Shown here piece after piece: positions 1 to 39,651 of a stretch of 39,651 bases of DNA (position 1 is the first letter of the stretch; each line of letters opens with the position of its first letter). The notes beneath the pieces were generated by a model, which did no database searches, was not told the DNA's origin, and was given only the letters and a program-made list of their open reading frames with translations. The stretch comes from a virus: positions 1 to 39,651 of the IMG/VR virus record IMGVR_UViG_3300030101_000446; one strand, given 5' to 3'. A program made the position numbers and the translations under genes.

Positions 1-1
1 G

Positions 2-208
2 TCAGTATCATTTGATAAAATAAATCTAGCTTTTGACAAAATAGCTTATCCTTTTAACAATATACTTTTAACATTAATTAGAGGTACAACTACAAGTCGT
101 GTTTCATTGCCTGTTAAACCTACTTTAATAAGAGTAGTAAAACCAGTTTTTACAGTTACAACTAGAGTTGCAGAACCAGTAACACCAACATATACGAGGA
201 TACAATAA
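2..208 (+). CDS. C-terminal end of a structural protein (partial)
   Basis: This frame is open from the window edge to a TAA that overlaps the next start (TAATG). About 68 C-terminal residues are visible. They are rich in Thr, Val and Arg with alternating hydrophobic residues, and contain no recognisable motif. The position directly before the fibre genes and the shared stop/start overlap suggest a virion or tail-associated protein in the same late operon. The N-terminus lies outside the window, so no function can be assigned. Confidence 0.6.
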   Translation, partial: SVSFDKINLAFDKIAYPFNNILLTLIRGTTTSRVSLPVKPTLIRVVKPVFTVTTRVAEPVTPTYTRIQ

Positions 209-549
209 TGGCAGGAAGTCTATCAAGTCCTAATCTAGTTAAAGATGTATATACAAAGTTAGTTTGGTATAACACATCTAATGGTAAATTCTACAGAGAT
301 AATGGAACAGCAGATGTAGAGGTATTGCCAAAACTAGTAGAAGGAAATATTTTAAAACACCAAACAAGTAGTACAGTATCATCTGGAGACTTGTTTCAAA
401 TACTTAATAATAGCACAGAGGTTTTCTCGGTTGACTACCAAGGAGCTGTGCATTTAAAACCAAGAACATCGGCACCTAGTGACAATTCTGAAGGTACTTT
501 ATACTATAATAGTAGCGAAGGTAGCTTACTGGTGTCTGTAGAAGAATAG
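208..549 (+). CDS. small fibre-associated protein
   Basis: A 113-residue protein preceded by a GAGGA ribosome-binding site and overlapping the stop of the upstream gene by one base. It is rich in Ser, Thr, Asn and Gly. The C-terminal stretch around residues 88-110 (APSDNSEGTLYYNSSEGSLL) resembles the short beta-rich segments that recur in phage tail fibres and fibre-tip proteins. It sits immediately before a repeat-rich fibre gene, so it is probably part of the adsorption apparatus. The family is not identified; it could also be a fibre connector or chaperone. Confidence 0.6.
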   Translation: MAGSLSSPNLVKDVYTKLVWYNTSNGKFYRDNGTADVEVLPKLVEGNILKHQTSSTVSSGDLFQILNNSTEVFSVDYQGAVHLKPRTSAPSDNSEGTLYYNSSEGSLLVSVEE

Positions 550-559
550 GAGAAAACAG

Positions 560-1642
560 ATGGCAAAAGTCTGGAAGAAGCTCCAACGTGCAGACAGTGA
601 CTTTACTGGTAATGTTACTGGTCAAGTTGACGGTACTGCCGTTGCGACTATAAAAAGTGGTGCCGCCTCAGGGGCGACAGCCAATCAGGATAGTACTGCT
701 ACCATATTAGGTGGTACTTTCACAGGTAATATTGGGGGTACGAGTGCCTCCGATATTAAAACAGGTGCAGATAGAGCAAGAACTGCAATTAACTCAAGTG
801 GTAATGTTACTGCAAATGTAACTGGTAACATTAATGGAACTGCCGCATCTACAGTAGTTACTGGAGCCGCAAGTGGTGCAACTGCAAACCAAGACTCAAC
901 AGCAACCATACTAGGTGGTACCTTTACTGGAAACATAGGTGGAACTAGTGCCGCAGATATTAAATCTGGAGCGGCGGCTGGAGCAACAGCTAACCAAGAC
1001 AGTACCTCTACAATATTAGGTGGTGCTTTTACAGGTACTATCGGTGGAACTAGTGCGGCTGACATTAAGTCAGGTGCCGCCGCCGGAGCTACTGCAAACC
1101 AAGATAGCACATCTACAATTTTAGGTGGAAACTTAACTGGTTCTGTAGATGGTACAGCAGTAGGTACTATTAAGAGTGGTGCCGCATTAGGAACATCATC
1201 AAATCAAGATAGTACAGCCGCTATTAGAGCTGGTACAACTGCCGCTAACGTAGGTTTAGGAAACGTAGTTAATCAAGCAATTACTGTAGCTAGTGGTAAG
1301 ATTAAGTTTGATGGCACAGCACAGACTATTGACGCTGATAAAGTTGGTGGTAAAACAGTAGCAGAAGCTGAAAGTTCTGCGTCAAGTGCCGCACAAACGG
1401 CAATTATAGGTGGTGCACCGGGAGCATTAAACACTCTTGATGAACTAGCCGCCGCACTTGGCGACAATGCAAACTTTGCTACAAGCACAACTAACGCATT
1501 AGCAACTAAAGGTAAAGCACCAATGTCACTAACAGCAGAAGATGTTGATGGTGACTCTACATTTGACAATGACCCAGCTAATGAGGTTGTTGGTCAGATA
1601 GGTGTAGTAGGTGGTGAACAATACGTAGTCGTAGACATTTAG
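560..1642 (+). CDS. repeat-rich tail fibre protein
   Basis: A 360-residue protein with three parts. The N-terminal anchor (residues 1-21, starting [15 protein letters not shown]) is shared almost exactly with the fibre encoded at 2553. The middle consists of 35-residue repeats built on AGATANQDST, ILGG and FTGNIGGTSAADIK. The C-terminal region (about 220-360) includes GAPGALNTLDELAAALG, a segment common near the ends of phage fibres. The composition is Gly/Ala/Thr/Ser-rich with no signal peptide or membrane segment, fitting a trimeric beta-structured fibre. A GGAG site precedes the ATG. The role as a fibre is inferred from composition, repeats and neighbours; the receptor is unknown. Confidence 0.8.
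   Translation: MAKVWKKLQRADSDFTGNVTGQVDGTAVATIKSGAASGATANQDSTATILGGTFTGNIGGTSASDIKTGADRARTAINSSGNVTANVTGNINGTAASTVVTGAASGATANQDSTATILGGTFTGNIGGTSAADIKSGAAAGATANQDSTSTILGGAFTGTIGGTSAADIKSGAAAGATANQDSTSTILGGNLTGSVDGTAVGTIKSGAALGTSSNQDSTAAIRAGTTAANVGLGNVVNQAITVASGKIKFDGTAQTIDADKVGGKTVAEAESSASSAAQTAIIGGAPGALNTLDELAAALGDNANFATSTTNALATKGKAPMSLTAEDVDGDSTFDNDPANEVVGQIGVVGGEQYVVVDI
659..1233 (+). repeat. 105-base coding repeat array in fibre gene
   Basis: Units begin at 659, 863, 968, 1073 and 1178. The last four are spaced exactly 105 bases apart (35 residues); the first interval is 204 bases and contains a divergent unit. The protein repeats are nearly identical while the DNA differs at most third codon positions. 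Confidence 0.85.
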
Positions 1643-1651
1643 GAGTAAAAA

Positions 1652-2143
1652 ATGGCTAAAGAAGTAAAAAACTTTAAATTAAGCGACTTGAAAATTACCG
1701 TACCAAAAAGTGGGCAATGGGAGGGTATGGAAGCATACCCTTATGCCCCTTTAAAATCTTCTTTAAAAGATAAAGGGTATAAACCAGAAGAGTATGATTA
1801 CATTTGTGCTGATACAGATGGTAATGTAATGTATGGTTCTCGTAGAATTTGGTTAATGCAAAATGATATGAGTATGGACCAATCTACTGAAATTGCTTGT
1901 GAGATTATGACTAAAGCAGAATTGTATGCTGAAATAAATAAGAAGTTAAATGACGATATGGTTGATATGATTTCTAAAAAAGATAAAAAAGGTGACATAA
2001 TTCCAGCAAAAAAAGTTACTACTAACGCATTTAATAGCAACGTAAGTAATTTACAAAAATATCATAAAGGTAAATCTAATATAACTGGATACCCTTATAC
2101 TTATAAAGTAAATGGAAAAGTAATAGACGCAGGAAAGTCTTAA
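1652..2143 (+). CDS. hypothetical protein with ParB-like core
   Basis: A 163-residue protein with a good GGAG site, lying between two fibre genes. Residues 8-68 have the pattern of ParB/Srx-fold proteins: an initial strand (FKLSDLKI), a YPYAPLKSSLKDKGY segment like the partial-site helix, then a strand with DTDGNVMYGSRRI resembling the D-G-x-x-x-x-G-x-R-R/H-R core. The remainder is Lys-rich and charged. ParB-fold proteins can be nucleases, NTPases or modifying enzymes; nothing here shows which. Its place among fibre genes is unusual for a DNA-acting protein, so the similarity could be only structural. Moderate to low certainty on the fold. Confidence 0.55.
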   Translation: MAKEVKNFKLSDLKITVPKSGQWEGMEAYPYAPLKSSLKDKGYKPEEYDYICADTDGNVMYGSRRIWLMQNDMSMDQSTEIACEIMTKAELYAEINKKLNDDMVDMISKKDKKGDIIPAKKVTTNAFNSNVSNLQKYHKGKSNITGYPYTYKVNGKVIDAGKS

Positions 2144-2388
2144 TGGGATTTTGGGACAAAGCAAAAGGAGTAGTAAAAAACGAACCACAAGAAGAAGTAG
2201 TAGATTTACAAGCAAAACTTTCTAAATTAGAATTAGTTGATATAAACTATATACACGACTTAATGATAGAAAGAACGTACAGGGGTAGAGAACTTGAACA
2301 AGCTACTACTACTTATTTAAAAGTTAAGTTTATAAAGACAATGTTAGAAGGAGGAATAGATGTCGAAGAAGAAACTAAAGATAGTTAA
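2143..2388 (+). CDS. small charged protein of unknown function
   Basis: An 81-residue protein that overlaps the previous gene by one base (TAATG) and the next by 29 bases. It is largely predicted helical and Lys/Glu-rich, with the segment KLSKLELVDINYIHDLMIER in the middle. No domain is recognised. Tight coupling in the fibre operon makes it a likely minor virion protein or assembly factor. Confidence 0.6.
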   Translation: MGFWDKAKGVVKNEPQEEVVDLQAKLSKLELVDINYIHDLMIERTYRGRELEQATTTYLKVKFIKTMLEGGIDVEEETKDS

Positions 2389-2560
2389 ATGTACAACTCA
2401 AGAATTAGAAGCAGTTTGTACCTTATTATCTGGAGTAGAAGTTAAAGTTGCAGAAGGCAAATGGGTATTTGATATGCACACAAAGTTTAAAAAAGCATTT
2501 GAAGAAGCGGCAGAAGCTGACCCTGAATACACGCAAGTAGAAGAGGCAGAAGTTGGCTAA
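2360..2560 (+). CDS. small acidic protein of unknown function
   Basis: A 66-residue protein starting within the end of the upstream gene after a GGAGG site. The N-terminus is basic (MSKKKLKIVKC) and the C-terminus strongly acidic (EEAAEADPEY...EEAEVG). No known motif. It overlaps the TTG start of the following fibre gene by 8 bases, suggesting translational coupling and a role with that fibre. Confidence 0.55.
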   Translation: MSKKKLKIVKCTTQELEAVCTLLSGVEVKVAEGKWVFDMHTKFKKAFEEAAEADPEYTQVEEAEVG

Positions 2561-4249
2561 AGTTTGGAAAAAACTACAAAGAGCTGATTCAGATTTTACT
2601 GGTAATGTAACAGGAACATTTGGTAGTAAATCACTATCTGCCTTCTATAGAACAGATAATAAACCTACTAAGTCAGATGTAGGTCTTGGGAATATAGATA
2701 ATAGCAAGTTTGATTCTTCAGGTAAGTTTAAAGGAGAACTTATTAAAACAGATGGTACTTCTGTATTTAATCCTAGTACTGGAGATTTTACTGGTAAAAT
2801 AGATGGCACTGATGCTAGTACTGTAAAGTCTAAAGCTGACGCCGCTAAAAATGCTATTGATGGAAATGCTAGTATTACTATGGTTGGTGGTTCATTAAGT
2901 ATTGGTACACAAAGCGGTGGTGTTTATCCATTTAGTGTAGATAGTTTAGGTAATCTTAAAATACAAAATGATGAGTTTCAAGCACTAGCTAATGGTACTG
3001 TTAATTGTAAAGGTAACTTTACTATTAATCAAGACCCTAGTGGTGATTCAAAAATTTTATTAAAAGGTGATAACACAGGTCAAGCCGAAGTAGAAGTGCA
3101 GGGAGCTAATCCTACATTTGACCTTGGAGGGACTAATCCACTTGGTACATCAACACTTTTTATTAGAAGAGGTGGTACAGGTAACCAAGCAAGAATATTA
3201 TTCCAAACAGCTACTACAAACAAGTTTGGTATAGGAGTAAGTCATACTGTAGATAACGACCAATTCTGGATACATAATGGAAATGGTTATTCTGGCAGTT
3301 CTCCACATCCTGAAAGAGTATTATCTTTTGACCCAGATGGTAAAACAGGTTTCTTTTCTAATAGTAAAACAGTAAATGGTTTTACATTTGGTAGTGATGG
3401 TACTAACAAACACGTATATATTAAAGATGGAAGTTTGGGTATAAACACTGCACCTAGTGATACTTGGAAACTGGATATTGCTGGTGCTATGCAAAGTGTT
3501 GTAGATAGCAGTGGAGGAGTTGCTGGAAATATAAAAAATTCAAATGCAAATGGTTATGGTTTAAAAATACAAGCAACTAATGCAGGTACAAAATATATAA
3601 CAACTTTTAACGATAAAGATGATAATGTAAAAGCACAAGTAAAGGGTAATGGTCAATTCACTTGTCACTCAATAGAAACAACTGATGATGTATTTGTTGG
3701 AGATGCTTTTACTGTAGATGGTGGTGATGCTGATTTTATGAACAATGTGACTTTTCACGGCAACACAAGTGGTCTTAATTATAATGATTTAGCTAATAAA
3801 CCTACTATACCAGCGGCAAATACACTTTCTTATAGCACTAGTACTATTGATGGTAATGGTTACTTATGGATAATGCCTACACAATTTATGCCTAATGATG
3901 ACAACTCATACTTTAACGCCGCTATTGTAGATAATGGTGCACAAGCAAGAGTTATGTCATCTAGTTTAGAACTATATGCAAACGTACCTATACCTACTGG
4001 TTATAAAGTTACTCACGCTTGTATAAATGGTACAGCTAGTGTACAAATAGGAATTTATTATAGTGATGTCACAACAGCTACTGCAACATCTGCACAAGTA
4101 ACCACTTTATATACTAATTCAGATAATGCAGTTAATCCATCAAGTGGAATAGCGGCTTCTACTAGTGGTAGGTATATGATATTAAGATGGCAACCAACTT
4201 CAACCTCACATCGTTTATACGGTGCTAGACTAAGAATAACAAAAATATA

Positions 4250-4250
<1 letters not shown>
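2553..4250 (+). CDS. tail fibre protein, TTG start
   Basis: A 565-residue fibre-like protein. Translation most likely starts at TTG 2553, because the first 21 residues then match the N-terminus of the fibre at 560. The shared segment is probably the virion attachment point. The rest is Gly/Asn/Thr/Ser-rich, beta-type sequence with fibre-like phrases such as [28 protein letters not shown] and [20 protein letters not shown]. The last 150 residues lose the repeat character and probably form a globular tip. It overlaps the previous gene by 8 bases and the next by one. Function is inferred from composition and from the shared N-terminus. Confidence 0.8.
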
Positions 4251-6441
<2,191 letters not shown>

Positions 6442-6442
<1 letters not shown>

Positions 6443-6615
6443 TGTTAAAAGCAGAATTAGAAGCGTGGAAAAAAAATGCAGAAGTTAAATGCAAAGAAGC
6501 CCACGACTTAATAGATGGTAAAAACTTTGGTGATATAAAACTAGAAGATATGCAAAGCATTTGGAAAAAGATGAGGGAAATCTTGGGATTAGAGATACCT
6601 AAAGAGGATGAGTAA
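6442..6615 (+). CDS. small helical protein of unknown function
   Basis: A 57-residue protein starting MLKAELEAWK and ending EIPKEDE. Its ATG overlaps the stop of the collagen gene (TAATG), and its end overlaps the start of the next gene. It is strongly charged and helix-forming (KMREILGLEIPKE). No domain is recognised. The overlapping starts and stops on both sides support a real gene. Confidence 0.65.
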
Positions 6616-6895
6616 ACTTGCGAGGTCGTACAAAATGGATAGGATTGATGATAACTTCAGCATCCATCTTAACATTAAGTGGCTTATTCAGTTGCTTATG
6701 CTTACAGGTACACTTGTCTATGCGTACGTTGGAATTACAACACAACTTAGTAATATTACAAGAGAACTTGAACTATTATCAGAAAGAGTTATTAAATTAG
6801 AGGCGAAGCACGAGGCAGAAATTAAAGAGATTGAGAAATGGTATAAACAATCACTTGAACTAAATCCTCTTAAATGGGGGCGTAAAAATAAATAA
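6608..6895 (+). CDS. membrane protein with coiled coil (lysis candidate)
   Basis: A 95-residue protein with one hydrophobic segment at about residues 23-45 (IKWLIQLLMLTGTLVYAYVG) followed by a coiled-coil-like helix (ITRELELLSERVIKLEAKHEAEIKEIEKW). One N-terminal transmembrane helix plus a coiled coil is seen in holins, spanin-like proteins and small virion membrane proteins. It lies in a run of small membrane genes upstream of the muramidase. The exact lysis role is inference. A second in-frame-shifted reading at 6618 is not supported by a ribosome-binding site. Confidence 0.6.
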   Translation: MSKLARSYKMDRIDDNFSIHLNIKWLIQLLMLTGTLVYAYVGITTQLSNITRELELLSERVIKLEAKHEAEIKEIEKWYKQSLELNPLKWGRKNK

Positions 6896-6906
6896 TCCGG
6901 GGAAAT

Positions 6907-7224
6907 ATGGACTTTTTAGCATTATATTCAGAAGCAGGAATGATTGGCGTAGTCGGAGCTATGTTTGTATTTATGGTATATTCAATGAACAAACGAGGCA
7001 ATGAACAAGCTCAAGCATTGGAAAATTTAAAAATAGAAAACAAGGGTCAAAGCGAAACACTAGAAAATATGGAAGGAATGATTATTAAGTTAATAGGAAG
7101 ATGGAATCAATCTGATGATAAACTTGATAGGAAGTTCGATGCTTTAACAAAAGAGATAAATGATTTAGATAATCAAGTGTCTCGTATAGATGGCTCATTA
7201 AGTAGAATAAACGGGAAACACTAA
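6907..7224 (+). CDS. holin-like membrane protein
   Basis: A 105-residue protein with an N-terminal transmembrane helix at about residues 8-26 (SEAGMIGVVGAMFVFMVYSM) followed by a long charged coiled coil (residues 30-100, ending in heptad-like DNQVSRIDGSLSRI). A GGGG site lies 7-8 bases before the ATG. The arrangement matches small one-helix phage holins such as the BhlA type, but equally fits a membrane-anchored virion protein. It is about 0.85 kb upstream of the endolysin, which supports a lysis role. Confidence 0.55.
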   Translation: MDFLALYSEAGMIGVVGAMFVFMVYSMNKRGNEQAQALENLKIENKGQSETLENMEGMIIKLIGRWNQSDDKLDRKFDALTKEINDLDNQVSRIDGSLSRINGKH

Positions 7225-7532
7225 TGGCATCACCAGCGTGGCAACGAAAAGAAGGTAAATCTCCTAGTGGAGGTTTAAATGCAAAGGGAAGAGCGAGTTA
7301 TAAGGGTGGCAAACTTAAAGCTCCAGTAACACAAAAAAACCCAAAGGGTAAAGCTAAAGCTAGACGTAAGTCATTCTGTGCAAGAATGTGTGGAATGAAA
7401 AGAAGACTTACTAGTGCTAAGACAGCTAGAGACCCAAACTCAAGAATTAACAAAGCATTGCGTAAATGGAACTGTAATTGTGGTTCTAGAAAAAAAGCTA
7501 GTGCTGTAAGTAAAGCGAGGAAGTTAAGATGA
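7224..7532 (+). CDS. basic Cys-containing phage protein (DUF6321-like)
   Basis: A 102-residue, very basic protein beginning MASPAWQRKEGKSPSGGLN and containing RKSFCARMCGMKRRLTSAKT, ARDPNSRINKALRKWNC and a CNCG pair. I recognise this conserved pattern (SPAWQRKEGK...GGLNxKGR...FCARMCGM) from small proteins of aquatic phages annotated as DUF6321. The function is unknown. The Cys pattern could bind a metal and the charge suggests nucleic acid binding. It overlaps neighbours by 1 and 4 bases, so it is translated with the surrounding late genes. Confidence 0.75.
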   Translation: MASPAWQRKEGKSPSGGLNAKGRASYKGGKLKAPVTQKNPKGKAKARRKSFCARMCGMKRRLTSAKTARDPNSRINKALRKWNCNCGSRKKASAVSKARKLR

Positions 7533-7699
7533 CAAGAGCAGAGGCATTAAAAAAACTAAAAGGTTACAAAGGTGGTCTTATAAGTTGGGTTTTTGGAGGT
7601 AAAACATATTACGGTAAGAAAAAAGGTGAAACAGCTACTCATATTCTTGCTACAACTCACAACGGAAAAACCAAACGAATACCTAAAAAGAAAAAATAA
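7529..7699 (+). CDS. small basic protein
   Basis: A 56-residue protein starting MTRAEALKKLKGYKGG and ending in a Lys-rich tail (RIPKKKK). It overlaps the previous stop (ATGA) and the next start (TAATG), indicating translational coupling. No domain is recognised. Confidence 0.6.
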   Translation: MTRAEALKKLKGYKGGLISWVFGGKTYYGKKKGETATHILATTHNGKTKRIPKKKK

Positions 7700-7848
7700 T
7701 GGATAGTCTAAAAGTTAGTGGCATAAGTACTAGTCTAGGTATGGTGTATTATACTGATATTATATCTGGCGTTCTTATGTGCATAATGTTTGCAATCAAC
7801 ATATACTACTTAATATTAAAAATCAAAAACCAAAGTAAGGAGTCGTAA
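7699..7848 (+). CDS. small membrane protein
   Basis: A 49-residue protein with a single hydrophobic segment (about residues 20-40, DIISGVLMCIMFAINIYYLI) and a short basic C-terminal tail. It overlaps its neighbours at both ends through TAATG junctions. As a one-helix protein three short genes upstream of the muramidase it is another lysis or envelope candidate, but nothing specific can be shown. Confidence 0.55.
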   Translation: MDSLKVSGISTSLGMVYYTDIISGVLMCIMFAINIYYLILKIKNQSKES

Positions 7849-8072
7849 TGGACATAAAAGGAATGATGTTAGAATTAGCTGAAAAACAAGCTGATGCTAT
7901 GAAAGATAAAATGATAGATGAATTAGGAAGCGAAGATATGGCTTCTAAGATTGCATCTGCCATCAATAAGAAGATTGACATACCATTTGTTTCTGAAGAA
8001 AAAGAACAAATATTCTTTGAAAAGTGTGTTGATGTAGTAACTGACATTATTGAAGGAATGTTTAAAAAGTAA
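7848..8072 (+). CDS. small helical protein of unknown function
   Basis: A 74-residue protein, preceded by AAGGAG and ending immediately before the muramidase start. It is rich in Met, Lys, Glu and Asp (MLELAEKQADAMKDKMIDEL) and predicted all-helical, with the C-terminal amphipathic segment VVTDIIEGMFKK. No family is recognised. Direct adjacency suggests co-translation with the endolysin. Confidence 0.6.
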   Translation: MDIKGMMLELAEKQADAMKDKMIDELGSEDMASKIASAINKKIDIPFVSEEKEQIFFEKCVDVVTDIIEGMFKK

Positions 8073-8549
8073 ATGGAATTTAAGGAAGCAGTCAAAGTTA
8101 TCCTTAAACACGAAGGGGGATATGTTAATGACCCTGTTGACCCGGGAGGGGAAACTAATATGGGCATTAGCAAAAAAGCATATCCCTATCTTAATATTAA
8201 GGAGTTAACTAAAAAAGATGCTGAGGATATATACTTTAAAGACTATTGGTTAAAAGCTAAAGTAAAAAAAGTACCAGAAGAACTACGTATGATATACTTT
8301 GATATGGTAGTTAATATGGGAAAGTCGAGAGCTGTAAAGATATTGCAAACGGCAATAAGTGCTAAAGGCGTAAAGACCACAGTTGATGGGGGTATAGGTC
8401 CACAGACAATTAGTAATGCTTTAAAGTCTGGTTTAGAACCAGATAGGCTTAGAAGTTACAGAGTTAAATACTATGCAGACTTAATAAATAGGAAACCTAG
8501 TTTAGAAAAGTATTGGTTTGGATGGTATCGAAGGGCGTTAGAGGTATAG
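8073..8549 (+). CDS. GH108-type N-acetylmuramidase (endolysin)
   Basis: A 158-residue peptidoglycan hydrolase. The start of the mature fold carries HEGGY (Glu14 is the expected catalytic residue), followed by NDPVDPGGETNMGIS, the signature of the glycoside hydrolase 108 family. The second half (DGGIGPQTISNAL and the closing WFGWYRRALEV) matches the PG_binding_3 region normally attached to it. The length is typical. There is no signal peptide, so release through a holin is expected. It would cleave the glycan chain for lysis; a virion-associated role during entry is possible but less likely. Confidence 0.9.
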   Translation: MEFKEAVKVILKHEGGYVNDPVDPGGETNMGISKKAYPYLNIKELTKKDAEDIYFKDYWLKAKVKKVPEELRMIYFDMVVNMGKSRAVKILQTAISAKGVKTTVDGGIGPQTISNALKSGLEPDRLRSYRVKYYADLINRKPSLEKYWFGWYRRALEV

Positions 8550-8551
8550 AT

Positions 8552-8812
8552 ATGTTCAACAACCTTAACATTAAGGGCACTAAAAAGTGGCGTAAAAAAC
8601 CTGACGAGTGTGCTCATTGTAAGAGTAAAAATGTTACTGGTATAGAAATATTGTGTGCATATGAGGGACCTTTATTTTGGGAATGTGATGACTGTGGTGA
8701 AAGAATGCTACGCTTTACAAAACAGACTACTGTAAAACATCTAAGAAAAACTGAAGATTTATTTATAGACCTTGAGGGGATGGAGAACATATGTCAACAA
8801 CCACCAAATTAG
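8552..8812 (+). CDS. zinc-ribbon protein of unknown function
   Basis: An 86-residue protein. The start at ATG 8552 is chosen because GAGG lies 7 bases upstream; a longer in-frame form from 8513 would overlap the muramidase. Two CxxC pairs (CAHCKSKN and CDDCGERM) separated by about 25 residues form a classic zinc ribbon. Zinc ribbons bind nucleic acid or protein. It overlaps the metallophosphatase by 22 bases, suggesting linked expression and perhaps partnership with it. Confidence 0.7.
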   Translation: MFNNLNIKGTKKWRKKPDECAHCKSKNVTGIEILCAYEGPLFWECDDCGERMLRFTKQTTVKHLRKTEDLFIDLEGMENICQQPPN

Positions 8813-9585
8813 ATAAAGGTGTAGTTAAACGTGGAATCGTTACACCAGATAAACATTTTCCGTTACACGACAAAAAAGCTATTGATGTGGTCTGCCAAGC
8901 GATTCGCATCATTAAGCCAGACTTTTACGTTGACCTCGGCGATAGTGGAGAATTTAGTTCAGTATCACACTGGCAATGGAAGAAACGCAAACGTCCTCCG
9001 TTGGAGTATCAGTTGCCGAGAGTATATGAAGACATCGGAGCTGTTAATGAGGGTATGGATATTATTGATGAAGCCCTTGATAAGGTACGATGTAAAGAAA
9101 AATATTTCTGCGAAGGAAATCACGAACAATGGCTTAACTCCTTTGCTGAAGAAAACCCCTATCTACAAGGTCTTACGGTCCCAGACGCACTCTTACTTAA
9201 ACAACGTGGTTTTGAGTACTACCCAAACGGAAAATACTTAAAGTTAGGTAGGCTATGGTATTATCACGGAAATCATTATGGTGGAGTTGCACACGCAAGA
9301 AACCACTTATTAAAACTAGGATGCAATGTAATTTATGGACATCATCACGATTTACAAATGCACTCAGTAACGCATATAGATGGACCAAAAAGTTCTTGGA
9401 GTTTGGGATGTTTAAAGGATATGTCAGATGAAGCTAATGGATGGCTTGGCAATCGTAAAACAAATTGGGCACACGCTTTTGCTGTTGTTGATTATTTTGA
9501 TGACGGAAATTTTACGGTGCATATCGTCAATATTATTGACGGGAGAACTTCCTTATGGGGGAAAGAGTTAAGTGCCAAAGTCTAA
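8791..9585 (+). CDS. calcineurin-like metallophosphatase
   Basis: A 264-residue enzyme with the full motif set of the calcineurin-like phosphoesterase superfamily: D-x-H (Asp20, His22), DLGDSGE (Asp48, Asp51), CEGNHE (Asn110, His111), YHGNH (His159) and YGHHHD (His184-186). These ligate two metals and hydrolyse phosphomono- or diesters. Phage members have been linked to DNA end processing and cyclic-nucleotide cleavage, but the substrate here is unknown. The late-cluster position, next to a zinc ribbon and between the muramidase and the tail hub, suggests a role late in infection or packaging in the virion. Confidence 0.85.
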   Translation: MSTTTKLDKGVVKRGIVTPDKHFPLHDKKAIDVVCQAIRIIKPDFYVDLGDSGEFSSVSHWQWKKRKRPPLEYQLPRVYEDIGAVNEGMDIIDEALDKVRCKEKYFCEGNHEQWLNSFAEENPYLQGLTVPDALLLKQRGFEYYPNGKYLKLGRLWYYHGNHYGGVAHARNHLLKLGCNVIYGHHHDLQMHSVTHIDGPKSSWSLGCLKDMSDEANGWLGNRKTNWAHAFAVVDYFDDGNFTVHIVNIIDGRTSLWGKELSAKV

Positions 9586-9844
9586 TTTTGAAATACCGTC
9601 CTTTAATAGAGGAATAATGTCTAATCCGGAAGATGAGAGAGACATTCCTACTGATGCCGCATCTTATTCTTTAAATATAGACCCTACTGTTAACGGTCAG
9701 TTAGCAGGTATAACAAATGATAAAGCATTAAAACTTACAGGTTTTGATAATAATGTTGTATTAACTGACTGGGACCAAGGTTCTAGGCATCAAACTCAAA
9801 ATAGTGCACAACAATATCAAGCACCAGCACCATCACATAATTAA
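9572..9844 (+). CDS. N-terminal segment of a tail nozzle/hub-type protein
   Basis: A 90-residue protein from a GTG start preceded by GGGGGAAAG. Residues 8-47 (PSFNRGI, DERDIPTDAASYSLNIDPTV, NGQLAGI) have the opening pattern of podovirus stabilisation/tail tubular B-type proteins, which begin with F-N-x-G, a D-x-P-x-x-A-x-x-x-x-N-x-D segment and a G-x-L-x-x-I turn. The expected continuation is interrupted by a stop, and the large body starts two bases later in another frame. It may be a real separate subunit, or the product of a split gene. Confidence 0.6.
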   Translation: MPKSNFEIPSFNRGIMSNPEDERDIPTDAASYSLNIDPTVNGQLAGITNDKALKLTGFDNNVVLTDWDQGSRHQTQNSAQQYQAPAPSHN

Positions 9845-9846
9845 TT

Positions 9847-12800
9847 ATGGCAATAGATACTAGCACTCCAAACAATAAACAGTATGCCACATTAACAGGT
9901 ACATTTACAGGAACAGTAGATACTATATTCTGGATTAGAATGAATAATGATAATGGTACAACTTTTAAATGGAAAACTAAACAAGGAAGTAGTGCTTGGA
10001 GTTCTGAAACTACAGTAACTGACCACTCTGCACAAACTGCTAAATTGTTAACTTTAGGTATGTCAGTTACATTTACTAGGTCTAGTCTAGGAACTTATTT
10101 AGCTGGAGATAAATGGGAGTTCACTGTGTCTCCAGATTATAGATTAGCACCTAATGATACCACCACTTCTTTTGATAGGTTAATACCTATGGATAAGAGT
10201 GACGACCAGCATTTGATTGCAATAAATTCTAAGTCAGGAGAAACTGCATACGTAGAAAATTATAACACAGACAGCCCTACAATAATACAAACGCAACCTA
10301 TACCTGCAAAACCAACTGGTTATGTTGACTATGTAGTTAATAATAAACTAGCTTATGTAGGAGTAGGAAAAGATAAAAGCTCACAGGTTGTTGGTTTTGT
10401 TAAAAACAATCAATGGGGTGTTTCCGATGCTGAAGAATTTGAAAGAATACAAGAAAAAAGTTATCAAACAGTATCAGTATCTTCTGTAAGTCATAAAGTA
10501 TTTACTGATTCTGTAATGTTGCAAGGTGGTGCTAGTACTATTGACGATGCTCATCTTTCTATTGGTTTTGATTATGAAGAAAATGAATCTGCTTTTTATA
10601 TTTACAATAACAATACTAATAAAGTATATAAAAGAGACCTTCCCGGAACTCCTTTAGCTATACGTATATGCCCTTTTTTACAAACAAGTGGTAAGATAAC
10701 AGGTATAGCTATATTAATGGAGCCTACTAATGGTGGTTATATAAATTTTATGCAGACTTACAACATTAACGATACTGGTACAGTAGCTACATTTGAAAAA
10801 TCATTTAACCTTGAAGCACCAAGTGGAAATACATCTTTAAATAAATTTAGTGATTTCTTAATGATTCCAAGAGTAAACAACATAAATGACAACTCTACAA
10901 TATTTGATTTAATATTATCAGCAGGAGAAACAATAGATGAAAGTAGCCTTATAGATGGTTATTTGTTTAAGGTACAAAATTTTAAATCTTATAATGAGTC
11001 AGAGTTTTCTGGTAGTTCTGGTGGTAATATAGAAGCTGGAGATTATATACCTATGTCTCCTAAAAATAGTTATAGTGGTGAAAATAAAGCCGCTAATATG
11101 TGGATAGAAATAAGTAGTGATGATGGTAGTCAAACAGAAATGGGCTGTAGCAATCATCCTACTATGATGCAGAGAGGTAATTTGATACATTTAGGCTATG
11201 ATTCTAATGGTCAAAATCCATACATAGGTGTAACAGTTAAACTGCAATCTATATTTAATTATGAAGATTCTGAACAAGGTGAATACGGTGGTTATGAGAT
11301 AGCTGTTATTAGACCTTTATGGTGGGATGGTTATAAATACTGGAAACTTAAATGGGTTACTTATGCAGTTCCATTAGATAGTAGTGGTAGAAACCCTTGT
11401 GAAATGATGGCACATATGAAACTAAGTGGTAATACATTAACAAGTATTAGTAGTGCAAACTTACAACAGAATGAAGTACCTGCACCTTCTGATGCACCTT
11501 TGTTTGCTTCTAGTGCTAGTAAAAGTGTTAATGACAGAGCTATGGTTTATTCAGAAACAGATGGACAAAGAATAGGTTTTTATTATATACAAAGAGAAGA
11601 AAACGTAGCAAAGTTAAAAACTATAAATGATATTGAAACTAAAAGTGGTCATTTAAGTATGTTTCCAAACACAGGTGGTAGTACTATATACAATCAATTT
11701 TCTAATTATAGTTCTGGAACAACAGACACAGCTCCTACAAATACTAAGAGTACAAATTTACCTAATACAGAAGATGAAAGACCTTATGTTTTATCAGATA
11801 GGCAAGTGCAAATGACAGGTATGACTACTGCTTCTGTACCAGCTACAAATAATTCTAATCATATAACAAGAAGAGATGATGAGGGTGATGAGTATATAGA
11901 ACAAGAAATTGGCTCAGGTAGTGCAAATTCTAATGAGTTGTCTGGTAATGCACCTTGGTTTAATATAAACACTATTGCTACTAATAGTAGTAAAGATTGG
12001 TTGGGAGATTCTAGTATTAAAAAAGTATTTTACAAATGTTCTTTATTATATGACGGGTTTCAAGAGTCAGCTTTAATAAGTATAATAGGAGCATATGATA
12101 CAGGTTCTGCAATAACTGATGGTTTACAAGTTCCTATAGAAATAGATGAAGAAGCTGTAGTAGGTGAACAGAAAAAAATATCAAGAAGAATTACATCTGT
12201 TATTTTATATAGAGCAGATGATTCATCACAAACATCTTTAGAACCTGAAGGTTTATATAGGTTTGTAGAAGAAGTGTCTATAGATAAATTTTATTTACAA
12301 AGTGGTAAGTATAAATTTACTGTACAAGACGATGGTAGTAGAGGTGCATCTTATGAAGCGTTAAACGGTATACCAGAAACATTAGGTTCTTTAGGTGTAG
12401 ACTATACAGTAAACGCATCTATAAATGGGTATATGTTTATAGGTAATTGTAATCATCCTGAGTTTGCTGATGGAGAAAATGTATTATTTAGAAGTGAGCC
12501 GGGTAAATATTCTATATTTAACTGGTCACAGAATTTTATACAATTAGATTTTATACCTACTGCGTTAGCAAGTTTTGTTGGTAAACTGTATGTATTTGGT
12601 AAGAATCAGATGTGTATTGTCAATCCAGAAACACTTATTATAGAAGAAAACATATCTGGTATAGGTTGCTTAGGACCCAAAGCATTAAAAACTACGTCTA
12701 GTGGTTTGTTTTGGTTAGACTATAATAATTTTTATCAGTCATCACCAAAGATAGATAAGATAGGTACTACTATAAAGAAACAACCACAATGTGGTTGGGA

Positions 12801-13377
12801 TATGATTACTAATGCAGAAAAAGATTTAGCTGTTGTAGGTTACGATGCAACAAGACAATGTGTGTTGTTCTTTTTTCATAAAACAGATAGCAGTGGTACA
12901 GATAAAAGATGTTGGTCTTATTATATACCACAAAAAAGATGGGACCTTTGGGAAACAACTTACAAAATATTTGATACAGTAGACGGTGATGATGGATATC
13001 CTATACTATTAGCAGAAGAAGGTAGAATAATTAAAATGGGTGCTGGTACATCTAGAAAAAACTGGCAATGGAATAGCAAAAAACTTACACTAGGTACTGA
13101 CACTAACTATAAAAAAGTTAGAGTTGTAAAACTAGATGCTAGTAGTAGACCTAGTACAAGTATTAAGTATCAAACAAACGATGAGTCAACGTATCAAAGT
13201 GGTACAGATGTATCTAACAATTATGGCTCTAGTTGGTCAGGTAATGCTATAAAAGTTGCATCAACTTATTCTAAACTAAGATGGGTAAGATTAAAAGCAG
13301 AAGGTACTAATGGTAGTACAACAAATATTAAAGGTCATTCTATAGGAATAGTATATAAACCAAAAAAACCTAAATGA
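9847..13377 (+). CDS. large tail nozzle/hub-like structural protein
   Basis: A 1,176-residue late protein, beta-rich throughout (Ser/Thr/Asn/Gly/Tyr), with no membrane segment. The C-terminal third (about 860-1150) has features of podovirus tail tubular B/stabilisation proteins: LFRSEPGKYSIFNWSQNF, LYVFGKNQMCIVNP, then TTSSGLFWLDYNNFY and a blade-like LAVVGYDATRQCVLFFF. The N-terminus reads like an added domain (residues 5-100). Together with the small upstream gene it probably forms the nozzle or hub of a short tail. The family assignment rests on pattern memory rather than a search. The overlap with the next gene (ATGA) supports the end point. Confidence 0.6.
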   Translation: MAIDTSTPNNKQYATLTGTFTGTVDTIFWIRMNNDNGTTFKWKTKQGSSAWSSETTVTDHSAQTAKLLTLGMSVTFTRSSLGTYLAGDKWEFTVSPDYRLAPNDTTTSFDRLIPMDKSDDQHLIAINSKSGETAYVENYNTDSPTIIQTQPIPAKPTGYVDYVVNNKLAYVGVGKDKSSQVVGFVKNNQWGVSDAEEFERIQEKSYQTVSVSSVSHKVFTDSVMLQGGASTIDDAHLSIGFDYEENESAFYIYNNNTNKVYKRDLPGTPLAIRICPFLQTSGKITGIAILMEPTNGGYINFMQTYNINDTGTVATFEKSFNLEAPSGNTSLNKFSDFLMIPRVNNINDNSTIFDLILSAGETIDESSLIDGYLFKVQNFKSYNESEFSGSSGGNIEAGDYIPMSPKNSYSGENKAANMWIEISSDDGSQTEMGCSNHPTMMQRGNLIHLGYDSNGQNPYIGVTVKLQSIFNYEDSEQGEYGGYEIAVIRPLWWDGYKYWKLKWVTYAVPLDSSGRNPCEMMAHMKLSGNTLTSISSANLQQNEVPAPSDAPLFASSASKSVNDRAMVYSETDGQRIGFYYIQREENVAKLKTINDIETKSGHLSMFPNTGGSTIYNQFSNYSSGTTDTAPTNTKSTNLPNTEDERPYVLSDRQVQMTGMTTASVPATNNSNHITRRDDEGDEYIEQEIGSGSANSNELSGNAPWFNINTIATNSSKDWLGDSSIKKVFYKCSLLYDGFQESALISIIGAYDTGSAITDGLQVPIEIDEEAVVGEQKKISRRITSVILYRADDSSQTSLEPEGLYRFVEEVSIDKFYLQSGKYKFTVQDDGSRGASYEALNGIPETLGSLGVDYTVNASINGYMFIGNCNHPEFADGENVLFRSEPGKYSIFNWSQNFIQLDFIPTALASFVGKLYVFGKNQMCIVNPETLIIEENISGIGCLGPKALKTTSSGLFWLDYNNFYQSSPKIDKIGTTIKKQPQCGWDMITNAEKDLAVVGYDATRQCVLFFFHKTDSSGTDKRCWSYYIPQKRWDLWETTYKIFDTVDGDDGYPILLAEEGRIIKMGAGTSRKNWQWNSKKLTLGTDTNYKKVRVVKLDASSRPSTSIKYQTNDESTYQSGTDVSNNYGSSWSGNAIKVASTYSKLRWVRLKAEGTNGSTTNIKGHSIGIVYKPKKPK

Positions 13378-13661
13378 GAAAAACACAAAATAGAAAAATT
13401 ACCAGAGATACTGGTTCAAGAATTAATTATTTTGGAGATGAGCCAGTAAGCTCACCATCCGACATACAAAAAACAATAGATACTATTGCAGACAAAGTAG
13501 ATTCAGAAACGGGTAGGGTTGAAAAAAGTAATGCAAGTAGTAAAGAAGGAACATTGAGAACAGTTAAAGATAAAAGTAAGTGGTACTTAGAAATAAAAAC
13601 TAGCGATGGCTGGGTTCGTAGTGCAGAGGATACTTTTATAATTAAAAATAAGAACAGTTGA
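13374..13661 (+). CDS. small charged protein, possible tail accessory
   Basis: A 95-residue protein overlapping the hub-like gene by four bases (ATGA). It is charged, with a helical middle (SDIQKTIDTIADKVDSETGR) and a beta-like end (KSKWYLEIKTSDGWVRSAEDTF). A C-terminal W-Y-L-x-x-K-T-x-D-G-W-V pattern occurs in small phage proteins near tail genes, but no function is known to me. It closes the tail segment before a 37-base gap. Confidence 0.6.
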   Translation: MRKTQNRKITRDTGSRINYFGDEPVSSPSDIQKTIDTIADKVDSETGRVEKSNASSKEGTLRTVKDKSKWYLEIKTSDGWVRSAEDTFIIKNKNS

Positions 13662-13686
13662 GAAATAAAACAAGTCTAATTATATT
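13658..13686 (+). promoter_or_regulatory. possible sigma70-type promoter before ejection genes
   Basis: TTGAGA and TATATT are separated by 17 bases in the only gap (37 bases) between late genes here. Each box matches the sigma70 consensus at five of six positions. The start of transcription would fall only about six bases before the ATG at 13699 and would exclude most of the AAGGTG ribosome-binding site, which weakens the call. Confidence 0.25.
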
Positions 13687-13698
13687 TAAGGTGATATT

Positions 13699-14727
13699 AT
13701 GGGATTTTTTAGCAATTTATTTGGTACAAATCAAAAACGTAACGTAGGTACTATAGGACGAGAGTACGATGATGCTTACGCTCCAGCAACAGAGGCGTAT
13801 GACCAGTTGATGGGTAGGGGTCAGGAAATGATGGACCCCAACTCTGCGTTTAACCAGTCTCAAAAAGCTAGAATGATGGCACAGGGACAGGATGCGGCGG
13901 CTATGTCAGCTCGTATGGCACAAAGAACTGCGGCTATGTCAGATGGTGCACCGTCAGGTGTTTTAGCGGCTCAAGCTACGGCAGGTGCTAACAGAGCACA
14001 AGAAAGTTCTATGGATGCTTATAATCAATACCTACAAGGTGCAATGGGTCAGGGTGCTGGTATGCTTAGTGGTGCGGCTAATAACTTAGCAAGTATGAAC
14101 ACTAATAGAATGAATGCTATGAACGCTCAAAGACAAGCAAATGCACAAATTGACAGTCAAGCGGCAGGTGGTATGGCATCACTTATTGGGACTGGTCTTG
14201 GTATTGCAGGTACTGCTATGGGTGGACCTATTGGTGGTATGATAGGCAAAGGACTTGGTAGTTTATTTGGACAAGAAGGTGGTAGCGTTCCAGAAGATTT
14301 AGAGTATATGATGTATGGTGGTTTGGTTAGAGACAAAAAAAATAGCCCTGAAGATAAAACAGAAAAGATAGAGATGAAAAAGGGTGGGTTTGTTAGTCAT
14401 ATGATGTACGATAAAAAAGGTAAAGGTTACAAAGCTGATACTATGGAAGACCATTTACGTATGAAAGAAATGGGTTACACCCATAAGAAAGGTATGATGT
14501 ATGGTGGTAAAGTAAAGGGTTATCAACAAGGTGGCTCTGCACTAAAACCTATACCCGAAGGAAACAAAGGATTGTCTAGACTGCCAGAAGCAGTTCGCAA
14601 TAAAATGGGTTATATGAAAAAAGGTGGTTATGTTTATGGACAGGAAGGTGGTATGCTATCACAAGTTATGGGACCTAGAGGTCCTATGCAGATAGGTACT
14701 CGTATGGGAGGTGTTCAAATTGGCTGA
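13699..14727 (+). CDS. internal virion/ejection protein
   Basis: A 342-residue protein rich in Ala, Met, Gly and Gln. Residues 1-160 are predicted helical with Gln/Ala-rich segments (QDAAAMSARMAQRTAAMSDG). Residues 155-195 are a Gly-rich hydrophobic stretch (GMASLIGTGLGIAGTAMGGP), followed by a basic Gly/Tyr/Lys-rich tail with repeated YGG and KKGG motifs (MMYGGKVKGYQQGG). This resembles small ejection proteins of short-tailed phages, which are packaged in the head and enter the envelope with DNA. It is the first of a run of such genes leading to the giant RNA-polymerase-like protein. Confidence 0.6.
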   Translation: MGFFSNLFGTNQKRNVGTIGREYDDAYAPATEAYDQLMGRGQEMMDPNSAFNQSQKARMMAQGQDAAAMSARMAQRTAAMSDGAPSGVLAAQATAGANRAQESSMDAYNQYLQGAMGQGAGMLSGAANNLASMNTNRMNAMNAQRQANAQIDSQAAGGMASLIGTGLGIAGTAMGGPIGGMIGKGLGSLFGQEGGSVPEDLEYMMYGGLVRDKKNSPEDKTEKIEMKKGGFVSHMMYDKKGKGYKADTMEDHLRMKEMGYTHKKGMMYGGKVKGYQQGGSALKPIPEGNKGLSRLPEAVRNKMGYMKKGGYVYGQEGGMLSQVMGPRGPMQIGTRMGGVQIG

Positions 14728-16378
14728 GTCTGACGCACAGTATAGAAAACGAAGAGAAAGAGAGGATGCTCAAGCTGTAGCATTAGGTAAAAAGATGGCG
14801 GCAGTTGATGAGGCTCAAGCTTTAAGTGGTGGTTTTGGTAGTATGAAAAACATTAGAATGCAACCAATGAGTAACAATATAGAACTAGTACAAGTTGGTA
14901 ATGGTGTTCCTTCTGGTCTTTTAAATCAAGAAAGAACTGGAAAACAAATAGATAGACTTATACACGGTGCTAGAATGATGGGTGACCCAGAGTACGCTAA
15001 GAAATTTATGCCCGGACCTATGCCTCAGCTAAAAAGAGCAGGTGTAGATAAATTTATGCCAGAAGCAGTAGATATGCCTACTGGTGATGAGTTTGCTATG
15101 TCGGATATGAATAGACTGCTTGGTGTTAAGAAAACAATGCTAGGCTCTAAAATGGCTAAGAACATAAAAGAAGACTATGATAAACTTGTTCCAAATGACA
15201 TTAGAAGAGCAGAGAACAGTCCATTGCCCGGTGATGTAGTAGACGCTAAGTTAGAACCCGGAGAATACGTACTTAACAGAAACGCTGTAAAAGCTATTGG
15301 TAAGGAACAACTAGATAAAATAAACAATGTAATAAAACCAAGGTTTTCTGATAAAATTAAAAAGAAAGTTAGAGACTTACCTCGTAGCATAGCTTTAGGA
15401 ACAAGAAGAGAAGATTGGCAAAAGTATATGCAGACTGGTGGTCCTATAGAAAAGATAGACCTTACAGGTATGGAAGACCAGATGGGTTTTGGAGAAAATC
15501 CTTATGCAGATGCAGAAGAGTTAGGTGAACAAACAATACAAAAAGGTGTAGAGTTTGGTAAAAAACTATATGGTGGTGCTAAAGATTTATTAGGCAAGGC
15601 TTATAACAGGTTTGGTGGAGATGCTATAAAGGCTAGTAAAGCTATGGACTTACAAGCTGATTTAAATTCAGAGTGGGCAGGTGGTGTAGACGGAGAAGCC
15701 TTTGAAGGTCAAGAAGAATTTGAAGACTCTAATCTAGAGATGGCTAAAATGATGAGAGATGAAATGGGTCTAGGTAAAGCTGACTATGGTATGGCGGCTG
15801 GTCAATTTGGTCAACAAGTTGTAGATGATTTACAAGCTGGTTTAGGAGCTGGTGTAGCAGGTGCAGGAGCTATAGCAAACAAAGCACAAGAACTATACGG
15901 TAAAGCAAGTGATAAGTATCAAGAGTTTAAACCTAAAGCAAAAGAGTATTTAGAAAGTGAAAAGTTTCAAAAACACGCTAGTAAGGGTTTAGGAATGGCA
16001 GGTGAGTTTTTTAAGGAAATGGCGGCAATGAGAGGCTTTGGTGAAGGTGGAGACTTTGACCAGTTTAAACCTCAAGCTTTAAAAAAAGTTGGGGAAGAAG
16101 AAACAAAACCAGAAGTTAAAGATGAGATTACTCCAGAGCAAAACAAAAAAGGTCAAGAAAACTATGAAGGTGCTATATCTAAAGCAAAAGCAATGCAAGA
16201 AATGGATTTACCTTTACCAGATGTATTAAAGAAAGCAGTAGAAGAACAAGATGATATGATAGGACCTAAGCTACCTCCGGGTGGTATAACAGGTATGGCT
16301 ACTGGTCAACAAGGTGGTTATGTAACTATGCAAGGTTTTATAAAACAATCGTTGGAGAATATGTATGGCAGAAATTAA
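14720..16378 (+). CDS. internal virion protein, probable TTG start
   Basis: The TTG at 14720 is preferred because GGGAGG lies 8 bases before it; a GTG at 14711 in the same frame would sit on that site. The product (about 552 residues, starting MAESDAQYRKRR) is rich in Met, Gly, Lys and Glu. A central stretch near residue 175 (PGDVVDAKLEPGEYVLNRNA) resembles the PGE-x-V-x-x-x-A motif common in phage internal and tail proteins. The C-terminal third alternates Gly/Ala-rich and charged helical segments. It overlaps the previous gene by eight bases and the next by 14. An ejection or internal head role is inferred from context. Confidence 0.55.
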   Translation: MAESDAQYRKRREREDAQAVALGKKMAAVDEAQALSGGFGSMKNIRMQPMSNNIELVQVGNGVPSGLLNQERTGKQIDRLIHGARMMGDPEYAKKFMPGPMPQLKRAGVDKFMPEAVDMPTGDEFAMSDMNRLLGVKKTMLGSKMAKNIKEDYDKLVPNDIRRAENSPLPGDVVDAKLEPGEYVLNRNAVKAIGKEQLDKINNVIKPRFSDKIKKKVRDLPRSIALGTRREDWQKYMQTGGPIEKIDLTGMEDQMGFGENPYADAEELGEQTIQKGVEFGKKLYGGAKDLLGKAYNRFGGDAIKASKAMDLQADLNSEWAGGVDGEAFEGQEEFEDSNLEMAKMMRDEMGLGKADYGMAAGQFGQQVVDDLQAGLGAGVAGAGAIANKAQELYGKASDKYQEFKPKAKEYLESEKFQKHASKGLGMAGEFFKEMAAMRGFGEGGDFDQFKPQALKKVGEEETKPEVKDEITPEQNKKGQENYEGAISKAKAMQEMDLPLPDVLKKAVEEQDDMIGPKLPPGGITGMATGQQGGYVTMQGFIKQSLENMYGRN

Positions 16379-17771
16379 ACCAATGAACTTACCCGGGGTT
16401 AGTTATGACCCTATGAGGGGTATGCCACAGCAAAAAACATTAGCTGAAAATTTAAGAATGGCGGCTGAGCGTAAGTTTATGCGTCAGATGAACGAGTATC
16501 AGTTAAAGAAACAGGCTCGTGAAGATGAAATGTTTGACATTAATAAGAAAGCAGAAAATTTTATATTTTCTAACTACCCTAGCAGTAAAGCAAAAGGTGA
16601 TTTTACAACAGCTTTTGACAATAGAAAGTTTGGACCCGGTAGCAGGGAAAAAGAATTATCAAAATGGAAAGAACAGGTAGGTGGTAACTACGCCGCTTTT
16701 CAACAGTGGTATGATGCAGGTAAAAAAGCAGAAAACGATGCTTTATTTAAGTCTTTTTATAAAAACCCTGCTAAGTACAAAAGTGACAAAGCATATAGAA
16801 CAGCTATATCTGACTGGATGAATGGTATGTCTGATGCTGAGCAACAAGATATACTTAACACAGCACCACCTGAAGTGTTAACAATATTACAACAGAATTG
16901 GGATGCCTATAGTCCTAAGCTAGGAACTAGAGTTGGTAGATTTTTTGATGAAAACCTTACATTTGGTCAAGGACCTGACGATGACAGCATTTTACCAGAA
17001 GCTTTAACTGTTGGAGGTGGTGCAATAGCTACTGCTTTGGCAACTAAAAAAGCTGGACCAATATTAAAAGCCGCTAAGGGTCTTTTTACAAAGTCTAGTA
17101 AAGTTAATAGAACAGGTATGAAGAATTTAAAAGACCTCACTAATTTAGATAGGAATGTTAAAGCTAGTAATATGATTCCACATAAAAATGTAGTAGGACT
17201 AGACAGAGAACTTGCTAAATTAGTTAAAGACGGAGGTATGAACAGGTCTGATGCAAGTGCATTTAAAGGCGTTGTTAATAAAGTAATGAGAAGTGGGAAG
17301 GAACTTACACCAGAAAACATAGGTTTAGAACTAGCAAAAGGTGGCAAGAATAGATACGGTAGTCTAATGAAAACACTTAATTCATATAATAAGTCTATGT
17401 TAGGACCTATTCGTATGAGTGGTCTTATAGGTGGGATGACTGGGTATGGAGTTGGTAACCTAGCCTTTGAACAAGTAGCAAAAGGTCTAGGAGCTAGTGA
17501 TGAAATGGCTTCTACAGTAGGAAACATAGGAGGTATATCTACTAGTAATCCTGCCGGTGCTTATCAAATGCTTAGAGCAGTTGTAAATAAAAAAGGTCCC
17601 GGTTATGTAATGAAAAAGATTTTAGCTACAGGTGGACCACGATTATTAGCTAGTATGAGTGCAAAAGCTGTGCTTGGAGGCACTGGTATTGGTGCTTTAT
17701 TAGCTGGTGGTTTATTAATTAATGATTTATTTACTATAGTAGACATATTAAAAGACGATATAGAAGAGTAG
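16365..17771 (+). CDS. putative internal virion protein
   Basis: A 468-residue protein. The N-terminal third is charged and helical (MRQMNEYQLKKQAREDEMFD). Residues 215-235 and 345-465 contain Gly/Ala-rich hydrophobic segments (GGGAIATALATKKAGPIL, GLIGGMTGYGVGNL, LGGTGIGALLAGGLLIND), suggesting membrane insertion. This pattern of soluble helix followed by glycine-rich hydrophobic helices is typical of proteins ejected to build a channel across the envelope. It ends three bases before the giant gene. No named family is recognised. Confidence 0.55.
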   Translation: MAEIKPMNLPGVSYDPMRGMPQQKTLAENLRMAAERKFMRQMNEYQLKKQAREDEMFDINKKAENFIFSNYPSSKAKGDFTTAFDNRKFGPGSREKELSKWKEQVGGNYAAFQQWYDAGKKAENDALFKSFYKNPAKYKSDKAYRTAISDWMNGMSDAEQQDILNTAPPEVLTILQQNWDAYSPKLGTRVGRFFDENLTFGQGPDDDSILPEALTVGGGAIATALATKKAGPILKAAKGLFTKSSKVNRTGMKNLKDLTNLDRNVKASNMIPHKNVVGLDRELAKLVKDGGMNRSDASAFKGVVNKVMRSGKELTPENIGLELAKGGKNRYGSLMKTLNSYNKSMLGPIRMSGLIGGMTGYGVGNLAFEQVAKGLGASDEMASTVGNIGGISTSNPAGAYQMLRAVVNKKGPGYVMKKILATGGPRLLASMSAKAVLGGTGIGALLAGGLLINDLFTIVDILKDDIEE

Positions 17772-17774
17772 CAT

Positions 17775-20700
17775 ATGGCTGACCCAAAGCAGTTCTCTCC
17801 TAAGTTTGATGAACAGCAAATAAGAGGAGTCATTGACCAGTATGTTAGATTCCCAGATGCTTTTAACGATAAAGATGATGACATACAAGTCTTAGAAGAC
17901 CACGCCTCATACTATAGAATACCATTTGCTCGTAACAAAAACCACCAAGATGCCTTTGTTACACGTATGCTTAAACAAGCTGGTGCTGGTTTTATGGAGG
18001 GTTTTACTACCTTACCACCAGAAAAACTTGGAGTTGGTAGTGAACCAGAAGATACTTGGGAAGGTATATCACGTAACCTAGGTCACCTTTCAGGGTTTGT
18101 AGGTTACTTACCCGGTGGTAAAACATTAAGAAAACTAGGTGTATTAAAAAGTTATTCTAGAATAGCTGAAGGTATACGAGGAAAATCTGTTCCTATGGTA
18201 GCGGCTAATGCTCTACAAAGTAGAGTAGGTAGAGCTATGGAACCTATATTAAAAGACTTACCCGACTGGGCAACTAGTGGTATCGTACCTGACTTAGCAC
18301 AGGGTGCTTTTCATCTCGGTACTGCTAGTGCCGTATCTAGTTGGACGCACGGAGTAGGTGAAATGTTTAAGGCGGCAGGGTTTGGTGCCGTTGCTGGTGG
18401 TGCGTTTAGAGGTATAGGTAATATGCCCGGTTTTGGTAAGCGTATTGATGCTAGTCAAATGAAACCAAACGGTAGACCAGATTTTAGCAAACTAGAACAA
18501 GGGCAAAAGTTTGACTTGGCTATGCGTACTACAGCAGGTATGGCGTTCCAAGGACTACCATCGACTTTGCAGGGTGCTACGACAGAAGAACAGGTATACC
18601 AATATGCTATGGGTGCTTTCTTTGGTTTTGGTGAAATACCTTATCAGACTCGCACAAGTAGACAGTACCTTGCAGAGTCTATAAAAGAAAAATATGGTCC
18701 AGACCCAGAGATGAATCCTAAGTGGGATACACTTACTAAAGAAATGAAGGACATAGTAAGTAGAGATTTTAAAGAAACATTCCAGTACAGTGCTGATGGA
18801 CCTAGTGAATCATCCTATGTTCTGTTTGATATATTAAGTAATAGAGGAATGAATCTAAAACAGATAGAAGACCTAGCCAATGAGTATGGTAGAGCATATA
18901 ACGTAGACCCTGTGACAGGTGAAATAAGTGCAAAGACTTTGTCTCCTAAAGAAGTAAAAGAATACAGAGATGCTTATGTAAAAGACCCAAGGTTTGAAGA
19001 CCCACAAGATTTAGATATGCACATAGCTGAAATACAGGAAGTACCCGGAAGACTAATGGGCAAGAACGGATACACAGACCAAGTGTTTCCAAAGCTAACC
19101 ACAGTAGAAAGAATAGATAGGTCTAATGAAATCTATAAAGAATGGAGAAAACTACAGAATGAAGACACGAAACCAATCCCGGGAGCAGAGCAAAAAATCA
19201 TTAATTATATTGAAAAAACGTATGGGCAATCCCTTACTGAAAATGAGAAAGGATGGTGGAGACGCTGGGCTGAGACAAACAGAAAACAAAAGTGGGTTGA
19301 GCAAATCGAAGTGGTTGATGACAAGGTTAGGGTGTTGGAAGAGAAAACTAATAGCCTTGGTAACACGAAGAACTTATCACAAGAACCACTTATTATCGAA
19401 GATGGATATAGAGCAGAGTACAAACGAGTCAATCGAGGAAGAGAACTACCACCAGAGGACCAGTACTTTCGAGTTCTTGACCATATAGTATACAGAGGGA
19501 AAGAACACGACCTTGCAAGAGCAGAACAAAATATATCACGACAAAAGTTAGTTGAGATACGAAAGAAGTTCAAAGATAAAGAGATGGATTACAACGATTT
19601 AAAAGAAATGGCTGACTTAGAAGCCTCTAGATATATGAAAGGTGTTCGTAAAAAACTTATAGAAACTATGTGGAAGGATGACTATTATTATTACGGTGGC
19701 AAGGGTGACAATAAAAAAATGTATTTTGTTAAAAAACATCCTAGCATAGTAAAGAACAAAAACATACACAAAACTGTTAAACGTCAGTTGTTTACAGAAA
19801 TGCGTAAATCAAAAGTTGATGGTTACAGAGAAGCATACAACGAAGCTAGAGATAAGTGGGTAGAACAACATAAAGATGTAAAGAATGCTAGTGAAGTGTA
19901 TGATAAAATGTACGCATCTAATGTATTGTATGACTTAACTATGAATGGTTTTAGCACGAGAACAAAAGATTTAAAGCAAGGGATAGCTACTGTTCTAGGC
20001 AAAGGTTTTATAAATGACCCTAAAGGGTTTAATAAGAGGCAACAGATATGGTTTAACACGGGTTTATCTGCTAACCCTAAGTATGTTATAGATTACATAA
20101 GAAACAACGGTAAACGAGATATTTCTAGCAAGGACCCTAATTTTAAAGTAGGGTTGTTTAGTGAGGCTGATGGTAAAAATATTAAGCTAACAGATGGTGC
20201 AGAAAGATATGCTGAAATATCCGATGGTGCTATCATAGCTAGAGCAGAGGTAGTTGATGCTTTAAATATGGATAAAGGTTTACCTACTAGTGGTAAGATG
20301 AACAAGTCTTTTATTGTTGCACCAGACAGTAAGGAAGGTGCTTTGTTAGGTAAGTATGCTATACACATAGCGAGTCCAGAGCTACAACAAATGATGGAGT
20401 CTCGTGGTATACATATGCTGATGCCCGACTCTGCTGTAAAACAAGCAGGTAACAGGATAAGTAAACGTGGTGAGTTGTCTTACGAACCTGACTTTGTTAA
20501 TAAAAAATATGATATAACATTTAATGGTGAGTTGTTTGATGTTCCTATAAATAGTTTTAGAACTATTATGTCAGAGATAACTAGTGAAAAGTTTTTAAAG
20601 AGACAGCAAGTACCAAAACAGATGTACTCTGTATTAAGTCAATACGGTCACAAATCTATTGATGCTAAGGTTATGGAAGATATGTATAAAAGTCTCTCTG

Positions 20701-23700
20701 ACAGAGCTGTTAGGGGTACTGAAGAAGGTATTGAAATACTAAGGCAGTATACAAAGAACCGTAATGATGAGAGCATACAAAAAGTAGTAGACAATATAGA
20801 CCAGATACCATTAAATGAAATCTTTAACATACTTAGAAACCCTAAAGAACAAAAGTTATCACAGAAACTATATGAACAGATATTAAGAATAAACAACGAG
20901 TTCTTAGAAAACTTAGCTAGTGAGGGTGAAATATCTAGGGAAGCTGAAATGGACTACAAAAAAACATTTGTTGATTACGAAGGTGTAGTAGAGCGTATGG
21001 GTAGGTTGTTTCCAGATGGTAGCATAGGTGCGTATTTACATAAGTTTTCTCGTGACTATAGAATGCAGACCCTTAGAAATTTTGTTGTTCAAAGGTTGAC
21101 TAGACCACAGATAGACAACAGTGCATCTTCTAGGATGAGACCTTGGGAGGTTGGTTTACAATTACCCAATAAGAAAACAGAAATATTATCAAGGAAAGAA
21201 GGTCAGGATGTATTCTTTTTAGATGATGGTTTTAAAGACTTGCAAATAAAAGATGCGATGTTTGGTAAACAACGTATGACCTTAGGTAAGTTGTTTGAGA
21301 TAAAGGAAAATAATTATAAAGGTTATGAAAATTTTAAGAACGAGATAAATGACATACTTACTGCTGTCGTAATGCGTGTACCTATGGATTCAATAAGTGG
21401 TGCACACGGTTTAGAACTTGCTGGGTTTACAGGTATAAAAGGGTTTGGTAGTCTACTACATCCCAGAAGTATGAGAGCGTTAGGTGGTGCTGACTTAGAC
21501 GGTGACAAGGCTTTTGTATTCTTTGGTGGTGAGTCTAGTGGCTTTAAAAAATCCTGGCGTCAAATGTATGAAAGTGCTAAAGATGAGTACCTGAAGGATG
21601 GTGGCACTAGAGAAGGTGACAATAAGAATGAGATAGACCCTCTTACTAAACAAACTTACGGTGAGCAGTTAGCTGTAAGAGATGAAGTAACAATGAAAAA
21701 GTCTAAGCATCTTACTGCACAGTATTCTCCATACTGGAGAGAGTTTATGAGTAGAGGTGCATATACTGGTAGAGATATGTTAGGTGTAGCTGTTACTAGA
21801 CGTATGGCAATACTTGGTGCTTACAATTCTATTAGAGGTGCAACTGACCAACAAGTTACTGAGCCAATAACACTTACTTATAATAAAGGTGGTAAGAAAG
21901 TAACAGAAAAAGACAGCATTGTACTTACAAAAGATAGGTATAGTGTACCTTACATTGTTACTAAAGACGGTGTAGCTACTAAAAGAAGAATAATATTTGA
22001 ACTAAAGAAAACAGACCAAGACTTACAAAGGTTTAGAGAAATGTCTAGAGCGGCGATTGCTTTAGGTTCTGACCCTATGGATGAGGCTGGTCTAAGAGGT
22101 GAGCTGTTTGAACCTAAGATGTTAGATACTTTATTTAGATATAAAGTGTTTGATGTAAACGACAAAGGAAAGCTTAGTATAAACAAGTTTGAAACTAAGA
22201 TGATAAATGAAGGTAAGAGAGATTACCTAAAAAATAAAAGTTTACATAAGAAGTTTTTAGAAGCTAACAGCGTGTTGTATGGCAGAAATCATTTGGAGGG
22301 TAGAAGGTTTACATACTCTGAGATACAACAAGGTGCTAGAGCATTTGATTTTATGCCTGAGTCATCTAGAAATACGTTTTTACCACAGTTAGCAGAGTCT
22401 ATTAAGGGTATTAACTGGTCAGATAATATGTTTAAACACGCAAACGAAGCTGTTATAAATAGAATATACTTTGAACACGCTGATTTAGTTAGAGAAAATG
22501 AGTGGCTCAAAGATGCTATGGGTAGAAGTAGTTTGAGAACAGAAAAAGGTCAGTTTATACAGAATGTATTAGATGGTGAGTTGTACACAAGAGCTGGTAG
22601 AGAACGTATAGGTGGTAGTGAAAAGATATTTGAAGAGTACATAAAAAAGTTTGGAGACATACCTTATAGGTTTAGAAATGTAGATTTTACAAAACAAAAT
22701 AACCGTGAGTTTTATTTAGAACATTTAATGTTAAAAGCTGAAGACTTTCTAGTGAACGATTTGAGCGATATGGCTTCGTTAAAAAGTATAAGCACAGTTG
22801 CAGAAGGTATGGACCCAAAAAGAATAGGTGATATACATTCTAAGGTAGATGAAATAAAATCTAAGACTGTTTATATGGCACAGAAACGTAGAGATATGGA
22901 CGATGCACTTAGGAGAATGGGTGATTTAGAGTTTGTACAGTTTGAATCTGGACCAGAAGGTTTAAGAGAAGTAAAACTAAACAGAACATTAACACAAGAA
23001 ATAGAAAAAGCTCGTCAACAGTTTGGTTTTAATGATAGAGCTAGTGCTATGAATGACAGAGTGAGGACAGACGCTCTGATAAGAAGATATAAAAAAGAAC
23101 TATCTCCACAGGAAAAAGATTTATTTGATATGCTTTATATAGGAACTTATAGTAAAGGTGATAGAAAAGCATTGAGTACATTAGAAAAGCTAGAACAAAC
23201 TGTTGGTTTAAAGCAACCTGAAATGCAACAGGCATTAGAACAATTAAGAAAGAACGCTGTTAACACATCACTTATTAGAGAGGGCGTAAACTCTAAAGAA
23301 ATATCTGATAAGAACCTAAAGAAATTCTTTACAAACTATGAACAAATAATTAAAAAGAGTAGAGTAGAATTAACTGAAACACAGAAAGAACAGTTAATGC
23401 GTGAAGCTGAGGGCAATGAACCTGTGACTACGTTTAAAGATGCAGAAGGTAAGGAGTATACTAATCAATTTATAGATGCAAACTTAATAGATGCTAAAAG
23501 TAAAAAGTATTTAGATGAAGTAAAGCCTTTTACAGGATTGTTTGAGGGTAAAGTTAAAGACCCAGAAATGCGTAGGCTATATGACAGTTTAACAGAACAC
23601 TTAGAACACTACCATAACTTAGACGTTATAAATTTAAATGGATTTTTTAGAGGTATATTTAAAAAGAACATTAACGAAGCTACGAAGGTAGACCTACAAC

Positions 23701-26516
23701 AGTTAGATAGAATATTTTTGGATATGCGTGACGGTACTTGGTGGCGTAATACTATGGACTATATGACTGGTAAGGATAAAAACCCTAAGATAAAGAAAGC
23801 ATACTACTGGATGTTTCCAAAAGCTATTGACAGAGACTTAATGCGTAACCCTGCTATGATGGAGTGGGTAGAAGATGTAGGACCATACAAAGATAAGCTA
23901 GGCAATACATTTGAAAACGCTAGGACTGTAAGACCTACTAGTGTTATAGGTACAATACAACAACTTGCACACAGAACTCAAGAGTTGTCTATGCAAAAGT
24001 ATGAAGATGAAGCATCTCTATGGCGTGATGAATTGCGACCATATGTGTCGGCTTTAAAAGATGGTGACGTGTTATTTGAAATAGCCGTTGCTAAACGTGA
24101 GCTACGTTATATGAAAGACAAGTTAAGAAAGAGATACAAAGACAGCTCTAGTGAGTTAACATCTAAAGAAATGGTTTACGAAGAAAACTGGAAAGCATTA
24201 GAAAAACAATGGAATGTATTAAAGAATAAGAATTATATAGTACCTACTAAAGAAGGCAACATACAAAAAACTGGTGAAGCTGTAGTCAATAGTATAGATA
24301 ACATTATAACTAGATACAATATTAAGACTAGGAAGTGGTTGACTGGTACAGAATCAACTAATAAGTGGTTGAAGATAGCAGAGAATAGCAATGGTGATGT
24401 TACTTGGACTGGTTTAGACAAGCTACGCCGTGAGTTTCATAAATATATTATGAAAACTGTGCAGGAAAATAAGACTATACCTATAGAGGAACTTGGTATA
24501 GATGGTATGAGACAAATAGTAAAACGTATACTTATTAGTCAGACGCCCGGTAGGCTAAGAAACTTTGACAGACTTCAGGAAGCACGTAAAAGTCTAGAGG
24601 TTACACCGTTTGACCAGACAGGTGACCTAGGACCAGAGTATTATTTCCCACATATGTCATTTAATAGAAAGTCAGCAAAGAATAAATTAAAAAGTGCGTT
24701 AGATAAGATAGTTAACGACCCAGAGTTAAGTAAAGAAGAAATAGCTAAGGAGTCTAAAAAGATTATACATCAATTTAAAAAGATGACTGGTGATTTTATG
24801 ACTAAGGATGAGATGGGTGATAACTTTGACGTTATGCAGGATGTACTTACTAATATGGCTAACAACAAGGAAGCCAAGGCTAAGTCAATACTTACCAACG
24901 ACCTAAAGCGTGTTGGTAACCAGTTTAGTAGGGATGCACACATAGGTGGTTGGGAGTTAACACCTGAAGCTTATGAAATGTATATGAAAAACAGTATTAA
25001 TACATTTTATAAACAAGCTATGCAGTTATCTGCTAGAACATCTATGTTTAACTTTAACAACTCTTTCTACAAAAAAACAAAAGATGGTAACCTTACTAAT
25101 GCTTGGATGAACTTCTTTAAACTGTACACACAGAGTGCTATGGGATACCCTACACATATACCAGAGCATATAATGAACGACCCAAAGATGAACATAAAAG
25201 GCACAGCTTATAAGTGGTTAGCTGATTCTACTGCAAAGAAAAGAATTGATTTCATAGGAAAGAAACTTGGTTTAAGTAGGAAAGAATTAGAAAAGTTTAA
25301 CCTAGACGAGAAGTCTATAGATGAATTAAGTGGTGTAGAATATAACCAGATACAGGGCTGGGGTGCTTTAGAAGCTAAGTGGCAGTTGGCATCATTACTT
25401 GCACACCCTAAGAGTTCTATTGCAAACCTGTATGGTGGTACTGTTCATACTTGGGTAAGCACTGGTTATAATAATTTAAAGAATGCTAGGAATTTTGACT
25501 ATTTAAAAACTAATGTCAATCCTAGGTGGGAAAATATGAAGGACGTTGAACGCTGGTTGCAGTCTAAAGGTATTATAGAAGAGTTTTTGGTACACGAAGC
25601 AGGTCTAAACCCACAGTTAAAAAGTAAAAAGAACCAAGATTTTATCAGACAAGCAATCGCTAAAATAAAGAGAGACCCTAACTTTAGTGACGAAAGCCTA
25701 GCACAACTGGCTAAAAAGAATGGTATTACGGACCGTGCTTTTGCAGTAGCAAGTTCGTTTATGCGTGTACCAGAAAGAATTTTAAGACGTGACTCGTTTA
25801 TGGCTCACTACCTACAGGCTAAAGACCAGTTTGGTGGTGCAATAGCTGACTACGATAGTCCGTTTCTAATTAATTATGCTAAGCGTGGCGTCAAAGGTAC
25901 ACAGTTCTTGTACTCTGCACCGTTTAGACCATTGTTTACAAATAGCACACTGGGTAGGGTGTTTAGTAGATTCCAACTATGGAGCTGGAATAGTGTTCGT
26001 TTTAGAAATGACGTGGTAAGACGAGCAGAACTTGCAGGGTATCGTGAAGGTACACCTGAGTATGATGCTTTTAAACGTCTAGCTATAGCTGATTTAATGA
26101 TGTTATCATTGTCAAACTTATTTATGTATAGCTTGTTTGAAAGTTCACTTCCAGCTCCTTGGAACTGGTTCCAAGATACTGCTGACTATCTTATGGGTGA
26201 TGAAAAAGAAAGAGACAGGGCGTTCTTTGGTTCACCACTTGGTCCAGTACAAGCTATTACACCTCCGTCACTAAGGTTGTTACCACCTATGTTTAAGTGG
26301 ATGGTAAGTGGAGACAGTGAAAGGTTAACTGACTATTACCTATGGACCATACCACCTTTTGGTAGGATAATAAGAGATGTTGTAGGTCCGGGTGGAATTA
26401 TAGAGAATCCTTTCTATACTGTTACTAAATTTACAGGGCTACCGTTAATGCAAACGGGACAGCTTATTAAACAAGAGAATAAACCGGAAGCTATACGAGG
26501 GAGGTTTCTTTACTAA
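17775..26516 (+). CDS. giant virion protein with two-barrel RNA polymerase core
   Basis: A 2,913-residue protein. Residues 817-895 (ISDGAIIA, KYAIHIASPEL with Lys860, MLMPDSAVKQAG with Lys889) resemble the beta-like double-psi barrel of single-chain phage RNA polymerases, where DGA, K and SA-x-K recur. Residues 1201-1244 read R-x-P (Arg1201, Pro1203), then LHPRSMRALGGADLDGDKAF with Asp1240, Asp1242 and Asp1244, the D-x-D-G-D metal-binding loop of the beta-prime-like barrel. Following helices (DMLGVAVTRRMAILGAYNS; FREMSRAAIALGSDPMDEAG) fit the bridge-helix and downstream regions. Known relatives include crAss-like phage virion polymerases and YonO/QDE-1. N- and C-terminal parts are unrecognised; about 2770-2790 is hydrophobic. 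Inferred: polymerase ejected with the DNA to transcribe early genes. It lies in a run of ejection-type genes. Confidence 0.75.
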   Translation: MADPKQFSPKFDEQQIRGVIDQYVRFPDAFNDKDDDIQVLEDHASYYRIPFARNKNHQDAFVTRMLKQAGAGFMEGFTTLPPEKLGVGSEPEDTWEGISRNLGHLSGFVGYLPGGKTLRKLGVLKSYSRIAEGIRGKSVPMVAANALQSRVGRAMEPILKDLPDWATSGIVPDLAQGAFHLGTASAVSSWTHGVGEMFKAAGFGAVAGGAFRGIGNMPGFGKRIDASQMKPNGRPDFSKLEQGQKFDLAMRTTAGMAFQGLPSTLQGATTEEQVYQYAMGAFFGFGEIPYQTRTSRQYLAESIKEKYGPDPEMNPKWDTLTKEMKDIVSRDFKETFQYSADGPSESSYVLFDILSNRGMNLKQIEDLANEYGRAYNVDPVTGEISAKTLSPKEVKEYRDAYVKDPRFEDPQDLDMHIAEIQEVPGRLMGKNGYTDQVFPKLTTVERIDRSNEIYKEWRKLQNEDTKPIPGAEQKIINYIEKTYGQSLTENEKGWWRRWAETNRKQKWVEQIEVVDDKVRVLEEKTNSLGNTKNLSQEPLIIEDGYRAEYKRVNRGRELPPEDQYFRVLDHIVYRGKEHDLARAEQNISRQKLVEIRKKFKDKEMDYNDLKEMADLEASRYMKGVRKKLIETMWKDDYYYYGGKGDNKKMYFVKKHPSIVKNKNIHKTVKRQLFTEMRKSKVDGYREAYNEARDKWVEQHKDVKNASEVYDKMYASNVLYDLTMNGFSTRTKDLKQGIATVLGKGFINDPKGFNKRQQIWFNTGLSANPKYVIDYIRNNGKRDISSKDPNFKVGLFSEADGKNIKLTDGAERYAEISDGAIIARAEVVDALNMDKGLPTSGKMNKSFIVAPDSKEGALLGKYAIHIASPELQQMMESRGIHMLMPDSAVKQAGNRISKRGELSYEPDFVNKKYDITFNGELFDVPINSFRTIMSEITSEKFLKRQQVPKQMYSVLSQYGHKSIDAKVMEDMYKSLSDRAVRGTEEGIEILRQYTKNRNDESIQKVVDNIDQIPLNEIFNILRNPKEQKLSQKLYEQILRINNEFLENLASEGEISREAEMDYKKTFVDYEGVVERMGRLFPDGSIGAYLHKFSRDYRMQTLRNFVVQRLTRPQIDNSASSRMRPWEVGLQLPNKKTEILSRKEGQDVFFLDDGFKDLQIKDAMFGKQRMTLGKLFEIKENNYKGYENFKNEINDILTAVVMRVPMDSISGAHGLELAGFTGIKGFGSLLHPRSMRALGGADLDGDKAFVFFGGESSGFKKSWRQMYESAKDEYLKDGGTREGDNKNEIDPLTKQTYGEQLAVRDEVTMKKSKHLTAQYSPYWREFMSRGAYTGRDMLGVAVTRRMAILGAYNSIRGATDQQVTEPITLTYNKGGKKVTEKDSIVLTKDRYSVPYIVTKDGVATKRRIIFELKKTDQDLQRFREMSRAAIALGSDPMDEAGLRGELFEPKMLDTLFRYKVFDVNDKGKLSINKFETKMINEGKRDYLKNKSLHKKFLEANSVLYGRNHLEGRRFTYSEIQQGARAFDFMPESSRNTFLPQLAESIKGINWSDNMFKHANEAVINRIYFEHADLVRENEWLKDAMGRSSLRTEKGQFIQNVLDGELYTRAGRERIGGSEKIFEEYIKKFGDIPYRFRNVDFTKQNNREFYLEHLMLKAEDFLVNDLSDMASLKSISTVAEGMDPKRIGDIHSKVDEIKSKTVYMAQKRRDMDDALRRMGDLEFVQFESGPEGLREVKLNRTLTQEIEKARQQFGFNDRASAMNDRVRTDALIRRYKKELSPQEKDLFDMLYIGTYSKGDRKALSTLEKLEQTVGLKQPEMQQALEQLRKNAVNTSLIREGVNSKEISDKNLKKFFTNYEQIIKKSRVELTETQKEQLMREAEGNEPVTTFKDAEGKEYTNQFIDANLIDAKSKKYLDEVKPFTGLFEGKVKDPEMRRLYDSLTEHLEHYHNLDVINLNGFFRGIFKKNINEATKVDLQQLDRIFLDMRDGTWWRNTMDYMTGKDKNPKIKKAYYWMFPKAIDRDLMRNPAMMEWVEDVGPYKDKLGNTFENARTVRPTSVIGTIQQLAHRTQELSMQKYEDEASLWRDELRPYVSALKDGDVLFEIAVAKRELRYMKDKLRKRYKDSSSELTSKEMVYEENWKALEKQWNVLKNKNYIVPTKEGNIQKTGEAVVNSIDNIITRYNIKTRKWLTGTESTNKWLKIAENSNGDVTWTGLDKLRREFHKYIMKTVQENKTIPIEELGIDGMRQIVKRILISQTPGRLRNFDRLQEARKSLEVTPFDQTGDLGPEYYFPHMSFNRKSAKNKLKSALDKIVNDPELSKEEIAKESKKIIHQFKKMTGDFMTKDEMGDNFDVMQDVLTNMANNKEAKAKSILTNDLKRVGNQFSRDAHIGGWELTPEAYEMYMKNSINTFYKQAMQLSARTSMFNFNNSFYKKTKDGNLTNAWMNFFKLYTQSAMGYPTHIPEHIMNDPKMNIKGTAYKWLADSTAKKRIDFIGKKLGLSRKELEKFNLDEKSIDELSGVEYNQIQGWGALEAKWQLASLLAHPKSSIANLYGGTVHTWVSTGYNNLKNARNFDYLKTNVNPRWENMKDVERWLQSKGIIEEFLVHEAGLNPQLKSKKNQDFIRQAIAKIKRDPNFSDESLAQLAKKNGITDRAFAVASSFMRVPERILRRDSFMAHYLQAKDQFGGAIADYDSPFLINYAKRGVKGTQFLYSAPFRPLFTNSTLGRVFSRFQLWSWNSVRFRNDVVRRAELAGYREGTPEYDAFKRLAIADLMMLSLSNLFMYSLFESSLPAPWNWFQDTADYLMGDEKERDRAFFGSPLGPVQAITPPSLRLLPPMFKWMVSGDSERLTDYYLWTIPPFGRIIRDVVGPGGIIENPFYTVTKFTGLPLMQTGQLIKQENKPEAIRGRFLY

Positions 26517-26701
26517 TGCCAATACCTAATCATTGTGTTGAATGTGATAAACCACTTACTAATGATGACGGATACTTATGTAAATCCTGTCAAGATAAAG
26601 AACGTGAAAAGAATATGGTTAAGACTACTAGTACTGGTGTTGACTTAACAAAAATATTACCAAGTTTAAATGAAAAAGAAAATTCTACAAGACGCTATTA
26701 A
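26516..26701 (+). CDS. small zinc-ribbon-like protein
   Basis: A 61-residue protein whose ATG overlaps the stop of the giant gene. HCVECDKPL and LCKSCQDK supply two CxxC pairs, a likely zinc-binding knuckle of the treble-clef/DksA type in miniature, followed by a charged, unstructured tail. A role with the virion RNA polymerase is possible from position alone, but there is no direct evidence. Confidence 0.6.
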   Translation: MPIPNHCVECDKPLTNDDGYLCKSCQDKEREKNMVKTTSTGVDLTKILPSLNEKENSTRRY

Positions 26702-28205
26702 AAAATTTAGTACCTCTGAGTATATGCCAAGCATAAGTAAACGAGATTTAGTCTCTGCTGGTTTGATGACCGGTGTAGCTGTACCCACAGCACAAAAACA
26801 AGGTGCTATTGACTTAACATCGGATGATAACTTAGAAAAATTTAAAGCTGGTGCAACTGTTGTTAGTGCATTAGGTGCTGGTATGTTATTAAGTAAAGGT
26901 GGAGGTCGTGTTGGCAGAGCTATAACTAGAAAAGAAGCATCTAGAAATATACCTGAACAAAAAATAAGAGACGCTGGTGTATCACAAATAGCTAATAATG
27001 TTCGTAGTGATAAATTTCAAAAAGTATTAGGTCAATTTTATGGTAGTGGTTTTATGGAAAGAATGGTTTCTATAGGACAAGTTGCTGGTATGGGTGGTCT
27101 TAGAGCTATTGGTCAGTATTTAAACCCAAGAGAATCGTTTGCAACAAGAATGTCTGGCATCCCTAGATATTTAAAAAATGCTATTAACACACAAAGACGT
27201 GATGTTCTGGATGTTCAAGAAGAAGTTTCTAAATTAGTTAAACCAGCTAAAGACGCATCGGATGAGGTTAAAAAAGCATACAATGTTGAAGTAAAAAGGT
27301 TAATGAAAGAAAAAGATATTGATGGTGGGTTTAAAATATTACATAACAAAATAATAAATGACTATTCTAACGCACTAATATTTAATAAAAAACCTGTAAA
27401 ACAACTGTCTGATTATGCAGAAAGATTTGTAAATGAAATAAGTTACAAACAACTTATTGAAGAGAACAAAGGTTTACTACCACAAGAAGCTATAGATAAT
27501 TTAATTAATGTTCAGGGTATAGGTAAAACTGGTACTAAATATTTAAAGTTAAATGATAGGGCTTTAAGGCAAGGTGGTGATGTATTAAGGGGTATACAAT
27601 TTGATTCCAAAAGTGCAAAATGGTTTGAAAGTGTAAATCGTGGGGAAAAAAGTCCAGAAAAAATTTTTGAAAACGCCATTTCAATTTTTGGTAAAAATTC
27701 GGTCTTCGATTTAAGTAATGGTAAAATGGAAAAAATACAAATTATATTTAGTCCTAAAATGAAACCTAATATAGACTGGGGTGGATATGCAGGTACTATT
27801 GTATTAGATACTAAGAATCCTAAAGAAATTATTATGATGGCAGATGACTTGAGAGACTTGTTTGGTATTAAATTAGGTAACACAGTACTTAATGTAAGTA
27901 AAGCTCAACGTACAAAATTTCCACAAGTTTTAAAAAAGATAAACGAAACAGATACTATAAATAGAACTATTGTTCCTAAATCTAAACCAAAAGCTAAACT
28001 AACTAAAGAAACAAAGAAAGTAAATGTAAATGTTATTAAAGCTAGGGCAAATCTAGCTAAGGAAGATATTGATAGAATGGTTGATTTAGCAGAGTCTTAT
28101 GAAAAAAACTTTAAAGAATGGAAACTTACTCCTGAATTTGTAGGAAGTCGTTTAGGTGCAGGTGCAGGAATACTTGGTGTTTACGCTTTAGCGTCAGAAG
28201 ACTGA
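26670..28205 (+). CDS. putative internal virion protein (last late gene)
   Basis: A 511-residue protein overlapping the previous gene by 32 bases. The N-terminus has Gly/Ala-rich hydrophobic segments (residues 28-40 and 60-85, ATVVSALGAGMLLSKGGG), followed by a charged helical middle, a beta-containing region (about 350-400, PNIDWGGYAGTIVLDT), a Lys-rich linker and a short C-terminal hydrophobic end (LGAGAGILGVYALASED). Composition and place at the end of the ejection cluster suggest a virion-internal or membrane-acting protein. No family is recognised. Confidence 0.6.
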   Translation: MKKKILQDAIKKFSTSEYMPSISKRDLVSAGLMTGVAVPTAQKQGAIDLTSDDNLEKFKAGATVVSALGAGMLLSKGGGRVGRAITRKEASRNIPEQKIRDAGVSQIANNVRSDKFQKVLGQFYGSGFMERMVSIGQVAGMGGLRAIGQYLNPRESFATRMSGIPRYLKNAINTQRRDVLDVQEEVSKLVKPAKDASDEVKKAYNVEVKRLMKEKDIDGGFKILHNKIINDYSNALIFNKKPVKQLSDYAERFVNEISYKQLIEENKGLLPQEAIDNLINVQGIGKTGTKYLKLNDRALRQGGDVLRGIQFDSKSAKWFESVNRGEKSPEKIFENAISIFGKNSVFDLSNGKMEKIQIIFSPKMKPNIDWGGYAGTIVLDTKNPKEIIMMADDLRDLFGIKLGNTVLNVSKAQRTKFPQVLKKINETDTINRTIVPKSKPKAKLTKETKKVNVNVIKARANLAKEDIDRMVDLAESYEKNFKEWKLTPEFVGSRLGAGAGILGVYALASED

Positions 28206-28228
28206 TTCCTGTTAAAAGCAGGTATAAA

Positions 28229-28248
28229 AGAGCCGATTGCTCGGCTCT
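28229..28248. terminator. bidirectional intrinsic terminator between convergent blocks
   Basis: AGAGCCGA and TCGGCTCT form a perfect 8-base-pair stem around a TTGC loop. On the - strand the stem is followed by a T-rich run (TTTTAT), on the + strand by a weaker CTTGTT. It lies between the last late stop (28205) and the last early stop (28253), so it most likely ends transcription from both sides, more strongly for the - strand. Confidence 0.85.
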
Positions 28249-28252
28249 CTTG

Positions 28253-28441
28253 TTAATCCATTAGCTTACCCATAGCTATGTAAAACAACTCTGGAGTAAG
28301 TCTTTTTAGATTACCATCTTGACAACGCTTTGCCATTCTGTTAACCACACACTTTAACTCGTACATTACTTGGTCCATTGCACCAGCACCTAGCTGGATA
28401 CCGTGTTCTTTGAATGCTTTCTTTATTTCAGTTTTTGTCAT
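28253..28441 (-). CDS. possible single histone-fold protein
   Basis: A 62-residue protein with a strong AAGGAG site. Its layout resembles a minimal histone fold: a short first helix (KTEIKKAFKEHGI), a loop, a long central helix (MDQVMYELKCVVNRMAKRCQ), a loop with GNLKRLT, and a short third helix (ELFYIAMGKLMD). Archaeal histones show a comparable helix-strand-helix-strand-helix order with a K-x-[TL]-[TI] element before the last helix. If correct, the protein would dimerise and bind DNA. The comparison is by eye; an ordinary three-helix protein remains possible. It is the last early gene and follows a structured leader. Confidence 0.7.
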   Translation of the reverse strand: MTKTEIKKAFKEHGIQLGAGAMDQVMYELKCVVNRMAKRCQDGNLKRLTPELFYIAMGKLMD

Positions 28442-28458
28442 ACTATCTCCTTAATTGA

Positions 28459-28558
28459 GTAAGGTCCCCTCCTACTATCCGATATACTGTGAGGGAGATG
28501 CAATTCACCACTGCTAAACCTCTGTGTATACCTCTCATACTTCGGTCAGGGACCTTAC
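28459..28558 (-). ncRNA. candidate structured RNA A (leader of histone-like gene)
   Basis: A 100-base element closed by a perfect 10-base-pair stem (28459-28468 with 28549-28558). Inside, ATATAC (28482-28487) pairs with GTATAC (28526-28531), a symmetric three-base internal loop follows, and GAGG (28491-28494) pairs with CCTC (28519-28522). The tip is a hairpin, GCAGT-GGTGA-ATTGC in - strand reading. Two of these pairs are G-U on the - strand but A-C mismatches on the + strand, so the transcript is most likely from the - strand. It ends 18 bases before the ATG at 28441. The RNA class is unknown. Confidence 0.5.
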
Positions 28559-28567
28559 TATGTCTAA

Positions 28568-28710
28568 AGAGTCTCAGGTGCCAACCATTATTCATTTGTC
28601 ATTCTTCTTCTTTTTTGGCTGATATATTGGCTAGGTTAACCCATTTTTGCTACTAATATCTGCCTCACAGAGCAACCGTTAGGTTACAAACTCTGACAAA
28701 TTGAGACTCT
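28568..28710 (-). ncRNA. candidate structured RNA B
   Basis: A 143-base element directly upstream of element A. AGAGTCTCA (28568-28576) pairs with TGAGACTCT (28702-28710), and next to it ATTTGTCA (28594-28601) pairs with TGACAAAT (28694-28701). A hairpin at 28673-28686 (TAACC-TAAC-GGTTG in - reading) contains a U-G pair valid only on the - strand. It fills the gap between the MazG-like gene and element A. No known RNA family is recognised. Confidence 0.45.
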
Positions 28711-28718
28711 CTATTTCT

Positions 28719-29204
28719 TTAATCACAATTACTACCCGGTATGCACTTACTCTGTGCCGCTAACGGATTATCGTTCTCGTCACCCGGGTCGTGTGGGCTT
28801 ACATCGTGTATTTTATTGATAGGATTATCAGTTTGACCGATACGTTTATCGTCTTCGTGGTCCCACTTACTACCTTTCTTTAATACGTCTATAAGCTCCA
28901 TTATTTCATTTGCACTGTGCATAGCATTTTCTCTATATGCTTCACTATGTGCTTCGTGTAATGCTCTTAATATAATCTGCATTTTATTAGGTCCTATTGT
29001 CACTGGTTTCTTTTCTTGTGCGTCTGCTTCTAGTTCTAGTAAGTACGCTGTAAGATACACAACTGTATCTAGTACTTCATCTATAGCTTCTTGTAGATTA
29101 GTTAACCCACGTTCACGCCTTATAGGTACCTGCATTTTATATTCTTGTTGACCCTTATCTAATCTTTTCTTTATTAAGTCGATTATTTTATCATTTACTT
29201 CCAT
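28719..29204 (-). CDS. MazG-like nucleotide pyrophosphohydrolase candidate
   Basis: A 161-residue protein with a GGAG site. Residues 36-60 (NLQEAIDEVLDTVVYLTAYL) match the core helix of all-alpha NTP pyrophosphatases (MazG/dUTPase type), with Glu39, Glu43 and Asp46 placed as metal ligands and Tyr50 following. The earlier segment (RLDKGQQEYKMQVPIRRERG) fits the first helix. The rest is a helical stretch and an acidic, probably disordered tail with two Cys. These enzymes remove pyrophosphate from NTPs or alarmones. A second E-x-x-D motif is not obvious, so activity is uncertain. Confidence 0.6.
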   Translation of the reverse strand: MEVNDKIIDLIKKRLDKGQQEYKMQVPIRRERGLTNLQEAIDEVLDTVVYLTAYLLELEADAQEKKPVTIGPNKMQIILRALHEAHSEAYRENAMHSANEIMELIDVLKKGSKWDHEDDKRIGQTDNPINKIHDVSPHDPGDENDNPLAAQSKCIPGSNCD

Positions 29205-29403
29205 TTTTATACTCCATTCCTACATTTATTTTTATAGTAGGTTGATTAGCATTCTTTCTTTTTAACTTGTACATCATTTTTTTTCTTTTTTCACACCAAT
29301 CAAGCAGTCTTTGTATTTTACTATTAGACATTTCTGTTACTGGTTTTTTATCCATACCTCTATATGGTCTTTGTTTAAGAGTCTTTTTCATCACTATACT
29401 CAT
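29191..29403 (-). CDS. small basic protein
   Basis: A 70-residue, strongly basic protein (MKKTLKQRPYRGMDKKPV, then RKKMMYKLKRKNANQ). It overlaps the upstream gene by 29 bases and the downstream gene by 14. An internal ATG four codons later is an alternative start, as no strong ribosome-binding site precedes the first. No domain is recognised; the charge suggests nucleic acid binding. Confidence 0.5.
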   Translation of the reverse strand: MSIVMKKTLKQRPYRGMDKKPVTEMSNSKIQRLLDWCEKRKKMMYKLKRKNANQPTIKINVGMEYKNGSK

Positions 29404-29686
29404 AGTTTTGAAACTTCTTCATATCAAACTCTGGTGGTATTACCATTGTATTTTTTTCTGATTTCTTGTCTTTAAAATATCTCCAAGGCGTAAGAAATCT
29501 ATTAAAAAAGTTTGTTATATCTGATACTCCAGCACCTACGTAATAATGATTATCTATACACTCACTAAATCCGTGATGATAACCCCTTCTGTACGATGCT
29601 TCTAAACTTCTAAATTCTTCTTTTTGTTTATCGGTCAATGGTTCTAACATTTCTTTTAGTGTGTATATTTTTACTTTTTCTTTCAT
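29375..29686 (-). CDS. hypothetical early protein
   Basis: A 103-residue protein with a strong GGAGGG site and a TAATG overlap with the HNH gene. It is helical at the start (TLKEMLEPLTDKQKEEFRSL), then has an aromatic/His-rich middle (RRGYHHGFSECIDNHYYVGA). No catalytic motif is clear. It belongs to the accessory early gene group. Confidence 0.65.
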   Translation of the reverse strand: MKEKVKIYTLKEMLEPLTDKQKEEFRSLEASYRRGYHHGFSECIDNHYYVGAGVSDITNFFNRFLTPWRYFKDKKSEKNTMVIPPEFDMKKFQNYEYSDEKDS

Positions 29687-30153
29687 TAATATCGCCCTCC
29701 TTTGGCTAGTTTTTTCATTACGTAAAGACTTAGTTCTTCTGGTAAGTCTCCTATTAGTTGTATTAATAATGTAAAGTCCTTTTCATTAAGTGGTCCTTTA
29801 CGAGTATTACACGTCTTACAGATGAGCTGTAAATTTTTTCTGTTTGATGGTCCACCTTTAGTAAGAGGAATTATATGGTCACAGGCTATGGTTCTAAATG
29901 TAAGCTGTTTATTACAGTATTTACAACCTTTGCCGTAACTAGTATAAAACATAACACGTATATCAGCGGCATCTATGTCGAACTTTACTTCGTATTGTTC
30001 ACTACGCCGTTTGAGAGAACTCTTTAGAGAACTCATCTTTGAGGCTAGTTTCTTATATGCTTTTTGCCAATATGTTTTGTGTATAGGTTCTAGTACTTTC
30101 TTAAATTCTTCCTTATTTGGTGGTCCCAGCGTTATGTCTCTCTGCTGTGCCAT
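29686..30153 (-). CDS. HNH endonuclease
   Basis: A 155-residue protein with a basic helical N-terminal half and a complete HNH domain: CKYC (Cys77, Cys80), DHIIPLTKGG (Asp92, His93), RKNLQ (Asn107) and CKTC (Cys112, Cys115). The two CxxC pairs bind structural zinc and the His/Asn residues the catalytic metal. It cuts DNA. In phages such enzymes act as homing endonucleases, in host DNA breakdown or with packaging; being in the early block and away from terminase favours the first two. It overlaps the upstream gene by 41 bases. Confidence 0.9.
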   Translation of the reverse strand: MAQQRDITLGPPNKEEFKKVLEPIHKTYWQKAYKKLASKMSSLKSSLKRRSEQYEVKFDIDAADIRVMFYTSYGKGCKYCNKQLTFRTIACDHIIPLTKGGPSNRKNLQLICKTCNTRKGPLNEKDFTLLIQLIGDLPEELSLYVMKKLAKGGRY

Positions 30154-30301
30154 ACTTTAACCTTTTGTATTTTGCATTTTGTTCCTTTAGTTCTATAAGT
30201 CTCTTGTGTCCAGCACTACCGACTAATAGTTTGCCTTTGCTAAGTAACTTTTCATAGAACTTTATCATACCAATTACTTGGTGTCTTCCTACAAGCTTCA
30301 T
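30113..30301 (-). CDS. small basic early protein
   Basis: A 62-residue, Lys/Arg-rich protein with an AAGGA site. It overlaps the upstream membrane gene (ATGA) and the HNH gene. Sequence such as IKFYEKLLSKGKLLVGSAGH suggests two helices with a turn. No family is recognised; DNA binding is conceivable from charge. Confidence 0.55.
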   Translation of the reverse strand: MKLVGRHQVIGMIKFYEKLLSKGKLLVGSAGHKRLIELKEQNAKYKRLKYGTAERHNAGTTK

Positions 30302-30459
30302 CTTCTTTTCCTTAATAATCTGTTAAGTTTTTTTTCTATTCTGGCTAGTCTGTAGACTATGCTTATAAAGAATATTAACATAAAGAACACGTAAGCTTCC
30401 CACGCTAATAGGAAAGGTACTGTATTTTCCATCATAGCGTCCCAATAGTGTGTTATCAT
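30298..30459 (-). CDS. small membrane protein
   Basis: A 53-residue protein, MITHYWDAMM..., with one transmembrane helix (about residues 14-36, including WEAYVFFMLIFFISIVY) and a basic C-terminal tail (RLARIEKKLNRLLRKRR). A GGGGG run precedes the ATG, and its stop overlaps the next start (ATGA). The topology suggests an inner-membrane protein with a cytoplasmic basic tail. Confidence 0.6.
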   Translation of the reverse strand: MITHYWDAMMENTVPFLLAWEAYVFFMLIFFISIVYRLARIEKKLNRLLRKRR

Positions 30460-30479
30460 TTCTACCCCCGTAGATTAAA

Positions 30480-30511
30480 AAGGAGAGCCTCGATGCGGTG
30501 AGACTCTCCTT
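30480..30511 (-). terminator. intrinsic terminator ending the replication operon
   Basis: In - strand reading AAGGAGAG pairs with CTCTCCTT (8 base pairs), continued after one mismatch by a 3-base-pair stem, and is followed by a TTTTT run. It lies eight bases downstream of the HTH gene stop. Genes further downstream would need read-through or another promoter. Confidence 0.85.
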
Positions 30512-30518
30512 ATGGTTA

Positions 30519-30734
30519 TTACGCTTGTACTAAAGTGTACTCTGCGTATTTATTTCCTGTATGGGACTTAACACGGTTAGTTTCAATGTTATGTCCGTCC
30601 GTTCGCAATGAATTTATAACAGCCGCTAATCTAAAGCAACCACATCTATTCAATGCCATCATTGGTGTAACTGCTACACCTTGTTCTAATAACTCTAATA
30701 TCACTGTTTTTTGACTTCTTGCGTTACGTGGCAT
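30519..30734 (-). CDS. HTH_39-type DNA-binding protein
   Basis: A 71-residue protein with a strong GGAGG site. Residues 8-52 (QKTVILELLEQG, VTPMMALNRCGCFRLAAVIN, LRTDGHNIET) follow the pattern of the small phage helix-turn-helix domain HTH_39, in which A-L-N-R-x-G-x-x-R-L-A-x-x-I-x-x-L-R-x-x-G-x-x-I is typical, followed by a short beta wing. It is probably a DNA-binding regulator or replication accessory. It is the last gene before the terminator. Confidence 0.75.
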   Translation of the reverse strand: MPRNARSQKTVILELLEQGVAVTPMMALNRCGCFRLAAVINSLRTDGHNIETNRVKSHTGNKYAEYTLVQA

Positions 30735-30898
30735 AGGTTATCCTCCGATTTAATTAAGGTTATGATACCTCCAAACTTCCAAAAACCTACCTGTAATTCT
30801 ACTGAGTCATTTTGAAACGTCAGTGATACTTGAAATAAGTTAATGATAGTTATGCAGATACCGTTTGCTGGAAAGAATATATCTATAATAGGAGTCAC
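30701..30898 (-). CDS. small hypothetical protein, GTG start
   Basis: A 65-residue protein starting at GTG within a GTGA overlap with the Gp157-like gene stop and overlapping the HTH gene by 34 bases. It is beta-rich and hydrophobic (FFPANGICITIINLFQVSLT, VGFWKFGGIITLIK). No motif is recognised and the ribosome-binding site is weak, so the evidence is mainly position. Confidence 0.45.
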   Translation of the reverse strand: MTPIIDIFFPANGICITIINLFQVSLTFQNDSVELQVGFWKFGGIITLIKSEDNLCHVTQEVKKQ

Positions 30899-31425
30899 GA
30901 GCGTTTAACCCTTTTTACTTTTTCTATAAAGAATCCGGGTATATCAACACCTTGTGTGAGGTCTTTTCTAGCTTTCTTCTTGTCAATAGATTCTGTCATC
31001 TTAACCACTTTGTAATCATCTGGTATTCTATGTTCGTCTATAACTGCTACAGGACCAAAAGTCTCGTACAGTTTGTACCTAGCAGTGTCAGTCTCGTAGA
31101 CTCCGTTGTCGTCTCCAAGTTCTTCTACTACCATAGGTATCAGAGTTTTGTTAAAGTAGTCCTTTAAACTGTTTGTTGCTCTTCTGCGTGTTTTTAGCCT
31201 TTGTATTTCTTTGGTTAAGGCTTCTACTTCTGCATCTATTAAGTGCATCTTTCTGTCTATGTCAACCATAAAATAATCTATTCCGTCCATCTTTCTACCG
31301 ATGTCTTTCTTAGTTACTTCTAATGCACTAGTAAGAACAAGAGACTCTTCTTCATTAGCGTGTTCTAACTGACACTCTAAATCAATAAAGTCACCAACCA
31401 GTTCTCTAGTTGTTTTCTTTGCCAT
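30895..31425 (-). CDS. Siphovirus Gp157-like protein
   Basis: A 176-residue protein with a GAGGAAG site. The N-terminal half is a long helical coiled coil (KMDGIDYFMVDIDRKMHLID, EVEALTKEIQRLKTRRRATN, SLKDYF), and the C-terminal third is beta-like (YETDTARYKLYETFGPVAVI, IPDDYKVVK) ending with PGFFIEKVKRVKR. This is the layout of the Gp157 family: a coiled coil, then a folded domain with short strands and a conserved P-x-x-Y/W segment. The family is common beside phage recombination genes and has been linked to phage resistance, but its molecular role is unproven. Confidence 0.75.
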   Translation of the reverse strand: MAKKTTRELVGDFIDLECQLEHANEEESLVLTSALEVTKKDIGRKMDGIDYFMVDIDRKMHLIDAEVEALTKEIQRLKTRRRATNSLKDYFNKTLIPMVVEELGDDNGVYETDTARYKLYETFGPVAVIDEHRIPDDYKVVKMTESIDKKKARKDLTQGVDIPGFFIEKVKRVKRS

Positions 31426-31573
31426 ATTCTTCCTCTATAGCTTTTTCGATTATGTATTCTAGTTGCTTACGCATACTACGTTTATACTTTACTGCAAGTT
31501 TCTGTAGCTTTAACTTAGTTTCTTGTGGAATCTCTGTTTTAACTACAGCTCTTTGTCCGAATGGTATAGGCAT
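31406..31573 (-). CDS. ribbon-helix-helix (Arc/CopG-type) regulator
   Basis: A 55-residue protein, MPIPFGQRAVVKTEIPQETK..., with a short strand (VVKTEIP) followed by two helices (ETKLKLQKLAVKYKRSMRK, QLEYIIEKAIEE), the standard RHH layout. It would dimerise and bind DNA through the strand. Its AGGAGGAGG ribosome-binding site is the codons for the last three arginines of the primase-helicase. It overlaps the Gp157-like gene by 20 bases. A likely regulator of the early operon. Confidence 0.7.
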   Translation of the reverse strand: MPIPFGQRAVVKTEIPQETKLKLQKLAVKYKRSMRKQLEYIIEKAIEEEYGKENN

Positions 31574-31575
31574 TG

Positions 31576-33351
31576 TTACCTCCTCCTGAGTCTAAATGAT
31601 GGTGTCCATTCTAATTCTACGTCAAACAAGTCACCGTCACTATTCTTAAACAATGATACTGTCTTGTCTGTAGAGTCTTGCTTACCATTAATACCTATCA
31701 CTTTACGACTTGCGTTTTCTATAGCACCACTGCCTTTACCTGCATAGATATCTAGTATCTGGTTACGGCTGTATTCACGTGCAACCTGACTTATCTGTAT
31801 AATAATAATGTCTAGGTTAACTGCTAAGTTTGATAGAAAGTGTGATATGTATCTGACTTGCTCGTACTCTCCTGTTACACCACGTGGTACTTCTACTAAG
31901 TCTATGTAGTCTACAACAACTAAATTAGGTTGTAGGTCCCGTATAGTCTTTTGTATCATATCTGGTGTAGGTGCAACTGTTTGTAGGTTTAGATGTTCTA
32001 GATACTTGTTGTAAGTATCGCCAACATATTTATAATTAGCTGTAACATCGTCTTTACTCATTCCAGCTACTATCTGTTGATTACGTCTGTGCATATACCA
32101 ACCACTTAATTCTAAAGATAAGAACAATGTCGGTATTTGCCATTCTCTTCGTATTTCGTCATTAGCAAAGTCATAGCCTAAGCATATATTCTGTGCTAGT
32201 GCTGTTTTGTTAGCACCTGTTGGACCGAAGATAGTTACCAATTCGCCGGGATATATATTACAGTCTTTGTTATGTAAACCAAACATTTCAGCCAATGGTA
32301 TCATTTTACCTGTAAAATCTGATTCTAGTCTAGTTTCTAACTCTTGCTGTAAATCTCCTGACGTTTTGATATCAACGAGATAGTCTTTGTTTTTGTAGTA
32401 TACGCATTTTGGGTTACACAAACTTGCTAACAACTCGTCATTACAACCGTATTTGTACCCGTAGTTATATGTAGATTCGACCTTATCTATAACTATTTGT
32501 GGGTTTAGCTGGTTGTTATTCCAATGTAACAAACTTGCTTTAGTAGCATCACTTGGTATACCGTTACGTCTAAAGTGCGAAGCCATACGCAATAAAGCGT
32601 GATTACGTGTACCTTGCATTGGTCCCTTATTAAATAAAGACTGTACGCAATTAACTACGTTACTTGGTTCGTTTACCTTTTGCATAGACCTAACTACTGG
32701 AACTTCATTTACTATTTGCTTTTCGAGATGACCTTCACCCCAGAGTTCACTTACTCCGTGTTCTAATCTTCTGTCTTGTGCTAGTTTAACGATGTTCGTA
32801 TGGTTAGTATATAATTCATCTAATGTCAAAGGTATCTTAAATAAACCTGACTTTACGTTTAGACTGTGTGCTACTCTTATGAGTGCTGTCCTAGTGTAGA
32901 CTGCTGGGTCTGTCTTTATCTCGTTTAACATATTCATCATAGTTGCTTTAACCGTATAAGGTAGGTTTTCATTAGGCTTAAAGCCAAAGCATTCTGCACT
33001 AACATCAATGTGATAACCTGTACCGCTAAAATATATAGCATAGTTACCTTCTTTAATGTTGAGTTCTTTGAATAAGTAGTCAATGATAAACTGTGTATGT
33101 TGTAATGTGTATTCGTCTGTGTTCTGTGCTTTGTCTATGTCAATAGGTACATTATCTATGTATCTCATACCTAGAAAGTTTTTAACTGTACCATTTGCTT
33201 TTATGTGTTTGACAGCGTCTTCGTCATACATATACACGCTACGGTACACGGCTTGTTCTTTGCCTTGTTCGTAGACTATGTCCCACATATCGTCTATAGG
33301 AACGAGAGCCCCTCGTTTAGAGGGACTCCCGATTGCCATTTCAACAAACAT
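31576..33351 (-). CDS. primase-helicase
   Basis: A 591-residue fusion. The N-terminal half has archaeo-eukaryotic primase motifs: NVPIDID (Asp71, Asp73), YFSGTGYHIDV (Ser109 to His114) and R-x-x-H-S-x-N-x-K (Arg159 to Lys167) followed by LFKIPLTLDEL. A linker with Cys residues (near 310-325) follows. The C-terminal half is a DnaB/RecA-like helicase with a Walker A at 376-383 (GPTGANKT), a Walker B-like LVVVDYIDLVEV, and RGVTGEYEQVRYISHFLSNL. It would synthesise primers and unwind DNA at the fork. Oddly, the residue before the Walker Lys is Asn instead of Gly. It follows the SSB-like gene with a one-base overlap. Confidence 0.85.
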   Translation of the reverse strand: MFVEMAIGSPSKRGALVPIDDMWDIVYEQGKEQAVYRSVYMYDEDAVKHIKANGTVKNFLGMRYIDNVPIDIDKAQNTDEYTLQHTQFIIDYLFKELNIKEGNYAIYFSGTGYHIDVSAECFGFKPNENLPYTVKATMMNMLNEIKTDPAVYTRTALIRVAHSLNVKSGLFKIPLTLDELYTNHTNIVKLAQDRRLEHGVSELWGEGHLEKQIVNEVPVVRSMQKVNEPSNVVNCVQSLFNKGPMQGTRNHALLRMASHFRRNGIPSDATKASLLHWNNNQLNPQIVIDKVESTYNYGYKYGCNDELLASLCNPKCVYYKNKDYLVDIKTSGDLQQELETRLESDFTGKMIPLAEMFGLHNKDCNIYPGELVTIFGPTGANKTALAQNICLGYDFANDEIRREWQIPTLFLSLELSGWYMHRRNQQIVAGMSKDDVTANYKYVGDTYNKYLEHLNLQTVAPTPDMIQKTIRDLQPNLVVVDYIDLVEVPRGVTGEYEQVRYISHFLSNLAVNLDIIIIQISQVAREYSRNQILDIYAGKGSGAIENASRKVIGINGKQDSTDKTVSLFKNSDGDLFDVELEWTPSFRLRRR

Positions 33352-33971
33352 TAGAACGGAGCATCGTCCTGTGTCATTTGACCATTATTAGGTGTCACGA
33401 CATTGTTTGTTGCTACCCCATCTTGCACCTCCTTAATAAGGTTCTTAGACTTCATAAAATTTATGTAGCCTTCGAGGTCCTTACGTCCAGCCGGTGTGTT
33501 TGGAACCAGTTTTGGAAACACAGTTGTATAAGTTTTGCTAGGGTCTTTACGACCTTGCTCTTTATACAGATATGCAAGATAACCGTGTTCTGGGTCCAAG
33601 GGGTTGGTACAGAAATTAGTATCTAGGTGATTGACTAAGTCAATGCTATTACTATTTTCATCTACCATATTACCTTGTACATCTGGACCACCTTCAAAGC
33701 CGATGGTGTCAAAAAGCCAATAAAGTCTTTTTAACAATGTACAAGTTTTGATATTACCATTAGGCTCTCTATCAAAAGAACCAGCAAGCCTCATTTCTTG
33801 AGGGTATTGACTGCCTTCTAATGCTAGTTGTGCCACTATGTAAACATCTGCCCAGTCAAACTGGTCAGCTCTGTCTTCGTAGCTGGTAATACCACAGGGT
33901 ACGTATCCAAGGAACTTACTACCGCCATCATTAGCCATAGCAAGGTCCGCAGGTCTAAAACGTCCACTCAT
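33351..33971 (-). CDS. single-stranded DNA-binding protein-like
   Basis: A 206-residue protein ending in an acidic tail (GQMTQDDAPF), the D-D-x-P-F end that SSBs use to recruit partners. The body is beta-rich (FDWADVYIVAQLALEGS, EMRLAGSFDRE, ends of strands near LLKRLYWLFDTIGF), consistent with an OB-fold of the type found beside Sak4 ATPases in phages (DUF669-like). It sits between the Sak4-type ATPase and the primase-helicase, each overlapping by one base. Probably coats ssDNA for recombination and replication. The OB-fold is inferred from pattern, not proven. Confidence 0.65.
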   Translation of the reverse strand: MSGRFRPADLAMANDGGSKFLGYVPCGITSYEDRADQFDWADVYIVAQLALEGSQYPQEMRLAGSFDREPNGNIKTCTLLKRLYWLFDTIGFEGGPDVQGNMVDENSNSIDLVNHLDTNFCTNPLDPEHGYLAYLYKEQGRKDPSKTYTTVFPKLVPNTPAGRKDLEGYINFMKSKNLIKEVQDGVATNNVVTPNNGQMTQDDAPF

Positions 33972-34828
33972 TATTCCTCCTTATACTTTAGGATTTCGTT
34001 AGATATAGCACTATACTCTAATGGGAGTATTTTTTGAGCAAGAGGTTTTAGTCGTGAACCGACAACTCTCTCGTCATACGCCTCAAAGGATATATAGTAC
34101 TTACCATCATCTTTATTGGCTGTAGTGTAACCAATAACGTCTGCTTTCGCCGCTAATGAGTAACCCAGTCCTCGTGGTAGTTCTGGTGCTAGTTGTACTT
34201 TACCATCTTGCATCTGTGACGTCTTACTGTGACTCACTAACACTAGATTACCACCTTTCTTTTTAATTAGGTCTTGGAACCTCTTGATGACATCTAGATT
34301 TTTACGTCTAGCTTTGCCCCAATCGGCACCCCATTGACCTTCACCCATAGCTGTAATACCTAGTTCGTGTATAACAGTAGATTCTATCCACTCGTTAACT
34401 TGACCTATGGTATCTATAACTACGGTGTCATACGGAAGTTCGTCCCAGTCTTTCGCCAACCAGTTATATACCTCTATCATAGAGTAAACTGGCATAGGCG
34501 TACCTTTGTCTTTGCCAGAACGATAACTAAAACCACGCTCTTCAGGTGGTATGTTCTCATTCTGAGCCATTCCGTTTTTTGTTACTTGTTTGCCATCGTG
34601 TAATACGGGGCGTATAGGTGCATTAAGACTCGTAACTGTGACTGTGTTTGCATCGTTAACAAAGTCGGAGCCTAAGTCAGTATCAAGGATTATAACACCC
34701 TCAGTACCTTTAGGACTCCAACTAGCACACGCAGTCGTCTTACCTGTTTTAGGTTGACCTATAATTAGGTATGTCAGACCTCCCGGCATTGCTGTCCAGT
34801 CGGTTGACACTTTTCTTACTTGTATCAA
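33971..34828 (-). CDS. Sak4-type RecA-like ATPase, TTG start
   Basis: A 285-residue protein. The Walker A is IIGQPKTGKTTAC (Gly24 to Thr32, Lys30), with a later DTDLGSDFV segment and Walker B YDTVVIDT (Asp139). VLVSHSKTSQM is a sensor-like strand. This set, with its size, matches phage nucleotide-binding/Sak4 single-strand annealing ATPases, which promote recombination with an SSB. Translation starts at TTG with AGGAGG seven bases upstream. The first 80 bases overlap the E1-like gene, linking the ubiquitin-like genes to recombination genes. Confidence 0.8.
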   Translation of the reverse strand: MIQVRKVSTDWTAMPGGLTYLIIGQPKTGKTTACASWSPKGTEGVIILDTDLGSDFVNDANTVTVTSLNAPIRPVLHDGKQVTKNGMAQNENIPPEERGFSYRSGKDKGTPMPVYSMIEVYNWLAKDWDELPYDTVVIDTIGQVNEWIESTVIHELGITAMGEGQWGADWGKARRKNLDVIKRFQDLIKKKGGNLVLVSHSKTSQMQDGKVQLAPELPRGLGYSLAAKADVIGYTTANKDDGKYYISFEAYDERVVGSRLKPLAQKILPLEYSAISNEILKYKEE

Positions 34829-35513
34829 CTGATACCTCCTGTATTTTTGGAGTTATTAATGTCCCAAATTCGACCATATTTGGGTTCAGGCTGGTCCAAA
34901 TATAGTCATAATATGCTAAATTAGCAACAATATTGTATATTTGAGCTAAACCAAGGGACACAATATGGTTAGTAGCAAAGACAGTATGTTTCATACTGCA
35001 CGGTGCTGGTGGTATAGTATGCGTGGGTACCCAAGTTCTAAGGTAATTATCATTACCTACAGTGCACGTAACCAATTCGACACTTGTAGCACCCATACGC
35101 ATATCTATAAAGAAATGTGGGTTGGCTTGTTGTGACCACTTATTATATACCATTCGTCTCGACTCCATATCATCTGTGCATACAACCATTTTAGGCGTGA
35201 CTTTATCATCGGGTGTAAAGTTGTCTTTTGGTACAAACTCCTGCCAGTCTTCGCTGTAACGCTGAAACAGTCCTTGTGCGGAGTCCTTTTTAGCATTACC
35301 AGTTTCGTCTAGTGGGTAGCAAGTGGTACTAAGGTTATGGTCTTCTATGACATCACTGTCATAACCTATAACTTTGTGCCAACCCATCATAGCTAGTCCT
35401 TGTATTAAGAACGAACCTATGCCACCTAGACCTATTACACTAATAGTGCTAAGTGACTCTAACGGGATAAGGTCCTTATTGCGTAAGAACCTAGTTTTTA
35501 TTTTAGTTGCCAT
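34749..35513 (-). CDS. E1/ThiF-like adenylating enzyme
   Basis: A 254-residue protein of the E1/MoeB/ThiF superfamily. ISVIGLGGIGSFL (Gly28 to Gly33) is the ATP-binding loop; YDSDVIEDHNL (Asp52, Asp54, Asn60) is the D-x-D...N-L motif; Lys75 and CTDD (Asp114) follow as expected; FFIDMRMG (Asp137) sits on a later strand. APCSMKHTVFATN (Cys172) is the best candidate for the acceptor cysteine. No paired CxxC zinc site is present, and the length is close to MoeB. It would adenylate the C-terminus of a ubiquitin-like protein and pass it to Cys172 or to an E2. Overlaps neighbours by 16 and 80 bases. Confidence 0.85.
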   Translation of the reverse strand: MATKIKTRFLRNKDLIPLESLSTISVIGLGGIGSFLIQGLAMMGWHKVIGYDSDVIEDHNLSTTCYPLDETGNAKKDSAQGLFQRYSEDWQEFVPKDNFTPDDKVTPKMVVCTDDMESRRMVYNKWSQQANPHFFIDMRMGATSVELVTCTVGNDNYLRTWVPTHTIPPAPCSMKHTVFATNHIVSLGLAQIYNIVANLAYYDYIWTSLNPNMVEFGTLITPKIQEVSVDTSKKSVNRLDSNAGRSDIPNYRST

Positions 35514-35935
35514 TCTATAAAATCCTTTAACATTGCGTGTGCCGCTTCTTCTGAGCCAAACATAGCAACGTCTTTTATGCGTGTAGATTCTTGATAAATC
35601 TTATTACGCTGGTTAACGATTTCTGAATTTTCTTTAGCTATTTTAGTAGTCATTTCGTGTTTAAACTCTGAAAACCCTATTAGCATTGGTTCTACTGGCA
35701 AACTTCCTAAACTACTGCTACCCCATCGTATGTCTTCACCGTCATTAATTGTTATATCAATAGCTTCGTGTATTTTTGACATATCTGCTGGATACAGCAC
35801 TTTACCATTTGCAAGACCCATTGCGGCAATAGCTTTATTACTCATTGCTTCGACATCTTTGAGTTCACTTACTTTTTGATTAGTAATCTCATCAATGCGT
35901 TTACAAAAGTATTTCTTTTGTGGTACTGTCATCAT
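35498..35935 (-). CDS. unknown protein in ubiquitin-like module
   Basis: A 145-residue protein between the JAB protease and the E1, overlapping the latter by 16 bases. It is helix-rich, with a charged N-terminus (KKYFCKRIDEITNQKVSELK), a less regular middle (ITINDGEDIRWGSSSLGSLP) and a coiled-coil-like region (FKHEMTTKIAKENSEIVNQR) ending in a helix with MLKDFIEWQLK. No catalytic motif is visible. Its place suggests an adaptor, target or E1/E2 partner. The ATG at 35935 has AAGGAGA upstream; ATG 35932 is an alternative. Confidence 0.65.
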   Translation of the reverse strand: MMTVPQKKYFCKRIDEITNQKVSELKDVEAMSNKAIAAMGLANGKVLYPADMSKIHEAIDITINDGEDIRWGSSSLGSLPVEPMLIGFSEFKHEMTTKIAKENSEIVNQRNKIYQESTRIKDVAMFGSEEAAHAMLKDFIEWQLK

Positions 35936-35969
35936 AAACAGTTCTCCTTATGTTGTTGTTGAAATGAAT

Positions 35970-36017
35970 GGGGACTACCATTGCTGTGTTGGTAGTTGTG
36001 GAAAGGATGATAGCCCC
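35970..36017 (-). other. hairpin upstream of the unknown module gene
   Basis: A hairpin with a 7-base-pair stem, ACTACCA (35974-35980) with TGGTAGT (35990-35996), is enclosed by GGGG (35970-35973) pairing with CCCC near 36014-36017. It lies between element C and the start codon at 35935. It has no T-run, so it does not look like a terminator. Confidence 0.35.
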
Positions 36018-36030
36018 CTGAGAAAAGAAC

Positions 36031-36107
36031 GGGCACGGCGTTGGTGTTAATTCACTGTATAACTCGGTACCGGGTTGGCTTAAACCAGAGTCAGAGCAAC
36101 CGTGCCC
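36031..36107. ncRNA. candidate structured element C
   Basis: A 77-base element closed by a perfect 8-base-pair GC-rich stem (GGGCACGG with CCGTGCCC). Inside are GTG-TTAATT-CAC, AACTCG-GTAC-CGGGTT (one G-U on the + strand) and GGTT-GGCTTA-AACC. The length suggested a tRNA, but there is no T-arm, D-arm or anticodon loop of the right size. It shares the 11-mer CAGAGCAACCG (36092-36102) with element B. The gap from 35936 to 36141 holds no gene. Confidence 0.4.
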
Positions 36108-36141
36108 TATAAAACAAAGTTAATACTTATTAATATAAATA

Positions 36142-37029
36142 TCAATAGTATTTGACTCCGTTCCCTCGTCCATCCATATAATCGTAAGGATTAATATTTG
36201 GACATTCTTTATTTACTTCCTCTATGAACTCGTGATATGTGACCATTCCGTCCATAAACTTCTGAGATATTTCTTCCATTTTTTGTAGTTCCTGCTCAGG
36301 TATCTCAGTTTCTTGGTCCCAAGCAGATGACGTCTTTTTTTCTACGGGTTCCTTTGGTGTGGGGTCTGGTATATCATCCCAGTAACCTCCGTATCCGTAA
36401 CCACCGTGACTGTAGCCACGTGTATTAACCAATGATAGTTGGTTATGGTTGTTGATGTACGTCATCTTTGGTTCTTTATCTTTAGCTTTCTTAATTGCAG
36501 TAGCTTCTGCAACCCATTCTTTAGGCACACTTATCTTAGGCATTATTACTTTTACTTCGCCGTCAATTAGGTTATTATAACCATATCTGTCTGAATATGT
36601 AAAACAACACGCATAAGGGTCCTTCTCGGAAGCAACAACAGTACTGAAAAAGAAACCATCGTTGGTTGCTTGTTCTCTGGCTGTGTCTTTATCTGTTCCA
36701 CTGAGGAATGCACCCATAGTGTGATGTGAATGTATCAAACCTAGATAACACGTTTTAAGGTCTGGCATAGTTTTGTAAAGCTTAGGTAATAGTTTACCTA
36801 GCTTCTCGCCGTCAATTTCGGTTTCTGTACCGTGACCTAAATGTATTGGTTTGAAATATGCTAGTTCTACTTTCTTAGGAAAGCCGTTCTTTTCAGTTTC
36901 TAATATCTTGTACCACGCTGGACCTGACCATTCTGTGTCCTTAAAACGCTTCAAGAGATAACTGACTTTGTTGTGCATCATTTCCGAAACCATTATCTGA
37001 AATGACGGGTTTGTACTTTTCTTTGCCAT
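36142..37029 (-). CDS. JAMM/JAB metalloprotease (deconjugase-like)
   Basis: A 295-residue protein. Residues 100-113 (HSHHTMGAFLSGTD) give a perfect H-x-H-x7-S-x-x-D JAMM signature (His100, His102, Ser110, Asp113), with Glu33 in TEWSGPAW as the upstream catalytic Glu. This family cleaves ubiquitin-like proteins from targets or trims their C-termini using zinc. After the domain come a Gly/Tyr/His-rich linker (SHGGYGYGGYWDD) and a charged helical C-terminus. The ATG at 37029 has AGGA eight bases upstream and lies 89 bases inside the E2-like gene, so the two are translated together. Confidence 0.9.
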   Translation of the reverse strand: MAKKSTNPSFQIMVSEMMHNKVSYLLKRFKDTEWSGPAWYKILETEKNGFPKKVELAYFKPIHLGHGTETEIDGEKLGKLLPKLYKTMPDLKTCYLGLIHSHHTMGAFLSGTDKDTAREQATNDGFFFSTVVASEKDPYACCFTYSDRYGYNNLIDGEVKVIMPKISVPKEWVAEATAIKKAKDKEPKMTYINNHNQLSLVNTRGYSHGGYGYGGYWDDIPDPTPKEPVEKKTSSAWDQETEIPEQELQKMEEISQKFMDGMVTYHEFIEEVNKECPNINPYDYMDGRGNGVKYY

Positions 37030-38533
37030 TCTGTATTCCTTTAGTTATGAATGTTGATAAGTTGTTCTCGTAATTACATAGAGCTTTGTATGCAATTCTG
37101 TTTGACCATTCGTCTTTTTGTTCTTGTGTCAATCTTATATTATCTATCGCAAACAATGCGTCAATAATACTTTCTGCGTATTTGTCACCACCAAGGTCAA
37201 ACCTTACGCAATTTTGTTCGTAACCAAACTCTGTAAGAATATTGTTTACTGCATACCACATATCTATACCAGCTTCTCTATCTGAGTCGTTAGTGTTAAA
37301 ATAAATAACACCTTCTTTAATATGTTCTGGTTCGATGTACTGGAAATCAGTATATCTAATATTCTTGTGAGCATTGTAGTTAAAATGTAGTATTTGTTGA
37401 ATACTCATAGAATAACTACTGTCGTTACGCATACTGCGTACTTGCCTTTCTATTTGATTACCTACGTAATCTATGAAAGTATACGTAGACCTGAGCCACG
37501 TATATTCTGTTGAAGACCAAGGTTTAGGTATGTATAATCTACCTTTGTCAATCATTGTTTCTTGAACAAGACCTTCTATAAGTGACGTAGGTGGATGACC
37601 TAGACCATCTTCTACTTTAGAATATGCAATAGCGTGTAGATTGCGTATTACTTCTATGCCTTTGTAAAGTTTTTCTTTCATTTTGCATTCTGTGTCGTGT
37701 TTGATTTGCTTGTTAACACGGACACCATTGTAACAATGATACAACTTAATGAAATCAAAACCTTCTTTGTATACGAGTGCTGATACTTCATCTTCGTTAG
37801 AAGCAACCCATCTACAAAACTTGTAATGACTAAAGTGACGTCTACCATCTGTGTCTCTAATAAATTTGTACCACAAATGTGTGTGTGTCATAAAATCTGA
37901 CATAGACATTAGCTTTCTAAAATGTGTGGGTATTATTCTGTAGCTACGATATAATGAATTAATATCATAGTATGCGTCATTTGAAGTCCACGTATTTAGA
38001 AAACTTTGTGCGACAGGCAACAATGATAGTATGTTGCCACTTGCTATACAAGATGACCAAGCGTTAGCCCAACCACCTAAACAAGGTTCACCATACTCAT
38101 TGACGTGTGGATGACCAGAATATATATTATCTTCTGCCCAAGCCTGTGCCCTGTTTGCACTTGTACCCATCTGTGCTTCAGCAATATTACTAATCCAAGG
38201 TTCAAAGTCGTAATCTTCTACAAGCCTGACTGATGTCGGGTTACCTGTATTAAACAATAAACTATGTTGATGTAATGTATAGTTTACTGTACCTCTGAAT
38301 TTTGGTTTGCCTACTGTTACACGAAAAGTATAGTAAAAGTAATATGAGTCGTCATCGTGGTCGTACTGTCTTATTCTACGCACATTGTGCACATCTACTT
38401 TATTTATATAATAGGTAGCTGTTGCTAGTGCGTTCTCATCATTCATCTCAGTATTCTGATATCTCGCATTCTTTTGTAACCACGTTTTAACTGCGAGTAA
38501 TTTAGAACGTAGTGATTTTAGTTTAATTTCCAT
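36941..38533 (-). CDS. E2-like ubiquitin-conjugating protein with long extension
   Basis: A 530-residue protein. Residues about 40-190 look like a UBC/E2 fold: an N-terminal helix, beta strands (SYYFYYTFRVTVGKPKFRGT, TVNYTLHQHSLLF), then HPHVNEYGEPCLGGW (His141 to Cys151). H-P-x-[VI] followed by a C-L-G about nine residues later is the usual active-site region of prokaryotic E2-like proteins, making Cys151 the likely thioester cysteine, followed by helices (LLPVAQSFLNTW). The remaining 340 residues are unrecognised and contain no RING-like Cys/His pattern; they could recruit targets. GGAG precedes the ATG; the end overlaps the JAB gene by 89 bases. Confidence 0.75.
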   Translation of the reverse strand: MEIKLKSLRSKLLAVKTWLQKNARYQNTEMNDENALATATYYINKVDVHNVRRIRQYDHDDDSYYFYYTFRVTVGKPKFRGTVNYTLHQHSLLFNTGNPTSVRLVEDYDFEPWISNIAEAQMGTSANRAQAWAEDNIYSGHPHVNEYGEPCLGGWANAWSSCIASGNILSLLPVAQSFLNTWTSNDAYYDINSLYRSYRIIPTHFRKLMSMSDFMTHTHLWYKFIRDTDGRRHFSHYKFCRWVASNEDEVSALVYKEGFDFIKLYHCYNGVRVNKQIKHDTECKMKEKLYKGIEVIRNLHAIAYSKVEDGLGHPPTSLIEGLVQETMIDKGRLYIPKPWSSTEYTWLRSTYTFIDYVGNQIERQVRSMRNDSSYSMSIQQILHFNYNAHKNIRYTDFQYIEPEHIKEGVIYFNTNDSDREAGIDMWYAVNNILTEFGYEQNCVRFDLGGDKYAESIIDALFAIDNIRLTQEQKDEWSNRIAYKALCNYENNLSTFITKGIQNGKEKYKPVISDNGFGNDAQQSQLSLEAF

Positions 38534-38559
38534 ATCTCTCCTGTTTCATTGGAATCATC

Positions 38560-38641
38560 GTAAGCGTGACGGTCCGGCTTTTTACAGTATATTCTGTCTC
38601 ACATAGTCGGTTTTATTACTATTGGCTTCACGCCACGCTAC
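38560..38641 (-). ncRNA. candidate structured RNA D (leader of E2-like gene)
   Basis: An 82-base element between the ubiquitin-like and E2-like genes. GTAAGCGTGACG (38560-38571) pairs with CGCCACGCTAC (38631-38641), a 11-base-pair stem with one bulge and one G-U pair that exists only on the - strand. Inside are hairpins ACAG-TATATT-CTGT and ATAGT...ACTAT. It ends 26 bases before the E2-like start, a position suited to a cis-acting or processed RNA. Unknown class. Confidence 0.45.
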
Positions 38642-38660
38642 ACGAATCACGGGTTAATTA

Positions 38661-38864
38661 CTAACAGCCAGATGTCACCTTATCAGTAACAAAAGCAACA
38701 AAGTCGTCATCTCTTAGTGACGCATTTGGCTCTGCTTTCTTAGCATTAACATTGATAGTGGTGTTGTCTAAAGAGATACCAAGACTCTCAGCCAATCCTG
38801 CTGGATTATCTGCGTCCATCGTCTTTACAACTCCACCGAAGGTTTGTACTAGTACCTTTGCCAT
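38661..38864 (-). CDS. ubiquitin-like (beta-grasp) modifier protein
   Basis: The start at 38864 is chosen because GGAGG lies 9 bases upstream; a longer reading from 38948 would overlap the upstream gene. The 67-residue product begins with a strand-turn-strand (MAKVLVQTFGGVVKTMDAD), has a helix (PAGLAESLGI), then INVNAK, and a last strand (DDDFVAFVTDKV) leading to a tail TSGC. Size and order match small prokaryotic ubiquitin-like proteins such as the PRTRC-C/Prok_Ub type. It ends in Gly-Cys instead of Gly-Gly, so the protease may have to remove the Cys, or the end chemistry differs. The neighbouring E2, JAB and E1 support the assignment. Confidence 0.75.
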   Translation of the reverse strand: MAKVLVQTFGGVVKTMDADNPAGLAESLGISLDNTTINVNAKKAEPNASLRDDDFVAFVTDKVTSGC

Positions 38865-38889
38865 ATGACATTTCCTCCAATGTTCGGGG

Positions 38890-39102
38890 TTATGAAGATT
38901 TCTTACGAGGGCGTCCCCGGCGTGGCTTACTCGATTCCTGAGCACCACTAACGCCTTCCAAAGAAAGTTCTAGTTCATTTAACTTAAAAGTAATTGCATT
39001 AATACGTTTCTGGTGATTCCTAATTTGAAACCATAACGCATTGGTTGCCTTTTTCCAAGGCATTAACATATACTTAATCGTTCTTATTATTCTACGTATC
39101 AC
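38890..39102 (-). CDS. small AT-hook-like DNA-binding protein
   Basis: A 70-residue basic protein from a GTG start with AAGGAG upstream. Residues 1-50 form basic and amphipathic helices (MIRRIIRTIKYMLMPWKKAT), and the C-terminus is SSKPRRGRPRKKSS, whose R-G-R-P core is an AT-hook that binds the minor groove of AT-rich DNA. It lies directly upstream of the ubiquitin-like gene. It may act on phage or host DNA structure or regulation. Confidence 0.65.
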   Translation of the reverse strand: MIRRIIRTIKYMLMPWKKATNALWFQIRNHQKRINAITFKLNELELSLEGVSGAQESSKPRRGRPRKKSS

Positions 39103-39123
39103 ACGTGTCTCCTTATTTTAGGG

Positions 39124-39351
39124 TTAATTATCTTTATATTGTTCCATAACTCTAGACTCTACCCGGAGACTTAGCTCATCTGGGTCCTCGTGGTGGTCGC
39201 ACTTTAGACATATAATGCCTAGTTCGGATACATCTGGTTCTCTTGAACTGCTGTAGTATTCCTCATATTCTGTTTCTGTGCTTCCACACCTTGAGCACTC
39301 GAAGTCAGCCTCATCTCCGGATATTGGAATCGAGTTAATTTTCTTCGTCAC
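39124..39351 (-). CDS. zinc-ribbon protein, GTG start
   Basis: A 75-residue acidic protein with CSRCGST and CLKCDHHED, two CxxC pairs about 25 residues apart forming a zinc ribbon. The GTG start overlaps the end of the upstream membrane gene and lacks a clear ribosome-binding site, so translation may be coupled. Function is unknown; such ribbons often bind nucleic acid or transcription machinery. Confidence 0.6.
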   Translation of the reverse strand: MTKKINSIPISGDEADFECSRCGSTETEYEEYYSSSREPDVSELGIICLKCDHHEDPDELSLRVESRVMEQYKDN

Positions 39352-39532
39352 GGTGTTTCTGAGACAACGCTTGTTGCCTCCAATATTCTACTTGATTAGA
39401 TAGATGTTCACGTTCTTTAGTTAATGATTTCAAAACTAGTGTCATTATAAAGAACATTATTAATAACATTAATGTACTTGTTACTAATGCTAGGTCTAAC
39501 CAATCACTTAGAAATAAATATCCATCTATCAT
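39335..39532 (-). CDS. small membrane protein with charged tail
   Basis: A 65-residue protein with one long hydrophobic helix (about residues 12-36, LDLALVTSTLMLLIMFFIMT) followed by a charged helical tail (KEREHLSNQVEYWRQQALSQ). It overlaps the zinc-ribbon gene by 17 bases. One-helix proteins like this are frequent at the start of phage early operons and may act on the host membrane, but nothing specific is shown. Confidence 0.6.
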   Translation of the reverse strand: MIDGYLFLSDWLDLALVTSTLMLLIMFFIMTLVLKSLTKEREHLSNQVEYWRQQALSQKHRDEEN

Positions 39533-39533
39533 A

Positions 39534-39650
39534 TTATTTCTCTGCTATGCAAATAAATGGACCATCTTCGTCACAATCTACGTCCCAGCCTAGTTCTTCT
39601 ATTTGCTGTTCTATCTGCTCGTTAGCTTGTTCTAACTCACGTTCTTTTCC
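39534..39650 (-). CDS. C-terminal end of an early protein (partial)
   Basis: An open frame enters from the window edge and stops at TAA two bases before the next ATG. The 38 visible residues are acidic and coiled-coil-like (ERELEQANEQIEQQIEEL), then GWDVDCDEDGPFICIAEK with two Cys. The N-terminus is outside the window. Confidence 0.6.
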   Translation of the reverse strand, partial: GKERELEQANEQIEQQIEELGWDVDCDEDGPFICIAEK

Positions 39651-39651
39651 T

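Follow-up and report, generated by a model that had tools for sequence, protein, structure and literature searches.

The window, a stretch of 39,651 nt that comprises most of an incomplete virus record of 40,233 bp and is cut at an N run (39652-39672), carries on its plus strand a giant open reading frame (ORF) of 2,913 residues (17775..26516), which is predicted to encode an RNA polymerase. The frame begins with an ATG and has zero internal stops across its 2,913 codons. Comparison with two close relatives gave dN/dS values of 0.038 and 0.063 across the full gene, each segment being low as well; the ORF is thus intact and under strong purifying selection. Directly upstream lie three fast-evolving Gly/Ala-rich genes (13699..17771, plus strand) that encode proteins of 342, 555 and 468 residues and recur at this position in relatives, with 26-43% identity. 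The third product carries one membrane-like segment, and the three are candidate ejection partners. A 511-residue protein is encoded downstream, at the end of the late operon (26670..28205, plus strand), in a position conserved in relatives; the polymerase gene likewise keeps its place at the late-operon end in relatives down to ~30% identity. Facing this operon is a convergent minus-strand block of replication and takeover genes (28253..39532), in which family matches point to Gam-like, primase-helicase, Sak4, ThiF-like and JAB-like proteins. The primase is fused to a DnaB-type helicase (31576-33351, minus strand), and the proteins scanned over the whole genome included no recognisable DNA polymerase. 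At 34749-37029 (minus strand), a ThiF/E1-like gene (Pfam E 1e-10), a gene for a 145-residue protein and a JAB-like peptidase gene (E 3e-5) follow one another in an order conserved in relatives; they may make up a phage cassette for ubiquitin-like conjugation or deconjugation.

The window itself is without recognisable terminase, portal and capsid genes, which are supplied by overlapping relatives. A P22-type portal was found in all 17 of the other records, and one relative scanned encodes a terminase (phrog_38, E 2e-94) and an SU10-type major capsid protein (E 2e-28); the terminase gene was seen with the PHROG and Terminase_6C models, and PF03237 gave one sub-threshold match. Comparison of the maps gives a gene order that starts with the terminase, the portal, a 312-residue protein, the capsid, tail genes, a collagen-like fibre and a GH108 lysozyme, and continues with a 1,176-residue protein, the three Gly/Ala-rich proteins, the polymerase, the 511-residue protein and finally the convergent replication/takeover genes. 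The phage is described as podovirus-like, with a genome estimated from the overlapping relatives at ~52 kb. The terminase, portal and capsid proteins of a relative have their top tblastn matches in other phages, not crAss-like, at 20-27% identity, while the RNAP fold is closest to a crAss-like enzyme among those of phages (see below), so that these hallmarks point in different directions with regard to Crassvirales. As the nearest isolate proteins are only this similar, the phage lineage is deep, and we found no isolate for it. In one relative (L127, relative G013; 11591-12208), the terminase gene is immediately preceded by a gene for a 2OG-Fe(II) oxygenase-like protein (phrog_61, E 1e-29). 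The window carries a gene for a 730-residue protein with 11 collagen triple-helix repeat stretches (4250-6442, plus strand), which is a tail-fibre candidate and lacks a counterpart in three relatives to which it was compared.

The initial annotation had assigned a two-barrel RNA polymerase active site to the giant ORF on the basis of a small set of residues, all of which were read directly from its translation where they had been placed. The upstream segment contains D817-G818-A819, K860 and S886-A887-V888-K889, and the Asp-loop segment contains R1201-x-P1203 (21375..21383, plus strand), L1228-H1229-P1230 and the putative catalytic loop D1240-L-D1242-G-D1244, preceded by G-A (loop at 21492..21506, plus strand). 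In an HMM alignment of relatives picked by tblastn only, with no motif filter, D1240, D1242, D1244, R1201, P1203 and K844 are kept in 73 of 73 distinct covering rows, and K860 and K889 in 74 of 74. A separate set of 57 sequences was chosen with the motif pattern, so that its invariance at the motif columns is built in by construction. One relative (L057) has GADFDGD in place of GADLDGD. Elsewhere in ~1.05 million ORF residues, the pattern R-x-P-x(30-50)-D-x-D-G-D occurs in only one short phage ORF (four loci). Its rarity among other ORFs, together with the complete conservation in the covering relatives, indicates that the motif match is not due to chance.

The AlphaFold2 model of residues 610-1720, built from a 49-sequence input, has a pLDDT of 88 and a pTM of 0.85. 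The predicted two-barrel polymerase core spans residues ~621-1548 (19635..22418, plus strand), the span that aligns with QDE-1 and 6VR4, and comprises two double-psi barrel regions. The first, or Lys, barrel (residues ~789-930; 20139..20564) harbors K844, K860 and K889, and is placed by the strands of the model, the profile slices described below and the lysine conservation. The second, or Asp, barrel (residues ~1116-1251; 21120..21527) is placed by the model strands, the same slices and an alignment with the DFDGD of rpoC. Behind the second barrel sits a 36-residue helix (residues 1319-1354, helix 710-745 of the model; 21729..21836), a candidate bridge helix at the expected place in the model, although slices of this part, where a bridge helix and trigger loop would follow the Asp barrel, gave P values of 0.3 or worse against gp66 slices. 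A Foldseek search against the PDB at E<=0.001 returned only 6VR4 (the crAss-like virion RNAP, E 3e-8) and QDE-1; among phage enzymes, the fold is closest to gp66 by this search. VIA-align gave Z scores of 14.4 for QDE-1, 13.7 for RDR2 and 12.2 for 6VR4 (over 668 residues), followed by ~11.5 for P74-26 gp62 and P23-45 gp64, and then by the large subunits of multisubunit RNAPs. Superposition of the core model on two-barrel RNAPs spans 500-670 residues. The expectation that a predicted structure would contain both barrels was thus borne out, as the model matches 6VR4, QDE-1, RDR2 and gp64 across the two; a structure lacking them was not obtained.

Profile comparison gave the same picture. Every slice of the family alignment was run against every slice of an alignment of nine crAss-like RNAPs (phi14:2 gp66 and eight others). 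Of the 1,271 pairs, the four best were those that match each barrel with its proper counterpart, in the same order along both chains; the top pair corresponds to the Lys barrel, the third and fourth to the Asp barrel. Both the model and the slice order place the Lys barrel first and the Asp barrel second on a single chain. Alignment of the whole core with the crAss-like RNAP family gave a P value of 3.8e-4. The profile aligner set K889 on the lysine of gp66 GVKVG, and by eye alone K844 and K860 fall on the lysines of QPLKG and YLKYS. Single-sequence profiles of gp96, gp64, YonO, rpoB and rpoC gave weak matches (P 0.03-0.4 or worse). Of these, rpoC (DFDGD) and gp64 put the Asp loop correctly and YonO aligned just a short DGD stretch; gp96 and rpoB set neither barrel on its counterpart, and the matches of gp96, YonO and rpoB were not significant. 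Altogether, the profile-profile and fold comparisons strongly support the annotation of the catalytic part as a predicted single-chain two-barrel RNA polymerase core of the crAss-like/QDE-1 type. The best explanation of the ORF, given the model, is a DNA-dependent RNA polymerase of the crAss-like/QDE-1 clade.

Two conserved terminal parts flank this core. The Gly-rich N-terminal part (residues 1-300; 17775..18674, plus strand) has a mean identity of 43-54% per 100 residues and holds three of the highest hydropathy peaks of the family, and is a candidate for contact with the membrane or the ejection channel. The helical C-terminal part (residues 2400-2913; 24972..26513, plus strand) is the best-conserved long stretch of the ORF, with a mean identity of 51-67% per 100 residues, and contains a membrane-like helix at residues 2770-2788 that is the top hydropathy peak in the family. 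Its model is all-helical, with a pLDDT of 71. The few long matches to this model include two T7-like core-protein structures, at a weak Z of 5.3, but profile slices against T7 core proteins (gp16) performed no better than reversed controls, and we therefore do not claim kinship with T7 gp16. Scanned with Pfam, 41 C-terminal parts showed no domain in common; one relative (alignment A5) carries a cpYpsA SLOG domain (E 1e-16) as an insertion in this part of its polymerase.

Scans of IMG/VR, confirmed by tblastn, revealed relatives of the polymerase in many viral contigs, from ~97% down to ~29% identity; most of these contigs are probably marine, to judge by their project numbers. With the whole protein or diverse relatives as queries, sequence searches found no relatives in 50,697 phage records, Pfam, PHROGs and PDB sequences, or in 84,980 bacterial and archaeal genomes. 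Among the predicted structures of BFVD, some unnamed viral proteins are clearly related to the polymerase in structure (A0A516LW39: 24% identity, TM 0.73), so unannotated members of the family are already present in public databases. We found no paper on this polymerase family; it may have been listed earlier in the supplements of surveys such as that of PMC10770324. Among the two-barrel polymerases of phages, the protein is a new and highly divergent member.

The core resembles crAss-like phi14:2 gp66 (6VR4) in its single chain, in the order of the barrels, in the 668 superposable residues and in an R-x-P located 39-40 residues ahead of the Asp loop, and both phages are podovirus-like. The combination of D-x-D-G-D with R-x-P, taken in the initial annotation as the catalytic signature of crAss-like enzymes as well, occurs in the present protein, but gp66 itself has D-F-D-I-D instead of D-L-D-G-D and its relatives have D-F/Y-D-I/V-D. 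Moreover, tblastn detects no similarity between the two proteins, the large N- and C-terminal parts are without a detected counterpart in gp66, and crAss-like phages have genomes of ~100 kb, compared to ~52 kb here, and other terminase, portal and capsid relatives. QDE-1 and RDR2 give the top VIA Z scores and share the barrel order on one chain; however, they are cellular enzymes of eukaryotic RNA interference, with another role and other flanking domains.

The initial annotation had also drawn an analogy with phage N4 and its unrelated virion polymerase, which holds for strategy and layout only. N4 gp50 adopts a T7-like polymerase fold unrelated to the two-barrel fold, and an N4-type identity of the present protein is therefore ruled out by the superposition of its core on two-barrel enzymes (Z 12-14); a match to the T7-type RNA polymerase family was not found in Pfam either. 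In layout, the protein parallels the virion RNAP of N4 (Schitoviridae), as both are giant single chains with an N-terminal part, an RNAP in the middle and a large C-terminal part. The 3,500-residue polymerase of N4 is ejected, has its active core at the center (residues 998-2103), and is encoded alongside two partner ejection proteins (PMC12633501). A two-barrel precedent is gp96 of phage P23-45, a fusion of a virion RNAP with the tape measure protein that is carried into the cell (PMC10770324). Both proteins hold a two-barrel RNAP within a giant chain, which in the present case is proposed to be delivered as well; P23-45, however, is a long-tailed phage, gp96 lacks a clamp and has its RNAP N-terminal in a 5,002-residue protein, and its profile similarity to the present polymerase is not significant.

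From the N4-like layout and the P23-45 precedent, we infer that the polymerase is quite probably packaged and ejected, and that it would read the replication/takeover block. The gene ends the late operon, adjoins the candidate ejection genes and fits an N4-like architecture, all of which argue for packaging. The polymerase would most likely be packed in the head of the podovirus-like phage and leave it together with the DNA, and may be anchored at the ejection channel or close to it; it could then transcribe the entering minus-strand genes, its presumed first target, before the host polymerase takes over. No second phage RNA polymerase was found. We give somewhat less than an even chance to the broader proposal that an undescribed lineage of small (~50 kb), uncultured phages, with a cell-type two-barrel RNAP in its ejection apparatus, reached the N4 layout, partner ejection proteins included, independently and has transcription signals of its own, perhaps including a covarying hairpin described below.

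Alternatively, the enzyme might be made in the infected cell and transcribe later genes, in the manner of the non-virion polymerases of P23-45 and phiKZ. The matches to the core fold do include two non-virion enzymes, P74-26 gp62 and P23-45 gp64 (PMC10770324), yet such a role is unlikely for a gene that stands last in the late virion operon, outside the replication block. Furthermore, P23-45 gp64 is compact (616 residues), whereas the present protein has ~2,000 extra residues with the best conservation at its ends, which indicates a structural or delivery role. The same conservation, with N- and C-terminal parts at least as conserved as the core overall, could be expected of an ejection or pilot protein that retains an inactive polymerase core as a structural or DNA-binding module; this we regard as very improbable, as the catalytic Asp residues, the R-x-P and three Lys are kept in every covering relative, to ~30% identity, and purifying selection acts on the core. 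A fortuitous motif in a protein that is not a two-barrel polymerase would agree with the missing sequence-level matches in Pfam, PHROGs and PDB sequences, but hardly merits consideration beside the fold match over 500-670 residues, the profile match at both barrels and the conservation.

Two-barrel polymerases are the enzyme class behind all cellular transcription, and phages hold their most varied single-chain forms. The present family is invisible to sequence searches of Pfam, PHROGs and the PDB, yet its active-site residues are intact, and its phages are about half the size of those with a characterised enzyme (crAss-like, ~100 kb; P23-45, 84 kb). If packaged, the enzyme would add to the crAss-like phages and P23-45 a third setting for a cell-type polymerase in a DNA delivery machine. 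Its ~930-residue core could be expressed and tested.

Concerning transcription signals, a motif search of the minus-strand intergenic regions yielded no repeated early promoter and settled instead on hairpins that follow genes. Over the minus-strand region, sigma-70-like sites are as frequent as expected by chance, which neither favours nor argues against a dedicated polymerase. One hairpin (28662-28699, minus strand), GAG-TTTGT-AACC-[TAAC or GAAA]-GGTT-G-CTC, lies ~40 nt downstream of the minus-strand gene ending at 28719. It is conserved in eight relatives with 100% pairing, two pairs being changed on both sides; it has no T-run after it, and an Rfam search gave nothing at E<=1. As a lead only, it could be a terminator or a processing signal. 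A looser hairpin after the JAB-like gene (~36090-36110, minus strand) has GGTTGCTCTG in common with it.
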